A DNA stretch of 64,000 bases from a virus (IMGVR_UViG_3300045996_001613:19578-83577); one strand, 5' to 3'. Counted from the first letter of the stretch, positions 1 to 64,000 are shown. Translations and numbers: made by a program. The notes: a model not told the origin generated them from the sequence alone.

Positions 1-42
1 TGGGTAAGGGTAAGGGGTGAGGCTTATTAAGATAAGGGTATC

Positions 43-65
43 AAGGGTATGAGGGTCATACCCTT
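43..65. promoter_or_regulatory. 10-bp perfect inverted repeat upstream of first gene
   Basis: Arms AAGGGTATGA (43-52) and TCATACCCTT (56-65) are perfect reverse complements separated by GGG. It lies in a G-tract-rich leader in which GGGTAA-type units recur (2-17, 34-40). It could be an operator or a hairpin in the leader of the first gene; no clear -35/-10 pair is visible beside it. Confidence 0.5.
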
Positions 66-103
66 ATTGCACACAAGACTAGTGAACAAAGGAGATAAGG
101 GTT

Positions 104-379
104 ATGGTTATTGAGTTCTTTATAACGGATGATACAGAAGGGATCGAGTACGGTCCGTTCGGCACCCCGCAAGAGGCTTATGATATAGATGTATCAATGG
201 ATATGTATAAGCCTGCAGTAGTACGCCGGATAGATTGTGACTATCGTTCCGATGTTGAGGTAGACCGGGATGGGAATGATAAGCCTAGCTTAGACGCCCA
301 CTACGATAGGCTTAACGCTCGCGATAGGGCTACGTACGGTATGAGCCCGCAGCAGATAGAGCGACACGACAGTATGTAA
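104..379 (+). CDS. Hypothetical acidic protein, 91 aa
   Basis: The ATG start follows a GGAG Shine-Dalgarno sequence inside the motif GGAGATAAGGG. The product is small, acidic and soluble-looking, with a Tyr/Asp-rich N-terminal half and no family I recognise. It is the first gene of a rightward series of tiny genes, which in phages usually means early, host-directed functions. It is followed by about 95 bases without an obvious gene before the next leader peptide. Confidence 0.75.
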   Translation: MVIEFFITDDTEGIEYGPFGTPQEAYDIDVSMDMYKPAVVRRIDCDYRSDVEVDRDGNDKPSLDAHYDRLNARDRATYGMSPQQIERHDSM

Positions 380-473
380 CAAATGTATCCAGGGTGTAGC
401 GTGCACCACGGCGTACGGGGCGAACCCACTACACCCACTAGTAATAAGGGCTACGAGGTCAGGAGATAAGGGT

Positions 474-548
474 ATGTCCGCCACAACAGTCGAGGTCAAG
501 AAGTACGGTGCATGCACCATCCGTATCAAGGTTACAGTGGTACGATGA
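474..548 (+). CDS. Short leader-like ORF, 24 aa
   Basis: The ATG at 474 sits behind a strong AGGAG ribosome site (461-465), which here is again part of a GATAAGGGTA motif. The 24-codon frame ends in TGA overlapping the ATG of the next gene as ATGA (545-548). That arrangement implies translational coupling, so this ORF could act as a leader peptide for gene 545-928. The product (start MSATTVEVKK) is basic and has no recognisable domain. Confidence 0.55.
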   Translation: MSATTVEVKKYGACTIRIKVTVVR

Positions 549-928
549 TAGCCTACAGGATCTATGAAGAAAGGGACGGGCAACTGTACCCACTGCAGCA
601 CAAGACACGCACCCCGGTACCCTTGAACGAATGGATGCAAGCAGACGTAAAGATGGCGCGTGATGGGTCAGGCAACAGATGGTACAAGGCGGGCTTCCAC
701 TCTGTACCTCGTATCGAAGATGCCGAGGCTTATATGCAGCATTTCAGGTCAGCCCGTCGCGAGAGGTTAAGGGTCGTCGAGGTCGAGGTTAGCAACACAT
801 GGAGCAAGGACCACTCGCCTGCCCCTGTGATCCTGTCGGAGTACATGTTGGTTAAGGGTATCGTAACTACGCAAAACACAGATTTCAATCCGAGGTCTCA
901 GAGCTGTGATCTCGGGGAGGAGGCATAG
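545..928 (+). CDS. Hypothetical protein, 127 aa
   Basis: I place the start at ATG 545, which overlaps the stop of the 24-aa ORF (ATGA), not at the upstream in-frame ATG 512 that lacks a ribosome site. The N-terminus (MIAYRIYEE) and two further strand-like segments suggest a small alpha/beta fold. I do not recognise the family. The gene ends 1 base before the next start, so it is part of the same transcript as its neighbours. Confidence 0.75.
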   Translation: MIAYRIYEERDGQLYPLQHKTRTPVPLNEWMQADVKMARDGSGNRWYKAGFHSVPRIEDAEAYMQHFRSARRERLRVVEVEVSNTWSKDHSPAPVILSEYMLVKGIVTTQNTDFNPRSQSCDLGEEA

Positions 929-929
929 C

Positions 930-1115
930 ATGCTAGCGCAGGACGTAAAGCCTTTGGAGCGTGAGCTTCTGGACCACCTGTATCAGGTGTTGCTTGAAGC
1001 AGAGAACGATGAGCTACCGAACCCAGACCGGATACGCAAGGCACGCGCCGACTATGCCGCATGCGAGGAATGGTATGCAAGGAAGTACAGCGTAGACATG
1101 GAGGTTGCATCGTAA
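930..1115 (+). CDS. Hypothetical helical protein, 61 aa
   Basis: ATG 930 follows GGGAGGAGG at good spacing; an in-frame GTG at 906 lies inside the previous gene and is less likely. The product is Leu/Glu-rich and almost certainly all-helical (residues 5-45). The stop overlaps the next start as TAATG. No family is recognised. Confidence 0.7.
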   Translation: MLAQDVKPLERELLDHLYQVLLEAENDELPNPDRIRKARADYAACEEWYARKYSVDMEVAS

Positions 1116-1252
1116 TGCATGTTGCGAAGTACGAGATCAAGGCAGACGGGCGCAGGGTCGGCGTCGCGGATAAGCCTGATCAGGCCAGCGACGCGAGGAA
1201 GAAGTATCGCAACTATGGCTACAAGGTGGAGGTCAAGAAGTTCAGAGTGTGA
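1115..1252 (+). CDS. Hypothetical basic protein, 45 aa
   Basis: It starts at ATG 1115 inside TAATG, directly coupled to the previous gene. The product is Lys/Arg-rich with a pattern (strand, Ala-Asp-rich helix, strand) that resembles short DUF-type phage peptides, but I cannot name it. Its stop codon (1250-1252) lies inside the TGTGAA-N4-TTCACA palindrome at 1248-1263, so the gene ends exactly where a regulatory site begins. Confidence 0.65.
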   Translation: MHVAKYEIKADGRRVGVADKPDQASDARKKYRNYGYKVEVKKFRV

Positions 1253-1263
1253 ACGAATTCACA
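1248..1263. promoter_or_regulatory. Operator-like palindrome TGTGAA-N4-TTCACA (copy 1)
   Basis: The sequence TGTGAACGAATTCACA has perfect half sites TGTGAA and TTCACA around CGAA. Identical half sites recur at 3494-3509 and 5175-5190, each at a gene boundary, as expected for binding sites of one dimeric regulator. The regulator is not identified. Confidence 0.6.
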
Positions 1264-1324
1264 GCGGGGGATAAGGGTAGGGCTTAGACTAGTGTCAACG
1301 GTAACGGAACGAACGGAGGACAGG

Positions 1325-1561
1325 ATGCAGTACCTAGACCGGAACTACAGCAGCAAGGCCGCAGTCAAGAGGGCTCTGGCCGAGGGTGCCGAGATCAGGG
1401 TCAACGTGGTTGAGCCGCAGATCTCGGGCCGCAGCGTCAAGAGCAAGAAGTTCGGCACCGTGACCGAGCACACCGTCGCGGGTCCATGGTTTCCCCAGCC
1501 GCATAGCTGGTACGGCAACGTCCGCGTCAACGACGCGGGCCTCGTGGTCGAGGTCAAGTAA
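1325..1561 (+). CDS. Hypothetical protein, 78 aa
   Basis: ATG 1325 follows CGGAGGA at correct spacing; an in-frame GTG at 1292 is upstream of that ribosome site and is rejected. It is the first gene after operator copy 1. The C-terminal half is beta-rich (VTEHTVAGPW then YGNVRV). The stop overlaps the next start (TAATG). Family unknown. Confidence 0.75.
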   Translation: MQYLDRNYSSKAAVKRALAEGAEIRVNVVEPQISGRSVKSKKFGTVTEHTVAGPWFPQPHSWYGNVRVNDAGLVVEVK

Positions 1562-1803
1562 TGGCGCAGACCGACGAGACCAAGGCGATCAAGGCAAAGG
1601 TACGGGCCGCGAAGCAGAATCTGCAGAAGGCAGAGAGGCTGATCCTCGACGCGGAAAAGGGCGAGGTCAGCGTGCACATCGGTAGCCTACTGGCCGCGGG
1701 ATACGCGATGATGGCAACACACGACGCGCAGGACGCGGAGCGCAACGCTCGCGGACTGCACGCGGCGACGGAGGACAGCTACCACGAGGAGGTCTCGGCG
1801 TAA
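1561..1803 (+). CDS. Hypothetical helical protein, 80 aa
   Basis: It starts within TAATG and is coupled to the previous gene. The first 40 residues (KAIKAKVRAAKQNLQKAERL) form a charged helix likely to be coiled coil; the rest is Ala-rich and acidic. No catalytic motif or known family is seen. Confidence 0.7.
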   Translation: MAQTDETKAIKAKVRAAKQNLQKAERLILDAEKGEVSVHIGSLLAAGYAMMATHDAQDAERNARGLHAATEDSYHEEVSA

Positions 1804-1835
1804 CGCCGGGACCTCTCTACCCGAAGGGAGCAGCA

Positions 1836-2288
1836 ATGCCAGCCATCACCCCGGAGCAGATAGACCAGAAGTTCGGCGGACAGTACTCCGAGAACTACAC
1901 CTTAGGCGTACGCCATGGGGTCAAGGCCGAGACCAGCGTAGTGCACGCGACCATCGGTCGCGCAGAGGACAACCTGTTCGCCACGACCGAGGCGCAGTGG
2001 GACTACCTCGACGGTTGGGTTCAGGGGCGCGTCGAGTGGGACGCGGCGGTTGAGGGCGATCAGGTCTACGAGCAGTATGCTCGGATGTTCACGGACGGCA
2101 AGTTCGACGTGACAGACATGGTGCGATTCTTCCTCGCGGACCTCGCGACGGAGGACGTGTACATCGCGATACCCGCGGCAGGCGACCCGTTCGCGGCTGC
2201 TCTGCGCGAGGCCGAGTGCGATATGCTGGCTCTGTACCTCGACGACAAAATCACTGCCGACCAGTACCTCTATGCGAGGGGAGCGTAA
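1836..2288 (+). CDS. Hypothetical protein, 150 aa
   Basis: ATG 1836 follows GAAGGGAG. The product is acidic and aromatic-rich with a helix-dominated pattern (motifs YTLGVRHGVKAE and WDYLDGWVQGRVEWD). I do not recognise the family. It lies in the same run of small genes, separated from the previous stop by 32 bases that hold only the ribosome site. Confidence 0.75.
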   Translation: MPAITPEQIDQKFGGQYSENYTLGVRHGVKAETSVVHATIGRAEDNLFATTEAQWDYLDGWVQGRVEWDAAVEGDQVYEQYARMFTDGKFDVTDMVRFFLADLATEDVYIAIPAAGDPFAAALREAECDMLALYLDDKITADQYLYARGA

Positions 2289-2289
2289 G

Positions 2290-2529
2290 ATGGAGCAGAA
2301 GTACGTCGTAGCCGAGCAAGACCCGAGCCTCAGCCCGAGCCGTGAACTCGGGCTGTCCTCCTCCGGTGTACGGATGGACCTGTACTCAGCCCTGTCGACG
2401 GCTGCGGAAGCAGCCCGCAGGTACGGCACAGCACATGAGGTCCGCGTCGTGACCCGCGAGTATGACTCCGGCACGTTCGCGGTCGGGGCCAGCCGGTACA
2501 CCGTCGACCCCTCGGAGGTCAGCGCATGA
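2290..2529 (+). CDS. Hypothetical protein, 79 aa
   Basis: The start at ATG 2290 is chosen because GAGGGGAG lies just upstream; the in-frame ATG 2272 would overlap the previous gene. The sequence has a helical middle (SALSTAAEAARRYG) and a C-terminal strand pair. The stop overlaps the following ATG (ATGA). Function unknown. Confidence 0.7.
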   Translation: MEQKYVVAEQDPSLSPSRELGLSSSGVRMDLYSALSTAAEAARRYGTAHEVRVVTREYDSGTFAVGASRYTVDPSEVSA

Positions 2530-2747
2530 GCATGACTCTGACGGACGTACGCAACGCGGTACCAGCCATGACCGACGGCATGCTGGTGGAGCTATACTGC
2601 CAGTACAGCACCTTTGCCGACCGTAACCCTGACTCCGACGAGGGGCGATACAAGGCGAAAATGGAGATCGTAGACGCGGAGTCTAAGAAGAGGCACCGTC
2701 CACACGTGGACGCGAAGAAGGCGACGAAGTGGGGGTATTGGAAGTGA
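2526..2747 (+). CDS. Hypothetical helical protein, 73 aa
   Basis: It starts at ATGA (2526), coupled to the previous gene. The product resembles many short phage early proteins: an amphipathic helix (TLTDVRNAVPAMTDGMLVEL), a second charged helix and a basic tail. No known domain. The end overlaps the methyltransferase start as GTGA. Confidence 0.65.
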   Translation: MSMTLTDVRNAVPAMTDGMLVELYCQYSTFADRNPDSDEGRYKAKMEIVDAESKKRHRPHVDAKKATKWGYWK

Positions 2748-3472
2748 ACATCGCAGTGCTATTCGACGGCGCAGGGCTCGCACGACTCGGGCTAGAGCAG
2801 GCGGGGCATACGTGCACCGGATACGAGCTAGATCCGTGGAAGCACTACCTCTCGCAGTTCGTGGGCTCGGGGAATTCCGTGCTCGCGGACGTACGCGACG
2901 TGGACCTGTCCCCCTACGATGCAGTGTGGGCATCGCCCCCGTGCCAGTGGCACAGCAGCGCACGCACGCAAGGGGACCCGGTCTCGGGCTTCGCGACCGA
3001 TCTCCTAGAGTGGTCTCTGAACCTCGACGTGGGTGTCCTGTGGGTGGAGAACATCATGAGCCAGACTGCCAGCCTCAATACGTGGGGCACCAAGTACAAC
3101 GCGGCTCAGTTCCTATCCGTCCCCATCCAGAATCGCAACCGCATCGTCGGCGGTCACTATCGCGAGCCGTTTGTGTACGCGAGCTACCGGCGTACGTTCG
3201 CGGGGATCTGCCCCTGCATCACGGCCAGCGAGTACAAGGGCTGCGCCTCCGACACGCGCAGGGCGTCGCGCTACTACGGGCGTCGCCTGACTGTCGGGGA
3301 GTGTGCCGACCATCAGGGGCTCACCATTCCCCCCGAGTGGCACACCGTACCCGAGGGATTCACGCCGGGACGTTGGAGGCAGAATCTCTACGAGGCGATT
3401 GGTAACGGGGTCCCCGTCTACATGGCGCGTGGCTTCGGTGAGATGTACCCGGCGAAATCCAGGGGATTGTAA
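2744..3472 (+). CDS. C5 cytosine-specific DNA methyltransferase
   Basis: It transfers methyl from S-adenosylmethionine to cytosine C5 in DNA. Visible motifs are I (VLFDGAGLARLGLEQAG, residues 5-21), IV with the catalytic Cys (ASPPCQ, 63-68), VI (VENI, 101-104) and X (IGNGVPVYMARG near the C-terminus). At 242 aa it is short for the family, so the target-recognition region is reduced. The likely start is GTG 2744, overlapping the upstream stop as GTGA; GTG 2729 is an alternative. The job is probably protection of phage DNA from host restriction. A second, Dcm-like enzyme lies at 21167. No partner restriction enzyme is visible. Confidence 0.85.
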   Translation: MNIAVLFDGAGLARLGLEQAGHTCTGYELDPWKHYLSQFVGSGNSVLADVRDVDLSPYDAVWASPPCQWHSSARTQGDPVSGFATDLLEWSLNLDVGVLWVENIMSQTASLNTWGTKYNAAQFLSVPIQNRNRIVGGHYREPFVYASYRRTFAGICPCITASEYKGCASDTRRASRYYGRRLTVGECADHQGLTIPPEWHTVPEGFTPGRWRQNLYEAIGNGVPVYMARGFGEMYPAKSRGL

Positions 3473-3493
3473 CTGCCGGCACAAGCTCGAGAT

Positions 3494-3509
3494 TGTGAAC
3501 GAATTCACA
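3494..3509. promoter_or_regulatory. Operator-like palindrome TGTGAA-N4-TTCACA (copy 2)
   Basis: Same 16-bp sequence as copy 1 (spacer CGAA), 21 bases after the methyltransferase stop and at the head of the RNA-rich island. It could control transcription of the structured RNAs. Confidence 0.6.
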
Positions 3510-3762
3510 GACAACGGTAGCCGAGTAGGAGATAATGCGGGAGCAATGAGAAGGACAACGACAAGGGGAGAGACATGTGAACTCAGAGGGGCGAGCCTGA
3601 CGGTCCTGACCCCAACAGGCGAGACGGTCGGAGTACCAGACCGGCGGGGATGTGGGCGCGAGCCCGTGCATGAAAGAGAGCACACCCAGCGAGGGCCGCT
3701 GGTAAGGAGGCTCACATCCCCTGATGGCGAGGCAGATACGGGCGCAGTGGTGCGAACGGCTC

Positions 3763-3781
3763 ATGGGGCTGATCACCCCGG
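3763..3781 (+). repeat. 19-bp direct repeat, copy 1
   Basis: ATGGGGCTGATCACCCCGG is repeated perfectly at 3837-3855 (74 bases between starts). Each copy contains GGGG and CCCC able to pair across CTGATCA. Confidence 0.85.
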
Positions 3782-3836
3782 CAAGCCTAGTAGCACGGTG
3801 AAAATCCCACGGCTAACTGCCGTGCCGATGGCGACA

Positions 3837-3855
3837 ATGGGGCTGATCACCCCGG
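3837..3855 (+). repeat. 19-bp direct repeat, copy 2
   Basis: Second perfect copy of the repeat at 3763-3781; it is followed by CCCGG/CCGGG complementarity that may form a competing hairpin. Confidence 0.85.
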
Positions 3856-3909
3856 AGTCGACCGGGAAAGCTGCGCCGGTATCTGCCCCGACCACGAATG
3901 GAGGAGCAC

Positions 3910-4092
3910 ATGAGACCGCCAGCACGACATACGGTGGACGGGGTGCACAAGCGCACCGGGATGATAGTCACGGTGAAGCTGGGCTTCGCCTCTCACCGGG
4001 ATGCGCACAACTACATAACCAAGCACCTGACCGAACTGCACGTCAGGGGAATAGACCCGGTGCACGTCGGGACGGACAGGACGGGCGCGTAA
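3910..4092 (+). CDS. Hypothetical protein, 60 aa
   Basis: ATG 3910 follows GGAGGAG at good spacing; the in-frame ATG 3898 contains that ribosome site and is rejected. The product has a plausible mixed alpha/beta composition (MIVTVKLGFASHRDAHNYITKH) and no recognised domain. Its last three codons and stop overlap the 5' acceptor strand of the tRNA-like RNA at 4083, so gene and RNA share about 10 bases. Confidence 0.6.
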   Translation: MRPPARHTVDGVHKRTGMIVTVKLGFASHRDAHNYITKHLTELHVRGIDPVHVGTDRTGA

Positions 4093-4161
4093 TGGGTTCG
4101 ACGGGTGCAACGGGCGCGAGCGCCCAACACCCGGAGGAGAGTTCGATTCTCTCCGCGTCCA
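4083..4161 (+). ncRNA. tmRNA-like tRNA-like domain lacking the mRNA part
   Basis: The acceptor stem pairs GGGCGCG (4083-4089) with CGCGTCC (4154-4160) over 7 bp, with a G-U wobble at the third pair and A as discriminator (4161). G3-U70 plus A73 is the alanyl-tRNA synthetase identity set carried by tmRNAs. The T-arm is canonical: GAGAG, loop TTCGATT, CTCTC (4137-4153). Between them there is no D-stem; instead GGGTTCGACGGG (4094-4105) matches the GGNTTCGACGGG signature of tmRNA 5' domains. CGGGTG/CACCCG (4102-4107 with 4128-4133) mimics helix P2 and is capped by GGGCG-CGAG-CGCCC instead of pseudoknots and a tag reading frame. No canonical anticodon arm can be drawn. CCA is not encoded (CTA follows). 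I see no tag ORF nearby. Confidence 0.6.
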
Positions 4162-4164
4162 CTA

Positions 4165-4295
4165 CGAGTCCCGGCATGGTACGGGAGAGACACGCTGAAA
4201 CACCACGCACGGCCACTGCGGTAGTCATGACCCGCATGCTTTCAAAGTGTCTCTGGTTGAATATACGCGACTCTCCCACACCATGCCGGGGCTCG
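4165..4295 (+). ncRNA. Structured RNA closed by a 16-bp stem
   Basis: CGAGTCCCGGCATGGT (4165-4180) pairs with ACCATGCCGGGGCTCG (4280-4295) over 16 bp with one G-U. After a symmetric AC/AC internal loop, GGGAGAG (4183-4189) pairs with CTCTCCC (4271-4277). A competing helix GAGACAC (4187-4193)/GTGTCTC (4247-4253) and a hairpin TGCGG/CCGCA around a GTCATGAC loop are also possible. It begins 3 bases after the tRNA-like element, so the two may be one transcript, with the stem possibly acting in processing. Not a known class to my eye. Confidence 0.5.
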
Positions 4296-4327
4296 GCTGT
4301 AGTCAACACCGACCGGGAGGTCTGACC

Positions 4328-4462
4328 GTGGACACTATGGACCTGCACAACTGGCGTGAATGGAGCGCAGAGCAGTTCGCCCTCGACGCGGAGGCCGAGG
4401 TCTCCGAGGACGAGATAGCCGCGAGCTACGCGGCCACGAACCCCCACGAGGAGGTAGAGTAA
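4328..4462 (+). CDS. Hypothetical acidic protein, 44 aa
   Basis: GTG 4328 is preceded by CGGGAGG at 8 bases; ATG 4337 is an alternative start. The product is strongly acidic and helical (FALDAEAEVSEDEIAASYAA). The stop overlaps the next ATG as TAATG. Function unknown. Confidence 0.6.
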   Translation: MDTMDLHNWREWSAEQFALDAEAEVSEDEIAASYAATNPHEEVE

Positions 4463-4659
4463 TGACCGGAGTACACGGCCCACTGGTCGTCCGCGAGGTC
4501 TGGATCGTCGGGCCAGTGATGTCGGAGTTCGTCGGCTTCATGAACCGCGTAAATTCCCGCATCAAGGTCGGCAGGATAGCCGAGCTAAATGGGTGGGAGG
4601 TATGGGATCGCGAGATAAACGAGACACACGACACCTTTTGGCTGAGGGAGGCATCATGA
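4462..4659 (+). CDS. Hypothetical protein, 65 aa
   Basis: It starts in TAATG, coupled to the previous gene, and ends in ATGA with the next. It has a hydrophobic N-terminal strand/helix region (VVREVWIVGPVMSEFVGFM) but not a clear transmembrane segment. No family recognised. Confidence 0.65.
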   Translation: MTGVHGPLVVREVWIVGPVMSEFVGFMNRVNSRIKVGRIAELNGWEVWDREINETHDTFWLREAS

Positions 4660-4823
4660 CCACCACGAGCATCGCGAAGGCCCGCCAACAACTCAAGCGG
4701 CAGTACCGGAAGATATCGACCGGCGTGCTCTATGGATGGATGGCCGTCTACCTCGTCGAGGACAACGAGTACATGTGCACCACAATCCGCGAGGTACTGC
4801 GGGAGAGGGGCGAGCAGATATGA
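4656..4823 (+). CDS. Hypothetical basic protein, 55 aa
   Basis: It starts at ATGA (4656) with GGGAGG upstream. The N-terminal half is basic and helical (KARQQLKRQYRKIS), the rest mixed. It could bind nucleic acid, but no helix-turn-helix or zinc motif is visible. Confidence 0.65.
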   Translation: MTTTSIAKARQQLKRQYRKISTGVLYGWMAVYLVEDNEYMCTTIREVLRERGEQI

Positions 4824-5173
4824 TGCACCTAGAGTGGCATCTGGACAAGCTGAACGACGCGGCTAACGAACTAGCCCACAACGCCAAGCACCGCGAACTG
4901 ACCGAGGAGGAGATCGTCGAGTTCAAGCAGGAGTTCACCGACCAGATCCGCAACCTGCAGGACGAGGTATCGTCCCTCGGAGGACACCTGACCGACGCGG
5001 TAAACGAACTGTACGAAATGCTGCCGAAGTGCGAACAGTGCGACGAGATCCTGACCGAGGACAACATCGCGGACACGGCAGACCTACGAGACGCGAAGGT
5101 CTGCGCCGACTGCCAGTACGACATGGACCCCATGAACGACGTGAACTACGTCGGTCACCCGATGCACTACTAA
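4820..5173 (+). CDS. Coiled-coil zinc-ribbon protein, 117 aa
   Basis: It starts at ATG 4820 (or 4823, ATGATG) overlapping the previous stop. Residues 1-70 are a long charged helix with heptad character. The C-terminal part has CEQC and CADC pairs about 23 residues apart, a likely four-Cys zinc ribbon. The layout is typical of small phage regulatory or nucleic-acid-binding proteins; the partner is unknown. The operator palindrome copy 3 begins 2 bases after the stop. Confidence 0.75.
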   Translation: MMHLEWHLDKLNDAANELAHNAKHRELTEEEIVEFKQEFTDQIRNLQDEVSSLGGHLTDAVNELYEMLPKCEQCDEILTEDNIADTADLRDAKVCADCQYDMDPMNDVNYVGHPMHY

Positions 5174-5174
5174 T

Positions 5175-5190
5175 TGTGAATTCGTTCACA
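5175..5190. promoter_or_regulatory. Operator-like palindrome TGTGAA-N4-TTCACA (copy 3)
   Basis: TGTGAATTCGTTCACA has the same half sites with the spacer in the opposite orientation (TTCG). It lies 64 bases before the metallopeptidase start, in a gap wide enough for a promoter. A degenerate half copy (AACGAGTTCACAG) is seen inside the downstream membrane-peptide gene near 5950. Confidence 0.6.
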
Positions 5191-5253
5191 GATATCACGG
5201 CACAATTTGTTACACTTGAGGTCAACGGTAAGGACGATCAGGAGGTAGGCAAG

Positions 5254-5874
5254 ATGCAGTACAAGGTGGACCCGAAGATCCAAAAGCTCTGCGACGAGGG
5301 CGTGAAGTACATCGCGGAGTTCTTGGATCTAGTCGACACCCGCAAGCTGTACGAGTTCAAGATCCGGCAGTCTGATAGCGCACGCGCCATCCCCTGCGCG
5401 TATGGCAACTGCAAGTCTCCGCGTCGCTCGTCGATTCTCGGTGGCGGCAGCGGCCAGACCGCGGGATTCCGCATCTCAGTCTCCCTCAAGGGCAGCGACG
5501 ACGATTTCCCGTGGGCTCCGGGCTCGTGGGGTCGACGGGGCTATCTCCGGCACGCGGGTGAAATCCACCACGGACATGTAGGCACTACGCTAGCCGAGCA
5601 GATGGTCTTCGTGTCCGGTCACGAGTTCCTGCACTACGCGGCCCTGTCGGGGCTGTGTCCGGTGCGATACAGCCAAGAGTACAACGCGGATCGGTTCGGA
5701 TACGATATGATGCATTCCTTCCGAGAAGGCGTCGATCCGGTCTTCCTCGCGGAACACTTCGATACCAACATCTGCCACGACCCCGGACACTACGCGCATC
5801 AGGTGCCTACGCGAATCGCGCATCAGCGAGCACCGTACGCGGCACTGCCCCCGACCATACGGAAGGGGATCTAG
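5254..5874 (+). CDS. Putative HExxH zinc metallopeptidase, 206 aa
   Basis: The zinc-site motif HEFLH (residues 123-127) is followed by EYNADRFG (142-149), the third-ligand arrangement of gluzincin-type peptidases (M48/SprT/ImmA-like). The N-terminal 60 residues contain a short helix and two Cys. ATG 5254 follows CAGGAGG; the longer open frame upstream overlaps the operator and is rejected. No signal peptide, so it is presumably cytoplasmic. It is the first gene after operator copy 3. A role in cleaving a host factor or repressor is possible but is inference; the substrate is unknown. Confidence 0.7.
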   Translation: MQYKVDPKIQKLCDEGVKYIAEFLDLVDTRKLYEFKIRQSDSARAIPCAYGNCKSPRRSSILGGGSGQTAGFRISVSLKGSDDDFPWAPGSWGRRGYLRHAGEIHHGHVGTTLAEQMVFVSGHEFLHYAALSGLCPVRYSQEYNADRFGYDMMHSFREGVDPVFLAEHFDTNICHDPGHYAHQVPTRIAHQRAPYAALPPTIRKGI

Positions 5875-5984
5875 TGGCCGTCACGCTGATCGCGATGCTG
5901 TTCATCGCGGTGTTCATCGGGCTACTGACCAAGCTGCCGGTAAGGTTCACCAACGAGTTCACAGGGGAGGACACCGATGATTGA
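5874..5984 (+). CDS. Single-helix membrane peptide, 36 aa
   Basis: GTG 5874 overlaps the upstream stop (TAGTG). Residues 2-19 (AVTLIAMLFIAVFIGLLT) form one transmembrane helix followed by a short charged tail. The coding sequence includes a degenerate half of the TGTGAA/TTCACA operator near 5950. Confidence 0.6.
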   Translation: MAVTLIAMLFIAVFIGLLTKLPVRFTNEFTGEDTDD

Positions 5985-6555
5985 TCCGATGAACGTCACC
6001 GACTTCGACCGCAGCGATGCAGAGCTAGAGGAGTTCTTTCTCTTCGCTGTGCTGGTCGCGAACAAGAACTCCGATAGGATGGCTCGGGCTCTGGATTTTC
6101 TGCTCCGGCAGGGTGAGCCGGGAGACTCCCCCTTTGACACGATCAGGCGCATGGTACTCGACGGCTCGATGCCCCTCCGCCTGATTCAGGCGAAGACCGG
6201 AGAGTATGGTCGACGCCTCAAGACCCTGACCGAGGTCGCGACCGGCATGGTGCCAAACCTCCGCAATGCGGAGCCGGAGGACCTAGAGCAGATCCACGGC
6301 GTCGGGCTCAAGACGGCACGATTCTTCCTCATGCACAGCAGGCGCAACAGCCAGTACGCCGCGATAGACACTCACATCCTCAAGTACATGAGGGAGTTCT
6401 ATGGGCACAAAGTTCCCAACCGTACGCCCACCAACCGGGAGGAGTACCGGGAGCTAGAGGAATGGTTTGTCTTGCAGTGCGCCATCGAGGGCGTCACCCC
6501 CGCGGCGAAGGACCTAGAGGTATGGAAGCTATACAGTGGGAGAGTAAGCGCATGA
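5977..6555 (+). CDS. HhH-GPD superfamily DNA glycosylase-like protein, 192 aa
   Basis: The helix-hairpin-helix IHGVGLKTARF (106-116) is followed by the catalytic-Asp region AIDTHI (Asp131), as in endonuclease III/MutY/OGG relatives. There is no C-terminal four-Cys iron-sulfur cluster, so it is a compact version. The expected role is base excision in phage or host DNA, perhaps removing modified or oxidised bases. The start at ATG 5977 overlaps the previous gene by 8 bases and has GGGGAGG upstream. The exact lesion specificity cannot be read from the sequence. Confidence 0.75.
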   Translation: MIDPMNVTDFDRSDAELEEFFLFAVLVANKNSDRMARALDFLLRQGEPGDSPFDTIRRMVLDGSMPLRLIQAKTGEYGRRLKTLTEVATGMVPNLRNAEPEDLEQIHGVGLKTARFFLMHSRRNSQYAAIDTHILKYMREFYGHKVPNRTPTNREEYRELEEWFVLQCAIEGVTPAAKDLEVWKLYSGRVSA

Positions 6556-6860
6556 GCACCACGATAGACGGACAGAAGACTCGCGTCTCCATGGATGGCA
6601 CGCTGCCCTCGGAGATAGAGGGTGCCGAGCACATCAGCACCCTGCGAGCCGGAGGACGTGGCCGCAGAACATGGTACCGGGCTCTGTACTACGTAGAGCA
6701 GGGGTACGTGGTCTACGACTACGCCTACCATGACCGGATGCCAGACGCGACAGTCGGCTGGCTCAAGGGATACATGGACCGGGAGACTGTGGGCCGCGAG
6801 CACGCGGAGTTCTCGGAGGCACTGACCGCGAGGGACGATGCGAAAGGGGGTGAAGAGTGA
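6552..6860 (+). CDS. Hypothetical protein, 102 aa
   Basis: It starts at ATGA (6552). The centre is aromatic and beta-rich (RTWYRALYYVEQGYVVYDYAYH), the C-terminal third helical and acidic. I do not recognise it. It ends in GTGA with the next tiny gene. Confidence 0.7.
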   Translation: MSTTIDGQKTRVSMDGTLPSEIEGAEHISTLRAGGRGRRTWYRALYYVEQGYVVYDYAYHDRMPDATVGWLKGYMDRETVGREHAEFSEALTARDDAKGGEE

Positions 6861-6949
6861 GCAGGATCACCGACCTCGTACTGACCGTAGTCCTCGGGCC
6901 ACTGATTATCTACGGGATAGCCACAACTGTAATCGAAATTCTTCTCTAG
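6857..6949 (+). CDS. Single-helix membrane peptide, 30 aa
   Basis: GTG 6857 overlaps the previous stop (GTGA). The 30 residues are almost entirely one hydrophobic helix (VLTVVLGPLIIYGIATTVIE). It is coupled to its neighbours and followed by TAGGAGG, the ribosome site of the next gene. Confidence 0.55.
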   Translation: MSRITDLVLTVVLGPLIIYGIATTVIEILL

Positions 6950-6959
6950 GAGGCTAGTG

Positions 6960-7592
6960 ATGCAGGATACACAACCGTACCTCGCGACCGAGTGGGGAGG
7001 CCAGCAGTGGATTATCTTTGCGAAGGCGTACCCCCACGCGATGAATAAGGCGAACAAGGTAGGCATAGACCACAAGTATCTCCGGGAGATAGAGGAAGAT
7101 GAGTATCCGGTCTCGTGGGACAAGGTCGGAGAGTACAGCTACCTCTCGTCGGGAAGTGCCGAGGTATGGCGCGTGTTCGACTACTGCCCCTTTGCTTCGA
7201 CCCTCGACGGGTCACACCTGCCCGACGAGGAGCCGGGAGAGGTTGAGGGTGAGGACCTGACCCCTCCGTACATCAGCATGGGCTTGCCGGTCTTCCGCGT
7301 ACGTGTGGAGCCCTTCGCAACCGGCGACGGATGGTCTGCCACTGTGCTGCTGTGGAAGAGAGAGGACGGCACGGGTCCGCAGGGCATGGACCCCGACGCG
7401 ATACTCACGTCTCTCTCCAGTGAAGCGTTCTTCGCCTACCTCAACATCAAGCAGACCCTCGACAGCATGGGCGTGGCCGGGTTCATCGAGCCCGAGTTCG
7501 CACCACATGGATCACGCAAGGGGTTCTACAACATGGACTCCACGCAAGAGAGAATGCCACTCCAGGCACAAACCAATCAAGGAGGCAAGTAA
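6960..7592 (+). CDS. Hypothetical protein, 210 aa
   Basis: ATG 6960 follows TAGGAGG; GTG 6957 directly before it is less likely. The protein is soluble and acidic with several Trp-containing strands (WGGQQWIIFAKAYPHA) and a disordered Gln/Asn-rich C-terminus. No domain recognised. The stop overlaps the next start as TAATG. Confidence 0.75.
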   Translation: MQDTQPYLATEWGGQQWIIFAKAYPHAMNKANKVGIDHKYLREIEEDEYPVSWDKVGEYSYLSSGSAEVWRVFDYCPFASTLDGSHLPDEEPGEVEGEDLTPPYISMGLPVFRVRVEPFATGDGWSATVLLWKREDGTGPQGMDPDAILTSLSSEAFFAYLNIKQTLDSMGVAGFIEPEFAPHGSRKGFYNMDSTQERMPLQAQTNQGGK

Positions 7593-7852
7593 TGGCAAGA
7601 CGAGAACTCGCGACCGCGATTGTGTCCGACACGATCCTGACCGTAGTCCGCAGGGACGTGGGCGACTACGCGCTAGAGATCGAGTACCCGAACGGGGATA
7701 CCCTCAAGTACGGGTCCCTCGACGTGCGTGATGTGTTCACCAGCATGGGCGACGAAGTGCGCCTGCTACTCCACAAGGAGGGGACGTTCAGCGAGGAAGA
7801 GAAGCACTTCCTCAAGATTATGGACCGGCTTCCCGAGTCGGAGGAGGCGTGA
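7592..7852 (+). CDS. Hypothetical protein, 86 aa
   Basis: It starts within TAATG. A beta-rich N-terminal half (TAIVSDTILTVVRR, ALEIEYPNGDTLKYG) is followed by an acidic helix. Size and context suggest a small accessory protein; no family named. Confidence 0.65.
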   Translation: MARRELATAIVSDTILTVVRRDVGDYALEIEYPNGDTLKYGSLDVRDVFTSMGDEVRLLLHKEGTFSEEEKHFLKIMDRLPESEEA

Positions 7853-8043
7853 TGTACGAGGACCGTAGCGACTACGAGTTGTGCTCACTCTACTGCGACT
7901 ACCACGAGTGGTTGGAAACAGGTAGCGATATAAAGCCCAACGTAAGGGAGAAATACGAAAACCACTTGGCCGAGATTATGCGAGAGATCGCACGTCGTTA
8001 CAAGTGGGCGACGCAGACGGCACACTACAAGAAGGGGCAGTGA
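7852..8043 (+). CDS. Hypothetical helical protein, 63 aa
   Basis: Start ATG 7852 in TGATG (GTG 7849 is possible). The sequence is charged and aromatic (YELCSLYCDYHEWLE) with a C-terminal basic helix. Both ends overlap neighbours. Unknown function. Confidence 0.65.
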   Translation: MYEDRSDYELCSLYCDYHEWLETGSDIKPNVREKYENHLAEIMREIARRYKWATQTAHYKKGQ

Positions 8044-8279
8044 TGGATTGCAAGCACCCCAAGGTGGCGCAGAGGTACGGCGTTACCGAACAGCCGCGGC
8101 ACATCCCCGACGTGTTCACCGGACTATGGCCGCAGTGGTACCAGTTCTGTACCCACTGCGGTGATCTGGTCGATGAACGGTGGGTACATCCCGACAAACT
8201 GACCGACGGGCAGTTATTCACCCTACTGATGAGCAATGCGGAGTGCGACGCTGTAGTACAACAATACGAGAGTCAATAG
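8043..8279 (+). CDS. Hypothetical Cys/His protein, 78 aa
   Basis: It starts in TGATG (8043). Cys/His pairs near residues 3-5 (CKH) and 36-39 (CTHC) could bind zinc. It ends in the octapeptide-like tail VVQQYESQ, which is nearly the same as the tail of the next gene (VVQYESQ). The end lies in a duplicated junction sequence. Confidence 0.65.
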   Translation: MDCKHPKVAQRYGVTEQPRHIPDVFTGLWPQWYQFCTHCGDLVDERWVHPDKLTDGQLFTLLMSNAECDAVVQQYESQ

Positions 8280-8306
8280 TGGGAGGTAGCATGAACACCG
8301 TCGAGC
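8251..8306 (+). repeat. Duplicated gene-junction sequence, copy A
   Basis: This segment spans the end of gene 8043-8279, the ribosome site and the first codons of gene 8291-8668. Copy B at 8643-8695 is nearly identical apart from a 3-base deletion and a few substitutions. Confidence 0.8.
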
Positions 8307-8668
8307 AGGCGATACGTGCCAGCCTGACCCCCGAGCTATTAAAGCCGGAGTACCGGGGGTCAGACCGGCCATACGCGGGCCACTGCTACGTCGCGAGTGA
8401 GGCGTACTGGCATCTCCGTGGTCGCAGCCACGGCTACATCCCCCACCGGATCAAGCACGAGGGGTCGACGCACTGGTACCTCATGCGCCGCAACACCGGA
8501 GAGGTCATAGACCTGACCGCGGAGCAGTTCGAGACATCTGTTCCATACTCCGAGGGTGTGGGCTGCGGCTTCCTAACAAGCAAGCCGAGCAAGAGGGCAC
8601 AGACCGTGATAGACCGGGTGCTACTTCGCTTACTGATGCCCACTGTAGTACAATACGAGAGTCAATAG
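8291..8668 (+). CDS. Conserved phage protein of the HCYVASEA type, 125 aa
   Basis: ATG 8291 follows GGGAGG. The motif GHCYVASEAYWHL, then a central THWYL and VIDLTAEQF, resembles a family seen in many phages and in Bacillus YunG-like proteins. The conserved Cys and His pair recalls papain-fold hydrolases, but no activity is established to my knowledge. The C-terminal tail and downstream ribosome site match those of the upstream gene, showing a duplicated boundary. Confidence 0.7.
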   Translation: MNTVEQAIRASLTPELLKPEYRGSDRPYAGHCYVASEAYWHLRGRSHGYIPHRIKHEGSTHWYLMRRNTGEVIDLTAEQFETSVPYSEGVGCGFLTSKPSKRAQTVIDRVLLRLLMPTVVQYESQ

Positions 8669-8695
8669 TAGGAGGTAACGTGAACACCATCGAGC
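8643..8695 (+). repeat. Duplicated gene-junction sequence, copy B
   Basis: Second copy of the junction at 8251-8306. It covers the last codons of gene 8291-8668, the AGGAGG site and the first codons (MNTIE versus MNTVE) of gene 8680-9258. Confidence 0.8.
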
Positions 8696-9258
8696 GCAAG
8701 CAGAAGATAGAGGAACTGGTTGGAGAGGTCCTGATGCACGTGCGTGCCGACCTCACCCACGCGGAGAGCAATCTGCGCCTTCTCCGCCGCCAGTCGTCCG
8801 ACAACAACGTGGACTGGTTTCTCGGAAACATCACGAAGCAGGCCACCCTAGCTGCGGCATCGCTGCAGGTCATGCTCAAACAACTAGACGAGAAGGGACT
8901 GACCACCGCGGAACTTGCGGCTGCGGTCGAGGAGAGGGAGTCCTTTCAGGAGGCATTGGAGTCCAGCCCTCAGGTCACGCCCGCGATGCTGCAGGACTGG
9001 TTCGGGGACAACCCCTCTGACGGGATGGCGAAGTACGGGGATGGTGGGATCGAAATCAACCCCGATCTCGGGGCCGAGTACAAGAGTGCATTGGGGGAGC
9101 ACCAAAAGGCACAGGAGGAGATCGCGAAAGCCCGGCGGTTCCTCGACGTGGAGTCCGTAGTCGGGTATTCCAACGTCAGCCAGTGCGAGGAGACGGACGA
9201 GCCCCACGAGATCGAGGCGTTGGGTGACCCGTCCAACCCGGAGGAGGTCTCCCACTAG
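8680..9258 (+). CDS. Hypothetical helical protein, 192 aa
   Basis: GTG 8680 follows TAGGAGG. Residues 1-90 are predicted helical with Leu/Glu/Lys heptads; the C-terminal 100 residues are acidic. The first residues MNTIE match MNTVE of the gene before, a consequence of the duplicated junction and not evidence of homology. No family recognised. Confidence 0.7.
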   Translation: MNTIERKQKIEELVGEVLMHVRADLTHAESNLRLLRRQSSDNNVDWFLGNITKQATLAAASLQVMLKQLDEKGLTTAELAAAVEERESFQEALESSPQVTPAMLQDWFGDNPSDGMAKYGDGGIEINPDLGAEYKSALGEHQKAQEEIAKARRFLDVESVVGYSNVSQCEETDEPHEIEALGDPSNPEEVSH

Positions 9259-9593
9259 TGGGAGACCTGATCTACTTCCCCGGCTCTGATCCGGAGGAAA
9301 GGGAGAAGCGTGCTCGCAAGCTAGAGCGTGCGCGTAACAACCTCTTGGATATCTTCGACCATCTTGGCCTCGACGAGGCGAGGGTAGAGTACCTAGAGCT
9401 ACTAGAAGAGGCGAAGAAACAGCGTCTCACGATTGAGTTCTTGGAGCGCAAGCATAGGATGGTCTCCAAGAACATACACGCCTACGAGCAGGAAGAGAGA
9501 ATCGTTCTCAAGTTCGACAAGACGGGGAGGTACGTAGGGTACGTGGATAGGGACACCGGGGAATTGAAGAAACATGTACGGGAGGAGACGTGA
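9258..9593 (+). CDS. Hypothetical coiled-coil protein, 111 aa
   Basis: GTG 9258 overlaps the upstream stop (TAGTG). A long charged helix (REKRARKLERARNNLLDIF) is followed by a second helix and a C-terminal strand pair ending KFDKTGRYVGYVDRDTG. Likely structural or regulatory; unknown. Confidence 0.7.
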   Translation: MGDLIYFPGSDPEEREKRARKLERARNNLLDIFDHLGLDEARVEYLELLEEAKKQRLTIEFLERKHRMVSKNIHAYEQEERIVLKFDKTGRYVGYVDRDTGELKKHVREET

Positions 9594-9721
9594 GGCACTG
9601 CTACTGCATCGGTCGCTGCCGGTGTCGAGCAGGATGCCTCGACGTAGTGATCAGCGTAATCTTTGGACCCATCATCATCCTGTGCATTGTGCTCGGGCTG
9701 ATCGAGTGGCTGTTCGGATAG
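9590..9721 (+). CDS. Cys-rich N-terminus plus one transmembrane helix, 43 aa
   Basis: GTG 9590 overlaps the previous stop (GTGA). The N-terminus MRHCYCIGRCRCRAGC carries five Cys in 16 residues, followed by one hydrophobic helix (VVISVIFGPIIILCIVLGLI). The Cys cluster could bind a metal at the membrane face. Confidence 0.6.
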   Translation: MRHCYCIGRCRCRAGCLDVVISVIFGPIIILCIVLGLIEWLFG

Positions 9722-9728
9722 GAGATTA

Positions 9729-9899
9729 ATGGTAGATACAGTTGAGTCCACGCCGCTGACCAAGATGCTCGACGAGGGTATCACGGCGCTGACGAAGGAA
9801 GAACTGATCGGACTGTGGGGGTACTGCCGGAAGCACGGATACACCGCGACCGCGGAGTTAGCGGTCGAGGAGATGGGGGATAGGGGGATGGAACTGTGA
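9729..9899 (+). CDS. Hypothetical protein, 56 aa
   Basis: ATG 9729 follows ATAGGAG. It is a small acidic helical protein (TKEELIGLWGYCRKHGYTAT) of unknown function. Its stop is overlapped by the next GTG (GTGA). Confidence 0.6.
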   Translation: MVDTVESTPLTKMLDEGITALTKEELIGLWGYCRKHGYTATAELAVEEMGDRGMEL

Positions 9900-10000
9900 C
9901 GAAGAAGCAGTTTTTGCTGGTGCTCTTGGTCGGCGCGATAAATGGAATGCTGCTCGGTCTGATCCTGGGCATGCTGTACACGTGGAATATCTACAACTAG
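9896..10000 (+). CDS. Single-helix membrane peptide, 34 aa
   Basis: GTG 9896 in GTGA. After MTKKQ the sequence is one glycine-containing transmembrane helix (FLLVLLVGAINGMLLGLILG). The third such micro-membrane protein in 4 kb. Confidence 0.6.
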   Translation: MTKKQFLLVLLVGAINGMLLGLILGMLYTWNIYN

Positions 10001-10008
10001 GAGAGCAT

Positions 10009-10383
10009 ATGACTGAAACGAGGAAGTCGCCAAAGACGAAGTGCGACGCGACCGGATACGTGCTCGGACAGCCGATTCGCGAGACCTTTGAGCACGACAC
10101 GGACACCGGGCTCAGTGCCAACAGGCAGGCAGTGCTGTGGGCTCAGGAGAAGGGCGTCTCCGTACTAGAGACCGCGAAGCCCCCGTACCGCAACAAGGAC
10201 AGGAACTACTACGCGACCAACCCCTCGACAGGGAAGATGAATCGGATCTCGTTCAACAAGGCGAAGATCATTACGGCTATGATCCCAGCCATGTTCGCGG
10301 AAGAGGGTGCCGAGTCGGAGGAGGACAAGCGCCAGATCGTCGAGAGAGTGATCCGACGGGAGATCTCGGGGGTACCCGAGTAA
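10009..10383 (+). CDS. Hypothetical protein, 124 aa
   Basis: ATG 10009 follows AGGAGAG. The protein is basic with an N-terminal KSPKTKCDATGYVLG and a C-terminal charged helix (SEEDKRQIVERVIRREI). The pattern of a short strand region then two helices suggests DNA binding, but no known motif is present. The stop overlaps the next gene (TAATG). Confidence 0.7.
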   Translation: MTETRKSPKTKCDATGYVLGQPIRETFEHDTDTGLSANRQAVLWAQEKGVSVLETAKPPYRNKDRNYYATNPSTGKMNRISFNKAKIITAMIPAMFAEEGAESEEDKRQIVERVIRREISGVPE

Positions 10384-10592
10384 TGACGCTCCTGTTTGCG
10401 TTTATCCTTTGGTTTGCCCTGATGTGCTGCATGGCGGGTCCGTACCTCATGCTTCTGGTATGGGCATGCAACACCGCATGGGGGAAGAGATCTCCGCAAT
10501 GGGTGTGGGGTGGCTCAATAGTCGTGGGGTATCCCCTACTGATGTGCGTTGCCGCGTACGTAGCAGGCTACTGGTACGTGATGCACTCATGA
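10383..10592 (+). CDS. Two-helix membrane protein, 69 aa
   Basis: It starts in TAATG. Two transmembrane helices are visible (about residues 3-28 and 43-65) joined by a short loop with KR. It could be a small inner-membrane effector; a holin role is less likely because it lies far from the lysis genes. Confidence 0.65.
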   Translation: MTLLFAFILWFALMCCMAGPYLMLLVWACNTAWGKRSPQWVWGGSIVVGYPLLMCVAAYVAGYWYVMHS

Positions 10593-10801
10593 CCACCTTT
10601 GAGAAGCTGTACGAGATCTATGGTATCTGGCTGGCTCTGCTGTTTACGCTGTTACTCGCGGGCGCGTGGGCCATGATCGAGATGTCCAAGTGGGCCGACC
10701 GAGAGGGGAGCATCAACGCGGTGGTCGTGGTGATTGCGTACGTGGTGCTCTGCATCGCGTGCACGTACGTGATAGTGACGTTGTGGGGGTTACCTGTATG
10801 A
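10589..10801 (+). CDS. Two-helix membrane protein, 70 aa
   Basis: It starts in ATGA (10589), coupled to the preceding membrane protein. Helices span about residues 9-31 and 43-66 around a charged loop (SKWADREGS). Same architecture as the previous gene, possibly a diverged duplicate. Confidence 0.65.
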   Translation: MTTFEKLYEIYGIWLALLFTLLLAGAWAMIEMSKWADREGSINAVVVVIAYVVLCIACTYVIVTLWGLPV

Positions 10802-11082
10802 AGCTGGTCTACTGCCGAGAGTGCCAAGACGTATTCAAGCTCACTACCAAGGAACTCCGGTTCTGCGAATGCGGAGAAAGTGCCGGCAGTTACAAGCCGG
10901 ATGGACTGCATGCGCTGATCTACGGTGCCGCGATACCCCTCGGCTTTGACAACGGATCGCTCCTACGTGCCTTGCAACAAAGAGCACCAGGGGATTTCAA
11001 GCGCCCGAGGTATGGCACGAGGTTTGAGGCGTTCGTGATCCCCCACCAGACCCCGACCGTGAATGGAGGCAGATGGACGTAA
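10798..11082 (+). CDS. Zinc-ribbon protein, 94 aa
   Basis: ATG 10798 overlaps the previous stop. An N-terminal CREC and FCECGE pair (residues 6-9 and 23-26) form a probable zinc ribbon. The middle (HALIYGAAIPLGF) is hydrophobic but short. Function unknown. Confidence 0.7.
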   Translation: MKLVYCRECQDVFKLTTKELRFCECGESAGSYKPDGLHALIYGAAIPLGFDNGSLLRALQQRAPGDFKRPRYGTRFEAFVIPHQTPTVNGGRWT

Positions 11083-11312
11083 TGAAGACGCCGCGGTTCC
11101 GTAAAGAAATGGAGGTCGAGATCTGCCCCTTCCAACATGGCCGAATCTGTGCCGACGAGGACATTCTGCGTCTGGATGGACGACGGGGCACGGTAACCAA
11201 TGTCAAGAATCACTCCCAAGGACAGATCGTGTATGTACACGTCGAAATGGAGAGGGCCGCGATAGCCTACCTCACCGAGATACTGAAACCCATGGTTGAA
11301 AGTCAACGGTAG
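11073..11312 (+). CDS. Hypothetical protein, 79 aa
   Basis: ATG 11073 has GGAGG at 5 bases; ATG 11082 (TAATG) is the alternative. The product looks like a small beta-barrel (RLDGRRGTVTNVKNHSQGQ then VYVHVEME), reminiscent of KOW/SH3-like folds, with a C-terminal helix. That fold assignment is weak. Confidence 0.65.
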   Translation: MDVMKTPRFRKEMEVEICPFQHGRICADEDILRLDGRRGTVTNVKNHSQGQIVYVHVEMERAAIAYLTEILKPMVESQR

Positions 11313-11323
11313 TCGAGTACAAT
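11296..11323 (+). promoter_or_regulatory. Sigma70-type promoter
   Basis: TTGAAA (11296-11301) and TACAAT (11318-11323) are 16 bases apart, overlapping the end of the previous gene and 62 bases upstream of ATG 11385. The octamer GTCAATAG follows at 11334. Confidence 0.55.
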
Positions 11324-11384
11324 AGGTACAAGCGTCAATAGTGGCGCAGTAGCCATGTCGTGCAAGCGACACAAGGAGGCGAAC

Positions 11385-11675
11385 ATGGCGGAAAAGGTAG
11401 CGAGCACGCGACACTTCGTGTGCTCACCGGCAGTGGCGATGGGCCTCGCGAGGACCCTAGTCACCGGACTGCGGGACGAGGTTGCGGTCAAGTGCTTCAA
11501 CCGTGAGCCGCAGAAAATGGCGGAAGCCCTGATGGAGTGGGCTGAGGAGAAGCGCATCCTCAAGGGCGAAGACCCCAACGACAACCTGCTTGCGTGGGCC
11601 ATGCGTGAGGGACGGGGCAAGTGGAACCCCGACCCTGATCGGTACCAGCGCAACGCGGATCTGGTGGCGGCGTGA
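11385..11675 (+). CDS. Hypothetical protein, 96 aa
   Basis: ATG 11385 follows CAAGGAGG. First gene after the 11296 promoter. The sequence begins AEKVASTRHFVCSPAVAMGLARTLV and ends with an Arg/Asp-rich stretch. Mixed alpha fold, no recognised domain. Confidence 0.7.
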   Translation: MAEKVASTRHFVCSPAVAMGLARTLVTGLRDEVAVKCFNREPQKMAEALMEWAEEKRILKGEDPNDNLLAWAMREGRGKWNPDPDRYQRNADLVAA

Positions 11676-11983
11676 GCCTATATCAGGCTCTCATGCAGGA
11701 GGCGGAGGCACAACTGGCCTCTGCCTCCTCTTCTATGGACAAGCTGGATACAGTGATGTTCTGCCTCGGTCTCGACGACGAGGACTTTGAGGAAGAGGGG
11801 TATGAGGGTCGAGGCGAAGCCGAGGATATAGCCTTGGTTCACATACGCGGGGTTCAGGGGTCTTGGGGCCGCATGCTGGATCTCTTTGAGGCCGCGGTGA
11901 TGCGAAGGATAGGAGACGCCCGTGAAGAAGGCGATACACGTATCCAAGGAGAGGATCAAGGCAAACCGGAAAGCGGGGAATAA
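11672..11983 (+). CDS. Hypothetical acidic protein, 103 aa
   Basis: GTG 11672 in GTGA. The product is very acidic in its middle (LDDEDFEEEGYEGRGEAED). The last 62 bases overlap the next gene in another frame, more than usual here, so one of the two ends may be wrong. Confidence 0.6.
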   Translation: MSLYQALMQEAEAQLASASSSMDKLDTVMFCLGLDDEDFEEEGYEGRGEAEDIALVHIRGVQGSWGRMLDLFEAAVMRRIGDAREEGDTRIQGEDQGKPESGE

Positions 11984-12173
11984 CTTCCCCTTCATTCGCG
12001 TGATCGCGGCGTCCGGTCGGGACGGCTTCGGGCACAAGGCGTACTGGAACGGGCCGACCCTGTTGAGGAACTTCGCGAACCTCCCGGATGGGGAGCAGCA
12101 TGTCCACGTCGAGACGGACGCACTGGTCTTACTCACGAACGAAATATCCGGGGAAGAGCAGGTGTTTGAGTGA
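11922..12173 (+). CDS. Hypothetical basic protein, 83 aa
   Basis: GTG 11922 follows ATAGGAG. The N-terminus is basic (MKKAIHVSKERIKANRKAG); the rest has strands (FPFIRVIAASGR, QHVHVETDALVLL). It overlaps the previous gene by 62 bases. Unknown function. Confidence 0.65.
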   Translation: MKKAIHVSKERIKANRKAGNNFPFIRVIAASGRDGFGHKAYWNGPTLLRNFANLPDGEQHVHVETDALVLLTNEISGEEQVFE

Positions 12174-12538
12174 TCACCGAGGAGCAGTTCGGCAAGCTGC
12201 CACGCTATGTGCAGCACGAACTTGAGAAGCTACGTGCCGACGTAGCGTGGTATAAGCATAAGTACGAGGCGATCAGCGGAAAGACCTCTCGCGTGTTTGT
12301 CAACCGTCGCCTCGGCTCTGAGAACCCCGGCAACCTACACCTGCCGGAGGACGAGAGCATCACCTTCAAGGTGGAGGACGATACACATTACGTCGGGGAT
12401 GGCGCGTACATCGAGGTTGAGCTATCGAGTAGCCGGGACCACATCGAGGTTCGTGGACGAGACGGATTGCTCACGGCCCTCGACAGCAGCAACCGCATGC
12501 GGATCTACCACGGTAGGTCCCTGACACCACTACGCTAG
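12170..12538 (+). CDS. Hypothetical protein, 122 aa
   Basis: GTG 12170 in GTGA. N-terminal helix (EEQFGKLPRYVQHELEKLRA) typical of small phage coiled-coil segments, then a beta-rich C-terminal domain (YIEVELSSSRDHIEVRG). No family recognised. Confidence 0.7.
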   Translation: MITEEQFGKLPRYVQHELEKLRADVAWYKHKYEAISGKTSRVFVNRRLGSENPGNLHLPEDESITFKVEDDTHYVGDGAYIEVELSSSRDHIEVRGRDGLLTALDSSNRMRIYHGRSLTPLR

Positions 12539-12546
12539 GAGGCAAC

Positions 12547-13770
12547 ATGACTGACACACTCATGGCACCCGAAGACTTCCTTACTGCAGCACTATCGGAG
12601 CAGGAGAGGGAAGAGAAGAAGGAATTGGAACTACGCCACGAGAAGCGGTTACAGAACGGGTCCGCGATCAAGAACACCCTCCCCTACAAGGCGTTCGCGG
12701 CCCTCGGCGTGGACCCCGAAGAGGTTGTGACGACCGAGGGGACCTCAGAGGTATACACCACCGGATCATTCGTGATCGAGGGCGAGCGCATGGAGGTACA
12801 GTTCAACTGCTCGTCCGGCTCCGCCATGCGCCCTTCCGTGACCTTTACCATCCTCGACGTGCGATCTGACATCAACCTCACATCAGGCGTCGAGTACTTC
12901 GAGACAAATGTTACGAGGGTGGGTCGGGCCATTGCTCGGGCTCTGGTCAACATACGCACTATCCGGGACGCGGAACGTCGGCGCAAGGTGGACGTGATCA
13001 AGAACTACATACCTCAGCGGTTGGAGAAGGACCGCAATGCGGCCCGACAGAGGTTACATGACCTGAATCAGAGGGTCGCGGACGACACGGTGGAACTGGA
13101 AGAAGATGTCAAGACGGCCCTGTTCGCCGCGATCAAGGACGAGTTTGAGACGGTGGACAACCTGTACACGCAACGGGCCAAGGCCGCGGCTCAGGTCATG
13201 CAGCTTGCCCGAGCATACGCACAGGATCTCAACCGTTACGAGGGAGAGGTATTCGCGTGGGCGTCCAACAATACGGAGAAGCTGTGGTCTCCGTGGTCGG
13301 CACTCAAGATCGAGTACACCAAGGTCGCGGCCAACCTTGCATTCCCGGAGTTCTACAACGAGTACGAGGAGTTTCCCAACCTTGAACTAACCGACGAGAT
13401 AGTGGTCCTGCCCGAGAAGGCGAACGGCTGGTATCAGGAGATCAACTCCTACGGAGAGGTCAAGCTGATAGACGTACACGGGATCGTCAAGACCGAGCCT
13501 CTGAAATTCTCTGCCCCGTCCACAGACCGGAAGCTGAGGTTCCACCAGACGTACAAGTGCTCGACTCCGGGTCGGACCTACTACGTGAACGTTCCACCCC
13601 TCGTCGAGGAAGAACCGACCGAGGTCCCCGTTGCTCCGGTCAACTGGCGGGAGAGGGTAGACATTGTAGACCTGTCGTCCATGCCCGACGAGACGATAGA
13701 CTCGATCTACTCCGCGGGTGGCAATAGGATCATAGAGGTTCTACGCAACGCTCTGGTCTACTGGCTGTAA
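12547..13770 (+). CDS. Large hypothetical coiled-coil protein, 407 aa
   Basis: ATG 12547 follows TAGGAGG. Residues 15-40 are a charged helix; 50-130 look beta-rich; 140-235 are a long helical segment (KVDVIKNYIPQRLEKDRNAA onwards) likely to form a coiled coil; the C-terminus is Pro/Glu-rich. It is the longest unknown gene of the early half and stands alone between two promoter regions. I do not recognise the family; a host-takeover or DNA-associated structural role would be a guess. Confidence 0.75.
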   Translation: MTDTLMAPEDFLTAALSEQEREEKKELELRHEKRLQNGSAIKNTLPYKAFAALGVDPEEVVTTEGTSEVYTTGSFVIEGERMEVQFNCSSGSAMRPSVTFTILDVRSDINLTSGVEYFETNVTRVGRAIARALVNIRTIRDAERRRKVDVIKNYIPQRLEKDRNAARQRLHDLNQRVADDTVELEEDVKTALFAAIKDEFETVDNLYTQRAKAAAQVMQLARAYAQDLNRYEGEVFAWASNNTEKLWSPWSALKIEYTKVAANLAFPEFYNEYEEFPNLELTDEIVVLPEKANGWYQEINSYGEVKLIDVHGIVKTEPLKFSAPSTDRKLRFHQTYKCSTPGRTYYVNVPPLVEEEPTEVPVAPVNWRERVDIVDLSSMPDETIDSIYSAGGNRIIEVLRNALVYWL

Positions 13771-13775
13771 ACAAA

Positions 13776-13794
13776 GTAGCGTTTACGCTACAAT
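13776..13794 (+). promoter_or_regulatory. Inverted repeat overlapping a -10 box
   Basis: GTAGCG-TTTA-CGCTAC (13776-13791) is a perfect inverted repeat whose right arm overlaps TACAAT (13789-13794). It lies 28 bases before a small helix-turn-helix gene, so autoregulation is plausible. The -35 region is weak. Confidence 0.5.
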
Positions 13795-13821
13795 GGTAGC
13801 AGTCAATAGACAGGAGACAGT

Positions 13822-14064
13822 ATGCACAAGAGAACGCTACCCTCTCTGGCCGAATTTATAGGGGTTACGAAGCAGAGGGTGCACAAGCTGAAGGACGAAG
13901 GGCGTATACCTAGCGCCGTGCAGGGAGTTGGCGGCAGATATACGGTAGATTGGGACCCACAGATTTTGCGTGGAAATCGCGAGCGTCCGGGTCCTGTGAC
14001 CGAGTTCATCAAAGATTGGGAGATGCGTAATAGCGTATCCCCGGAGGACAACACACTCACATGA
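13822..14064 (+). CDS. Small helix-turn-helix DNA-binding protein, 80 aa
   Basis: ATG 13822 follows ACAGGAG. Residues 5-35 (LPSLAEFIGVTKQRVHKLKD) have the spacing of a helix-turn-helix: a helix, turn at Gly-Val, recognition helix KQRVHKLKDEG, then IPSA. It resembles excisionase/MerR-like minimal HTH proteins. An inverted repeat over the -10 box just upstream is a candidate autoregulatory operator. Likely a transcription regulator of the following genes. Confidence 0.7.
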   Translation: MHKRTLPSLAEFIGVTKQRVHKLKDEGRIPSAVQGVGGRYTVDWDPQILRGNRERPGPVTEFIKDWEMRNSVSPEDNTLT

Positions 14065-14471
14065 GCGTCGCACATATGATCATCGCCTCGGCGGGGTTAG
14101 GAATAACATTCGCATTCCTAACCCTGATCTCTTGGTACGTGATCACCACGGAGAGGTTCCGCCTCGACTTACGGTACAGACTCACCAAGTTCAAGCTCAA
14201 GTTGAAGTTTAAGAGGGATGAAGTCACCTGCGTTATATGCGGAGGCAAGGGTACATATCCCGCGGACGGGGCGTTCGGTAAGATCCAAGTCGAGTGCACC
14301 CGATGCGATGGCGATGGGTTCGCATACGTCTACACCTACCGCTTCAAGTGGTGGACACCGTCCGACTCTGAGGGATTCCACGCGGACCAGGATCTCGTCG
14401 AAGCCGTGCTCGGGAAGTCCTCGGAGCACGTCATGACTAAAGAGATGGCTGAAGCAACGAGGGAGAGGTAG
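14061..14471 (+). CDS. Membrane-anchored DnaJ-type zinc finger protein, 136 aa
   Basis: It starts in ATGA (14061). Residues 4-28 form an N-terminal transmembrane helix, followed by a strongly basic helix (RYRLTKFKLKLKFKR). Two CxxCxGxG modules (CVICGGKG and CTRCDGDG) match the cysteine-rich zinc domain of DnaJ, without a J-domain. It may act as a membrane-bound chaperone-like or client-binding factor; the partner is unknown. Confidence 0.7.
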   Translation: MSVAHMIIASAGLGITFAFLTLISWYVITTERFRLDLRYRLTKFKLKLKFKRDEVTCVICGGKGTYPADGAFGKIQVECTRCDGDGFAYVYTYRFKWWTPSDSEGFHADQDLVEAVLGKSSEHVMTKEMAEATRER

Positions 14472-14473
14472 CG

Positions 14474-14686
14474 ATGCAACAGACGCAGATGCTTCGACTC
14501 TACATGAAGTCAGGGAACATCGTCGAGATACCCGCGGCAGACTGGCACCTAGAGGGGAGCGTGGAGGGCTTGTTTAGGCTCAGGTGGGAGGTCTCGGACG
14601 ATTCCGCTGAGAACCCCCTGCTGACCAAGCTGATATGGGTGTCCCTGCCAGATATCGAAGCCGTAGTGGTACAGGATGTATCGTGA
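14474..14686 (+). CDS. Hypothetical protein, 70 aa
   Basis: ATG 14474 with AGGTAG upstream. Beta-rich (MLRLYMKSGNIVEIPAADWH), resembling small phage proteins that begin with a strand binding ssDNA or forming a barrel, but this is not specific. Ends in GTGA. Confidence 0.65.
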   Translation: MQQTQMLRLYMKSGNIVEIPAADWHLEGSVEGLFRLRWEVSDDSAENPLLTKLIWVSLPDIEAVVVQDVS

Positions 14687-14952
14687 CCTCCATGACACTG
14701 CGCCGTAACGGTAAGTGGCTCACCCTACAGGCTCCCATCCCCTTCCACACACCCCACTTTACCGTTGACTGGTGCAAGAAGATCGCGTATACTATGCGTC
14801 AACGGAAGGCGTCCAGAGAAAGGATAGAAGAGGCATTGCGGAAGTACGAGGTAGAGGACCCCGATACGCAATGGGGCGTCGGGGAAGACACTATCCAGCG
14901 CATACTTGAAGAGGTATGCCCCACCCCGAAGGAGGAGCAGACTCTATGGTAG
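14683..14952 (+). CDS. Hypothetical protein, 89 aa
   Basis: GTG 14683 overlaps the previous stop. Basic N-terminal half (LRRNGKWLTL) and a helical C-terminal half (RIEEALRKYEVED). No recognised domain. Confidence 0.6.
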   Translation: MTSMTLRRNGKWLTLQAPIPFHTPHFTVDWCKKIAYTMRQRKASRERIEEALRKYEVEDPDTQWGVGEDTIQRILEEVCPTPKEEQTLW

Positions 14953-15356
14953 AAGACTACCCACGTCTGACCCCGGCACGCATCGTTTCGACGCTGAACG
15001 ATCACCCCCACATCTACCTTTCAGGCAGTGTGTGGCACGAGAGGTATAAGGGGGACGGCGACCGCAAGGACGATATCCGGCTTGGCCCGGTTAGCTTCCT
15101 TCTCGCCTCGGAGAAGGGGTTGACCAGCGTGGTCGAGGTATACGCGGGCTCCGCAGGGGTTCCCGCGTATGTAAGAGAGAGGGTGTCCCGTCTTTTAGGC
15201 ACCCCAGAGGACTACCTAAAGGGACTCCTTGATGGGTTCGTTGATCCAGACGGACAGTTCGATCTAATGTGGGGAGACTATGCGATAGGGTTTATCGACG
15301 GCAATGTGGCCGCGGACCTGATCGAAGGCATAGACCCCGAACGGGAGGCAAGTTAA
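14946..15356 (+). CDS. Hypothetical protein, 136 aa
   Basis: ATG 14946 follows GAAGGAGGAG and overlaps the previous stop by 7 bases. Mixed alpha/beta, with the strand-rich centre VSFLLASEKGLTSVVEVYAG and an acidic C-terminus. Unknown. Confidence 0.7.
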   Translation: MVEDYPRLTPARIVSTLNDHPHIYLSGSVWHERYKGDGDRKDDIRLGPVSFLLASEKGLTSVVEVYAGSAGVPAYVRERVSRLLGTPEDYLKGLLDGFVDPDGQFDLMWGDYAIGFIDGNVAADLIEGIDPEREAS

Positions 15357-15835
15357 TGGAATACGTCACGAGTGTGGTGCTCGGAGAAGAGTACGAGTAC
15401 AAACCGCTGAACATCAAGGGTATCGCGAACGGCGTCAGCTTCTTCCAGCACGGCTGCGACCGCGTAGGGTTGGAGTACAACAACAGCGGTAGCATCGAGT
15501 TCATCGGCGTGGACGCTCTGTCCCTTGAGCCGAAGGACAACTCGACCTACGTCTCGGATGTAGTGGTCGGCAAGGAGTACAAGGACAAGCAGACCTCGAT
15601 CAAGGGCATCGTTACAGCCCTCACCTTCTACCAGCACGGGCAGGAGAGGGCTGAGTTGGAGTGGACCCACAAGGGAGAGGTCAAGACCGCGACGTTCGAC
15701 GTCGAGCGTTTAGAGGGCAAGCCCGAGCAGTCTTCCATCTTCGGGCCGCGAAGTGAGCCGGTCTCTTCTCCGAAGTCAGGTGGTCCCGGACGCGGCGTGT
15801 CCAATGTCCGCCGCGGCGCAATCACAAGGAGGTAG
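15356..15835 (+). CDS. Internally duplicated beta protein, 159 aa
   Basis: It starts in TAATG. Two tandem units of about 46 residues align (units with IKGIANGVSFFQHG and IKGIVTALTFYQHG), each preceded by YVTSVVLGEEY or YVSDVVVGKEY. The C-terminal 40 residues are Gly/Arg/Ser-rich and probably disordered. The duplication suggests a two-lobed small-beta-barrel protein; the ligand is unknown. Confidence 0.7.
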   Translation: MEYVTSVVLGEEYEYKPLNIKGIANGVSFFQHGCDRVGLEYNNSGSIEFIGVDALSLEPKDNSTYVSDVVVGKEYKDKQTSIKGIVTALTFYQHGQERAELEWTHKGEVKTATFDVERLEGKPEQSSIFGPRSEPVSSPKSGGPGRGVSNVRRGAITRR

Positions 15836-15837
15836 CA

Positions 15838-16509
15838 GTGCGCTACGCATTCTTCGGAAAGATGGGAAGCGGTAAGACTACCGCTGCTCAGTACCTCGTA
15901 GAGGAGCACGGCTTCAAACGCGTATCCTTTGCGTCTCCTCTCAAGAAGATAGGAGAGCTAAAGGACATTCTCGTCCCCGACATGTACTACGATTGGCTGT
16001 ACAAGTGGGCGATGGACCTTCTGCCCGACCGGGTATACGGCATGCATTTTACCGGATGGATGGAGGGTAAAAGCACGCGGGAGTGGCTAGTGGATAGGTG
16101 GATCGAGGACTTCCAAGAGTCCAAGGACACACGTGAACTACTCCAACGCATCGGCACCGACTCCGGTCGGAAGGCCAACCCGGAGATCTGGATCAACTAC
16201 TTCGCGAGACACCTGCCTGATGGCAACCTCGTGGTAGATGATCTCAGGTTCCTCAACGAGGCGCAGGCACTCCGGGACCTGTCGTTCAAGCTGATCAAGC
16301 TAGAGCAGCCCGAAGAGGATCGCGTCGTACGCCTCGCGACGAGGGACGGGTTCTTCGACCCGGCTACGCAGGGCCACGCCAGCGAGACAGAGTTGTCCAA
16401 CATCGAGGCCGACGCAGCCATCTTCAATGACAGGTACCTCGACCTCGACCAGTTCCATGCCGTGCTGGACGAGTTGGTACGGACCCGTCACGTACACGTT
16501 GGGGCCTAA
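15838..16509 (+). CDS. Deoxynucleoside monophosphate kinase
   Basis: P-loop GKMGSGKTT (residues 7-15), a downstream LID-like region, and overall length (223 aa) match phage dNMP kinases of the T4 gp1 type, which phosphorylate dNMPs with ATP for DNA synthesis. GTG 15838 follows GGAGG. It sits just before a HAD phosphatase and upstream of the replication genes, consistent with nucleotide supply. If the phage DNA carries modified bases the kinase may accept them, which the sequence cannot show. Confidence 0.8.
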   Translation: MRYAFFGKMGSGKTTAAQYLVEEHGFKRVSFASPLKKIGELKDILVPDMYYDWLYKWAMDLLPDRVYGMHFTGWMEGKSTREWLVDRWIEDFQESKDTRELLQRIGTDSGRKANPEIWINYFARHLPDGNLVVDDLRFLNEAQALRDLSFKLIKLEQPEEDRVVRLATRDGFFDPATQGHASETELSNIEADAAIFNDRYLDLDQFHAVLDELVRTRHVHVGA

Positions 16510-16510
16510 C

Positions 16511-17134
16511 ATGCACATCCTAGGGATGGACATAGACAGCACAATCTGGGACTCCACCCTGTTCTATCACGACGCTCTTGAGGACATGGGTTATCCGAGG
16601 CTGTCACACGAGGACTTCATCTCATGGGACTACCACTTCGACCGCTTTCCTCGCGAGGTAGTGTTGGAGATGTTTCGCCGTGCTCTCGATCCGAGCCGTC
16701 TGGACGAACGCCCCCTCTATCCCCATGTAGTAGAGGCGATACGTACGCTACGTGAAGACGTAGGGGTACAGATACACTTCATCACCCACAACGCGGAGCC
16801 TGACGCTCTGCGTACGCCGCTAAAGAAATGGCTCGCGGGGCGATTTGGGGGAGACGTGGGCCTCAGTACGTTCCACTTAAAGACGCCCAAGCTGCGTAAG
16901 CTGAACCAACTTGGGGCATTTGGCATGGTAGACGACAAGCCCGCATTCGCGGTCGAGGTCGCGGACGCGGGTCTCTGGTCCGCGTCCAAGGTACATCCGT
17001 ACAACAAAGACGTTGTGCTGAAGGACGACAGGATCTTCGCCTTTAACGATTGGAGGGAGGTACCGTATGCGGTAGCACTCGCGATTGAGGGACGTGCGAT
17101 ACAGCAACTACAGACCATAGGAGGTCGAACATGA
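16511..17134 (+). CDS. HAD-superfamily phosphatase, possible 5'(3')-nucleotidase
   Basis: Motif I DIDSTIWD with nucleophile Asp7 and Asp9, motif II around FITHN, a conserved Lys region, and motif IV MVDDKP identify the HAD fold. The size (207 aa) and neighbouring dNMP kinase suggest a deoxynucleotidase role in nucleotide recycling, by analogy with phage-encoded 5' nucleotidases. ATG 16511 lies 1 base after the kinase stop. Substrate not proven. Confidence 0.75.
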   Translation: MHILGMDIDSTIWDSTLFYHDALEDMGYPRLSHEDFISWDYHFDRFPREVVLEMFRRALDPSRLDERPLYPHVVEAIRTLREDVGVQIHFITHNAEPDALRTPLKKWLAGRFGGDVGLSTFHLKTPKLRKLNQLGAFGMVDDKPAFAVEVADAGLWSASKVHPYNKDVVLKDDRIFAFNDWREVPYAVALAIEGRAIQQLQTIGGRT

Positions 17135-17502
17135 GCACGACATTGACGACAGAGATAGAGGCGCAGGGGCTCGTCGCGGATACCGCGAGGGTCCTGGACT
17201 CGGTGAACGACGGATGGTGGAGGCGCATGAAGGACACGGGTCCGGGGTTCTCCGTCTTCTCCGCGGATAACTGCCCCTTACAGCAGATCTACGGAAGCTA
17301 CATAGTAGGCCGCGAGGTACTGGAGGAGCAGCACGGCGTAGATCCGTCCCTGCTGCAGGGCACCGTATGTGCGCATTATGAAGATCCGTGGTTCGTCGAA
17401 GCGTGGCGCGAGGAGATCGCCAAGCGCAACAAAGAAGACGAGGTTCACGCGCTTACCACCGAGGAGGCGGAGGAACGCGAACTAGTCCTCGCGACTAGAT
17501 AA
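17131..17502 (+). CDS. Hypothetical protein, 123 aa
   Basis: It starts in ATGA (17131). The centre GPGFSVFSADNCPLQQIYGS resembles a conserved stretch in several phage unknowns (single Cys with an aromatic cluster). The C-terminal 40 residues are a charged helix. Followed by a strong hairpin. Confidence 0.7.
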   Translation: MSTTLTTEIEAQGLVADTARVLDSVNDGWWRRMKDTGPGFSVFSADNCPLQQIYGSYIVGREVLEEQHGVDPSLLQGTVCAHYEDPWFVEAWREEIAKRNKEDEVHALTTEEAEERELVLATR

Positions 17503-17519
17503 TACGATAGCCGATAGTT

Positions 17520-17563
17520 AGTGGGGTCGGGGGCTTGGTCGCCCCGCAACAGCCGACCCCACT
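17520..17563 (+). terminator. Strong hairpin after gene 17131-17502
   Basis: AGTGGGGTCGG (17520-17530) pairs with CCGACCCCACT (17553-17563) over 11 bp, with an inner GGGG/CCCC helix. Only a weak T-tract (GCTTTAG) follows, so it may be a terminator or a processing/stability element before the replication genes. Confidence 0.6.
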
Positions 17564-17589
17564 GCTTTAGCGATCCATAAAGGAGGACC

Positions 17590-18267
17590 GTGGCTTCTGA
17601 GGGGTACTACACCAAATTCTCGAACTACGTCTTCGATCACATCATGCCCGAGTTGAGCCCCGCGGCTTTCAAGGTACTGATGTTCATCATACGCAGGACC
17701 CTCGGCTGGAGAAAGGAGTGCGACGAGATCTCCTATTCTCAGTTCATGGAGGGCACCGGCATCGGATCGGAGCACACCATCAAGAAGGCTATAGACGAAC
17801 TAGATAGCAAGGGCTACATCAAGGTAGACCGCGACCGGGGTGTGAGTAATTTCTACTCAATTAATACTCAAGTTTTGAGTGTCACGACCACTGTAGAAAG
17901 TGCAGAGGATACCACTGCACAAAGTGCAGAGGATGGCGGGGGGACCTCTGCAGAAAGTGCAGACACAAAAGAAAGTGGTAGGAAACCTTCGGTTTCCAAC
18001 GATGAAGACATAGCTGTGACCGAGTTGCAGCGATGCGATAAGTTCCCCGATGAATACAAACCCAACATCCAGATGATCAGGCGCATTGCAAAGGATTACC
18101 CAAAGGTGAACGTAATCATGGCCGTGTCCTCCGCGGTCAACGCGATAGACGAGGGGGAAAAAGTACGTAGTCCCTACGGATTCCTGCGGTATTATTTCAA
18201 GAGAGAAGATGCGCTAAGAAAGAAATCATGGGAGGAACAGTACGCTGATGCAAACATCGTCAACTAA
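17590..18267 (+). CDS. Replication initiator/helicase loader (phage O-like)
   Basis: The N-terminal 95 residues (starting SEGYYTKFSNYVFDHIMPEL) match the winged-helix domain of phage replication proteins of the lambda O/Rep_O type, which bind origin DNA. A linker rich in Ser/Glu/Ala (95-145) and a C-terminal helical segment (SPYGFLRYYF) fit helicase recruitment. GTG 17590 follows AAGGAGG. It directly precedes the DnaB-like helicase. Iteron-like repeats lie within the linker-coding part, as in lambda where the origin is inside gene O. Confidence 0.75.
   Translation: MASEGYYTKFSNYVFDHIMPELSPAAFKVLMFIIRRTLGWRKECDEISYSQFMEGTGIGSEHTIKKAIDELDSKGYIKVDRDRGVSNFYSINTQVLSVTTTVESAEDTTAQSAEDGGGTSAESADTKESGRKPSVSNDEDIAVTELQRCDKFPDEYKPNIQMIRRIAKDYPKVNVIMAVSSAVNAIDEGEKVRSPYGFLRYYFKREDALRKKSWEEQYADANIVN
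17891..17978 (+). repeat. Iteron-like repeats, candidate replication origin
   Basis: Three copies of CTG-n-A-n-AAAGTGCAGA start at 17891, 17915 and 17948, with a shorter GAAAGTGG at 17971. Each full copy contains an inverted repeat CTGCA/TGCAG around five bases. The position inside the initiator gene matches lambdoid origins. Confidence 0.6.
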
Positions 18268-18272
18268 CTGCT

Positions 18273-19589
18273 ATGCCTGATCGACCCTCGTTCCGCCACA
18301 ACCTAGACGCCGAAGACTACATCCTCGGAGCCATGATCACCAATCAGGGTATCCGCAAGCAGGCACTATCGGAGATGACACCCAAGGACTTCTACTCCGA
18401 GCAGAACCGCAACATCTTCATCGCCCTCACCGGACTGCATCAGTCCTCTCCGACCGTATCCGGTTGGGTAAACCCGAGAGATCTGGCCCTCGACAGCGTA
18501 GACGCGAGGAAGGTTGCGAACCTCATGGCCGCAGAGCCCTCGACGATCCGGTGGCGCGACTCCATGCAAGAGGTACGGCGACTCTCACAGATCCGGGATC
18601 TGGCTACCAATATGGCCGGTCTCAGCAAGGCGCTGATGGAGGAGGAGGACCCCGAGGCCATCGCGTCACGCTTCATGGGTACCCTAGAGGGACTGTTGTC
18701 CGGATCGCTGGCGCAGGGTGCCGAACACATATCAACGAAAACGCCGGCCTTTCTTGAGATTGCCAAGGAGGTACGAGAGAAGAAGGGACTCGTCGGCATA
18801 CCCTCTCGTTTGCCTATACTCGATAGGCATCTTCGGGGCTTCCGTCAAGGACACAACGTAGTGGTAGGAGCCCGCAGCGGACACGGCAAGACCACGCTCG
18901 CGACCACCATCGTCAAGAACGTCGCCTTACAGGGATACCGAGTGCTCGTGCAGTCTACGGAAATGACCCACGAGCAGTACATCGAACTCTTGGCCTGCGC
19001 CCATGCCAACGTATCCGAGCAGCAGTGGCAAGATGGCGAGATCAATGACGCCAAGTGGCGGCAGATCGAGAAGGCCACCGAGAAGCTAAATGACCTAGCC
19101 ATCTATACCGACGACTACGCAGGAGCCACGCCCGACATGCTACGTCGCAACATCGTACGTGTGCAGCCTGACCTCGTGGTCATAGACTACCTACAGCGCA
19201 TGAAGCTACCCCATACCCTCCGCGGACGGAGTGAGTACGAGGATGTCAGTACCCTGTCACTGGAAGTGGATCGGCTGAAGGGGATCTACAATGTGCCGCT
19301 GATCACCGTAGTGCAGTTGAGCCGCAAGTCGGAGGACCGCGATGATCACAGGCCCAGGATTTCCGATATCCGTTCCTCGGGACAGATCGAGCAGGATGCG
19401 AACACCATCCTACTGCTACATCGTCCGTCCAAGTATGACGAGGATGCGCCCTCTGATATGTCCATGCTGGAATGTGTGAAGAATCGCAGAGGTGCAGAGG
19501 ACTGGACGATAAAGTTATACAAGCCCGGAGGCGTGCCGTTCTTGACCGACGATAAGGGAAGGGGTGTAGGGTATGGCGCTGAGTATTAA
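18273..19589 (+). CDS. Replicative DNA helicase, DnaB family
   Basis: An N-terminal DnaB interaction domain (residues 1-140) and a RecA-like core are visible: Walker A GARSGHGKTT (199-208), Walker B LVVIDYLQ (about 304-311) and the DnaB signature SDIRSSGQIEQDA. The protein forms a hexamer that unwinds DNA at the fork. 438 aa is normal for the family. ATG 18273 is 5 bases after the initiator stop, without a strong ribosome site, suggesting coupling. The loader is probably the preceding gene. Confidence 0.93.
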   Translation: MPDRPSFRHNLDAEDYILGAMITNQGIRKQALSEMTPKDFYSEQNRNIFIALTGLHQSSPTVSGWVNPRDLALDSVDARKVANLMAAEPSTIRWRDSMQEVRRLSQIRDLATNMAGLSKALMEEEDPEAIASRFMGTLEGLLSGSLAQGAEHISTKTPAFLEIAKEVREKKGLVGIPSRLPILDRHLRGFRQGHNVVVGARSGHGKTTLATTIVKNVALQGYRVLVQSTEMTHEQYIELLACAHANVSEQQWQDGEINDAKWRQIEKATEKLNDLAIYTDDYAGATPDMLRRNIVRVQPDLVVIDYLQRMKLPHTLRGRSEYEDVSTLSLEVDRLKGIYNVPLITVVQLSRKSEDRDDHRPRISDIRSSGQIEQDANTILLLHRPSKYDEDAPSDMSMLECVKNRRGAEDWTIKLYKPGGVPFLTDDKGRGVGYGAEY

Positions 19590-19836
19590 GATAGACCCAC
19601 AGGAGGTATGGAGTAGGATCTATGAGGAGTACTGGCGCAAGTTCTCCGAGATATCCGACGTCTCCCTTGTAGAAGACGAGGACCTACAAGGGGCAATGAG
19701 GGACGCGATGATGTCCATGACACCCGAGTGGAAGGGAATAGAGACGCACGAGGATCTGGCCTCGACGATCTTCGACACGAGAGAAGTGATGGAGTTGACA
19801 CTGAAGACGCAAAGGAGTAAGCGGCATGCGAGTTAA
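19573..19836 (+). CDS. Hypothetical helical protein, 87 aa
   Basis: ATG 19573 lies inside the end of the helicase gene (17-base overlap) behind GGGAAGGGG. It is acidic and mostly helical (ELTLKTQRSKRHAS at the C-terminus). No domain recognised; the position suggests a replication accessory role. Confidence 0.65.
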   Translation: MALSIKIDPQEVWSRIYEEYWRKFSEISDVSLVEDEDLQGAMRDAMMSMTPEWKGIETHEDLASTIFDTREVMELTLKTQRSKRHAS

Positions 19837-20206
19837 GCCACACCTGAAGTACAACGACACGCAGGCAAGGTGCTCGTCCTGCAAACAGTGGAAGGATCAC
19901 GACTGCTTCTACCAGCGACACATAGGCGACACCGGACCTCCCGTATGGCCGCGGTGCAAGAAGTGCCGGGGCGTCGAGGAGGGCAAGTACCGTCCTAGCA
20001 AGAAGGATGCACAGAAGCCTAGTCCGGGTCTATGCGCGAATGGGACAGACTGCGTATGGTTTGAGCAGTTGGAGCAGCCAGCCCCCCTGCGTAAAACGGG
20101 TCGAGTGCACAACGTATGCGAGTCCTGCAACAGCCGCCGCATAGAAGGAGATGTCGCGAAGGCGCAGGAGAAAGCAGAGAAGGCTAAAAGGGCACAAAGG
20201 TATTGA
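19826..20206 (+). CDS. Zinc-ribbon protein, 126 aa
   Basis: ATG 19826 follows AAGGAG. Cys pairs CSSC (residues 16-19), CKKC (43-46) and CESC (98-101) plus another Cys make two probable zinc-binding modules. The sequence resembles HNH-associated zinc ribbons (F..R....G....CK.C) but lacks an HNH motif. Basic overall; probably nucleic-acid binding. Confidence 0.7.
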   Translation: MRVKPHLKYNDTQARCSSCKQWKDHDCFYQRHIGDTGPPVWPRCKKCRGVEEGKYRPSKKDAQKPSPGLCANGTDCVWFEQLEQPAPLRKTGRVHNVCESCNSRRIEGDVAKAQEKAEKAKRAQRY

Positions 20207-20231
20207 GTAAAGGCGGAGTCAATGGTATAAT
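20203..20231 (+). promoter_or_regulatory. Sigma70-type promoter for the SSB gene
   Basis: TTGAGT (20203-20208), a 17-base spacer and perfect TATAAT (20226-20231) preceded by TGG (extended -10). The start of SSB is 40 bases downstream. The best promoter on the plus strand. Confidence 0.8.
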
Positions 20232-20270
20232 GCTCTGCATGGTACGAAGCGACAGAAAGGATTACGCACT

Positions 20271-20657
20271 ATGGTGAGTTTCAACCGTACCGTTCTCGCC
20301 GGGAACTTGACTCGTGACCCCGAGTTAAGGCACACCAAGGACGGCGTCGCCGTCGTCAACTTGGGACTGGCAGTCAACAGGGTCCGGTCGAAGAATGAGG
20401 AAGTGGACTTCTTCGACGTGACGGCTTGGAGAGAGTTGGCCGAGACAATCGCCAACTACAAGAAGAAGGGTGATCCCATCCTCCTTGAGGGCCGTCTGCA
20501 GTACCGTACGTGGGAGGACAAGGACACCGGGGCCAAGCGGTCCAAGGTGGACGTTGTTGCCGACTCCGTACAGTTCCTCGGTCGAGGCGGAGCCGCGGAG
20601 GATAGCGGCAACGACACGACGGTGGATGAATCCGACTTTGAGGACATTCCCTTCTAG
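20271..20657 (+). CDS. ssb: Single-stranded DNA-binding protein
   Basis: The OB-fold SSB pattern is clear: NRTVLAGNLTRDPELRHTKDG at the N-terminus, VDFFDVTAWRELAE, GRLQYRTWED, and the acidic C-terminal tip DFEDIPF that recruits partner proteins. 128 aa is slightly shorter than bacterial SSB, with a reduced linker. It has its own promoter (20203) and a hairpin terminator (20696), so it forms a monocistronic unit. Confidence 0.92.
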   Translation: MVSFNRTVLAGNLTRDPELRHTKDGVAVVNLGLAVNRVRSKNEEVDFFDVTAWRELAETIANYKKKGDPILLEGRLQYRTWEDKDTGAKRSKVDVVADSVQFLGRGGAAEDSGNDTTVDESDFEDIPF

Positions 20658-20695
20658 GCGGACAGGGACCGTGGACCTCACACGTAGGTTGGATT

Positions 20696-20722
20696 GGGCG
20701 ACGCTACTTCCTTGCGTCGCCC
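20696..20722 (+). terminator. Hairpin terminator after SSB
   Basis: GGGCGACGC (20696-20704) pairs perfectly with GCGTCGCCC (20714-20722) around TACTTCCTT, followed by CTTTGCTATT. Probably rho-independent though the T-tract is short. Confidence 0.7.
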
Positions 20723-20741
20723 CTTTGCTATTGGAGGACAG

Positions 20742-20921
20742 TTGAGTAAGAAGCGCAACGGAATCAGGATCTTGCCTATCGGGTTGAAATGGCAGAGCAT
20801 CATCGCGACGGACGCAGTAATGACCCTGCGGGGCAAGAAGGGCTACGCGATTCCTCTCATCACGTTGGGAGACTATGGGATAGTCCTTATGAGCCAGAAG
20901 AAGAAACATCGCAATGCATAG
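20742..20921 (+). CDS. Hypothetical basic protein, 59 aa
   Basis: TTG 20742 is the only start with a ribosome site (TTGGAGGA) in this frame. The product is basic (RNGIRILPIGLKW, MTLRGKKGYAIP) with strand character, like small KOW/SH3-type folds. Unknown function. Confidence 0.55.
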   Translation: MSKKRNGIRILPIGLKWQSIIATDAVMTLRGKKGYAIPLITLGDYGIVLMSQKKKHRNA

Positions 20922-21174
20922 GCCACTGCCGATTACGCCCCTTGGGGCCGTGTGGATCGGACTGTACAACGCTACCATTTGCTCCGACCTCCGTTCCGCG
21001 GGGGCCTCGGACGTTGTAGAGGTTCTACCTCCGGGCCACGAACTGTCTATAGGGGAAGTGCAGGAGATTCTTGTCTCGCTGTGGGAAGATGGTTGGTTGC
21101 GGCTATATCAGATAGACCACTCGGGGGAACTTATGTTCTGTTTTCTTAGCACCCCCGATCCTGTTCATGTCTAA
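20914..21174 (+). CDS. Hypothetical protein, 86 aa
   Basis: ATG 20914 overlaps the previous gene by 8 bases. A hydrophobic N-terminal segment (PITPLGAVWIGLYNATICSD) may be a buried helix; the C-terminal half resembles a winged-helix (GEVQEILVSLWEDGWLRLYQ). Weak hint of DNA binding. Confidence 0.6.
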   Translation: MHRPLPITPLGAVWIGLYNATICSDLRSAGASDVVEVLPPGHELSIGEVQEILVSLWEDGWLRLYQIDHSGELMFCFLSTPDPVHV

Positions 21175-22150
21175 ACTCACACACCTAGACCTCTTCGCGG
21201 GTATCGCGGGGTTTACATATGGGTTTGAACGTGCTGGATTAGAGACCGTCGGGTTCTCCGAGATTGACAATTTGCCCAACAGGGTACTAGCTCGTCGATA
21301 TCCGGGGATTCGCAACGAAGGAGACATACATGGAATGGACGGCAGAGACTACCGAGGGGTCGACATCGTCACCTTCGGATCGCCGTGCCAAGACTTCTCA
21401 CTGGCAGGAGAGCGCCGTGGACTTGACGGAGGTAAAAGCGGCATCCTACGCGAAGCCCTCCGAATCGTTCGCGACGCCCGACCACGACTCGCTATTTGGG
21501 AGAACGTCCCCGGTGCCCTTACCTCTAACAAGCGATGGGACTTTGCTGCCGTACTCGACGCGCTGGCTGAACTCGGGGCGATGGACATCGCGTGGCGAGT
21601 CTTGGACGCGCAATTCTTCGGAGTCCCCCAGCGTCGTAAGAGAGTCTTCCTTGTCGCGGATTTTGCAGGATTCCGTGCCGAGAAAATACTTTTTGACTCC
21701 AGTCGGAGCCCGCGGCCTACTCGCACGGTCCGAGCGCAGGGGCAAGAAATTGCCGGTACTCTTGGTGGAGGCTCTGGAGATCGCGGCTGGGCACCGGACA
21801 CCGACCGAATGACGTTTATACCCGTGGGCACGCGCAACGGGGAGCAGAAGTTCATCGTGGAGGACGAGTCCCTACCCATCGCGATACACCTGACGCAGGA
21901 CCCCATACATGGATACATTGCGCCGTGCATGTCCGCGGGAAATAAGCAGGGCTGCGCTACCATCGGGGTCTTCGACGGTGTAGGAGTGCGTCGACTCACG
22001 CCTCTGGAATGCGAGAGGCTGCAGGGCTTCCCGGATGGGTGGACCGATGTGGACGGGGCCAAGGACAATAAGAGATACAAAGCCCTCGGAAATGCTGTGT
22101 CTCCGGCGCAAACGACGTGGCTAGGGGAGCAGGTGGCACATGCCCTATAG
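21167..22150 (+). CDS. C5 cytosine-specific DNA methyltransferase, Dcm-like
   Basis: All core motifs are present: I (DLFAGIAGFTYGFERAG, residues 8-24), IV (GSPCQDFS, 71-78, catalytic Cys74), VI (ENVPG, 112-116), VIII (QRRKR) and X (KALGNAVSP). At 327 aa it has a fuller target-recognition region than the enzyme at 2744. It probably protects phage DNA from restriction, with a different target. ATG 21167 overlaps the previous gene by 8 bases. No cognate endonuclease is seen. Confidence 0.92.
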   Translation: MSKLTHLDLFAGIAGFTYGFERAGLETVGFSEIDNLPNRVLARRYPGIRNEGDIHGMDGRDYRGVDIVTFGSPCQDFSLAGERRGLDGGKSGILREALRIVRDARPRLAIWENVPGALTSNKRWDFAAVLDALAELGAMDIAWRVLDAQFFGVPQRRKRVFLVADFAGFRAEKILFDSSRSPRPTRTVRAQGQEIAGTLGGGSGDRGWAPDTDRMTFIPVGTRNGEQKFIVEDESLPIAIHLTQDPIHGYIAPCMSAGNKQGCATIGVFDGVGVRRLTPLECERLQGFPDGWTDVDGAKDNKRYKALGNAVSPAQTTWLGEQVAHAL

Positions 22151-22907
22151 TCGCGGTAAGCCCCTGATACAGATGTGGACCGACGGGTCGGTGCAGAAGC
22201 AGCACGGCCCCGGCGGGTACGGGGTGGTGATCCGATCCGGGTCCTACTACAACGAGACCTCAGGGGGTATGGGTTCCGCAACGAGTCAGCGTATGGAGCT
22301 AGTCGCGGCGTACGAGGGCATCAGGTTTGTCGAGTCCCTGTCTAGGTCAGGCGGCGTGCAGCAGATCGAGGTGCGCTCGGACAGCAAGTACCTCGTCGAG
22401 CAGATCTACTCGCCCAAGGTATTGAGACTCTACCAAGATGGCAGCTTGCATACTATTGCTAACGGGGACATGTGGGACAAGCTGTTGCAGCTACGCCAGT
22501 TCCACAACATCGAGTGGATCAAGGTCCCCGGACACGCGGGCATCGAGGAAAACGAGAGAGCACACGAACTGGCAAGAGAAGCGGTAGAATCAATAGTAGA
22601 GAAGACGAGGCTAGAGAAAGAGAAGGAGCAGAAGGATGTTGACCACGGTCGCAGCCTATATCGCTACATTGTGGAGAAGGGGATTGAAGATCCCGCGAAG
22701 GTCACAGCGACAAATCCTCGCAACAAGAGAAGAGAAGAGGCGAAACTTCTCAATGTTCTTGGACCCGATGCTCATGTCCTTTTCTCCACCACCATCACAA
22801 AGAAGGCACTATGGCAGGGATACGGGAAGCAGGGGAATCAGAGCAAGTATCCGCCGATGGATGTCGTAAGTATATGGGATGTACAACCGATCAAGGAGTG
22901 GGAGTGA
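22140..22907 (+). CDS. RNase H-like protein with altered active site
   Basis: RNase HI motifs: MWTDGS (Asp15), RMELVAA (Glu53), VRSDSKYLV (Asp81) and VPGHAGIEENERAHELA. In the last motif the catalytic Asp position is His142. The RNase H domain covers residues 8-150; the 100-residue C-terminal extension is helical and then basic. It would remove RNA primers during replication if active. The protein overlaps the methyltransferase by 11 bases and is in the same transcript. Confidence 0.85.
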   Translation: MPYSRGKPLIQMWTDGSVQKQHGPGGYGVVIRSGSYYNETSGGMGSATSQRMELVAAYEGIRFVESLSRSGGVQQIEVRSDSKYLVEQIYSPKVLRLYQDGSLHTIANGDMWDKLLQLRQFHNIEWIKVPGHAGIEENERAHELAREAVESIVEKTRLEKEKEQKDVDHGRSLYRYIVEKGIEDPAKVTATNPRNKRREEAKLLNVLGPDAHVLFSTTITKKALWQGYGKQGNQSKYPPMDVVSIWDVQPIKEWE

Positions 22908-23158
22908 CAGACAAACAGGATAAGGCGAGAGTCAGGGCAGAGGAAGAGGCTGAGATCCTAGCAGCCCAAGCCGAGCAGGAGAGGGAGCAGATCGAGCAAG
23001 AGTATCGAGACCTCGCAAGGTACACCATGGTGTACTTCAACGCTCTGCTAACCTTTGGAGCCAAGCGTAGGGATATCATGATTTGTATGCTTGGCTTCCT
23101 TAACGAGGAGATCAAGCAGGTGCATGACCGACGTCGCGAGCGTCTGGAGGACGAGTGA
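22904..23158 (+). CDS. Hypothetical coiled-coil protein, 84 aa
   Basis: GTG 22904 in GTGA. Residues 5-45 are a Glu/Ala/Gln-rich coiled coil; a hydrophobic helix follows (FNALLTFGAKRRDIMICMLG). No known family. Confidence 0.65.
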   Translation: MTDKQDKARVRAEEEAEILAAQAEQEREQIEQEYRDLARYTMVYFNALLTFGAKRRDIMICMLGFLNEEIKQVHDRRRERLEDE

Positions 23159-23400
23159 TCGAGACACAAGATGTGTACAACGCGGGCGTGCCGGAAGGAG
23201 GGGCGACAGATCTGGCTATGAATCTGGCGAAGGAGATGTCCGAACGTGGCGTAAGCGACGGGGCTGTGGTAAAGAGGATCATGGAGATCTTAGAGAACCC
23301 CTCTGAGGGATTCCTGAGTGGACCGTGGGAAGCGCAAATGTTTGCGCGTGAGATATGGGACTTGAAGCGTACAGGGCGCTTCACAACAGAAGGGACGTAG
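23155..23400 (+). CDS. Hypothetical protein, 81 aa
   Basis: GTG 23155 in GTGA. Helical and amphipathic (ATDLAMNLAKEMSERGVSDG, VVKRIMEILENPSEGFLS). Unknown function. Confidence 0.6.
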   Translation: MIETQDVYNAGVPEGGATDLAMNLAKEMSERGVSDGAVVKRIMEILENPSEGFLSGPWEAQMFAREIWDLKRTGRFTTEGT

Positions 23401-23401
23401 C

Positions 23402-23869
23402 ATGAGGGTTAGCAAGGAAAAACTCGAGAATCAGGGCGTGTGGGCTGAGGGGCTAGGCCCGGAGTATGACGACTACAAGGAGATGTTCGCGCTGGACAAC
23501 CTCGTGGACGTGTTCACCGGGGAGCAGTTGAAGGGCAGGCTGCACCAGAAGGTCGAGGAGGGAAAGAAGGGATGGGACGATCCGGAAACGGACTACGACT
23601 TTGAGGCTCTGATATCTCAAGCCGCGGGAGCCGGTAAGTGGGTAGACGTAGCGGTGTACGCCATGCTCGCATGGAATGACGAGCAGCCCGACGAGGATAT
23701 ATCGCCGCAAGACCTACCGGCGCAGCCTGATGGACCCGAGACCTTCGCGGGAGCGTCCCCGCCGGTTAGCTTTGACGGCGACGGCACCGCGATACGGGGG
23801 CTTGAAGCTCGTCCTGAGGGGATAGAGAACGAGGCGGAGGGTCCTGGGGGCAGGTCTCGGGGTCACTAG
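23402..23869 (+). CDS. Hypothetical protein, 155 aa
   Basis: ATG 23402 follows the previous stop by 1 base. The first 85 residues contain a motif set seen in several phage proteins (MFALDNLVDVFTGEQLKGRL, then YDFEALISQAAGAGKWVDVA), probably helical; the rest is Pro/Glu/Gly-rich and disordered. I cannot name the family. Confidence 0.65.
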   Translation: MRVSKEKLENQGVWAEGLGPEYDDYKEMFALDNLVDVFTGEQLKGRLHQKVEEGKKGWDDPETDYDFEALISQAAGAGKWVDVAVYAMLAWNDEQPDEDISPQDLPAQPDGPETFAGASPPVSFDGDGTAIRGLEARPEGIENEAEGPGGRSRGH

Positions 23870-23871
23870 TC

Positions 23872-25278
23872 TTGGCGTATAAGGCGATCATAGCGCGAGT
23901 CTACACCCGTCCACACCCCAACGCGGATCGCATCCAGCTTGGGGAGTGCCGCGGCTATCAGGTAATCGTGGGCAAGGATGTAGAGGACGGGACCCTCGGA
24001 GTCCTGTTCCCTCCGGACGGTCAGTTGTCCCACGAGTTCTGCCTTGCGAATGAATTGTATGCAAGGCACCCCGAGACCGGGGAGAAGATGAAGGGGTTCT
24101 TTGACAAGAACCGTAGGGTCAGGGCTCAGAAGTTTCGCGGAGAGAAGTCAGAGGCGTTCTGGACGGGTCTGGAGAGCATTTACAAGATGGCGGGACTGCG
24201 GGACTGGCGGAAGGATCTACCCGAGGGCAAGGAACTCGACGAGTACCTTGGCATGTCCCTATGTCAGAAGTACGTCACCCCCGCGACGCGCAGGGCTCAG
24301 GCCAACAAACAGCAGGCGGCTCGACGTGAGCTACCGAATTTCCACAAGCACTTCGACACGGATCAGTTGAAGAGGGAGATAGACTACATACCCGAGGGGG
24401 CGTTGCTGTACTTCACGGAGAAGTTACATGGCACGTCTCAGCGCAGCGCATACCTCACGGTCGAGTCTGACCACAAGCTGCCGTGGTTGCAGAGGCTCGG
24501 GTTGTGGTTGAGCCGCATTCCTTTTGCACCCCCAACGCAAGACGAACACCTGCTAGGCACGCGCAACGTAGTCCTCGGTCGGTACGAGGGCAAGAGCTAC
24601 TACGGATCTGAGGGGTTTCGGTATCGGCACCATGACCGCATTAAGGACAAGCTGCACCTTGGAGAGACGGTGTACTACGAGGTTGTCGGGTTTACCGGGC
24701 CTATCTCAGGAGTGCCCGAAGACCCCTTCCGGGCGTGGGACGCGAACGTCGCGCCGATCATGCCCGCGGTCAGCACCAAGGCGCTAAGAGACCATTGGGT
24801 GTCTTCTCCTGATCAGAAGGTTGCCGAAAGCGTCAAGGGCCGGTTTCCCGAGATGTACGGCGACACTATGTGGTACACGTACGGCAATTGGGAAGCGGAC
24901 AGTCCTGCAGCCCCTCGTGCGATGGGTGGATCGGAGATCTACGTCTACCGCATCACGCAGCAGAATGCGCAGGGCATCGTGCTCGACCTATCGTGGGAAC
25001 AGGTGAAGGGACGGTGCGAGGAGTTGGGCGTCCCGCATGTGCCAGAACTGGCGGCACACAAGCACCACTGGAGAACGGAAGCCCTTATGGAACATGCGGA
25101 ACAACTGGCCGAGGGACCCTCGACACTCGACAGGACTCACATACGCGAAGGCGTATGTGTCCGTTGGGAGAAGGGAAAGAAGATAGGTATACTAAAGCAC
25201 AAGTCATTCGAGTTTCTAGTGCTGGAGGGCGTGGTGAAGACCGACGAGAACTATGTAGACTTGGAGGAATCCTCGTGA
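23872..25278 (+). CDS. RNA ligase with N-terminal OB-like domain
   Basis: The nucleotidyltransferase motif I FTEKLHGTS (Lys184 as AMP acceptor), motif III-like YEVVGF and motifs IV/V (EGVCVRW then GILKHKS) identify an ATP-dependent RNA ligase of the Rnl family. Residues 1-120 resemble the OB-type tRNA-binding or YtpR-like module seen in some of these enzymes (HPNADRIQLGECRG). It seals RNA breaks; with phage tRNAs present, repair of tRNAs cut by host nucleases is plausible. The likely start is TTG 23872; the ribosome site is weak. Confidence 0.8.
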   Translation: MAYKAIIARVYTRPHPNADRIQLGECRGYQVIVGKDVEDGTLGVLFPPDGQLSHEFCLANELYARHPETGEKMKGFFDKNRRVRAQKFRGEKSEAFWTGLESIYKMAGLRDWRKDLPEGKELDEYLGMSLCQKYVTPATRRAQANKQQAARRELPNFHKHFDTDQLKREIDYIPEGALLYFTEKLHGTSQRSAYLTVESDHKLPWLQRLGLWLSRIPFAPPTQDEHLLGTRNVVLGRYEGKSYYGSEGFRYRHHDRIKDKLHLGETVYYEVVGFTGPISGVPEDPFRAWDANVAPIMPAVSTKALRDHWVSSPDQKVAESVKGRFPEMYGDTMWYTYGNWEADSPAAPRAMGGSEIYVYRITQQNAQGIVLDLSWEQVKGRCEELGVPHVPELAAHKHHWRTEALMEHAEQLAEGPSTLDRTHIREGVCVRWEKGKKIGILKHKSFEFLVLEGVVKTDENYVDLEESS

Positions 25279-25493
25279 GGGTGCGTGCGAAGAATAAAGA
25301 GGGAGTGACCATGGTGGTGCAGGAGGCCACGAATGCCACGATATACTCCTCTCGTATCCACCCCTCGGGCAGGGCGCTCCACGTCGAAGACGATCCGTTC
25401 CTCGACAAGCTGGTGTTGACGTTCCACGCGGAAGAGATACGGCAGCGCGTGAACTCCGCGGGGGAGATCGAGATCACCGTAGGCGGCAACTAG
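25275..25493 (+). CDS. Hypothetical protein, 72 aa
   Basis: GTG 25275 overlaps the ligase stop (GTGA). Beta-rich and small (VTMVVQEATNATIYSSRIHP). The stop overlaps the next GTG start (TAGTG). Unknown. Confidence 0.6.
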   Translation: MRVRAKNKEGVTMVVQEATNATIYSSRIHPSGRALHVEDDPFLDKLVLTFHAEEIRQRVNSAGEIEITVGGN

Positions 25494-25786
25494 TGGAGAG
25501 CTACGTACAGGTCCTCTTCTATCACTCCAACTCGTTTCTACACGGCGGCGGCGGTTCAATCTTGGCTGAAGCTAACATGGTGGTGCTGCCCCGTGAGGGA
25601 GAGTACGTAATTGTGAATGGCTGGGGGCGCGAGGGATTTGGAATCAGTCCGTATCTAAGAGCTAGGGTAACTGCGGTGGAACACCGGGTATTTGACCATA
25701 CGGCGCGACAGCCGAGTGGCACCGCGTATGTGTACATCACACCAGTTGGAGGAGAAGAGAATGACGGGGAGAGTTCGGAAGATTGA
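25493..25786 (+). CDS. Hypothetical protein, 97 aa
   Basis: GTG 25493 in TAGTG. A Gly-rich loop (HGGGGSILAEANMVVLPREG) and several strands suggest a small beta-barrel; C-terminus acidic. It overlaps the next gene by 26 bases. Confidence 0.6.
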   Translation: MESYVQVLFYHSNSFLHGGGGSILAEANMVVLPREGEYVIVNGWGREGFGISPYLRARVTAVEHRVFDHTARQPSGTAYVYITPVGGEENDGESSED

Positions 25787-25982
25787 GTGCAATCGCGACC
25801 GAGCAGCAACGCCGGAGGTCAGGAGGAAGATCAGCGGAGGCGGTGAGCACGAGGTCCTGATCATCCATGCGGACGTAGCGTACGCGGAGCATGAAAATGG
25901 GCGCGAAGGATTCTTCTGCATAGTATGCGGGGACGGCCCACTTACTCGTGTGCGTTCAGATAACAAATACACATCGAGGTAG
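25761..25982 (+). CDS. Hypothetical protein, 73 aa
   Basis: ATG 25761 follows TTGGAGGAG. Basic N-terminus, then EVLIIHADVAYAEHENG and a CIVC pair that could belong to a half zinc site. Unknown. Confidence 0.6.
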   Translation: MTGRVRKIECNRDRAATPEVRRKISGGGEHEVLIIHADVAYAEHENGREGFFCIVCGDGPLTRVRSDNKYTSR

Positions 25983-25985
25983 ACA

Positions 25986-26285
25986 ATGGAGTTACTGATT
26001 CCCGGATGGATGGTTCTGTCCGCAGCGGCTCTCGGGGGTGCTGCGGGTGGGTTCGTTGTGGTGGGCCTGGTATGGCGCGAATACACGCGCATGGACATGG
26101 CTCGGCACAACTACATGGCCCGCATGCTCACGGAACTGCGTAGCAAGCATAATGACTGGTCGGATCTCAGTGGAGAGGACATCTTCCGAGACGGCAAATA
26201 CAGCCTATCTGAAAGAATTATGCACCACCTGTTAGATCGACTATACGCGAGGGGTCGACCGTCAAAACCCACAAACAAGCCATAA
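25986..26285 (+). CDS. Membrane-anchored protein, 99 aa
   Basis: ATG 25986 with GAGGTAG upstream. Residues 5-29 (PGWMVLSAAALGGAAGGFVV) form one transmembrane helix; the rest is a charged helical cytoplasmic part. Unknown. Confidence 0.65.
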   Translation: MELLIPGWMVLSAAALGGAAGGFVVVGLVWREYTRMDMARHNYMARMLTELRSKHNDWSDLSGEDIFRDGKYSLSERIMHHLLDRLYARGRPSKPTNKP

Positions 26286-26303
26286 TAGGTGTAGAATGCA
26301 TAT

Positions 26304-26663
26304 GTGAGTCGTCAGATCACATTCTGGTACGTTGGGGATATAGCTTCCAAATCAAACTACCGATTCGGGTACTCCAAGAAGGCGAAGGATGCGTGGGCGA
26401 AGATCAAGACCTACGAGACCAAGATCGGGGAACTTGCGAACGAGGCCATGGTCCAGAAGGGATTTGTCTCTCGTAGGGGAGATGTAAAAGTGTCAATAGT
26501 AGCGTATAATCAGAAGGTTGACATAGACAACGTGTTCAAGGCAACACTCGATGGCATGGAGGGTATATGCTACCTAAAGGATTCTCAGGTCTCTTCGGTC
26601 GCAGCAAGAAAGGCGAAGGACAAGAAGGGGAAGCGGGCGAGGATAACAGTGACTTGGCTCTAG
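26304..26663 (+). CDS. RusA-family Holliday junction resolvase
   Basis: The signature KVDIDNVFKATLDG (residues 71-84), followed by LKDSQV, contains the acidic residues that coordinate metal in RusA. It resolves branched recombination or replication intermediates; 119 aa is normal. GTG 26304 is the start. Its 3' end overlaps a membrane-protein gene in another frame by 97 bases. Confidence 0.85.
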   Translation: MSRQITFWYVGDIASKSNYRFGYSKKAKDAWAKIKTYETKIGELANEAMVQKGFVSRRGDVKVSIVAYNQKVDIDNVFKATLDGMEGICYLKDSQVSSVAARKAKDKKGKRARITVTWL

Positions 26664-26893
26664 CCTCTCCGGGCAACGCACTCAAGTCCGTGGCTCATGC
26701 CTTCCGCGTAGTATTCTATGTGTTAGTAGTGATAATCTTCACTCTTTCCATAATGGGCGCTGGCATACACCTTGCCTTTCATGGGGTTGAAGTATCCTCA
26801 GACGCCTCGACGTGGTGGGGTGTGTGGTGGGGCGTCTTGTATACAGGGGCAGGGCTAGCACTGGTGGTCAGCATAGTGAAGTTGGGAGACTAA
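26567..26893 (+). CDS. Two-helix membrane protein, 108 aa
   Basis: ATG 26567 has GGAGGG at good spacing, inside the RusA gene. The first 35 residues are Gly/Lys/Glu-rich, then two transmembrane helices (about 45-70 and 82-104). The 97-base overlap with RusA means dual coding, or a later start (for example GTG 26690). Confidence 0.6.
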   Translation: MLPKGFSGLFGRSKKGEGQEGEAGEDNSDLALASPGNALKSVAHAFRVVFYVLVVIIFTLSIMGAGIHLAFHGVEVSSDASTWWGVWWGVLYTGAGLALVVSIVKLGD

Positions 26894-26894
26894 C

Positions 26895-27404
26895 ATGGCA
26901 GGTTTTAACCTAGAGAACTACACAGGGTACGAGGCGGCACTAGATCAGGTACATAAGCTGGGGATCTCAAAGACTGACAGCAATGTGGTGCAGTTTCCCA
27001 ATGAGGACAATGGGTGGACCGCGGTGGTGAAGGCCACTATCGTGCTGTCCGATGGCAGAGAGTTTAATGCCCTCGGAGACGCGAACTCAGACAGCATCAA
27101 GAGTGGGAGCATCAAGCCACACTATATCCGCATGGCGGAGACTAGGGCTAAGGGGCGCGTGTACCGGGAGGCGATCAACGACGGTGGCGACCCGGATCTA
27201 GGGTCTGGAAAGATAAGCGGACAGCAGGCTGAGGATCTGATACTCAAGTCTCTCGACGTTCTCGGACAGGGTGGCCCCACTAGGGTCGCGCAGAGATACG
27301 GCAAGGACTACGTCGCGGATCTTACTATGAAGGAAGCCGTACACGCGGGCAACATGCTCGACCGGCAGGTCGAAGAAGCCGCGGCAAAGGACGGTGAGGC
27401 ATAG
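26895..27404 (+). CDS. Conserved recombination-associated protein, possible annealing factor
   Basis: The central motif (GDANSDSIKSGSIKPHYIRM then AETRAKGRVYREAIN) belongs to a family common in phages and Firmicutes next to recombination genes, with a conserved HxIRMAETRAxxRALR-like core. A role in single-strand annealing or replication is suspected from context, not shown. It lies after the RusA resolvase and is the last rightward gene. The stop codon lies in the first hairpin of the following structured region. Confidence 0.6.
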   Translation: MAGFNLENYTGYEAALDQVHKLGISKTDSNVVQFPNEDNGWTAVVKATIVLSDGREFNALGDANSDSIKSGSIKPHYIRMAETRAKGRVYREAINDGGDPDLGSGKISGQQAEDLILKSLDVLGQGGPTRVAQRYGKDYVADLTMKEAVHAGNMLDRQVEEAAAKDGEA

Positions 27405-27505
27405 CACCGCTTGTAGGTGCTATCGAAGGTTGAGGGGCGCGAGAGAGCCCGAGAGAGATCGGGTGCGCCGTAGCAGGACGCTACGGCAACCGGACAGATG
27501 TCCGG
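27401..27505 (+). ncRNA. Four-hairpin structured 3' end of the early transcript
   Basis: Hairpins in order: ATAGCACC/GGTGCTAT (27401-27423), GGCGC/GCGCC enclosing CCCGA/TCGGG (27436-27469), CCGTAGC/GCTACGG (27468-27486) and CCGGAC/GTCCGG (27490-27505). None is followed by a T-tract, so this is not a set of simple terminators. It may protect or process the transcript end, or be an RNA in its own right. Confidence 0.55.
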
Positions 27506-27586
27506 AAAGCGAGGAGACGACACCCCTCCTTTCCCTTCCGCCTTGCATTCTATGCTAAGTCAATGGAATACGTCAAGGAATAGGAA

Positions 27587-27608
27587 AGGCCCCCGGTGGA
27601 AGGGGCCT
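27587..27608 (-). terminator. Leftward terminator 1 of 3
   Basis: AGGCCCC/GGGGCCT hairpin (7 bp). On the minus strand it is followed by TTTCC. It lies beyond the end of the late genes. Confidence 0.6.
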
Positions 27609-27630
27609 ACCCGGTTACTTGGCTGATCAC

Positions 27631-27639
27631 ATTATACCA
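27631..27639 (-). promoter_or_regulatory. Extended -10 box TGGTATAAT
   Basis: On the minus strand TGGTATAAT is a perfect extended -10 element between terminators 2 and 1. No -35 hexamer is evident at 16-18 bases. Confidence 0.4.
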
Positions 27640-27645
27640 CAAGAA

Positions 27646-27671
27646 AAGCCCCCGGCCTCACTCGGGGGCTT
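27646..27671 (-). terminator. Leftward terminator 2 of 3
   Basis: AAGCCCCCG/CGGGGGCTT hairpin (9 bp, 8-base loop). On the minus strand it runs into TTTTC. The strongest of the three; could also stop rightward transcription. Confidence 0.75.
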
Positions 27672-27705
27672 ATGCAGGAGAAGAACTCCTACGCTGAACG
27701 ATAGT

Positions 27706-27714
27706 ATTATACCA
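27706..27714 (-). promoter_or_regulatory. Extended -10 box TGGTATAAT
   Basis: Second perfect minus-strand TGGTATAAT, between terminators 3 and 2. A transcript from here would be about 50 bases before terminator 2. Confidence 0.4.
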
Positions 27715-27728
27715 TAGGATAGCCAAAA

Positions 27729-27747
27729 GCCCCTCAACCAGAGGGGC
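27729..27747 (-). terminator. Leftward terminator 3 of 3
   Basis: GCCCCTC/GAGGGGC hairpin with a 5-base loop, followed on the minus strand by TTTTGG. First terminator after the secreted beta-helix gene, 106 bases beyond its stop. Confidence 0.7.
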
Positions 27748-27852
27748 CTCAGCCGTGGGACTGATTATGTGTCCTCACCTTTGCGCATACAGAGTATATC
27801 ACACTCTAGAGTGTGGTGTCCTCCGGTCGAATTATCGGACCCATTACACCCC

Positions 27853-28851
27853 TTACTGGTTATTAGCGCAGCGCACTATGTTATCGGGCAGTTCGCAGCC
27901 CTTGAACGTCTCCCCGTTGAAGTCATTGTTCACCACGTCTATGTTAGACAGGTTTACGCGATCCGACCGGCCCGAGTCTGACGCAATCCCCGCGAGGTTC
28001 TTGGCGTTGTTGTCAAACACGTTGCCCTGCACCAGCGCGTTCTGAGAGTCGCGTATACTGACGCCTCCGCGGGTAGCCTCGGTCGAGTTGCCATGTATGT
28101 AGTTATCCTCGATCAGAGCCCCGCCGCTGCAGTTCTCATAGCGCACACCGCCGCGTGTGTTGCCTTCTACGTCGACGTTATGAATCCAGAACCCGTTAGG
28201 ATGGGTGGAACTTGGTGTGCAGCGCACGTCTCCCCATATGCCGTTGCCCTCATTGTCGTGCGCCCATCCACCGGACACCTCGATCACATTGATCGACTTG
28301 ATACCCGAGGACGTGAAGCCGAGGGCCGCGGCGGAACCGTTGTTGTCGAACTCGACGTCAAAGAACTTGCCATTGGCGTTACTTACGCCCATAGCTTCAT
28401 TGTTCGTGAACCGAGAGTTACGGACCACGGTGTTCTGTCCCGCGGAGCCTAGAGCTAATCCTGCACCACTGCCCGCGGACCCATCAAAGTTAGCCCCCTG
28501 TACTTGCACCCAATTTTGCGCATAGGGACCCTCCTTTGGCTTGATCACCTGATCGACGTTGTTAGTGCCGTTGACGATGCTAGTGATGTTCTCCGGATTG
28601 GTGCCGGCGACCGGACGGTTAGACACGGTGCCGGGTACCCCCACGAGTTCGTCTCCCTTGCGGGGCGCGATGGTCGCGGAAGTATTGTACGTACAGGACC
28701 CGAGCTTGAATGTGGTGCCGATGTCCTTGGCGTCGTTATTCACCACATTCGCGAGGTTCGACCCGCAGGGCACGTTGACCGTACGCGAAGCGCCCATCGA
28801 GAAGACCGCGACCACCGCGATCATCAGGGCTATTAGCATTACTTTCCTCAT
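27853..28851 (-). CDS. Secreted right-handed beta-helix protein, 332 aa
   Basis: An N-terminal signal peptide (MRKVMLIALMIAVVAVFSMG) precedes a pectate-lyase-like parallel beta-helix: repeated short strands with Asn ladders such as NTVVRNSRFTNNEAMGV, ALIEDNYIHGN and ALVQGNVFDNN. Such folds bind or cut polysaccharides, but no catalytic triad can be assigned. Export suggests it acts on the host surface or outside the cell. It is the last late gene, coupled by ATGA to a small membrane protein, and is followed by three terminators. It is probably a cargo gene and not a virion part. Confidence 0.75.
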   Translation of the reverse strand: MRKVMLIALMIAVVAVFSMGASRTVNVPCGSNLANVVNNDAKDIGTTFKLGSCTYNTSATIAPRKGDELVGVPGTVSNRPVAGTNPENITSIVNGTNNVDQVIKPKEGPYAQNWVQVQGANFDGSAGSGAGLALGSAGQNTVVRNSRFTNNEAMGVSNANGKFFDVEFDNNGSAAALGFTSSGIKSINVIEVSGGWAHDNEGNGIWGDVRCTPSSTHPNGFWIHNVDVEGNTRGGVRYENCSGGALIEDNYIHGNSTEATRGGVSIRDSQNALVQGNVFDNNAKNLAGIASDSGRSDRVNLSNIDVVNNDFNGETFKGCELPDNIVRCANNQ

Positions 28852-29003
28852 TCATTCCTCCCTTGTTCGGACAGTTGCTTTTCATTCATTTTACGCTGCT
28901 TGCGTGACTCTTTCCACGTCTTGTGTCTTTGGCGCATGGCAAACAGGGTACCCAGCGCAGTGATAGTACCCGTTATGCACAGATAGAATTCTACAGAAGT
29001 CAT
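28848..29003 (-). CDS. Small membrane protein, 51 aa
   Basis: ATG 29003 follows TAGGA; an upstream in-frame ATG at 29042 lies in the tRNA-Pro gene and is rejected. One transmembrane helix (VEFYLCITGTITALGTLFAM) is followed by a very basic tail. It overlaps the beta-helix gene as ATGA. Confidence 0.6.
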   Translation of the reverse strand: MTSVEFYLCITGTITALGTLFAMRQRHKTWKESRKQRKMNEKQLSEQGRNE

Positions 29004-29014
29004 TAGATTCCTAG

Positions 29015-29086
29015 TTGGGTATGTGGGGGTCGAACCCACCATTTCCGAGTTCCGAACCCGGAGTCACACCCCGCGACTTATACCCA
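29015..29086 (-). tRNA. tRNA-Pro (anticodon CGG)
   Basis: Acceptor TGGGTAT/ATACCCA, D-stem GTC/GAC with GG in the loop, anticodon stem CCGGG/CTCGG around TTCGGAA (anticodon CGG), and T-arm GTGGG-TTCGACC-CCCAC. The discriminator is A and CCA is not encoded. A U1-A72 pair is unusual for tRNA-Pro. Confidence 0.85.
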
Positions 29087-29214
29087 GCGATTACTCTGAA
29101 CGTATATCGCTAGGTCGTGGTCGATGTGAGTTTCCTGTGGTGATGTCCATAGGCCCATGATAACACATGATACGGCGCAGGCTCCCTCGTAACACACCTA
29201 CGCCCTGAAGAGGA

Positions 29215-29238
29215 CTCCATACGGGGAGTCGAACCCCA
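29215..29238 (-). other. Orphan tRNA T-arm and acceptor 3' strand
   Basis: On the minus strand TGGGG-TTCGACT-CCCCG followed by TATGGAG looks like the 3' part of a tRNA, but the matching 5' acceptor CTCCATA is absent from the space up to tRNA-Met. Probably a decayed tRNA. Confidence 0.4.
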
Positions 29239-29266
29239 CGCCTCTCCACCCGGTCCACACCCTACG

Positions 29267-29338
29267 TCGCGGGCTTGGGAATCGAACCCAATATCTCCGG
29301 CGTATGAAACCGGCGAGTTACCATTTCTCCTGCCCGCA
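29267..29338 (-). tRNA. tRNA with CAU anticodon (Met, or Ile2)
   Basis: Acceptor TGCGGGC/GCCCGCG (with U1-G72), 3-bp D-stem GAG/CTC around AAATGGTAA, anticodon stem CCGGT/GCCGG with loop TTCATAC (anticodon CAT), and T-arm TTGGG-TTCGATT-CCCAA. A is the discriminator; CCA not encoded. The stem lacks the GGG/CCC of initiators, so elongator Met or Ile2 is likelier. Confidence 0.85.
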
Positions 29339-29579
29339 ATGTGCCGGACGCGCCCTCGCTTCCCGGCGTGGGTACCCCGCTATGTCCACCCTTCCGTTTT
29401 ACGGCCAAGGGCACGGCACCCGTCCCAATTTAGGCCGGACTCACCCCTCTGCTATCCGACTTGGGCCACTCCTCTTCACCTCGCGTGACCTCGCCCAACC
29501 GCGGCCTCCCACCATACGTACCGCGTATTTACAGGAACCGTCGGATGTCCCGCAACCCGTCCCACAGTGGAGACTCGTG
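29339..29579 (-). other. Non-coding stretch between tRNAs
   Basis: No gene with a ribosome site and no further T-arm (GGTTCGAnTCC) is found. GTGCCG (29341-29346) and CGGCAC (about 29391-29396) are inverted copies and CCGT-TTT-ACGG is a small hairpin, so a decayed tRNA or small structured RNA is possible. Confidence 0.35.
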
Positions 29580-29652
29580 CTGCGACGGTAGGAATCGAAC
29601 CTACAACCTTCGCCTTAACAGGGCGCTGCTCTGCCTGTTGAGCTACACCGCA
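29580..29652 (-). tRNA. tRNA-Asn (anticodon GTT)
   Basis: Acceptor TGCGGTG/CGTCGCA with two wobbles, D-arm GCTC/GAGC, anticodon loop CTGTTAA (anticodon GTT), and T-arm GTAGG-TTCGATT-CCTAC. The discriminator is G, as in bacterial tRNA-Asn. CCA not encoded. Confidence 0.9.
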
Positions 29653-29718
29653 ATATTTCATTGTGGAGGGATCGCCCGCAACACGCCTCCAATGCGCCCC
29701 TACCCTAAAGCAAACCGA

Positions 29719-30138
29719 TCATGACGCACCCGCCGCAAAGTTTCTGCCAAGGTATTCTATAGCCCTCGCGAGGTTTTGTCTATTATCCTTCATGAGCCCT
29801 ATGCCGGTGTTGCAACTGTTGCAGAGAACCCCTCTCACAATATCCGTATCGTGGCAGTGGTCCACACGCATATTATTATTGTCGAGTTCTACGCTACAGA
29901 TCGGGCATATGCTGCCTTGGTTTGCCACGATCTCGTCGCGTTCTTCTAAGGTCATGTTGTACTTATGTTTGAGATTAGCACGAAGCCGATACTCCCCCGA
30001 GTTCCAGTGCTTGATGCACTTGGAGCACTTCCAACGTGGATTGGCGAGAGCCGGTGTGCGCTGATAGGTAGTGAGTCCGTGGTGCTTACAGACCCTGTAC
30101 GTGTATTCAAGAATGGGGGCGTTACGCCTCTTTCTCAT
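29719..30138 (-). CDS. Recombination endonuclease VII-like HNH nuclease
   Basis: Zinc and nuclease motifs are CPIC (residues 78-81), RVDHCHDT (92-99) and LCNSCN (105-110) with GIGLMKDN, matching the T4 endonuclease VII family, which cleaves branched DNA before packaging. An extra N-terminal CSKC pair (38-41) adds a zinc site. It lies next to the tRNA cluster and could be a free-standing homing-type endonuclease as an alternative. Overlaps the upstream gene as ATGA. Confidence 0.85.
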   Translation of the reverse strand: MRKRRNAPILEYTYRVCKHHGLTTYQRTPALANPRWKCSKCIKHWNSGEYRLRANLKHKYNMTLEERDEIVANQGSICPICSVELDNNNMRVDHCHDTDIVRGVLCNSCNTGIGLMKDNRQNLARAIEYLGRNFAAGAS

Positions 30139-30416
30139 GCGCCACGCCCCCCTAGATTAATGCCGGTCCCTCGGGCACAACCGCGAATGATCGCGGCCCC
30201 TACGTCCGCTGACTCATGACCGGCCCTACCAACGTATTGCGGCGGCAACATTGAGATGGAGCCGCCGATAATATCAAGTTCAAGCCGGAGAGCCACTGTC
30301 GGTATCGGGAAGATCAGGCGACAGGAAACCCAGGATTTTTTTTCTCGCGGATTTTTCAACTCCTGCCGTTGACTCTCCGGCCCACCCATACTACTCTCCC
30401 CCTCCTTAGATTTCAA
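30135..30416 (-). CDS. Hypothetical protein, 93 aa
   Basis: ATG 30416 and stop 30135 both overlap neighbours in ATGA style, which supports it as a real gene. The N-terminal third is charged and disordered; the rest (RLIFPIPTVALRLELDIIGG) is hydrophobic and strand-like, then Gly/Ala-rich. An A8 run in the coding strand (around 30338-30345) is a possible slippage or sequencing-error site. Function unknown. Confidence 0.5.
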   Translation of the reverse strand: MKSKEGESSMGGPESQRQELKNPREKKSWVSCRLIFPIPTVALRLELDIIGGSISMLPPQYVGRAGHESADVGAAIIRGCARGTGINLGGRGA

Positions 30417-31438
30417 GACCCACTTTTGAACCGTACATTGTGCTGGTCCTCTATGTACCCGTCCTCGTCCAGCCGGTACGCGACCGACCCGACGCGGCTG
30501 GCAACCCGTAGTTCCTCCTCGTAGTCGTCGCCCTCCGCGATGGCTGGGAGCCGTATTAATTCCATCTCCGCGGCCTCGGAGACCTCGCGGTGGTGAAGAT
30601 GCCCGATGTAGTAGTAGTAGTGCTCGACGAAGGCGCGATCCTCCACGCTGGCAACCATACTGACAGCCGTACGACTCTTCTCATGGGCCGAGGGGCTGCT
30701 TAGGGAGTTGATTCCCTTGCCGTGGTCAAAGAAGTGCATGCACTTCCCCTCCTTGAACCACACTTTCTGATCGTTGCGGACGTTGACAGTGACGCCGGGA
30801 ACGTTTCTATACCATGCGTCTACTTCTCTATAAGTCAGGTGGAGAAAGATGTGATCGTGGTTGCCCTCGGTGAACTCTATCTCCACCTCGTCACAGACCT
30901 CCCGGAGCCTGTCTATGCGATACTTCTCCGCCGCGGAACCCTCCTCTATGACCTTCTTGGCCCGCGTATCTTGGTGAAGTTGCGTGCCCGACTGCGTCTG
31001 CCCGTCAATCGCGTGCCAGAAGTCCCCGATATTTGTAGCGTAGATCTTCCGGCAGTGTCCGGGCTGGCGCAAGATCCACGCGGCTACATCGTCCGCGGTC
31101 TCACGTATGCGCTGACACGCGATGTGGGTGTCGTAGTCCTCTCCCCACCCCTCCTTGCCCCACACGTACTTGCCTATGTGGGGATCGGCTATAGGTGCAT
31201 GACACACCCAATCGGGACCCTCGTCTTTGACGTACTTGACCTTGCGTGGGCGCTTCTCCTCCTCACGCACAAAGCCCTCGTGAATGGCTTCTGCTGCCAC
31301 GATGGACAGTTCCCGCCAGTCATAGAGGGCTGCTTGTATTTTCTGTAGTTCGGTGTTTGCGCTAGTGAGTCTACTTTGGAATCGCTTTAGATCCCTCCGG
31401 TGTGCATCGTGGCTATACCACCACTGTGCGCTTGCCAC
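30413..31438 (-). CDS. Calcineurin-like metallophosphoesterase
   Basis: Metal-binding motifs are visible in order: DPHIG (Asp85, His87), NIGDFWH (GD motif), GNHDH (GNHD motif, about residue 203) and GHLHH (GHxH motif, about 287). The N-terminal 70 residues are helical. Related phage enzymes are DNA-repair-type nucleases or phosphodiesterases. GTG 31438 follows GGGAGG, 36 bases downstream of a promoter at 31474. Substrate unknown. Confidence 0.85.
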   Translation of the reverse strand: MASAQWWYSHDAHRRDLKRFQSRLTSANTELQKIQAALYDWRELSIVAAEAIHEGFVREEEKRPRKVKYVKDEGPDWVCHAPIADPHIGKYVWGKEGWGEDYDTHIACQRIRETADDVAAWILRQPGHCRKIYATNIGDFWHAIDGQTQSGTQLHQDTRAKKVIEEGSAAEKYRIDRLREVCDEVEIEFTEGNHDHIFLHLTYREVDAWYRNVPGVTVNVRNDQKVWFKEGKCMHFFDHGKGINSLSSPSAHEKSRTAVSMVASVEDRAFVEHYYYYIGHLHHREVSEAAEMELIRLPAIAEGDDYEEELRVASRVGSVAYRLDEDGYIEDQHNVRFKSGS

Positions 31439-31473
31439 TCGGACCTCCCGTATACCGCTTACACGTCGGGAGT

Positions 31474-31502
31474 ATTATACCTCAACTATTGACGATTCTC
31501 TA
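31474..31502 (-). promoter_or_regulatory. Promoter for the metallophosphoesterase gene
   Basis: On the minus strand TAGAGA, a 17-base spacer and TATAAT (31474-31479). The octamer GTCAATAG lies in the spacer (31486-31493). It separates this gene group from the lysis genes upstream. Confidence 0.55.
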
Positions 31503-31901
31503 GTTGAAATTTCCTTTAACGATAGACTGTGGATTGTAGATCAGCGTGTCCAGCATGTCCCTTAGCTCTCGGCGCTGCTCTCTGTAGGACGGAACACGAG
31601 GATCGGATAGCCGGAAGGTGTTGGGTGCCATAGAGTAGTCTATGACTACCGGGATGTCCATGAACGAAGTGCTCTTTTCGCGCTCCAGACCACGAAGGAA
31701 CGCACGAGCCATCGCCCCTTCGAGGTTTTTAAGCATGATACGATTAATCTCTTTTTCCAGCGCATCGCGGTCCTCTTCGTCCATGTTCTCTAGCATCTTA
31801 CTCAGCTTGGGGGCGTCCGCATCTTGCACGGTCTTGAGGAAAGGGGCGAAGTCTCCGCCACCCTTCCCTCTCCTGAGACCGGGGTCTCCCGCATTAGGCA
31901 T
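31500..31901 (-). CDS. Hypothetical protein, 133 aa
   Basis: ATG 31901 overlaps the holin-like gene by 8 bases; TTG 31904 is less likely. Gly/Arg N-terminus, a helical acidic centre (LSKMLENMDEEDRDALEKEI), and a C-terminal helical segment. No family recognised. It ends next to the 31474 promoter. Confidence 0.65.
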   Translation of the reverse strand: MPNAGDPGLRRGKGGGDFAPFLKTVQDADAPKLSKMLENMDEEDRDALEKEINRIMLKNLEGAMARAFLRGLEREKSTSFMDIPVVIDYSMAPNTFRLSDPRVPSYREQRRELRDMLDTLIYNPQSIVKGNFN

Positions 31902-32142
31902 CAAAACGATCCCCCTTGCGTCCGGGCTTTATCCCGAGGGATGCCTTGGAGCGCGTGTAACGCTGTGCCGTTAGCCCCGCGAGCACCTGCACGACCACTA
32001 CTAGGGTCGCAAGTTGCTCCTCGGTGAGTGCGTTGTCCACGCCCGTCAGCGCGATTACCCCCGCGTTGATCGCCGCGGCAATAGCCTGACTAACCGGAAT
32101 AGGATACTGCTTGAGCAGTTTCTTGATCTTCCTCATATTCAT
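31894..32142 (-). CDS. Small membrane protein, holin-like, 82 aa
   Basis: Two hydrophobic segments (VSQAIAAAINAGVIALTGV and TLVVVVQVLAGLTAQ) with a short loop and a basic C-terminus fit a class of phage holin-like proteins found beside lysins. ATG 32142 is coupled to the transglycosylase (ATGA). A holin would time release of the wall enzymes; other membrane candidates are at 34106-35162. Confidence 0.55.
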   Translation of the reverse strand: MNMRKIKKLLKQYPIPVSQAIAAAINAGVIALTGVDNALTEEQLATLVVVVQVLAGLTAQRYTRSKASLGIKPGRKGDRFDA

Positions 32143-32789
32143 TGCTTACCTCCTCTCTGCTGACCTATCACGGCCATTACATCTTTAGTTGGTGCGTCGG
32201 GAGCCGTGACCCGACTAAGACGGTTTTTCCAATGTCGCTCTAGCCGAGCGAAGTCTACATCATAGGGGTTGTCCGGGTTGTTCGACCGTCCATTGCCATC
32301 GTTGTACGCCTCGATAGCGTTTAGGTAGTCATACCGCGACAAGAGGCTGTCGAGGAATCTGATCGCGACGCGCAGTTGGTAACGAACAACGTGTGCCCCA
32401 CCTTCACGGTTCGCCTCGATTACGAAGTCCTTCATCGTAAGCTGTGGGACTCCGACGCCGTTCTGTCCCCCACCTTCCTCGATATTAAGAAGCAGAGCAA
32501 CCACCCGGTCCTGGGTCACCGGCACGCGGCAATACGGGGGCTCCTCGGTCCACGAGGGTCCCCAATCGCATCCAAAGATGTTCCTAGCCCCACTCTCCTT
32601 TTCCGCGAGGGCCGCGATCCGGGCTACATTGATACGCTTGCTATTAAACTGCCGTACCTCGCTGACTAGGATGCTGCCGATAGGCTCATATGGACCTAGC
32701 CAGTCGTAGTGATTGGCAAAGTAGCGGTCAATTATCTGCACCTTGGCAGAATCCCTTACGCCGAACTCTAGTCTCGATCCGCCTCGCAT
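32139..32789 (-). CDS. Lytic transglycosylase-like endolysin, 216 aa
   Basis: The SLT/lysozyme-like pattern is visible: catalytic Glu65 in LAEKESGA, then GVGVPQLTMK (GxxQ-like, 111-120) and AYNDGNG near residue 165. It would cleave peptidoglycan glycan strands. ATG 32789 overlaps the upstream stop (TAATG) and has GAGGGAG. It sits in a cluster of wall-directed enzymes. No signal peptide, so release depends on a holin or injection. Confidence 0.7.
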   Translation of the reverse strand: MRGGSRLEFGVRDSAKVQIIDRYFANHYDWLGPYEPIGSILVSEVRQFNSKRINVARIAALAEKESGARNIFGCDWGPSWTEEPPYCRVPVTQDRVVALLLNIEEGGGQNGVGVPQLTMKDFVIEANREGGAHVVRYQLRVAIRFLDSLLSRYDYLNAIEAYNDGNGRSNNPDNPYDVDFARLERHWKNRLSRVTAPDAPTKDVMAVIGQQRGGKQ

Positions 32790-33382
32790 TACCACTCCCT
32801 CAGCCTGACCTGTGCAGCCCAATCGAGCACAGTGATGTGTATATGGTAGTCATGCCTCGCGTCAGACCCCGCGGGTCCCGGCGGCGAGCCCTCCCACCAC
32901 GTCTGGAACGTCACCGGGTTACGCACCCACATGCGACCCCGGTATATCGCCCACCAGATGTCCGGGGGGCTCTCATCGTTGAAGATATGCGACCACACCG
33001 CGGCACCTACATCTAGGGGCAGTGGATCTCCACGCCCCCCAAACCCCCATATGTCGTAGGAGGTCATATCCCTGTTCCACTCCGGCGGGTGTTGGAAGTA
33101 CGTGTTTGCCCATATCTTGCCCTTGAATTGAGGCAGGTTCACCAGTTGGTGCAGATAGCTCTCGACGTCCGGGGGTCGCCAGTTGTAGTTCGTGGGGTGC
33201 GCCTTTACATACGGACCCGCGGTCGACCCGTCCTTACCCACACCGGGCTGCAAGATCACGGCCCGACGCCGCAGCGCCGCGTGCGTGTCTTCCTGCTGCT
33301 TGCGCTGTCTATTTCTGCGCTGTTTCAGGTTGCGCTTGCGCTGCTGGCGACGTAGTACGCGCTTCTGGCGCTTGGTAACCAC
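32789..33382 (-). CDS. Basic protein with His-rich C-terminal domain, possible M15-like peptidase
   Basis: GTG 33382 is chosen as start, 3 bases after the papain-like gene. Residues 1-40 are extremely basic (RQKRVLRRQQRKRNLKQRRN). The rest is aromatic-rich with the motif RGDPLPLDVG and a C-terminal SDARHDYHIHITV. The closely spaced His residues recall metal sites in D-Ala-D-Ala carboxypeptidases, but the full M15 signature is not present. Similar domains occur in actinophage unknowns. Role in lysis is inferred from position. Confidence 0.55.
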   Translation of the reverse strand: MVTKRQKRVLRRQQRKRNLKQRRNRQRKQQEDTHAALRRRAVILQPGVGKDGSTAGPYVKAHPTNYNWRPPDVESYLHQLVNLPQFKGKIWANTYFQHPPEWNRDMTSYDIWGFGGRGDPLPLDVGAAVWSHIFNDESPPDIWWAIYRGRMWVRNPVTFQTWWEGSPPGPAGSDARHDYHIHITVLDWAAQVRLREW

Positions 33383-33384
33383 TG

Positions 33385-34071
33385 CTACGCAGCCTTGGGC
33401 TCCGTTGAGGAGCAGCCTGTCCATCCAGAGAGATAGGAGAGTTCCCGCATGGTGCGATCATGCATGTACACGATGCCGCCGTCCCCGTAGTCCGTTCCCC
33501 ACGAGTTCTGGAATATCCAGATAGTGTTTCCGTCATGGAGTACGTAGAATCCTATGCAAAGTATCGCATGTCCTCCAACGAGAGGTCCGGTGGGGTAAAT
33601 GAAGTTGTACCGATCCGGCTCGTACATCCCGTCGAACCAGCGCATCGTCATGACCACTGGCCCCTTGTTCATTCTCATCCAGAGCTTTACGTCGTCGAGT
33701 GTTCTTGCCCACACGAATCTCTCGATGTATCCATAGCCGCGATAGATCTTCGCGCCCGCCTGATTACTGGTCCCCTCTTCTGGGGGCGTGTCGGCAAACT
33801 CGTCTATCGCTTGCGCCTCGGGATAGAAGCGGAAGGCGTCCTCGTCGGTCAGGAGCGTCGCGGGCACGCGAGGCCCCGCGTTGATCTTGTGCGCCCATGC
33901 AAAGAGCACACAGGCCCCCTCCTGACCCTGATTCAGAGTGGGTCCGGGATCGTAGAATGGTGACGTCTGTATAGTGGCGGTCGCGGGGAACTCCGCGGCC
34001 ATGAGATAGTTTAGAGCACGCTCATCTACAACGTACTTCGCTCCCAATCCTTTACGTCCACGTTTACTCAT
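33385..34071 (-). CDS. Papain-like C1 cysteine peptidase, 228 aa
   Basis: Catalytic motifs are LNQGQEGACVLFAWA (oxyanion Gln and Cys54), GGHAILCIGF (His168) and QNSWGTDYGDGG (Asn189), the C1A pattern. It has a short basic N-terminus and no signal peptide or propeptide. Its location among wall enzymes suggests an endolysin or a virion-associated peptidase; cleavage of peptide stems or host proteins is inferred. ATG 34071 lies 6 bases after a TACAAT box, so the mRNA may be leaderless. Confidence 0.85.
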   Translation of the reverse strand: MSKRGRKGLGAKYVVDERALNYLMAAEFPATATIQTSPFYDPGPTLNQGQEGACVLFAWAHKINAGPRVPATLLTDEDAFRFYPEAQAIDEFADTPPEEGTSNQAGAKIYRGYGYIERFVWARTLDDVKLWMRMNKGPVVMTMRWFDGMYEPDRYNFIYPTGPLVGGHAILCIGFYVLHDGNTIWIFQNSWGTDYGDGGIVYMHDRTMRELSYLSGWTGCSSTEPKAA

Positions 34072-34077
34072 AATGGT

Positions 34078-34106
34078 ATTGTACCAACCTTTGCTTTTAT
34101 TGTAAC
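34078..34106 (-). promoter_or_regulatory. Promoter with start at the ATG (leaderless)
   Basis: On the minus strand GTTACA, a 17-base spacer and TACAAT (34078-34083). Only six bases separate the -10 box from ATG 34071, so transcription would begin at the start codon. No ribosome site is present. Confidence 0.55.
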
Positions 34107-34558
34107 TAAGAGCCGTTCCTTCGTTCTCTTTGCCTCGCTATGTACATGTACCACCGTCGACGATAGTTTCGTATCCCCAAAAGTATCACGAACAGTAGAA
34201 TCTGGATCGCGCCCATAAGCATCTCGGTACTTATGAGTAGAGAAGATATAAATATGGCACGGTCCTCTCCCGACTCGGTAGTGGGAGGGATCATAATCGC
34301 GATCAGTCCCGCGGAGGTAATAACCAGATCCATAGGAACAAAGACCACGGACATAATGAACAAGCGAAAGGACAGGAATATAGAGCTATCACTTAGTATT
34401 TTCTCGGACTCCGTGGGCATGTCCGCTAATAGTCCAGCCCTCTCAGCAAGGTTTACTTGCCACTCTTCCCATGCTAGCAAGGGGATTATGACAGAAAGTA
34501 TCAGGAGTAGGAATCCTATGCCTGTCCATGTATACGCGAGATAATCTGTTGCAGTCAC
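34106..34558 (-). CDS. Multi-helix membrane protein, 150 aa
   Basis: Four probable transmembrane helices (about residues 8-30, 58-78, 80-92 and 102-128) and a basic tail (RNYRRRWYMYIARQRERR). Candidate holin or antiholin. Its last base overlaps the promoter of the peptidase. The start ATG is coupled to the upstream gene stop. Confidence 0.6.
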   Translation of the reverse strand: MTATDYLAYTWTGIGFLLLILSVIIPLLAWEEWQVNLAERAGLLADMPTESEKILSDSSIFLSFRLFIMSVVFVPMDLVITSAGLIAIMIPPTTESGEDRAIFISSLLISTEMLMGAIQILLFVILLGIRNYRRRWYMYIARQRERRNGS

Positions 34559-34824
34559 TACGATCCCTTCTTATCTTTAATTGACGCCTCCTTCGCCAAG
34601 GCTATTTCCCTTATGCGGAGGACGTGCTGCTCAATCCTCTCGGCGCTGGTTTTTACGTTGTTAGTCTCTTTGCGTATTGCTTCTAGGTCTCTCTCGCTTA
34701 GATCGCCCTCTACCTCAAAGGTCTCGAATGCACGGTCTTCTTTGCAGAACAGATACCATACCCCCCCTCCTATAGACATTCCGAAGACCAAAATCGCAAT
34801 GATTTGAAATATAACTATCGTCAC
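34558..34824 (-). CDS. Membrane-anchored coiled-coil protein, 88 aa
   Basis: N-terminal transmembrane helix (VIFQIIAILVFGMSIGGGVW) and a charged helical domain (residues 40-85). The layout resembles phage i-spanins and holin accessory proteins. Overlaps the upstream gene as ATGA. Confidence 0.55.
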   Translation of the reverse strand: MTIVIFQIIAILVFGMSIGGGVWYLFCKEDRAFETFEVEGDLSERDLEAIRKETNNVKTSAERIEQHVLRIREIALAKEASIKDKKGS

Positions 34825-35162
34825 TCTGGGCCTCCCTTGCTCAGTCTTCTGACATAAAGATCGGCCAACTCCACTGTAGCCCTCTGTCCCGCTTGGATAG
34901 CGGGTATGATCGAGTCACGATACTGCGCCACCGTCGTTTCCAAGCTGGAAATGCGACTATTCTGGCTATCTATCGTCTTGTCGCGATCTTCTATGCGCTT
35001 GTCCTTCTCTTTATTGAGCAGCCAGAACAAAGCGGCGATGGCCGACAGTATAGGCAAAACCAGCGTGGTAATCAACCACTGCGGAGGGATTGTAAAGCCT
35101 CCGGATGATACTTGGATTAGAAGTCCCACTTGCGCCCCCTCGGTTATCAGGCAGTCTACCAT
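34821..35162 (-). CDS. Membrane-anchored coiled-coil protein, 113 aa
   Basis: One central transmembrane helix (residues 28-48) followed by a heptad-rich helix (RIEDRDKTIDSQNSRISSLE) likely to form a coiled coil. Together with the next two genes it makes a three-gene membrane cassette at the lysis region, possibly holin and spanin functions. Confidence 0.55.
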   Translation of the reverse strand: MVDCLITEGAQVGLLIQVSSGGFTIPPQWLITTLVLPILSAIAALFWLLNKEKDKRIEDRDKTIDSQNSRISSLETTVAQYRDSIIPAIQAGQRATVELADLYVRRLSKGGPE

Positions 35163-35178
35163 TTAATAAAACTTAAAA

Positions 35179-36462
35179 CTACGCCTCGCCGCGAATACCA
35201 ACCATTCCCACCAGATCGATGCCTTCCGCGGCAGGAGGAGTGCCTGAGGCGATTGGGGGTAGGGTCAGAGACGTAGTGCTGGTACGCATATTGGTGTTGT
35301 GGCCGGTTGCTGTTCCCGCGGTGACCGTTTGCCAAATAATCTGTATTAACAGATATTCGTTGGCAAATACGACGTCACTAGCAGGCGTGAGTATTGCCGA
35401 GAGGTGAGTGTCCCCGTTCGTCTGTGCAGCGGGCCACGTTACTTGGTCGCTGACCACGTCGGACCCTATCTGTGTGGGGCTGGACCCGGTTGCGCTTGCA
35501 CTTCTGAAAAAGCGCACTCTGATCGAGTGGGCTCCGGCTGACGCGGCGGTCCCCTTGCCGTGCCATAGGAAGTGCCAAGGCTTACCCGCGGGCAACGTCT
35601 TACTCAGTGGACCCACCACGATGCAGTCTCCACGAGCCGCGTCAGGCAAGGATGAGGGTATCGTAGTTACGAAGGAGGCACGAGGGATGATGAAGTTAGA
35701 GTCCATTAGAGCGTATCTGGGAACCGGCGTGCTGTTGCCGTAGTTAAATCCGGTCCCTCCTCCCGCCGAGTCTATCGGACTGTCGTCAGACGTCGAATGG
35801 TGGTTGTTTACTCCCGACTCTACTAATGGGGTAGCCAACCACTTGCGATCTATTGTCTCGGCTTCGGTGTCGGGATGCAGTATGACCGTAAACGCGGACC
35901 ATGCAGATGAAGTGATGGTTATACTGGAGTCTCCACACAGCCCCTCGGAGGCTAGGTTCTCAGAAGCTATCTGGCAGGACCTCACGGCACCATTCTGCTC
36001 CTGATGCACCGTGCCCGTCGCGGGGTCGCCCATAGCGTTAACTGAGTTGCACGCCCATCCCCGTACGAGAAGCGAATTTGCCGCGTAGCTGTACGTGCCG
36101 GGTGCTGTGGCCGTTGTGCTGTTTGCATTTCCCGTTTTGGGCCTAAAGTTTGCAATGGCTCGTGTCACGTGGCAGTTTTGAAAGGCCCCCGCGACCCAAT
36201 TACCTACAGTGGCAGCGCTAATGGTAAAGCTCCAACTGGTCTCTCCGGCCCCAGCTTTACCCCACAGTGCGTAAAAGTTGTTGTTGCCGACGTTCTGCGC
36301 TCGTACTGAGGCCCATCCCGTCGGTTGCACTGTGACAAGAGCAGCGCTGTCCAGTATCAGGAAGGCGACAATCCAGTCCCCCTCTTGTGCACCCGGTACG
36401 CTGACAGCTTGGGTAGTAGAGGAGGCGTTAGACCCCTTGTTGGATGTCCGGAGGGACGGCAT
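35179..36462 (-). CDS. Virion surface/tail protein, 427 aa
   Basis: ATG 36462 overlaps the sulfatase stop (TAATG). Ser/Thr/Ala-rich, strand-dominated sequence (SVPGAQEGDWIVAFLILDSA and repeated jelly-roll-like segments) similar in style to phage carbohydrate-binding or decoration proteins. No catalytic motif. Position suggests it sits at the tail tip next to the sulfatase. Confidence 0.6.
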   Translation of the reverse strand: MPSLRTSNKGSNASSTTQAVSVPGAQEGDWIVAFLILDSAALVTVQPTGWASVRAQNVGNNNFYALWGKAGAGETSWSFTISAATVGNWVAGAFQNCHVTRAIANFRPKTGNANSTTATAPGTYSYAANSLLVRGWACNSVNAMGDPATGTVHQEQNGAVRSCQIASENLASEGLCGDSSITITSSAWSAFTVILHPDTEAETIDRKWLATPLVESGVNNHHSTSDDSPIDSAGGGTGFNYGNSTPVPRYALMDSNFIIPRASFVTTIPSSLPDAARGDCIVVGPLSKTLPAGKPWHFLWHGKGTAASAGAHSIRVRFFRSASATGSSPTQIGSDVVSDQVTWPAAQTNGDTHLSAILTPASDVVFANEYLLIQIIWQTVTAGTATGHNTNMRTSTTSLTLPPIASGTPPAAEGIDLVGMVGIRGEA

Positions 36463-37760
36463 TACGCCTCTGTGACGCGGCAGGTGTTTCCGCGGCATGT
36501 AACCATCGAGTTCAGTATGGGCTGGAGCCAGGACTTAACCTGCTGGCCCTCTGCAGTATTGACAATGTTGGTCAACTCGTAGGGGTCCGCGTCGTCCCCG
36601 CCTATATCAAAGATCAGAATGGGCTCAGTTTTATTGGAGCGCTGAATGTAGGCGTACGCTTCGTTGGTTTGGTAGTCCATTGTACGGAGCATTTTCCAGC
36701 CTGATCCCGTAGATTCAATTAACACCTTGGTGCGCCAATCAGTAGGTACAACACCCGAGAAGGTGGGCACTAGGCTGCGCCCGTCCCAATCGGACCACGA
36801 GGCCCCTGCGAGGTCTGCAATGGTCGTAGGTATGTCTATGTGGGAGACTAGGGCAGGGCTCTTGACTCCCGCGGGAATCGTGGGACCCGTCGCGGTAAAC
36901 GGAATCTTTACGGTTTCGTTCCACCACTTATCTTTCTGGTACTGGTCGTGCTCGCCTAGCAGATAGCCGTTGTCGGCAACGTGTATTACGTAGGTGTTCT
37001 CCAGTTGTCCATTAGCCGCCAGACTGGTGTAGATGCGGTCGATAGCCTCATCCAACTCCTGCACCTCCTCCAGCTTCCCTTCTTGTACCTGCTGCTGGGC
37101 CTCCCTCTCCGCGGGGCTCATCCCCGTCATGTTGGGGGTGATGGCTAAGGGAGTATCATCATGCAGGTGTTCGTACTCGGGCTCCGGCTTGTACGGGCTG
37201 TGAGGGCTTAGGTACGAAGCCGTGATAAAGAAGGGCTCGGGCCGGGTTGACTGCTGATTAAGAAACGACTCCACCCTGCTAGTGATAAGCTCAGAGCTAT
37301 AGTGAGGCGGCTGGGCGAAGGTCCTAACTGTGCCAAACTCATTAAAGGTGTGAGACGGCTCGGTGTCGACAATCTTGTTTGCATGCACGAACCATGCACT
37401 CTGATCGTAGCCGGGGGGCAGGTCCAAGGGCATGTTGAAGTAACCGTTTTGGATCTTGCCAAAGTATCCCACTCGATACCCCATCGACTGCAACCGAGTG
37501 GCGGGAGTGTCGAGCAGTAGCCCCTTACTCTTTCCTGCAGAGTATCCGGTGTCCGTGTTGACTGTAACCCGGTGGGTGTGCTGGTGTTTGCCACAGATCA
37601 TCGTCCATCGCGTCGGTGTGCACAGAGGGGTCGAGCAAAACCCGTTATCGTAGTCTATGCCGCCGTCCACCATGTGATGAAACTTCTTGGGCATGACGTC
37701 GCGATGGTGGGTGTACTTCTTGGGATCATCGTCGGAAATCAACAGTACTATGTTGAACAT
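36462..37760 (-). CDS. Sulfatase (type I, formylglycine-dependent), 432 aa
   Basis: N-terminal NIVLLISDD gives the metal-binding Asp pair. The signature CTPTR (residues 47-51) fits C-x-P-x-R, whose Cys is converted to formylglycine. DNGYLLGEHDQYQKDKWWNE is the usual metal/substrate segment. Type I sulfatases remove sulfate esters from polysaccharides or other substrates. It sits inside the tail-fibre operon, so it is probably a virion enzyme stripping sulfated surface glycans. Maturation would need a host formylglycine-generating enzyme. No signal peptide. Confidence 0.85.
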   Translation of the reverse strand: MFNIVLLISDDDPKKYTHHRDVMPKKFHHMVDGGIDYDNGFCSTPLCTPTRWTMICGKHQHTHRVTVNTDTGYSAGKSKGLLLDTPATRLQSMGYRVGYFGKIQNGYFNMPLDLPPGYDQSAWFVHANKIVDTEPSHTFNEFGTVRTFAQPPHYSSELITSRVESFLNQQSTRPEPFFITASYLSPHSPYKPEPEYEHLHDDTPLAITPNMTGMSPAEREAQQQVQEGKLEEVQELDEAIDRIYTSLAANGQLENTYVIHVADNGYLLGEHDQYQKDKWWNETVKIPFTATGPTIPAGVKSPALVSHIDIPTTIADLAGASWSDWDGRSLVPTFSGVVPTDWRTKVLIESTGSGWKMLRTMDYQTNEAYAYIQRSNKTEPILIFDIGGDDADPYELTNIVNTAEGQQVKSWLQPILNSMVTCRGNTCRVTEA

Positions 37761-37791
37761 GTTGCACCTTTCTTTGGTATATGTGTTTGGT

Positions 37792-38844
37792 TTAGTAGGT
37801 TCCCCTCACCTTCACGGTGAGATTGGCACCCGTCGTGCCGGTCCCTACTTGGTCTATGTCACAGGTGATTATCGACCCTACCCCCGGCTGCGTAATGTCC
37901 GGCAGGGCAGCGTTCACGCGATAGTTTCCCGCGGGAGTTATAGCCGGTCGATTGCCCTGCGTAGTGTACAGAGTAGTCTTTGCCCCCGTGCTCAGGTTGA
38001 CCGAGTTTATATCCACAATCACATTTTGAGTGGTCGGCTTGGTATCACAGTAGATAGACACCTCTGTGATAGTGGGCGTACCGCTGTTGGGCAGGTGCTC
38101 CCCACCCACTCCGACTTGCGTTGCGAGGTTGCCTCCATAGAAAAACGTTGCATTCCACTCTCGGGTAGTGGGTGCCCTCGCGTCTGATAGCCTAGAATCG
38201 TTTCCTGCCGCGGCCTGCTGCGCCCCGGTGCCGAGGGTACGGAACGAGGGTATTGCTGCCGCCGCGTCAGAGGGGAGGCGTACCCATCTGCCGACTCCTG
38301 CCCCGCCATAGTTCGCGTCCCACACTAGAAGGGCTCGGCTGTTGGGGGAGAACTGCCCTCCGCCAACTACTCGACTGGTAGCCTCGGTTGCGTTCAGGGA
38401 AAGGGTGAAGGCAGAACGGTTGACCACGTGTATGAATTGACCGTCAAATCCCCCCGCGTCAACTGTTACGCCGGTCCTGTCTGCGGTGGCTGTGACAAGT
38501 ATTACGCCGTCGGTTCCTACCGCTATGGCTCCCGAGGCCGCAATGGTCTGCAGGGCTCGTACCGAGGGGCGTACCGGATCTGCGCCTCCCCATCCGTGGC
38601 TAGATCCGTGGCTAGTGGGCGTTCTCGCGTCTGACAGCCTAGAATCGTTCCCCGCCGCGGCCTGTTGAGCACCAGTACCGAGAGTGCGAAGGGAGCCGGT
38701 GGCTGCAGCCGCGTCCACGGCCATTGCGTCTCCCCCTCCCGGCTGGTGCGACGAAGCGTGGGAAGCGGGTGCTTCGCCAGCCTTACTTAGGTTGACCCCG
38801 TTGTGCGTAGGACGATCTGGACCAAAGAAGTCGTGATCACCCAT
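37792..38844 (-). CDS. Tail fibre protein with repeats, 350 aa
   Basis: Two copies of the fibre motif RTLGTGAQQAAAGNDSRLSD (about residues 52 and 201) are separated by a beta-rich domain; the C-terminus is a strand-rich knob. The RTLGTGAQQAAAGNDSRLSD motif is typical of phage tail fibres. Probably receptor-binding or fibre shaft. Confidence 0.75.
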   Translation of the reverse strand: MGDHDFFGPDRPTHNGVNLSKAGEAPASHASSHQPGGGDAMAVDAAAATGSLRTLGTGAQQAAAGNDSRLSDARTPTSHGSSHGWGGADPVRPSVRALQTIAASGAIAVGTDGVILVTATADRTGVTVDAGGFDGQFIHVVNRSAFTLSLNATEATSRVVGGGQFSPNSRALLVWDANYGGAGVGRWVRLPSDAAAAIPSFRTLGTGAQQAAAGNDSRLSDARAPTTREWNATFFYGGNLATQVGVGGEHLPNSGTPTITEVSIYCDTKPTTQNVIVDINSVNLSTGAKTTLYTTQGNRPAITPAGNYRVNAALPDITQPGVGSIITCDIDQVGTGTTGANLTVKVRGTY

Positions 38845-39642
38845 TTATCCGCCTAGTATTACAACGCGAAACTGGTCCGTAGTGGGAGCCGTGCCATACA
38901 TCAGGCGCACTGTGTTCGTGTCCGGTCGACGGACTCCCGGCTGGGCCGAGGCCCACGGGGTAGAGTTGTAGTACACCTCTACCCCGACATCCCTAGATCC
39001 GAAGTTGTGGGTGATGTCTATCTGGGTCGCGGACCCGTTGCCCACATTTGAGGCAAACTTCTTGGCCCTCGCGTTTATCAGGTTCGTGATGGTGGTGGAG
39101 AAGTTGGCATCGTCCCCTAGGGCCGCGGCTAACTCGTTTAGTGTATCGAGGGTGCCGGGAGACGAATCCACGAGGTTCGATATCGCGGTGTCTACATAGC
39201 TTTCCGAGGCCAAGTTCGCGACGGCTGTAGCAATCTGTCCGAACGCCGCGGCGTCCGTATTTGCCGTGCCGTTTGCGAGGTTGACAATCTTCTGTGAGTT
39301 AAGGTCAACACTAGCCGTGGGGTCAGCCATGTCCGACCATTTCTGCGCTAGTACTGCCGTCGCGAAGTCCGAGATGGTCGCGGCAAGCTGTGATCCCGTA
39401 TGGTTGGCTCGCGCCAGATAGTACGTGCCGTCCTGACCGTCCAAGGTCTCCGCATCCCCGCCGCCTCCCGCGGTGCCAAGTGTTATAACGGTGCTCCCGT
39501 CATACACCTTGACCGCGTTGGCCGAGGAGTCCCACCAGATCGACCCCTCCGTAGGCGTGCCGTGGTTTCCCGCGATAAGCTGGAGAACCAAGTTTAGCGC
39601 CTGATGCTTGTTGAACTCTACATTATAAAGAAACTCTGTCAT
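38845..39642 (-). CDS. Tail fibre protein, 265 aa
   Basis: Tail-fibre hallmarks: EGSIWWDSSANAVKVYDG near the N-terminus, the ANHTGSQLAATISDF repeat, a helical trimerisation-like segment (GTLDTLNELAAALGDDANFS) and a beta-rich C-terminal domain. ATG 39642 follows GGGAAAGGG. Likely host-recognition fibre. Confidence 0.8.
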   Translation of the reverse strand: MTEFLYNVEFNKHQALNLVLQLIAGNHGTPTEGSIWWDSSANAVKVYDGSTVITLGTAGGGGDAETLDGQDGTYYLARANHTGSQLAATISDFATAVLAQKWSDMADPTASVDLNSQKIVNLANGTANTDAAAFGQIATAVANLASESYVDTAISNLVDSSPGTLDTLNELAAALGDDANFSTTITNLINARAKKFASNVGNGSATQIDITHNFGSRDVGVEVYYNSTPWASAQPGVRRPDTNTVRLMYGTAPTTDQFRVVILGG

Positions 39643-39654
39643 GATCCCTTTCCC

Positions 39655-40068
39655 CTAGTTACAGGACGCGGTACCGCTAAATGGTGCGCTAAAGTACAAC
39701 GTCAATTGGTTGGAACTGTTGAATACAACCCGTCCCTCCACCTTTTTCCCCGACGAATCCATTACAGTTACCGCGGGATATTTACCTAGATTGTGATTGA
39801 CGGTCCATGTGGCAGATGCAGCACCCTGCTCGTGCAGGTATTCCGCGTCTCCTCCGCCTCCGCCTTCCCCCTCGGCTACCGCTTCCCATGCGGAGCCCGT
39901 CCACACCTTGAGGGTAAGGCCCACCCCATCGTCAATCCAGAAGTTTACTTGCGAGGGGTCGGGCGCAACGTTACCCTGATACAGTTTACCACGAGTTCCG
40001 TCTGCCAATGCATAGATAGGCATGTCGTCGAAGTTGCCGGCACGCGCTATTACCTTCCCCTCGGTCAT
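39655..40068 (-). CDS. Tail fibre/receptor-binding small protein, 137 aa
   Basis: Starts in TAATG. N-terminal domain ending in KVWTGSAWEAVAEG, a Gly-rich hinge, and a C-terminal WTVNHNLGKYPAVTVMDSSG motif common at the tips of phage fibres. Likely a fibre tip or adaptor. Confidence 0.7.
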   Translation of the reverse strand: MTEGKVIARAGNFDDMPIYALADGTRGKLYQGNVAPDPSQVNFWIDDGVGLTLKVWTGSAWEAVAEGEGGGGGDAEYLHEQGAASATWTVNHNLGKYPAVTVMDSSGKKVEGRVVFNSSNQLTLYFSAPFSGTASCN

Positions 40069-40418
40069 TACGCCTTCCTTGCTTCCGCGGTTATGAGCAC
40101 GAGGTCCACTGGACGGTAGTCGTCGGACGTTCTACCCTCAATATCTATGAGGTACTTGCCCTTGCCCTTGTCGAGCAAAATGCGGAATCTCCACTCTCCG
40201 GGCCGGTCGGTGGGCTCTACGTCCCCATCCGTCAGGGTAAATACCTCCTGCGTCTTGTCCGGGTAAGTGACGGTGACGATGATCTCAGATACCTGAGCAC
40301 CCGACAGCCACGCGGGATCGTTGGGACTCTCCTCCCGGTCGGGCTTCTCCGGGCTAATGCGCCTATCCCACATCTCCCATCGTACAGTTTGCGTCTCGTT
40401 TACGTATTGCTTTGCCAT
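40068..40418 (-). CDS. Hypothetical tail-region protein, 116 aa
   Basis: ATG 40418 follows GGGGGAATAG. A beta-sandwich-like pattern (SEIIVTVTYPDKTQEVFTLT, EWRFRILLDKGKGKYLI) as in small tail adaptor or Ig-like proteins. It overlaps the fibre gene as TAATG. Confidence 0.6.
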   Translation of the reverse strand: MAKQYVNETQTVRWEMWDRRISPEKPDREESPNDPAWLSGAQVSEIIVTVTYPDKTQEVFTLTDGDVEPTDRPGEWRFRILLDKGKGKYLIDIEGRTSDDYRPVDLVLITAEARKA

Positions 40419-40760
40419 CTATTCCCCCGGCTCCAGTGTGGCCTCGCCGCTGATCTCCTGAAATATCTCTATATCAGACCCAATCTCATTGTCATGAGTC
40501 GCGGTTGCTGCTATCTCCTGATCCACCACGGCACTACCCTCCAATTCCCCGAACATCTCCGCGGACATCGCGGGCTGCTCCGGCGTATCTATCTCGACGG
40601 GAACCCACACTACCGGCTGGTCGTCCTCGTTGTACTCCACCAGCCCAACCGCGGGCCGGACCACCACCTGCCCGTCTTCATTCTCGTAGGCCGCGTACGA
40701 GTCCTCTGTGCGTATTACTACCTGACCCTGCGCGTTTAGCCACGTATACGGATCGGGCAT
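40419..40760 (-). CDS. Hypothetical acidic tail-region protein, 113 aa
   Basis: Starts in TAATG. Very acidic, with strand-like N-terminal units (GQVVIRTEDSYAAYENEDGQ, VVVRPAVGLVEY) repeated twice, then an acidic tail. Unknown structural role. Confidence 0.55.
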   Translation of the reverse strand: MPDPYTWLNAQGQVVIRTEDSYAAYENEDGQVVVRPAVGLVEYNEDDQPVVWVPVEIDTPEQPAMSAEMFGELEGSAVVDQEIAATATHDNEIGSDIEIFQEISGEATLEPGE

Positions 40761-41410
40761 TACAGCCTCACAATACGGTTTGGCCCCTCGTCAAATATGT
40801 ACACCTTGTCCGTGCCATTGAGGGTCATGGGGAATCCGGAGTTGACGACACGAGGCATCGCGACCGAATTGACCGCGACCGGGGCCGGGAGCGCGTCCAC
40901 GGACACACTGCGAGACCCGACCGTCGCGGCGGCGGAGAGTGTCGCAGTCACTCCCCCTCCGAAGTCTAACACGGTCCCATCGGCAAGGGAACCGGAGAGC
41001 CGGTCTACCTTCAGCGTAGTATCCCCGGCACTCGCGGCCTCCGCGACGATCACCGGGTATTTACCGTCGAGGTACATCAGTATCGGGCTAGTGCTGTCGA
41101 TGGGCGCACCCGTCCCGATCCTGCGAAAGATCACGATGCCCTCCGCGGGAGTGGCGCTAGTCGGTACGCTAGGAAAGAGCAGGTCATTCGCGTCCAAGGC
41201 ACCGTTGACCACACTGCGCCCTGACATGAGGATCTTGTCGTTCGTTACTGCACTGGAGGTAAAGTGTGGAGACACCGAACTGACAAATTCATGGTTCGCG
41301 TAGTCTGGTACATAGGTACCCCGTACCAATGCAGCCCAAATAGTAGAGGTCACCCAATTCGTGTCACCATTCAGTAGTTTGCTCGCGCCTTTACGGTATA
41401 GACCACTCAC
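40760..41410 (-). CDS. Tail-associated structural protein, 216 aa
   Basis: GTG 41410 overlaps the upstream stop (TAGTG) behind GGAGG; the in-frame start at 41446 is less likely. The N-terminal sequence (NWVTSTIWAALVRGTYVPDY) belongs to a widespread phage structural family near fibre genes. A Gly/Ala-rich insert and a small C-terminal domain follow. Confidence 0.65.
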   Translation of the reverse strand: MSGLYRKGASKLLNGDTNWVTSTIWAALVRGTYVPDYANHEFVSSVSPHFTSSAVTNDKILMSGRSVVNGALDANDLLFPSVPTSATPAEGIVIFRRIGTGAPIDSTSPILMYLDGKYPVIVAEAASAGDTTLKVDRLSGSLADGTVLDFGGGVTATLSAAATVGSRSVSVDALPAPVAVNSVAMPRVVNSGFPMTLNGTDKVYIFDEGPNRIVRL

Positions 41411-41964
41411 TACGGTACCTCCAATATCGCGGTAACCCAGCACCACACGCCGGGGTCGGTGTCCTCTTCGATATCGCCCGGAGAAGGACCCGAACCCTGG
41501 ATCTCTTGTCCCGCGTGTAGAATCTTTCGCGTCGGTTGCAATACGGCTCCTCGTGAGGGTATCTCGGTAGTATGGATGGGATACTGCCCAAAATATAGCT
41601 TGGGGGTCGCGGCAGCGGGCGTATCGTTGAACAACTCGTACTCAATGATGAATAAACGACATCCCGCGGGCACGACATACAATACCTCGGCGTATGGCTC
41701 GGTCTGTTCCGTGTTTTCAACCGGCAGCACGCCCTTAAACGCGGCTATTCCGTGGTCTCCCGAGCCATTGCTCGGCGGCGGTGCGTCTGTATAGAGGGTG
41801 CGATCAATATATATGGGTGCGTTACCCGAGCCCCCGCCTATCGTGCGCATAGCAAATGTGCCTAGGTGGTAGTCGGGCAGAGGATCGTAGGTGAATTGAA
41901 GGGGGCTTCCACGCACTATGGCGGAGGAAACTGACCTCGTGGGTTTCGTCCCAAAATCTGTCAT
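41410..41964 (-). CDS. Hypothetical structural protein, 184 aa
   Basis: Beta-rich with a Gly/Ser/Pro loop (TIGGGSGNAPIYIDRTLYTD). An ordered cupin-like run VVPAGCRLFIIEYELFNDTP suggests a small beta-sandwich. The position in the fibre operon implies a virion component. Confidence 0.6.
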   Translation of the reverse strand: MTDFGTKPTRSVSSAIVRGSPLQFTYDPLPDYHLGTFAMRTIGGGSGNAPIYIDRTLYTDAPPPSNGSGDHGIAAFKGVLPVENTEQTEPYAEVLYVVPAGCRLFIIEYELFNDTPAAATPKLYFGQYPIHTTEIPSRGAVLQPTRKILHAGQEIQGSGPSPGDIEEDTDPGVWCWVTAILEVP

Positions 41965-41967
41965 GCG

Positions 41968-42912
41968 TTACGTAGCGTCTCTCTTCATCCACATATTACT
42001 TGCGCTGCTTGGCCCTGTTCCCGTAGCCCTTACATAGACATCAGCGCCGAGGGTCACGGTGTCTCCATTACGCGCTGTACTGCTCTGAGCTAGGATGTAC
42101 CAGTCATACGCTTGCCCGCGATATTGACCGTATAGGGTGGCTCCGCCACCGTGCTCTATCCTCGGTCTTCCCACCAAGATGCTGTCGCCGTGCAGACGGT
42201 CAACGTCGGTGTTATTTATGCCGCCAAGGGTAGGCTGCAAGGGGGTCGTAGTGGATGTTAGTTGAAAGTTGCTTGACTGCGACAGGGTTACGGTAGGCAT
42301 CCTTGATATACCGCCGGACACACCCGAGGTAGCCATACCAGTATCGTTCCCTCGCCACGCATAGAGGGGGAAGGGTTCCGACGGACTACTCGTCATGAGG
42401 CTCTCAAACAGACCCAGAGACGCCCCATCGTCCGTAGTTCCAAACTTGACATACACGTTAAGCTGGTCCTTGGTGGCTCTGATGTAGTACTCTAGTCCGG
42501 TAGTGGACAAGGCTCCGTTAGGGCCGAAATAGGTAACGCTGGTAGAGTCTATCGTGTACCCGTTGACCTCGTCGCCCCAACTCCCGTTCGCGTTGGGAGC
42601 CCCCGCAGATGAGCTTCCCTTGACCGGGCGTATGGCCTTCTTGTTGGTCGCGTCCCATACCTCAAAACACTTCATGCGTACAAATTGCGCACCCCCACGA
42701 TAGATTGCGCAGTAGAAGTCGGACCCAAACGAGTTTGGATTAGTGACCCCCGATCCGCGATTGCGCCATATTCGATACGGGATGGTAGCAACCGTCACCT
42801 CTTCGACGAACTCCCACTGTCCGGTGTGATCGTTTAGTGTCCCCTCTATCTGTGCTAACAGTGCCGCCGCGGGGTCCGCGGTTGGTGCTATGCTTCCTTC
42901 ACGAAATGCCAT
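41968..42912 (-). CDS. Hypothetical virion protein, 314 aa
   Basis: The pattern of strands with many aromatic and Asp/Gly turns (TVATIPYRIWRNRGSGVTNP, EYYIRATKDQLNVYVKFGTT) is like phage tail-tip lectin or jelly-roll proteins. No catalytic motif. It overlaps nothing but lies 3 bases from the next gene. Confidence 0.6.
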   Translation of the reverse strand: MAFREGSIAPTADPAAALLAQIEGTLNDHTGQWEFVEEVTVATIPYRIWRNRGSGVTNPNSFGSDFYCAIYRGGAQFVRMKCFEVWDATNKKAIRPVKGSSSAGAPNANGSWGDEVNGYTIDSTSVTYFGPNGALSTTGLEYYIRATKDQLNVYVKFGTTDDGASLGLFESLMTSSPSEPFPLYAWRGNDTGMATSGVSGGISRMPTVTLSQSSNFQLTSTTTPLQPTLGGINNTDVDRLHGDSILVGRPRIEHGGGATLYGQYRGQAYDWYILAQSSTARNGDTVTLGADVYVRATGTGPSSASNMWMKRDAT

Positions 42913-42927
42913 TGAAATCTCTCTCCC

Positions 42928-43752
42928 CTAATGTAATATGCCCCATTTTAGCTTACTTGCATACCTTGCACCACCGTCACCACCGCCGCCGGTAATGTCT
43001 ATAACCGTCTGGTTACTGGAGTTGTCGTCCCACGCATTTACGCCGGGACCCCTGAAGTCCATGTTGGGACGCTGTGTCAATGGTACGCCCTCGTTTTCTA
43101 TGATGTGCCCGCCGCTTTGCTGGATTGCTTCGACGATAGTTACATCGCCCACGGCACTGTCGGTCAGGTTGAAGTGGTCGTCCCTAAACCTCAACCTCGA
43201 CCTCTGGCTCATAGAGGTTCCGCCGTCTTGGATGATGTGGCCTGCGAGCTTCGCTTCCAAGGGGTCGAGCATCGCGTCCGTCTCCGCCTCGGTGTAGTAG
43301 CGCGTGTCGTGGTTGTGCGTGGTGCTCGACTTAGTCGCGAGTAGTGCGTCTATCTCGGCATCGGAGTAGGTCTCGGCCTTGGTGTAGTAGTTGTCCAGAG
43401 CAGCGCCGACTTGCTCCCCGCCGAAGTCCTCGTGGAAGTACAGGACCTCCAACGTCGTGCCTGCAGGGATATTGGTGTTGGTTACCGTACCCGCGGCGTA
43501 GTTGATGGTGTAATTAGTCCCCTTGGTGTATACCAAACCATCCGACTGCCGGCGGACCTTCTCAGAATTCTTCACTAGGGTGGTGAATTCCAAGTCTATT
43601 AGTCCCGCGGCAGATGGAGCCGTCTTAACCTCGCTGTAATACTTCTCGGTCTCAGTCGAGCCCCCGAGCTTGATCATAGTCGAGTTGGCTTCGGGGTCCT
43701 GTCTCCGGCTCTTGCCGGTCTTCATTCGTGCTAGTGAGTGTGGTACGGGCAC
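42928..43752 (-). CDS. Tail fibre/appendage protein, 274 aa
   Basis: GTG 43752 overlaps the propeller gene stop and follows GGGGGAG. It contains fibre repeats YYTKAETYSDAEIDALL and HNHDTRYYTEAETDAML and paired HIIQDGGTSMSQRSRLRF/HIIENEGVPLTQRPNMDF units. A Gly-rich C-terminus follows. Probably a short side fibre attached to the baseplate proteins. Confidence 0.75.
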   Translation of the reverse strand: MPVPHSLARMKTGKSRRQDPEANSTMIKLGGSTETEKYYSEVKTAPSAAGLIDLEFTTLVKNSEKVRRQSDGLVYTKGTNYTINYAAGTVTNTNIPAGTTLEVLYFHEDFGGEQVGAALDNYYTKAETYSDAEIDALLATKSSTTHNHDTRYYTEAETDAMLDPLEAKLAGHIIQDGGTSMSQRSRLRFRDDHFNLTDSAVGDVTIVEAIQQSGGHIIENEGVPLTQRPNMDFRGPGVNAWDDNSSNQTVIDITGGGGDGGARYASKLKWGILH

Positions 43753-46700
43753 TAGACTCCCCCTATCCCCATCGCGCTAATTGTTGGCGGCGACACCGCC
43801 ACGGCCCTGCCGAGGAAGTAGTCCGCGTACCCGGAGTCCCGGTTGGCTAGACCCTGCTGGTGCGCCACTGCGCCATCCACGACTCCCTTGAATACACATT
43901 CGTGTATGCTGAGGTTTCCGTTACTACTAAGGGAGTGGACGGTCTTCATTATCATGAACCTCATGTAGAAGTTTCTCGACGGCTTTGCGACGATTATCTG
44001 GTGTCTAAACCTCGCACGCATGTTTAGGGGCGTGGCTATGGTGACATTAAGCCCGGTCTTCATCATCGCGGCCTGCTGCTTCGCGTGATCTATGCATTGC
44101 TGGTCGGTCCACTCCGGGAGTGCCTGAATACGCAGAATGCTCGTCGGATCTACCGAGAACATTGTATCAACCGGCTCCAGCCACGAAAAGGAGGGGATCG
44201 CGACTACGCCACCCCGTACGCTCTCGGGCCTATAGACCTCGACGCCGAAGTGCACCTCCATCGCGTCGTAGTTGCGGGTAAACTCGATCAGGTCTATGTA
44301 CTCATTATGCACCCAAAAGATGTCTAGTGGCTCGGGAGGCACGATCTCAATGTTGTAGTCACCGGGGTCGAAGACCACGTAACCGAGATAATCCGCCAGC
44401 CACCAGATCGCATCCCATATCCTTGTCCCGGCTTCAAAGCACTTCGTGAAGTTGCGGTCACGCTCGTCCTCATACGTGACATTCGCGGGGTCTACGCCCA
44501 CTCGGGCTGCTAGCTCATTCAGGACGGCGCGTGCACTGGCATCTGTGTAACAGGTCTTCTCCGCGAAGGTGTCGTCGGTCGAGTACGGCGGGTCGACCAC
44601 TACATCTATGTCGGTTCCGTCCGGCCACGGGTCGGGTATCACTCCGCCGCCGTCGCCGGGGACCCCGATGTCTCCGCCTCCACCCCAATCTCCGCCGCTT
44701 CCGGGTCCGGTTCCGCCACTCCATCCACCACCGTCGTATCCGCCGCCTCCACTGCCTCCGCCGCTGCCAGATCCGCAGGGGTCATACCCCTCCATCGCGG
44801 GCAACTCAAAGCAGGGGTCTATCGGAAATTCGGGTATGGTGATCTCTCCGATTTCGCCGCATCCGAAGCAAGGCATTTCAGGGTATTCCCAATCAGCAGG
44901 GAAGGGGTCGGGGAAGTACGGCGCGATGTCGGCTCCGGGCAGGTAGTCGGGCATTACTCCGGGGAACTCGGGGGTCTCTATGTCGTCGGGCATGGGAGTG
45001 GAAAATTCGGGCATGGGGAACTGGTTTGGCCCGGTCGGGAAGTTCCCCTCGACGTTAGGGAATGTGGGGTCGGTTGGATCAAATATCGGGTCTGTAGGGT
45101 CAAATGAGGGGTCGAACGGGTTGTTGAATTCAGGGTTATTAAAGTTCGGGTCGTTGGGGTTGTCGAAGTCTGGGTCAGTGAAGTCCGGATTCTCGGGGTT
45201 CTCCGGCCATGTGTCCGGGTTCTCAGGGTCGAAGTTGGGGTCTTCGGGGTTGAAGTCCGGGGGCCATGTATCCGGATTATTGGGGTCGAAGTTCGGCCCC
45301 CCTCCCGGCAGGAAGTTCCCCGGATCAGGCGTGAAGGGCTTCGGATAGTCGGGATCATCGCCCGTCGGGGGTCCCGGAGGCTGAGACCACGGCGTAGGGC
45401 CACCCGTAGGACCGTCGCCACCCTCGGGTTGCGGGTCATTGTCTCCGGGTTGCGCGTCACTGTTGTCCCCACCCGACGGGTTACCGTTGGGGCAGGGGTT
45501 CAAGGTGATGCTGTTGCCCGCGACGGGCTCTTGCATAACACGAGATGGCGTGCGTACGGCACCGCCGCCGGGTTGAGGCACGGTCGAGGTGTCCCAATCG
45601 TATCCCCACGCGTATGCCACCCCATTAATGATCCCAAACATGTGATAGCGGCCCGCGGCCAGCTTGTCGTAGGCTTCCAGATGGGGGTGATGTGTAGGGG
45701 TGGTGACATACAGGTTGGTGTTGTCTGGGTCCCCTAGCATGCCATACCAGTTAGAGCCCCACGCATGACGCCCCACGATTGCGGTGACCTCAGAGGCACC
45801 GTCGGCTACTATTGAAGACCACCCGGCGCACACCCATTCTGCGCCGTTGAATGGCGGCTCCCCCTGTGGACCCACCTGACCGAATACGCTACTCCACTCA
45901 CTCCAGTGCGCTAGGTTGTCCGTATCACCTTCGCCTAACTGACCCTGGTTGTTGTTTCCGAAGTTGAATACATTCTGGGTACTAGCGGTGGTATAGAGGT
46001 TGTACCCCGCCATTTCTATTGCTGCTGCAGATATGCTGGGTCCGGGGTACTCTAGAGGCGCGTAGTCGCCTCCAGCGTCGTCGGGTACGGACTTCAGGAA
46101 GTCGTCTACTGTCTCCCCGAATCCTCCATACCCCCACGTGCACAAGACTCCATTGCCCATGACGGCTGCGGCGGACTCGTCTCCTGTAGCAAATTCCTCT
46201 ACCGCGGTGTTGCTCACATTTGTAAAATTTACCTGTGTCCATGTTAGGGCCGACTGATAGCACCTCTGCTGGAACGCCTGACCCGTGGACACCCACTCGC
46301 CCCCGGTCCCAAGCGTCCCGTGCTCAGATCCCCCGATTACGTAGAGGGTGCTGCCGGTCTTGCAAAACATGTGCCACTTTTCCCCCTTTAGCTCCATGTC
46401 CGGGTTGCCCTGCAGGTCAAATGCGGCTGGCAGCGTGCCGGGAACCTGCTCGAATTCTGAAGGCCAGTAGCTCGACGAGAGGGTCAGCCTGCCCTTGTAC
46501 CATACCGTGCCGTCGTCCTTGAGTACATACGTTGCGATTTCGTTGGTTGCAATCGCAACACCGCCGGGGACGTTGCCCTCAAAGTGAGCGAAGTCACTGC
46601 CCGTCAAGTTTCCCCACTCCCACACGTCTCCGTTAGCATACAATGCTACGGACCTGCCGGTGAAGTTGTTGCGGCCCGCGGCATCAATGTCAATAATCCC

Positions 46701-48002
46701 TCCGGGAGCCGGATCTTGAATCCAATTCTTGTCTATAATGGGGCTGGTCGGAGTCTGGACCTCTGCGCCCCACTCCTGATCCTCAGTACCAAGGTTGAGT
46801 TCGTCGCTGGACCCCCATACCTTCAAGGTACACCCCTGCTCCAAGGCGATTCCTTGGTAAGGCCCCGTCTTGATCTTCACTGCAGTAATGCCTATGGGCT
46901 GAAAGGAAAAATCGTAATTGTTGGCAGTGTCGCGGCCTAGCGCCGAGTCGTAATTCCATCCTGTAGTCTGGACATTGTTATCTCCGTCTATAATGGCCGT
47001 CCAGTCGTCCCCGCAAGACACGGCTTTTGCCGTTATGCCCGGAACCTGTACGGGTTCATAGTGCTCTCCGTCTCCATCTTCGTTGAGTCCCAAGCCGGAT
47101 TCCCACCCTAGACCCCACAAGGTGCCATCTTTCTTGATAAACAGTCCGTGTTCATTGCCCGCGGACATCGACTGCACATCGGTGGCTATCACTCGGGGGG
47201 TACGTACATAATCGTTGTCATACGGGTCTAGTCCCAAGGTCCCATAGAACGCGGCTCCCCATCCCAGCAGGGTGCCATTGCCCTTCAACGCATAAAAAAA
47301 CTCGCCTTCCGAGCTGACCGAGACACTAACAATTTCGTCGAGAAAGTGTGCGCGTGTTGGCACGTATATTCCGGAAAATTCCTCCGAGGAACTAGCTTGG
47401 TAGTAGGAGTCGTCCCCCCATGTCCACAGCCGACCGTCGGTGTCAATTGCCATGAAGGTTGCTCCGTTGTGGCCCGCGGCCACCTGCGTGAATTGAGGAG
47501 TGTTGGGTATCTCCTTCCACACATAGTGTTCCCAATTACCGGGAGGGTTCATGGTGTCGTCTACGCCCTCCCCGAGGCCCAGAGAGTTCCCTCCCCAACC
47601 AGCATTGTCACCGACGGCCCACGCGGTGCCATCGTAACGCAGAGCTATTGAATTATCGTAGGTCATTGCTATGTTAAAAACATTGTCCAGACCTAGATAG
47701 TGGAAGGGGTAGGACCACTCCGTGTCGTTGGTGTCTCCGAGGTCTCCGGTTACGTGCTGCCAGTATCCCATAGCGAGTCCATACCCAGCCCCCCACGTCT
47801 TACCATCGTCGGAGACGACAATAGTAGCATCGTACGTTAGTGCAAAGTCTACGAGGGTGGGGCTGCTCGGGATTTCCCCTTCTTCCGCGGTGATCCGTAG
47901 CTGTTCTATCCCCTTACGGCGTCGGGCGTGCCGACCAAACCTCAGCTTGGGCTGTCCGGCCTCCGCGAGGCGACGGCGGAGATGCAGGGGGATTTCCCTC
48001 AC
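43752..48002 (-). CDS. Giant tail protein with RCC1/BLIP-II-like propeller, 1416 aa
   Basis: After a basic 40-residue start, residues 50-830 contain many propeller blades of the RCC1 type, recognised by recurring units with a Gly-rich turn, such as DGKTWGAGYG, DGRLWTWGDD, DGTLWGLG and DGDNNVQTTGW. Residues 835-1090 are a low-complexity Asp/Pro/Phe/Trp linker (NPDTWP, DPNFDP). A Gly-rich hinge follows, then a C-terminal domain (about 1135-1416) that is nearly identical to that of the next gene. The N-terminal propeller is likely a receptor- or glycan-binding head, while the C-terminal domain probably anchors it to the tail. It starts ATG 48002. Confidence 0.8.
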   Translation of the reverse strand: MREIPLHLRRRLAEAGQPKLRFGRHARRRKGIEQLRITAEEGEIPSSPTLVDFALTYDATIVVSDDGKTWGAGYGLAMGYWQHVTGDLGDTNDTEWSYPFHYLGLDNVFNIAMTYDNSIALRYDGTAWAVGDNAGWGGNSLGLGEGVDDTMNPPGNWEHYVWKEIPNTPQFTQVAAGHNGATFMAIDTDGRLWTWGDDSYYQASSSEEFSGIYVPTRAHFLDEIVSVSVSSEGEFFYALKGNGTLLGWGAAFYGTLGLDPYDNDYVRTPRVIATDVQSMSAGNEHGLFIKKDGTLWGLGWESGLGLNEDGDGEHYEPVQVPGITAKAVSCGDDWTAIIDGDNNVQTTGWNYDSALGRDTANNYDFSFQPIGITAVKIKTGPYQGIALEQGCTLKVWGSSDELNLGTEDQEWGAEVQTPTSPIIDKNWIQDPAPGGIIDIDAAGRNNFTGRSVALYANGDVWEWGNLTGSDFAHFEGNVPGGVAIATNEIATYVLKDDGTVWYKGRLTLSSSYWPSEFEQVPGTLPAAFDLQGNPDMELKGEKWHMFCKTGSTLYVIGGSEHGTLGTGGEWVSTGQAFQQRCYQSALTWTQVNFTNVSNTAVEEFATGDESAAAVMGNGVLCTWGYGGFGETVDDFLKSVPDDAGGDYAPLEYPGPSISAAAIEMAGYNLYTTASTQNVFNFGNNNQGQLGEGDTDNLAHWSEWSSVFGQVGPQGEPPFNGAEWVCAGWSSIVADGASEVTAIVGRHAWGSNWYGMLGDPDNTNLYVTTPTHHPHLEAYDKLAAGRYHMFGIINGVAYAWGYDWDTSTVPQPGGGAVRTPSRVMQEPVAGNSITLNPCPNGNPSGGDNSDAQPGDNDPQPEGGDGPTGGPTPWSQPPGPPTGDDPDYPKPFTPDPGNFLPGGGPNFDPNNPDTWPPDFNPEDPNFDPENPDTWPENPENPDFTDPDFDNPNDPNFNNPEFNNPFDPSFDPTDPIFDPTDPTFPNVEGNFPTGPNQFPMPEFSTPMPDDIETPEFPGVMPDYLPGADIAPYFPDPFPADWEYPEMPCFGCGEIGEITIPEFPIDPCFELPAMEGYDPCGSGSGGGSGGGGYDGGGWSGGTGPGSGGDWGGGGDIGVPGDGGGVIPDPWPDGTDIDVVVDPPYSTDDTFAEKTCYTDASARAVLNELAARVGVDPANVTYEDERDRNFTKCFEAGTRIWDAIWWLADYLGYVVFDPGDYNIEIVPPEPLDIFWVHNEYIDLIEFTRNYDAMEVHFGVEVYRPESVRGGVVAIPSFSWLEPVDTMFSVDPTSILRIQALPEWTDQQCIDHAKQQAAMMKTGLNVTIATPLNMRARFRHQIIVAKPSRNFYMRFMIMKTVHSLSSNGNLSIHECVFKGVVDGAVAHQQGLANRDSGYADYFLGRAVAVSPPTISAMGIGGV

Positions 48003-51000
48003 TACACACCCCCGATCCCCATATTGGACGGATTCGCGGGCGAGTAATCTGCAGGCTTGCCGAGGAAGTAATTCGCGTACCCGGACTCAGAGTTCGCGAG
48101 TCCCATCTGGTGTGCTATATCGCCGGTTAGGACGCCTTTGTACATGCATTCGTGAATGGAGAGGTTGCCATTATTGCTCAATGAATGCACCGTTTTCATA
48201 ATCATGAAGCGCATGTAGAAGTTCTTGGAGGGCTTCATGACGATTATCTGGTGACGGAATCTGGCACGCATGTTCAGGGGCGTGGCAATCGTGACGTTGA
48301 GTCCGGTCTTCATCATCGACGCCTGCTGTTTAGCATGATCTATGCATTGTTGGTCGGTCCAGTCTGGCAATGCTTGGATGCGCAGGATGTTGGTGGGGTC
48401 GACGGAGAACACCGTGTTGACTGGCTCTAGCCATGCGAAGGACGGAATTGCCACCACACCACCGCGGACACTCTCAGGTCTATAGACCTCGACGCCGTAA
48501 TATACCTCCATCGCATCGTAGTTGCGGGTGAACTCGATCAGGTCTATGTACTCGCTGTGGACCCAAAAGATATCCAGAGGCTCGGGAGGCACGATCTCGA
48601 CGTTGTAGTCACCGGGGTCAAAGACGACGTATCCAAGGTAGTCTGCCAGCCACCAGATCGCGTCCCATACACGCGTACCGGCCTCAAAGCACTTCGTGAA
48701 GTTGCGGTCACGCTCGTCCTCGTAGGTTACGGTCGCGGGGTCGACACCCACGCGGGCTGTCAATTCCTCTAGGGCAGCGCGTGCGCTGTGGTCCGTATAG
48801 CACGTCTTCTCCGCAAAGGTGTCGTCAGTCGAGTACGGGGGGTCAATGGTGTAGTCTATGTCTCCACCACCGGGCCATGGATCGGGTACCACTCCCCCGC
48901 CGTCTCCGGGCACGCTGCCCCAATCGCCTCCGCCTCCCCAATCTCCGCCGGACCAGTCGCCGCCACCGCCGGACCAATCGCCGCCACTTCCTCCGCCACT
49001 TCCTCCGCCACCTCCCCAATCACCTCCACCACCGCCGCAGGGGTCGTATCCACCCATCGGAGGTAGCTCGAAGCAAGGATCTATGGGGAATTCAGGTATC
49101 GTGATCTCTCCGACCTCTCCGCATCCGAAGCAGGGCATCTCGGGAAATTCAAAGTCGGGAGGGTATGGGTCGGGGAAGATGGGCATGACTGGCGCTCCGG
49201 GCAGGAAGTCGGGGTTGATGTCGCCAAAGTCGTCATATAGGAAGTCGGGCATAGGCTGAGAGAAATCCCCCATTGGGAACTGGTTAGGTCCAGTCGGGAA
49301 GGCCCCCTCGACGTTGGGAAACTCGGCACCGAAGTCACCGAAGTTCGGATCGTCCGGGTTTTCAAAGGACGGGTCGAAGGGTCCTCCGGGGGGCTCAAAG
49401 GTGGGTCCGACGGGCTCTTGGAATGACGGATCGTCTGGCATAAAGTCGTCCGGCCACGTATTCGGATCGAGAGGATCGAAGTTGGGGTCCTCGGGGTCGA
49501 AGTCGTCCGGCCATGTATCCGGGTTGTTTGGATCGAAGGGTGGGGCTCCGTCGGGTAGGAAGTTCCCCGGATCAGGCGTGAACGGTTTCGGGTAGTTCGG
49601 GTCGGACCCATCTGGAGGAGGGGGCGCAGGGGGCTCGTATGGGTTGTAGTTCGGGTCCGTGGGGTCCGGGGCACTGCCATCCGGGTACTGCCCCCCGTTA
49701 CCGCCGTCGGCGTCGCTGTTGTCACCATTGGTGGAGCTACTAATTGGACACATATTCAGGTATACAGTGTCCTCCTCGTCCGTGTACTGTGCGCCTAGTG
49801 ACGGGACTATGTTCTCCTCCACTCCATACTCTTCACCGAGGCCACCGTTGCTTGCCCACTCTCCCCACGCATACAGCACGCCATCTTTTATCGCGGTGCC
49901 GTGCACCGTTCCCAGCGACACCTCGTCGGGGTCGAACGCTTCCAGATTTGTAAGTTGTACAGGCGTGGAGAATATCCGATTGTATTGGTTGCCCTCCACT
50001 CCGCTTGCGTCTATGTCTGCCCTGATTTCCCCCCATGCCCATATGTCGCCGTTCGTGTCCATTACAAAGATAGCTTTCAACCCCCTCGCGAGGAAGCGGT
50101 CTATGGGTGGTAGGTCGGGAGCACCGGGTGTCTGGTCTCCGGATCTCAAGCTATGTACGGAGCTTGAAAACGGACGGTCGCCCATCTCCCCGCTGCTGTT
50201 GCCCCCATAGCAGGTTATAGATCCGTCCGCATGCAGCACTTCGGTATTTTGAGACCCGACGGATATAGCCACTCCCGTGACGCTTGTTAGGTGAGGCACA
50301 CTGGCACCCACTCCGCCGTCCGTCAAGTACCCGGTGTCAATAAGACCGCCAGTGTAGTTGCCACCCCATGTGTATATGTTCCCATTCTCGTCTATTGCTA
50401 CGGAGTGCGTTACCCCGGCCTTCACGTCGACAATTCCGCTGAGTCCCGGATTACCAAGCGGACCTAGAGCCCCTGAGGGAGTGGATTGTCCACAGATCCA
50501 GGTGTCGCCCGGACCGTCTGTGTACTCTCCGCCGATACCAAGCTGCCCATATGACGCGCCACCCCACGCGTATATCTCTCCCGCGGCATTTAGTCCAAAG
50601 ACTCGATTGCCTTCGAGTTGCCCATAGTTGTACCCATTACGGGTTGCTGATATCTTGACAATGCCAGAGAACCCGGATATCTGCACGAATCCTCCGACAT
50701 CGTGATTTATGTACCACACCGTACCATCCGATGTTAGGACAAATATGTACATCCCGGTGCACTGCACCTGTATGGCGTTGGGCACGACGCCGATTTGATG
50801 AGGAAACATTGTCCATTCCTCGGGGAAATAGGCGTAGGGCACGGTCCAGAATCCTCCCCACGCATACACGTTGCCGTCCGAGGTTATGGCGGCGCTGCCA
50901 ACAGCCGTACTGTCAACGTCTATGAAGTTGACCGGCAGGGTTTCGCGCTGCTCCTCCTTATTGGTGATGGCTTTTGCGGGTGTAACCCGATAGTTTGAGT

Positions 51001-52183
51001 TCTCGTCGACTATGCCAATATCATTCAAACCCCAGCACCACAACTCACACCCCGGCATTATTGCAAGGCCAATTTGCGGTCCGGCAAATATCTTGCCAGC
51101 CCCCGTCATAAAGTCCCCGTTACCCTTCTTAGCCTTGCCGAACACGTCGTTGGTTCCCACCGCGGGGGGCACGCGACACAGCACCCCATTACCACTGTAC
51201 CCACACGTCCATATCTGACCAGTGCCCTGTTCTATAAACATGGACCATTCCATGCCACAGGATATATCGGTGGCGAGTAGGTCAGGCACTTGTGTAGGGG
51301 TCTCGTGAGCATTGTAGTTCGCCTGTCCTATCATGTAGCCCTCACCGAGGCCCCACACGGTTCCGTCGGTCTTTATGTACATGGTATGGAACAGTCCGCA
51401 AGACACCTTACTAACGCCAGAGTCCACCTGAGAAGGAGATTGACGCCAGTCCCCCTGCGAGACGCCTGTACCAATGTCCCCGTAGTGCTGGTTTCCCCAC
51501 ATCCACAACGTGTTATCGTTCTTGATTACTCCCACGTGCTCACCGCCAAGGGATATGTACCGTACGCCAGTCAGGTTGTGCACATTCGTGGGCACATTGA
51601 AGCTCAGGATAGAAGGGTGTATCTGATAGTCTGACGCATCGCCCCAACCCCATACGGTGCCGTCGTTACGGAGAGCAAACACAAGGTTTTCAGCAGTGGC
51701 TATTTGTATGATACCGCTTAGGCCGGGAACCTTGACCCAATCATATCCCTGTTGCGCTTCATTCCACGTCGTATCCTGAGATCCCAACCCTAGTGCGCCT
51801 AACCCCTCGCCTTCTCCCGTCACCCACACCGTGCCGTCGTTCTTGAGTACAACCCCTACTTCGTAGTGCGTCATGCGAAACATCTTGGCATTGCCTATCC
51901 CGAGGAAGTGCCACGGATAAGAGTAGTTCTCATAACCAAACTTGTCGGGGTCGTTCTCCCCGTATCCCAGCGGTGCAGCTATGCCGGTACCCCATACCTG
52001 CCCATTGTCTAGCACGGCTCCGCAGGAGTTCCAACCCGCGGAGATATCCGTAGTACCCGCGGTCGCGGCGGCACGGAATGCTTCGGGATGGAATTTGGGC
52101 TTGCGAAAGCGCATGCCAACGCCACCCCCGCGGGCGATACGTCGACGAACGTTTGCAGGAATAGACTTGGGATTGATAGCCAT
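48002..52183 (-). CDS. Paralogous giant tail protein with RCC1/BLIP-II-like propeller, 1393 aa
   Basis: Same architecture as the preceding gene: basic N-terminus (1-40), propeller blades (50-810; units such as NDGTVWVTGEGEG, DNTLWMWGNQH, DGTVWGLGEGYM), Asp/Pro/Trp linker (815-1070), Gly-rich hinge and a C-terminal domain (1113-1393) highly similar to its neighbour. The propeller parts are more diverged than the C-termini. Tandem duplication followed by diversification of the head is the simplest account. ATG 52183 overlaps the upstream stop (TAATG). Confidence 0.8.
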   Translation of the reverse strand: MAINPKSIPANVRRRIARGGGVGMRFRKPKFHPEAFRAAATAGTTDISAGWNSCGAVLDNGQVWGTGIAAPLGYGENDPDKFGYENYSYPWHFLGIGNAKMFRMTHYEVGVVLKNDGTVWVTGEGEGLGALGLGSQDTTWNEAQQGYDWVKVPGLSGIIQIATAENLVFALRNDGTVWGWGDASDYQIHPSILSFNVPTNVHNLTGVRYISLGGEHVGVIKNDNTLWMWGNQHYGDIGTGVSQGDWRQSPSQVDSGVSKVSCGLFHTMYIKTDGTVWGLGEGYMIGQANYNAHETPTQVPDLLATDISCGMEWSMFIEQGTGQIWTCGYSGNGVLCRVPPAVGTNDVFGKAKKGNGDFMTGAGKIFAGPQIGLAIMPGCELWCWGLNDIGIVDENSNYRVTPAKAITNKEEQRETLPVNFIDVDSTAVGSAAITSDGNVYAWGGFWTVPYAYFPEEWTMFPHQIGVVPNAIQVQCTGMYIFVLTSDGTVWYINHDVGGFVQISGFSGIVKISATRNGYNYGQLEGNRVFGLNAAGEIYAWGGASYGQLGIGGEYTDGPGDTWICGQSTPSGALGPLGNPGLSGIVDVKAGVTHSVAIDENGNIYTWGGNYTGGLIDTGYLTDGGVGASVPHLTSVTGVAISVGSQNTEVLHADGSITCYGGNSSGEMGDRPFSSSVHSLRSGDQTPGAPDLPPIDRFLARGLKAIFVMDTNGDIWAWGEIRADIDASGVEGNQYNRIFSTPVQLTNLEAFDPDEVSLGTVHGTAIKDGVLYAWGEWASNGGLGEEYGVEENIVPSLGAQYTDEEDTVYLNMCPISSSTNGDNSDADGGNGGQYPDGSAPDPTDPNYNPYEPPAPPPPDGSDPNYPKPFTPDPGNFLPDGAPPFDPNNPDTWPDDFDPEDPNFDPLDPNTWPDDFMPDDPSFQEPVGPTFEPPGGPFDPSFENPDDPNFGDFGAEFPNVEGAFPTGPNQFPMGDFSQPMPDFLYDDFGDINPDFLPGAPVMPIFPDPYPPDFEFPEMPCFGCGEVGEITIPEFPIDPCFELPPMGGYDPCGGGGGDWGGGGGSGGGSGGDWSGGGGDWSGGDWGGGGDWGSVPGDGGGVVPDPWPGGGDIDYTIDPPYSTDDTFAEKTCYTDHSARAALEELTARVGVDPATVTYEDERDRNFTKCFEAGTRVWDAIWWLADYLGYVVFDPGDYNVEIVPPEPLDIFWVHSEYIDLIEFTRNYDAMEVYYGVEVYRPESVRGGVVAIPSFAWLEPVNTVFSVDPTNILRIQALPDWTDQQCIDHAKQQASMMKTGLNVTIATPLNMRARFRHQIIVMKPSKNFYMRFMIMKTVHSLSNNGNLSIHECMYKGVLTGDIAHQMGLANSESGYANYFLGKPADYSPANPSNMGIGGV

Positions 52184-52575
52184 TAAGGTACAAAGCCCAA
52201 TCGTAACAAGAATAGCTTTAGGTCATACTGAGAGTAGGTGCGTATTCTAGGATCGCGCTTGGGCTGGGCCATAGCGAACGCCTGTACATCGTAGGCCCCG
52301 CCTTCAAGGTCGAAGTACCGAAACACCGTAAGATGCTTGCATGCGATTACGAGTTCCCACATGAGTGTAAGTTTCATGACAGGATGCTTCGCGTCGAATC
52401 GCCAGTCGGTCTCGGTGACGAACTCACCGACCGAGACCTCCTGCAGCAACGAGACGCCTGCGGTAGTGCGTAGCCGAGGCTGCATGTATTCCAGCGTCCA
52501 TCCCTCCCAATTCGGGAGTTGACGATTCGCCATCACCTTGCCATCGGACTTACGTAGTAACTGCGTGGCAGGCAC
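52183..52575 (-). CDS. Small tail protein between tape measure and propellers, 130 aa
   Basis: Mixed alpha/beta (NWEGWTLEYMQPRLRTTAGV, VMKLTLMWELVIACKHLTVF). It lies at the position of a distal tail or tail-tip adaptor gene in siphoviruses. Directly follows the tape measure gene and overlaps the next gene as TAATG. Fold not recognised. Confidence 0.65.
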   Translation of the reverse strand: MPATQLLRKSDGKVMANRQLPNWEGWTLEYMQPRLRTTAGVSLLQEVSVGEFVTETDWRFDAKHPVMKLTLMWELVIACKHLTVFRYFDLEGGAYDVQAFAMAQPKRDPRIRTYSQYDLKLFLLRLGFVP

Positions 52576-55500
52576 TTACCTACCGGCCCTATCGTGACTC
52601 TTCATTGTCCTCACTACAATAGCCGCGACCTGCTCGGGCGTTATGCCTCCCGGCGGTGCGCTTCCCCTGAATTCAATTATTATATGCTCTGGTTCGCTCT
52701 TTGTCTTCTTTGTGGCAACATTTTCTGTGGGCGCAGGGGTGGTGGACGCGGGTGGGGCGTTCATCGTATGCATCCCGGTAGATACGGTGGTGCCGATTCC
52801 CGGTGTCTCTGGGTTGCGTGTCGCACGCGCCTCTTCCGCGATGGCGCGACGGAGGTCTAGTTCCTCGCGCATATACGACATCTTGTTCTCGATGGCCGCG
52901 ATCTCTGCCTGATGCGCTGTAATAGCCTGTACCGCCGCGTCCTGTGCCGCATCCTTACCGGCCTCCATGACGTTCACCGTGGCGTCTACAACCTCTCCTA
53001 TAGTGTTCTCAATGCCAATCGCCATGCCAGCGCCGGTCTCTTCTCCGATCTCCTTGAATGCGCCCGACGGAGAGCTTACGGCAAGCTCCCTTCTAGCTGA
53101 CATGTATGCCTCCCACGCCATCTTAGCTGCGGCGGACGCAGCCTCTACCGCGGACTCGGAAATCCCCGCGGCAAGACCTTGACCCGACTGCAGACCCAAG
53201 TAATACTGCTGCCTTGTGAGGTCGGCATTGCGCATGGCTATTCGCGCCGCTTCCGCAAGCCGACGCACTTGCGCCTCCGCCTCTGCCCGACCGTCGGCAA
53301 CGCCCACGGCAAAGCTAGTGCCAGCCTCTATTCCGGCACGGCGCATTTCATATGATGCTATGAGTCGCGCACGATCTGCCATCATCTGTGTAGCGCGTGC
53401 CGCCTCGTACGCCTTGGTATTTACACCTTGAGCCAGACCCAGCGCGACCTGTTGGCCCATTGCGTCCATGACCTGCGAGGGGGAGGAGATCTGGAATCGT
53501 GCGCGAGCCGCGTTAATTGCCGATTCCGCGAGTTTCTGGAATACGTCTATGATCTGCTGTGACCTAGAAATCACGCCTCTCGCGAGTCCGGCCATTGCCT
53601 CCTGCCCCGCGGATTCCATACCCTGCATGCGCATCCGGACCATCCCGGATACGTCTCCGATCTTGACCGCGGCATCCTGCACCTGACTCGCGGCACCCGC
53701 CATCCCCTTAGCGAGTCCGTACATTGCCATGCGGCCCTCGCCCTCCATGCGGTGCAAGTGGTGCTGCACGGCCCTTGTGATGTCCGCGACCTTGCCCGCG
53801 GTCTGCTGGACGACTCCACCCTCGCGGTCCATGCCTCCCGCGATGTCTCCCGGCACACGCCCACCAACTTCGTTTAGGCGCTGGTTAGCAACCGAGGCTT
53901 CCGCGGAAGACCGTACCCCCTCGGCCAGCGCCCCTGACGCATCGTTTACGGCACGCTGATTGTCGTATATACCCTGAGCCATACCCGCGGCGGTCTCTCC
54001 ACCGATGCCCGCGAACACTGTAGACGGCGACTGCACGCCGAGGAGTTTCTTCGCGTAGTCTATTGCACCTGTCATGTTGTTCTTGAGGGAGTCGTAGAAT
54101 CCCTTGATCTTGTCCGCGAATCCCTTCTGCAGACCGTAGACAATCATCTGTCCGATTCCCTCAAAGGTGATCCGGAACGCCTCCCCGAGAGTGTTGGCGT
54201 TGGTGATCTGATTTATGTAATCATTGACCTTCTTCCATCCGTCTTGCAGCCATCTCAACGGCGGGAAGTTATTGGTGGCCCACTCCCAAAAGCGGTGTGC
54301 CATGATCTCAAAGGCACGGCGCAGCCACCCGGCCTTGTCGTCGGAGTTCCAGAAATCCTGCATTATGGACCACATATGGGTTGCCCACTTGACACCCGGA
54401 ACGTGCTCGTATATCCACTGCGCCACCGCGGACACCATGCGCTCAAACCCACGACGCAGCCATGCGCCCTTCTCGTCGGACTGCCAGAACTCCTTCATCT
54501 TGTTCCACTGGTTTACGCCCCACGTATATCCGGGAAGGTGATTGTGCAGGAAGTCCGATACGCGGTCCCGGATTCTCTCAAACCCACGAAGGAGCCAAGC
54601 GCCCTTCTCGTCCGACTGCCAGAAATTGACCATTTTCTGCCACTGGTTGAGTCCCCACTGGTATCCGGGTAGGTGGTTTACAAGGAATGCGTGCACTCGG
54701 TCGCGAATACGCTCAAACCCGCGAAGGAGCCAAGCGCCCTTCTCGTCGGATTGCCAGAAGTTGACCATCTTGTTCCATTGGTTCAGACCCCACTGATAAC
54801 CGGGAAGGTGGTTTGTGAGGAACGCGTGCACCCGGTCGCGAATACGCTCGAATGCACGCGTGAGCCATGTTAGCTTCTCTTCAGATTGCCAGAAATTGAC
54901 CATCTTATTCCACTGGTTCAATCCCCACTGGAATCCGGGCACATTATTGACAATCCACTGCACGACTCGCGTCCGGATGCTCTCAAACGCCCTCAGGAGC
55001 CATCCTAGCTTGTCGTCCGAGTTCCAGAAGGGAGCCATCTTCTGCCACTGGTTCTGCGCCCACTGGAATCCGGGCACGTTATTAACGATCCACGTTACTA
55101 CTCGGGTCTTGATGCCTTCAAAGGCTCGCAGGAGCCATCCCATCTTGTCGTCCGAGTTCCAGAATGGGGCCATCTTCTGCCACTGATTTATAGCCCACTG
55201 TGCACCCGGAACGTTGTTCACAATGAACTGTGCAACTCGTCCCACGATCCCGGTGAACGCACGCCACAGCCAGCCCTGCTTCTCGTCTCCGGTCCAGAAG
55301 TTGACCATCTTTTGCCACTGGTTCCACGCCCACTGTGCACCCGGTACGTTGTTTACGATAAACTGACCGACTCGACTTGCGATAGCAGAGAACGCGGTAA
55401 ACAGCCATCCCAACTTGTCTTCTGACTTCCAGAAATTCGCCATAAGGGACCACATATGCGCAGCCCACTTTGCGCCCGGTACGTTTTGGTAGATCCACTG

Positions 55501-58500
55501 TGCCACGCGAGACGCGATTGCAACAAATGCGGTAAATAGCCAGTTTAGCTTGTCCTCGGACTTCCAGAAGTTCGCCATAAGGGACCACATATGTGTAGCC
55601 CACTTAACGCCCGGAACATTCTGATAGATCCACTGACCGACTCGGCTCGCAATTGCCACGAACGCGGTGAATAGCCAGTTGAGTTTGTCTTCTGACTTCC
55701 AGAAATTCGCCATAATAGACCACATGTGCGTGGCCCACTTGACACCCGGTACGTTCTGATAGATCCACTCGCCCACACGGGCCGCGATAGCCACAAACGC
55801 GGTGAACAGCCAGTTGAGCTTATCTTCTGATCTCCAGAAGTTCATCATCAGGGACCACATGTGATGCGCCCACTTTGCGCCCGGAACATTCTGGTAGATC
55901 CACTCGCCTACGCGAGCCGCGATTGCAGAGAAAGCCGTAAATAGCCATCCCAGCTTATCCTCGGATTTCCAGAAATTAGACATCAGGGACCACATGTAGT
56001 AGGCCCACTTCGCACCGGGCACATTTTGCACAATGAACTGTGCGACACGAGACGCAATGGCGTTGAACCCATTCCACAGCCATCCGAGCTTGTCGTCAGA
56101 TTGCCAGAAGGCTTGCATGTGCTGCCACTGTCTCTGCGCCCACTCGTAACCCGGCAGTCTGGACAATACGCCTTGCGCCCGATTAAGCATCCCCTGGAAT
56201 GCGCCCCACAACCATCCGAGCTTATCTTCAGACTTCCAGAAATTGACCACGGCACCCCATATATTCTGCGCCCACGTTAATAGGGGGTTGACCGTGAGGA
56301 AGAGTATCCCCTGTATGAAGCCCCGTATGATGTCCTTGCCCACCTCCATCGCCTTAGTCGAGGGCGACGATATCCCCAGCCACTTGAGGAGTGCGTTCCA
56401 CGCATTGCCGATCCACTCGATAAACGGTCCGATGAGTGGCATGGCCTCCAGTGCCGCGATTACGCCCGCGAGTAGAGCCGAGACCGCGGATCGCGCCACG
56501 CTCTTCCCGGACTCTCGGTCCTGCTCATAAGTGGCCGTCAGCTTGTCCCAAAACGCCTTGACAATGCCCCCGAGGTCGATGGCACTCCATATTCCCCGCA
56601 GCGCAGCCCACACGATATTTACGAGTACATTGCGATCCTTGTCCCATCCGGCTTTCCATCCCTCGATGAACTTGGAGAAGAACTTCCCGATACCCTCGGA
56701 GATTGCGCCACCAGACACGAGATCCGCGACCAGTAGTATCCAACCCGCAGGTCCCGAGAGGAATCCAAGAGCTTTTCCGATCAAGCTCGGACCGAGTTTG
56801 GCCCCAATTCCCGCGAATACTCCGGGTAGCTTGGAGAGGATATTGCTGACCGCGGGTCCTATTCCCGGCAGCTTGGTGCTGACAAACTTGAGCACGTCGT
56901 CCCACAGGGATGCGATCTTCGGTCCGATATTCTCTATGCCGGGTATCAGCTTCTTTAATACGTTCCAGAAAGTTGTAATAGGACCGGCGCTGAAGATGTT
57001 TGCCAGCTTGGACATTCCCGGTATATTCGCGATGATCTTGCCAAACCATCCGACGAGGTCCCCTAGCAGCGTGCCCAGCTTGGGCAGTATCTTGTCCTTA
57101 AGCAGGTTCCATCCGGCTTCTAGTACACGGTGTCCGCCGACTAGACGCCATACAGCAGCCGCGAGTTTTACGAAGTTTGTTACGATAGCGGTGATAATCC
57201 CGCCACCCATGGCCTTGAACAGGACTACCGCGGCAGCACCTTGCACCACAAACTCACGTATAGGCTTCGGCAGACTGTTGAAGGCTCCTAGTATGTCTGC
57301 GAGGAATCCGAAGAAGCTCGCGAACAGCTTCTCGTTGCCGAAGATCAGGTTGACGATCTTGAACAGTTCGTCCCGGAACCGCTGCACGCCATCGCTTTGA
57401 GACAGCTTGTATAGGAAATCTAGCACCTTGAGTCCGAAGGTCACGATATCGCCAAGTAGTGATGCACCTTCTTCGATTAGCGTATTTATCTCCTCTTGGC
57501 CCTTTGCGGACTCTAGGAAGTCGGCCCAATTGCCGGTAGCACCCACCAGAGCGTCGAGCCACTTCTGGAACATCGGTATTGCGGGCTCGATCACCGCGAG
57601 AAGGATGCGGCCCATGTTGATCGCGATGTCTATAGCCGAACTCACCGCTTCGGGCATGGCTTCAAAGATATTTCTGAGCTTCTCTAGGCGTTCTGTCTCC
57701 GAGAAGGTATCCTTGACCCTGTTCCACCCATCGGAGACCTCCAGAGCCACCTGATACGCGATTCTGCCGAGAAATGGCAGTGTCTCTTCAGCCAACTTGA
57801 GAATATCTACCGCCATGTAGTTCAACACGTCCTGTGCTGGCTTGAATTCTTTCTCAAACTCTTCCGCGAAGCCCTTCCATGCATTCTTCAATGCACGCTG
57901 GCTATCTGTGAGCTTGGTGTTCGTATCGTCCGCGGCCTTGCGCACCTCTTCCTGTGCCTCGCGCAGAGCCTCGGTCGCTCGGGCCAGATCTCGCTGCGCG
58001 TTGGCTATATTGGTCTGTGCGTCGGCTTGCGTATTCAGGAGATTTCTAAGCGAGTCTACGGCTCGCTGCTGCGCGTCCGCCACAGCCTTGTTGCCTTCTA
58101 TGCGAGCGTCGCGTACCCGTTGCTCCGCGTCCTTGATGTTTTCCAGACCGTCCTCAAGAGCCCACATGCGATTACGCTCCGCGGTTTTCAGGTTCTCCAG
58201 ATCGCGGATCATCTGCTCACGAGCCCCCTTGATGAGCTTTTGCCCCTCGACCCACGCGTCACCGACACCCTTGACGGCGTTCTTTACCTCCTCAATGTCC
58301 GTCTTTATACGTTCCTTGCCGTCATGTACAGTGTCGCGGTAGGTGTCGAAGGACTCCTTGGCACGGGCCTGTGCATCCCTGACGTTGTTATTCCCTGTGG
58401 CTACGACCTCCTGCCAACGCTGGAACGCCTCCGCGGAGTTTTCCACCGCCGCCGCGACCGCTTCTTCCCCATCTTGCACCGTCTGCTTCCAAGTGTCGTA

Positions 58501-61500
58501 TACCTCCTTGGACCGAGTGATGGCATCTCTAACCTTCTGCTCAGTCTCGGTTACTACGTTGCGGTATTGCCAGTAGGCTTCTTTGGACTTGTTTACCGCC
58601 TCGCGCACCGCCTGCTCACCCTCAACTACGGTGTTGCGATAGTTCCAAAACGCCTGACGGGATTGCCAGTAGGCTTCCTTTATAGCCTCCTCGCCGTCCT
58701 TGACGGTTTGCCTCCAGTTCCAGAAACTTTCGCGTGCTCGTGCCTGCGCGTCCGCGATCTGCTGCTGACCAGAGGCTACCGTGCGCTGCCACCCCACATA
58801 GGCTTCCGCGGCTCGGGTCTGCGCTTCTGCTACACGCTCGGCTCCGTCCACTATGGTTTGCTGTAGTCGCTGGTTGGCGTCATTCAGCCGGTCTTGCGCC
58901 TCCGCGATGCGCTCTTGTCCCGAGGCTACGGTCTCTTGCCACCTCGCGTAGGTTTCGCGGGCACGGCCCTGCGCGTCGTTGATACGCTCTTGACCATTCG
59001 CGACCGTCTCCTGCCACCGTGCATGCGCTTCCGCGGCGCGTTCTATAACGTCATTCAGTCGCTCTTGGCCGCTGGCTACTGTGTCCTGCCATTGCTTGTA
59101 TGCCTCCGCGGAACGCTTCTGCGCTTCCGCAATGCGTTCCTGTCCACTTGTGACTGTTTCTTGCCATTGTGCATACGCCTCCGCGGTACGCTTCTGCGCG
59201 TCCGCTATACGCTCTTGACCATTCGCGACCGTCTCTTGCCATCTGGCATGTGCGTCCGCAGAGCGTTGCACCGCGTCGTTTACACGCTCTATCCCCGCGT
59301 TTACGGTCTCTTGCCAACGTTCGTAAGACTCAGCCGAACGCTTGTTAGCCTCGGCAATGCGCTCCTGTCCCTCGACCAAGGTTTCGCGGTACTTCTCGTA
59401 GCTCTCGCGGGCGCGTATCTGTAATTCGTTAATGCGCTCCCATCCCTCTTGCGTGACGCGTTGCAAGTTAGTCTGAGCCTGCACTACACGTCGAGCCGCC
59501 TCCACGATGCGCTCATTACCCTCAACCACCGACTCCTGCCAGTTTTCATACGCGTCCGCGGCCCTCTCGTTGGCCTCCGCCACCTTCTCGGCACCCTCTA
59601 GCTGTACTTCCGCGACTTTCGCGGTGGCTTCTGCTAGACGCTTCTGCGCGTCAGTAATTATCTTCGCGGCTTCAACCTGCGCCTTACCTATAGCCTCCTG
59701 AGCCGCGGCACTCTCTATGCGGGCCTGCTGTAGGGCTTTCTCTGCCTCGAATACCGAGCGCACCGCGGCCTGTTGGCGATAGTAGGCTTCCTCAACGGCA
59801 CTACGGGCACGCTGCAACTGGTCCGTGCCACCCTCTCGCGCCTGTTGCAACTCGCCCTCGGCCTCGGCAATATCTATGGCATTCTGTTTTTGTGAGAGTT
59901 GTAGTTTTGCGAGATCCTGCTGCGCGTCGATTATCCCCTGATAGTCCCCCACCGCAGTAGCCTCTGCCAACTGCTGCTGGGCCGCGGCCAAGTCGTACGC
60001 GGTGCCTATCTGATCCTGACGCGCCTTGTCTACATTTAATTCAAGCTGTGCCATCCGGATAGGCTCACCCGACATGACCTGATTGAGTTCTAGCTGTGCA
60101 TCCTTGAACGCTTCGGTGGTGTCGGTCAGATCCCGACGCGCCTCTATTAGCGCATACTCTCGTTCTGTAACATCTGCCGCGGCTTCCGCGGCCTTCTCAT
60201 GGGCGCTCGCGATAACATCTGCGGCACGCTCGTACGCCTCTTCCAGATCGGTTTGAGCCTCGGCCTGATCCTCAATCGCGTCAATGATATCCTCGCGTAC
60301 GTCCTGCTCCACCTTCGCGATCTTTTGCACCGCGTCTTGGTAGTCTTCGTAGTTATCCTCGATGTCCTCGTGCACATCGGCAACCGTTTTGGCAAGGTCC
60401 TTCTCTGCCTCTCGTATATCCATGATGGCTTCCGCGATATTTTCCGCGAGGTCCTGCTGTGCCTTCGCAATGTCGGCCAGGTTGTCTTGATAGGATTCCC
60501 ACGCGTCCTCCGCGGCCTTAGCCGCGTCGATCTCCGCGTCTTTGACATCCTCTATGGTCTCTATGTAGTCTTCCCATGCTTCCGCGTTATTTTCCGCGGC
60601 GTCCTGTTGGGCTTCGGAAATCTCTCCGATGGTCTCTACATAGTCAGCCCACGCTTCCCTGACGTCCTTTGCGACCTCTTCCTCGGTCTCGCGCAGTTCA
60701 TCTAGGGTCTCCATGTAGTCGACCCACGCTTCGGTGTTAGCCTTCGCCGCCTCTGCTTCCGCCTTGCGAAGGTCGTCAATGGTCTCTATATAGTCGACCC
60801 ACGCTTCCGCGTTGGCCTCCGCTATCTCTATCTCGGTATCGCGTACGTCTTCAACCGCGTCTTGGTAATCTTTCCATGCTTCCGCGTTGTCCTTCGCGAC
60901 CTCAGTCTCAACTTTGCCCACTTCCTGAACCGCGGATATGTAGTCGCCCCACGCCTCCGTGTTGTCCTTCTGTGCCTCTTCTTGGGCGTCCAGCAGATCT
61001 GCGATGGCCTCCTCGCGATCTTCCCACGCCTCCGCGGTGGCTTGCGCCGCGTCGATTTCTGCTTCCCGTACACCATCTACCGCTTCAAGGTAATCGCCCC
61101 ATGCGTCAGCGTTCGACTGCGCTACGTCAGCCTCGACCTGCTTCAGATCTGCCAGAGAGTCCTGATAGTCTTTCCATGCATCTTTATTCGCACGCGCTAC
61201 ATCCTGCTCGACCTCTTTCAGGTTTTTAAGACTCTTCTCGTAGTCTTGCCATGCATCTTTGTTAGCAGCCGCGGCCTCCTGCTCAGTCCTCTGCACGTCA
61301 CGGACGCTTTCTTCGTAATCCTGCCACGCCTCTTTCTGCTGTTTGGCCGCGTCGATCCTCGCGTCCTTGATGTCCGCAACAGAGTCTTGGTAGTCCTTCC
61401 ACGCGCCAGCCGAGGCTTCCGCTGCCTCCTTTTCCGCTTCCCCTATGGCTTCACGAGAGTCAATGAAGTCGGACCATGCATCAGCCGCGTCCTTTGCCGC

Positions 61501-63147
61501 TTGTGCCTCTGCTTCCTTTACGTCTTGCAGGGATTCCTGCCAATCCTTGAAGGCGTCCGCGTTAGCCTCCGCAACGTCTTGGCGGGTCTCCTTGAGTTGA
61601 GACATCGCATCAGCTACCTCGGCCCATGCCTCTTTTACGCCCTGCGCCGCTTCGCGCTCCGCTTCCGCGACCCCCTCAACTGAGTCTTGGTAGGTTTGAC
61701 GGGCTTGCTGCACCGCTTCGTTCTGTTCAATGACGGTACGGGCATAGTCCTGCTCGGCTTGTTTGCGCTGCTCTATCGCCTCCTGTATATTCTTGGTGCG
61801 CTCGCGCTCGGCTTCGTCTATACCTTGAAGGCTGTCTTGATATTCTCTCTGTGCTTGCGCTACGGCTTCCGCGGAATCCTTACGCACCTGCGTGAGGTTC
61901 CGCTGTGCGTCTGCTACGCCCTGAGCCGCCTGCTCCTCTGCCTCTAGTGCTGCAGACAGTTGCTCACTCGCGGCCTTGTGCTCTCCAATCGCCTTTATAG
62001 ACGGGGCGAACGCGGCTACCACGAGGGCCGCGGCCCCACCCAGCACGGTCAGTCCCGCGGCGAGCGTCGCGACAATGCCAATGAGGGGCGCGAATGCGGA
62101 GAGTGCGAGAACGATGCCGATGCGGGTCAGGGTCATAAGCACGGCACTGGTGGTCCGCGATGAAGCGGTCAGCCCGCCAAGTATGGAGGTAAGACTACCG
62201 ACCGCGACACGCATTGCGGCAAATCCCGCGAGGGCTTTGCCGGAGTCAATATCCGCCTTGATACGGATGGTCTCGCCGTTAAGGTCGCGTACCCCCGCCT
62301 CGATCTCGCGGATCGCCTGCATGACCTCCTCGTCGCCCTCCGCGGTCATTTTCATTCGCGCCGTCTTGAGAGCGATGGAGTCCATCAGCTTGCGAATAGT
62401 GTTGATTTCCCTGCGAGCCTCGGAGCCATCCCCGGTAATCTTGATCTGTCCCACCTGCGACGAGAGTGATGCTAGGTTCGCCTTGAGTGACTGTAGCTCT
62501 TGGGTTACACGATCAGAGTTCAAGGTGGCCTTGATCTCAAGATCTTGGTCAATCTTGGCACCCTCGACCTCGATACGGGCCTTCGCTACCTCCCCATCAA
62601 TTTCTTCCAGAGCAGCATTAAGGGCTTCGACTCTGGCTGTGCCGTTGTCGATGCCCTCAACGTCTGCATCTATTCGTATGGTTTCTTTACGGAGGGCATT
62701 GCGGGTACGGATTAGCTCTGCGAGCTTCGTCCGGGCCGCGTCGAGCCCCGCGGTCTCAATTGGCCCTATCTTCATCTCGCGAAGCACGGATGCCTGACGC
62801 TCAAGATCCTTCATCTTGGCCTCAGCCTGCTCGCTATGCATACGCGCACGTATGTTTACGACGCGCTCGCGATTACTCAGGATGTCTTGCAACTGTTGAC
62901 TTAGTTCGGCATAGAAGTACATTCTACGGGCCTGCGTAAGTTCGCCCGATGCTAGTTCTTTCTTGAGATCCTTGACCCTCTTCTCGCCATCGTCGAACCC
63001 CTCCATCATGAGGGTAGCGGTGGCGGTTACGTCCTCATTGCCGAGACGCTGCGCCTCTCGCCTAGTCTCCTTCAACTCGCGCTGAAGCTGGTCAAGCTGT
63101 GAACGTACGCGAACTACAAACTCTAGTTCTCTATCGCTTGGGTTCAA
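52576..63147 (-). CDS. Tape measure protein, 3523 aa
   Basis: Identified by position after the chaperone pair, extreme length, coiled coils and C-terminal SPS...G..G..GI repeats. Layout: charged coiled coil (1-300); hydrophobic segment (310-400); seventeen 25-residue units of EAWxDY type (about 505-930); further 25-residue units with WQETVASGQERI pattern (1215-1615); hydrophobic helices (1870-2200); fifteen 45-residue Trp-rich units (2304-2978); C-terminal repeats with SSPSxxF. By the usual rule of about 1.5 angstroms per residue the tail would be roughly 530 nm, if the whole protein is extended. No peptidase motif recognised. Confidence 0.9.
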   Translation of the reverse strand: MNPSDRELEFVVRVRSQLDQLQRELKETRREAQRLGNEDVTATATLMMEGFDDGEKRVKDLKKELASGELTQARRMYFYAELSQQLQDILSNRERVVNIRARMHSEQAEAKMKDLERQASVLREMKIGPIETAGLDAARTKLAELIRTRNALRKETIRIDADVEGIDNGTARVEALNAALEEIDGEVAKARIEVEGAKIDQDLEIKATLNSDRVTQELQSLKANLASLSSQVGQIKITGDGSEARREINTIRKLMDSIALKTARMKMTAEGDEEVMQAIREIEAGVRDLNGETIRIKADIDSGKALAGFAAMRVAVGSLTSILGGLTASSRTTSAVLMTLTRIGIVLALSAFAPLIGIVATLAAGLTVLGGAAALVVAAFAPSIKAIGEHKAASEQLSAALEAEEQAAQGVADAQRNLTQVRKDSAEAVAQAQREYQDSLQGIDEAERERTKNIQEAIEQRKQAEQDYARTVIEQNEAVQQARQTYQDSVEGVAEAEREAAQGVKEAWAEVADAMSQLKETRQDVAEANADAFKDWQESLQDVKEAEAQAAKDAADAWSDFIDSREAIGEAEKEAAEASAGAWKDYQDSVADIKDARIDAAKQQKEAWQDYEESVRDVQRTEQEAAAANKDAWQDYEKSLKNLKEVEQDVARANKDAWKDYQDSLADLKQVEADVAQSNADAWGDYLEAVDGVREAEIDAAQATAEAWEDREEAIADLLDAQEEAQKDNTEAWGDYISAVQEVGKVETEVAKDNAEAWKDYQDAVEDVRDTEIEIAEANAEAWVDYIETIDDLRKAEAEAAKANTEAWVDYMETLDELRETEEEVAKDVREAWADYVETIGEISEAQQDAAENNAEAWEDYIETIEDVKDAEIDAAKAAEDAWESYQDNLADIAKAQQDLAENIAEAIMDIREAEKDLAKTVADVHEDIEDNYEDYQDAVQKIAKVEQDVREDIIDAIEDQAEAQTDLEEAYERAADVIASAHEKAAEAAADVTEREYALIEARRDLTDTTEAFKDAQLELNQVMSGEPIRMAQLELNVDKARQDQIGTAYDLAAAQQQLAEATAVGDYQGIIDAQQDLAKLQLSQKQNAIDIAEAEGELQQAREGGTDQLQRARSAVEEAYYRQQAAVRSVFEAEKALQQARIESAAAQEAIGKAQVEAAKIITDAQKRLAEATAKVAEVQLEGAEKVAEANERAADAYENWQESVVEGNERIVEAARRVVQAQTNLQRVTQEGWERINELQIRARESYEKYRETLVEGQERIAEANKRSAESYERWQETVNAGIERVNDAVQRSADAHARWQETVANGQERIADAQKRTAEAYAQWQETVTSGQERIAEAQKRSAEAYKQWQDTVASGQERLNDVIERAAEAHARWQETVANGQERINDAQGRARETYARWQETVASGQERIAEAQDRLNDANQRLQQTIVDGAERVAEAQTRAAEAYVGWQRTVASGQQQIADAQARARESFWNWRQTVKDGEEAIKEAYWQSRQAFWNYRNTVVEGEQAVREAVNKSKEAYWQYRNVVTETEQKVRDAITRSKEVYDTWKQTVQDGEEAVAAAVENSAEAFQRWQEVVATGNNNVRDAQARAKESFDTYRDTVHDGKERIKTDIEEVKNAVKGVGDAWVEGQKLIKGAREQMIRDLENLKTAERNRMWALEDGLENIKDAEQRVRDARIEGNKAVADAQQRAVDSLRNLLNTQADAQTNIANAQRDLARATEALREAQEEVRKAADDTNTKLTDSQRALKNAWKGFAEEFEKEFKPAQDVLNYMAVDILKLAEETLPFLGRIAYQVALEVSDGWNRVKDTFSETERLEKLRNIFEAMPEAVSSAIDIAINMGRILLAVIEPAIPMFQKWLDALVGATGNWADFLESAKGQEEINTLIEEGASLLGDIVTFGLKVLDFLYKLSQSDGVQRFRDELFKIVNLIFGNEKLFASFFGFLADILGAFNSLPKPIREFVVQGAAAVVLFKAMGGGIITAIVTNFVKLAAAVWRLVGGHRVLEAGWNLLKDKILPKLGTLLGDLVGWFGKIIANIPGMSKLANIFSAGPITTFWNVLKKLIPGIENIGPKIASLWDDVLKFVSTKLPGIGPAVSNILSKLPGVFAGIGAKLGPSLIGKALGFLSGPAGWILLVADLVSGGAISEGIGKFFSKFIEGWKAGWDKDRNVLVNIVWAALRGIWSAIDLGGIVKAFWDKLTATYEQDRESGKSVARSAVSALLAGVIAALEAMPLIGPFIEWIGNAWNALLKWLGISSPSTKAMEVGKDIIRGFIQGILFLTVNPLLTWAQNIWGAVVNFWKSEDKLGWLWGAFQGMLNRAQGVLSRLPGYEWAQRQWQHMQAFWQSDDKLGWLWNGFNAIASRVAQFIVQNVPGAKWAYYMWSLMSNFWKSEDKLGWLFTAFSAIAARVGEWIYQNVPGAKWAHHMWSLMMNFWRSEDKLNWLFTAFVAIAARVGEWIYQNVPGVKWATHMWSIMANFWKSEDKLNWLFTAFVAIASRVGQWIYQNVPGVKWATHMWSLMANFWKSEDKLNWLFTAFVAIASRVAQWIYQNVPGAKWAAHMWSLMANFWKSEDKLGWLFTAFSAIASRVGQFIVNNVPGAQWAWNQWQKMVNFWTGDEKQGWLWRAFTGIVGRVAQFIVNNVPGAQWAINQWQKMAPFWNSDDKMGWLLRAFEGIKTRVVTWIVNNVPGFQWAQNQWQKMAPFWNSDDKLGWLLRAFESIRTRVVQWIVNNVPGFQWGLNQWNKMVNFWQSEEKLTWLTRAFERIRDRVHAFLTNHLPGYQWGLNQWNKMVNFWQSDEKGAWLLRGFERIRDRVHAFLVNHLPGYQWGLNQWQKMVNFWQSDEKGAWLLRGFERIRDRVSDFLHNHLPGYTWGVNQWNKMKEFWQSDEKGAWLRRGFERMVSAVAQWIYEHVPGVKWATHMWSIMQDFWNSDDKAGWLRRAFEIMAHRFWEWATNNFPPLRWLQDGWKKVNDYINQITNANTLGEAFRITFEGIGQMIVYGLQKGFADKIKGFYDSLKNNMTGAIDYAKKLLGVQSPSTVFAGIGGETAAGMAQGIYDNQRAVNDASGALAEGVRSSAEASVANQRLNEVGGRVPGDIAGGMDREGGVVQQTAGKVADITRAVQHHLHRMEGEGRMAMYGLAKGMAGAASQVQDAAVKIGDVSGMVRMRMQGMESAGQEAMAGLARGVISRSQQIIDVFQKLAESAINAARARFQISSPSQVMDAMGQQVALGLAQGVNTKAYEAARATQMMADRARLIASYEMRRAGIEAGTSFAVGVADGRAEAEAQVRRLAEAARIAMRNADLTRQQYYLGLQSGQGLAAGISESAVEAASAAAKMAWEAYMSARRELAVSSPSGAFKEIGEETGAGMAIGIENTIGEVVDATVNVMEAGKDAAQDAAVQAITAHQAEIAAIENKMSYMREELDLRRAIAEEARATRNPETPGIGTTVSTGMHTMNAPPASTTPAPTENVATKKTKSEPEHIIIEFRGSAPPGGITPEQVAAIVVRTMKSHDRAGR
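54214..56238 (-). repeat. Fifteen 45-codon (135-bp) repeats in the tape measure gene
   Basis: Each unit starts W-x-S-[ED]-[DE]-K, followed by WLFTAFxAI, RVxxWIYxNVPGxKWA and MWSLM. The copies diverge gradually from one end to the other, as in unequal crossing over. Identities are highest in units 3-7. Confidence 0.85.
60358..61632 (-). repeat. Seventeen 25-codon (75-bp) repeats in the tape measure gene
   Basis: Each unit fits [ED]AWxDYxxSxxDxxxxExxxA, where Trp and Tyr occupy fixed positions; phase 25 residues equals seven helical turns with a stutter. A second family of 25-residue units lies at about 58300-59500. Confidence 0.8.
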
Positions 63148-63150
63148 CTG

Positions 63151-63567
63151 TTAGGGAACGTCCCTTCCGGATTTACCCGACTTAGACTTCTTCTTAGGTC
63201 GGGGTTGCGGTACGTGGAAGTAGTCCCACTTACCTTGCGCCCTACCCTTGCGGATAACGTCTTTGGCTTTATCGGGGTCTTGGCGCTGGAGATCCCACAA
63301 GCCATATATGCTGTGCACTATTCTAAACGAATGCCACACACGATGCGAGCCCGGAAGTGTTTTATCTGGTAATTCATGGTCACCGAAGCTCAAGTAGTTC
63401 CAGTATGCCACGAGTGCCGGTAAAGGTCTAGGGTAGCCATAGGGAGAGGGCTGGTTGAAAAAGTCTTCGCCCTCTCCCTCTTGGTCCGCGGTGCCGTCTA
63501 GTTCGATTAACCAGTTTAGTATCTGGTCACGAAGCTCCCCTAAGTAGGGTCCTCCTGCGCCTCTGAG
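63151..63567 (-). CDS. Second tail assembly chaperone frame (gpT-like, via -1 frameshift)
   Basis: This frame is open from 63567 to the stop at 63151 and overlaps the end of the first chaperone gene in the -1 frame. It has no ATG, GTG or TTG before GTG 63411, so the 52 codons upstream can only be read by frameshifting from gene 63540-63926. Context (directly before the tape measure) and size match lambda G/GT-type chaperones. The peptide has ELRDQILNWLIELDGTADQE and a basic C-terminus. Confidence 0.75.
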   Translation of the reverse strand, partial: LRGAGGPYLGELRDQILNWLIELDGTADQEGEGEDFFNQPSPYGYPRPLPALVAYWNYLSFGDHELPDKTLPGSHRVWHSFRIVHSIYGLWDLQRQDPDKAKDVIRKGRAQGKWDYFHVPQPRPKKKSKSGKSGRDVP

Positions 63568-63926
63568 TCAGCCGTCGCCGCGATATCCTCAGGCAGGGCA
63601 TTGAGGTCGCGAATGTGGTCCGCGATCTGCTCCGTAATGTACCCCTTGAACCGCTTGAAGGTCTTCTCTTCGATGGGCAGCTTGCCGTTCTCATCCTCAA
63701 AGGACCAGTCCTTGATGGATACCTTGAAGTCGTACACACGCTGCCGGTCGAGACGGATACCCGATCCGCCGCCTCGCCTGCCAGTGCTCGGGTCTATGAT
63801 CATGTTTGAACGATGCCGAATCTGCTCCTCAGACATCTCCGCCAGTTCTACCCACTCGGTATCACCGTCACGGAAAATGATGTCGCGGCGGAAATATTCG
63901 CCATCTTCTACGAAGAATCTACTCAA
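63540..63926 (-). CDS. Tail assembly chaperone (gpG-like), 128 aa
   Basis: Acidic, mostly helical protein (residues 20-128) with a Gly/Arg loop (GRRGGGSGIRLDRQ), located directly before the tape measure gene. It guards the tape measure during tail assembly. ATG 63926 is 42 bases after the promoter -10 box. Its last codons overlap the -1 frame of the extension. Confidence 0.8.
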   Translation of the reverse strand: MSRFFVEDGEYFRRDIIFRDGDTEWVELAEMSEEQIRHRSNMIIDPSTGRRGGGSGIRLDRQRVYDFKVSIKDWSFEDENGKLPIEEKTFKRFKGYITEQIADHIRDLNALPEDIAATADSEAQEDPT

Positions 63927-63967
63927 TGCTCTCTCCCTCCCCAGGAAGTAATCAGGTTACGAGAAGC

Positions 63968-63995
63968 ATTGTACTCTCCTTGGTACTGTTGTCAA
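63968..63995 (-). promoter_or_regulatory. Consensus-like promoter for the tail operon
   Basis: On the minus strand TTGACA (63990-63995), a 16-base spacer and TACAAT (63968-63973). The near-perfect match and position 42 bases before the chaperone ATG suggest it drives the tail genes from the window edge inward. Confidence 0.75.
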
Positions 63996-64000
63996 CTTTT

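Follow-up and report, generated by a model that had tools for sequence, protein, structure and literature searches.

A tandem array of tryptophan-rich 45-residue units in the tape measure protein of a phage

The tape measure gene and its neighbors

The stretch of DNA analyzed here (the window, 64,000 nucleotides) comprises positions 19578-83577 of an 83577-base virus record in IMG/VR. The initial 19.6 kb of this record carries, on the minus strand, a capsid gene identified by tblastn and probable tail tube, protease, portal and terminase genes, which were read from sequence and gene order. These genes and the tail genes of the window follow the usual siphovirus arrangement when read through the record ends, which suggests a circularly permuted, nearly complete record; the tail tube gene sits at the end of the permuted record opposite to the gene under study. 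That gene and the two open reading frames (ORFs) preceding it are as follows:

52576-63147, minus strand: tape measure protein (TMP) gene, 3523 aa (open frame, PHROG matches and gene position; the TTG start codon is putative, taken from a mechanical listing)
63151-63411, minus strand: 86-aa ORF lying between the TMP gene and the 128-aa ORF, in a different frame (position and open frame)
63540-63926, minus strand: probable tail assembly chaperone ORF, 128 aa (assigned by its position upstream of the TMP gene)

The product of the 52576-63147 frame is, as judged from its matches and gene position, a phage tail TMP. PHROG tape-measure families match amino acids 2050-3523 (phrog_5493, E 6.6e-39; phrog_4372, E 2.5e-31), and the gene lies downstream of the tail tube gene and the chaperone-like ORFs, with the distal tail genes coming after it. 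The two ORFs before it (63151-63926, minus strand) are in different frames and arranged like a frameshifted tail chaperone pair, the 86-aa ORF being a possible frameshifted chaperone extension; no canonical slippery heptamer was found at this pair, and a PHROG search with both ORFs gave no match.

A search of IMG/VR identified two contigs of one close relative with an MCP 71% identical, 3300045996_002301 (G002) and 3300042904_000145 (G001), which were the sole relative group found. The features of the window TMP, all on the minus strand and listed from its N-terminal side, are:

61987-62151, minus strand, aa 333-387: strongest hydrophobic segment and best transmembrane candidate of the TMP (KD19 peak 2.39)
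60238-61662, minus strand, aa 496-970: first 25-residue coiled-coil array, AEAWxDYxE type (repeat scan and comparison with G002)
58258-59457, minus strand, aa 1231-1630: second 25-residue coiled-coil array, ARWQETVASGQERI type (repeat scan and comparison with G002)
56419-57252, minus strand, aa 1966-2243: several hydrophobic segments between the coiled-coil region and the 45-residue array (KD19 1.6-2.05)
56359-56379, minus strand: LGISSPS motif directly before the array (conserved in G002)
56242-56289, minus strand, aa 2287-2302: upstream half unit NPLLTWAQNIWGAVVN, corresponding to unit positions 30-45 (profile score)
54220-56241, minus strand, aa 2303-2976: 15 tandem Trp-rich units (unit listing, identity matrices, lag test and alignment)
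55300-56109, minus strand: units 2-7, first block (identity matrices and alignment)
54355-55299, minus strand: units 8-14, second block (identity matrices and alignment)
54022-54042, minus strand: LGVQSPS motif past the array, at the start of a C-terminal SPS-type domain (motif scan)

Layout, conservation and age of the 45-residue array

The original prediction placed fifteen Trp-rich units in this TMP, and they were confirmed at 54220-56241, the earlier coordinates being 3-6 nt off; unit 1 consists of 44 aa and units 2-15 of 45 aa each. Identity at a lag of 45 was 0.693, compared with a mean of 0.062 and a maximum of 0.097 in 2000 shuffles. The upstream half unit had a profile score of 10.1, whereas none of the 2811 other 16-mers of the TMP exceeded 3.7. 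W, F and P do occupy fixed positions as had been claimed: F1, W2, W10, F15, P31, W35 and W40, together with K7 and L11, are invariant in units 2-15, and the 15-unit alignment gave the same nine invariant columns. Position 25 is W or F in all of units 2-15, and the seven aromatic positions (1, 2, 10, 15, 25, 35 and 40) are kept in at least 13 of these units, while P-G is found at 31-32 in every unit but unit 15, which has P-P. Overall, W makes up 10.8% and F 6.7% of the array. The units had also been described as hydrophobic, which is apt insofar as they are aromatic, but with a conserved S-[DE]-[DE]-K that recurs in each unit and a net charge of +23 for the array they are amphipathic. The proposed distinction from a coiled-coil tape was borne out by the period of 45 and the P-G breaks; the 25-mers form arrays of their own, and the 45-residue array is not a continuous 25-residue helical repeat.

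Among the units, the gradient of divergence that had been reported proved to be a block structure, with units 2-6 representing one type (units 3-6 share 84-93% aa identity) and units 8-13 another; the end units 1 and 15 rank among the most divergent. Unit 7 looks like a mosaic of a first half resembling units 3-6 and a second half resembling unit 8, and unit 14 likewise looks composed of a first half resembling units 12/13 and a second half resembling units 4/5. On our reading of the sequences, these two mosaics suggest older rearrangements within units.

An AlphaFold2 model of five units, of which the helix pattern alone was used owing to its low confidence (pLDDT 36), placed helices at 6-29 and 33-47 of every unit. 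Each unit is therefore probably made up of two predicted helices, of ~24 and ~15 residues, broken at P31-G32. Structure prediction of several units thus returned a repeating two-helix pattern, and the models (pLDDT 36 and 48) contained no usable tertiary arrangement.

The mean synonymous difference between units (pS) was 0.70, which is near saturation, and the nonsynonymous difference was 0.31; for units 4, 5 and 6, dN was 0.05 compared with a dS of ~2. Synonymous sites are thus saturated and nonsynonymous change is lower, which shows that the units are old and that purifying selection acts on the protein. A recent expansion of the array was rejected on the grounds of this saturation. The longest identical DNA run between units is 31 nt, which together with the saturation indicates that the units are not recent copies and that little identical DNA is available for recombination today. 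The view that the array offers an easy means of changing tail length by recombination is hence not borne out for this array as it stands.

Repeats in the near relative and in other tape measure proteins

Global alignment of the window TMP with that of the relative gave 47% identity over 1956 aligned residues, and the stretch before the array is 46-49% identical to G001/G002. Compared with G002, indels of 25, 25, 50 and 50 aa fall in the first 25-mer array and one of 175 aa (7 x 25) in the second, all of them missing in the relative, and one 25 is missing in the window TMP; all lie inside the 25-mer arrays. Most of the length difference within the aligned part stems from these multiples of 25; irregular gaps are also present near aa 196-224. 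Since the length difference is mainly in exact 25-aa multiples, the changing unit in this pair is the 25-mer, which appears to serve as the tape's length unit in these two phages. A 25-mer would span ~3.8 nm at 0.15 nm per residue, close to the rise of ~42 Å per tail ring in lambda (PMC10721106); by analogy we infer that there may be one 25-mer per tail ring. In the TMP of RcGTA, repeats of 12 and 13 residues start with large side chains (PMC7296036), and 12 + 13 = 25.

The alignment with the relative extends up to an LGIxSPSTK...RGFIQG motif, which the array of the window follows immediately; right behind this motif the relatives carry another array of 44-residue units, LAQFLKNPVQRIKALVSQAKAALGRAWNNVWNSALNIVRRFSPR, in which W, F and P are likewise fixed:

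L017 116-907, minus strand: 44-residue array of the relative (neighboring copies with 90-100% DNA identity)

Both relative contigs end within this array; for a comparison of copy number, the sole relatives found thus carry a different unit in an array cut by the contig ends. In contrast to the old units of the window, the copies of the relative are near-identical and recent, and its array contains 4.6% W and a charge of +37 over 216 aa. Comparison of the 45-mer with this 44-mer using hhalign and hmmsearch, with shuffled, permuted and reversed decoys, showed no homology. In the near relative, then, the array is replaced by a different array at the same place in the TMP. Such an exchange between proteins that are 46-49% identical on the N-terminal side is what would be expected if the array were mainly a spacer or filler, for which any ~44-residue helical repeat would suffice and the aromatics would have no specific partner; this is also in keeping with the finding that the TMP of TP901-1 tolerated the change of one repeat to alanines (PMC5099701). 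However, nine positions are invariant over 15 units despite saturated synonymous sites, which points to a constraint on the residues beyond length alone, and we regard the filler explanation as unlikely.

Tandem repeats with fixed aromatic residues are known from other TMPs. Belcaid et al. (2011) described repeats of 11 and of 11-11-18 residues, variable between phages (PMC3271669), that like the units of the window are arranged in tandem in a TMP and keep W and F in constant places; W/F repeats of this kind were interpreted as tape units and proposed as chaperone anchors (PMC3271669). Unlike those repeats, the array of the window has a unit of 45 aa (44 + 1; only unit 1 is 44 aa long), so that its period is neither a multiple of 11 nor 11-11-18, and it contains a P-G break and is far more regular, with 10.8% W. 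A scan of the window TMP for patterns 1 and 2 of that study (11 and 11-11-18) found neither. The TMPs of the lactococcal phage p2 (40-residue repeat, a period reproduced in our analysis) and of TP901-1 (29 repeats) also possess a long aromatic array toward the C-terminal side, which in TP901-1 comes after hydrophobic segments (PMC5099701). Their periods of 40 or 11/18 differ from 45, there is no sequence relation, and no SPS match was found in either TMP. The array of the window most likely belongs to a known kind, the aromatic tandem repeats of TMPs, in a form that is unusual: the unit has 45 residues and a P-G break, and the array is highly regular and rich in Trp. Taken alone its value is modest, as a striking example of that kind.

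In tblastn, the C-terminal region of the window TMP matched TMPs from actinophages, among others. We assembled a small sample of 18 public TMPs (L029-L046), all sharing the SPS-motif domain, six from tblastn with the C-terminal region of the window TMP alone and 12 from tblastn with the SPS region of SuMoo; they were chosen by similarity, and related phages among them are not independent. Of the 18, 16 had a periodic array close to the motif that scored above 60 shuffles, with a period of 44 in eight, 22 in two, and 88, 33, 43, 46, 56 and 57 in one each; the two Peduoviridae TMPs (FLC5 and Dobby) had no periodic array near the motif. The commonest period near the IHSPS motif is therefore 44 (4x11), several of the 44-mers contain LPG and W/F at fixed places, and arrays of 43-46 residues are similarly placed in many other TMPs. 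The arrays of LL-Ku (Lactobacillus), AR1075-1 (Clostridioides), Trogglehumper (Rhodococcus) and nd12 resemble that of the window in lying beside an IHSPS-type motif with nearly the same period; they differ in that the period is 44 rather than 45, and their profile similarity to the window array is insignificant. The same was true of the 44-mers of other TMPs in hhalign and hmmsearch, and because reversed decoys scored equally well, homology to these arrays was not shown. A literature search for a 44-residue TMP repeat yielded no description.

The array itself gave no match by tblastn against public phages at E values up to 10, and peptide-pattern scans of IMG/VR, run both with it and with a five-unit alignment, revealed no relative of the array. 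NCBIfam yielded nothing, Pfam gave PF09997 (a membrane-protein model) below cut-off and unrelated weak matches, PHROG matches to the array alone were weak and to families of unknown function, and a PDB profile search returned chance matches only (E 0.3 or worse). Scans of bacterial and archaeal genomes found no TMP relative; the terminase relatives that they yielded were distant and came with no matching TMP. These results bear on a possible specific activity of the array in host entry, such as binding of cell-wall material as the tail tip opens. A distal position, as deduced from the C-terminal domain, and the occurrence of similar arrays in TMPs across several host groups, Gram-positive above all, would suit such an activity; yet Pfam, NCBIfam and PHROGs contained no catalytic or binding domain and the PDB no relative, and we consider it very improbable.

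Membrane propensity and possible role of the array

The original prediction also held that the array could insert in the host membrane as a channel. Within the array KD19 peaks at 1.23, and the biological-scale insertion energy, summed without weighting by position, is +5.7 at its lowest, so that neither value points to a transmembrane helix of ~19-20 hydrophobic residues. A membrane-active or channel-forming segment that inserts at DNA entry would agree with the abundance of W and F, with a favorable Wimley-White octanol sum of -7.1 for LNWLFTAFVAIASRVAQWI and with the hydrophobic region preceding the array. A favorable octanol sum is, though, as expected of an aromatic amphipathic helix. TMPs are moreover thought to form the passage for DNA (PMC10721106, PMC5099701). 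Against this stand the KD19 and insertion values, the conserved D/E/K residues in every unit, the better transmembrane candidates elsewhere in the TMP, and the array of the relative, which is far less aromatic and strongly basic. As judged from its hydropathy, the array is not plausible as a membrane-spanning channel, and the channel claim gained no support for the array itself; we find a membrane-active role of any such kind quite unlikely.

We consider it reasonably probable that the array acts as structural tape in the distal tail, with the aromatic residues as packing or chaperone points. The array, with ~690 residues of two-helix units, would lie between the hydrophobic segments and the C-terminal SPS-type domain, toward the host-facing end of the tail. 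Here the orientation in the tail is taken from lambda gpH, the C-terminal helix of which ends in the tail tip (PMC10721106); it is, together with helix packing, chaperone docking and the length contribution, something that we infer. The W and F residues at fixed positions would serve as packing points that hold the TMP chains together inside the tube during assembly, and they may dock the tail assembly chaperones. The segment would fill the distal lumen and, if extended, could add up to ~100 nm of tape (674 aa x 0.15 nm), the tail expected from all 3523 aa being ~520-530 nm at 0.15 nm per residue, as calculated from the sequence. On infection, the array would leave the tube with the remaining TMP, ahead of the DNA. 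Direct support for repeats as tape comes from TP901-1, in which deletion of 347 aa of TMP repeats reduces tail length from 118 nm to 65 nm (PMC5099701); the tolerated alanine swap in the same phage, in turn, weakens the idea that the aromatic residues are essential anchors.

A broader proposal, which we offer tentatively and hold to be possible though doubtful, is that TMPs with an SPS domain carry a distinct adjoining module of kinked two-helix repeats of ~44 residues (43-46). The module would be set apart from the 25-residue length units, would pass between near relatives as a cassette and would occur widely in phages of different hosts, and it would serve the distal, host-entry end rather than length; of the examples so far, the array of the window would be the most regular and the richest in Trp. 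The analysis helps to tell apart two parts of the TMP that are often merged, the 25-residue coiled-coil units and the ~44-residue array beside the SPS motif, the latter occurring in many phages and open to exchange between near relatives. Once the two are treated separately, the repeats that determine tail length and the function of the distal array can be put to the test.

Several other genes of the window were noted. Two adjacent, related tail proteins of 1416 and 1393 aa (43752-48002 and 48002-52183, both minus strand) have RCC1-type repeats at the N terminus, linkers rich in proline and glycine, and C-terminal domains that resemble each other; they are probable duplicated distal tail proteins. 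A phage-encoded sulfatase domain (36462-37760, minus strand; Pfam PF00884, E 5.4e-35) adjoins the tail genes, a match to a papain-like cysteine protease (PF00112, E 4.9e-7) is located at 33385-34071 (minus strand), and three tRNA genes, for Pro, Met and Asn, were observed at 29014-29652 (minus strand).
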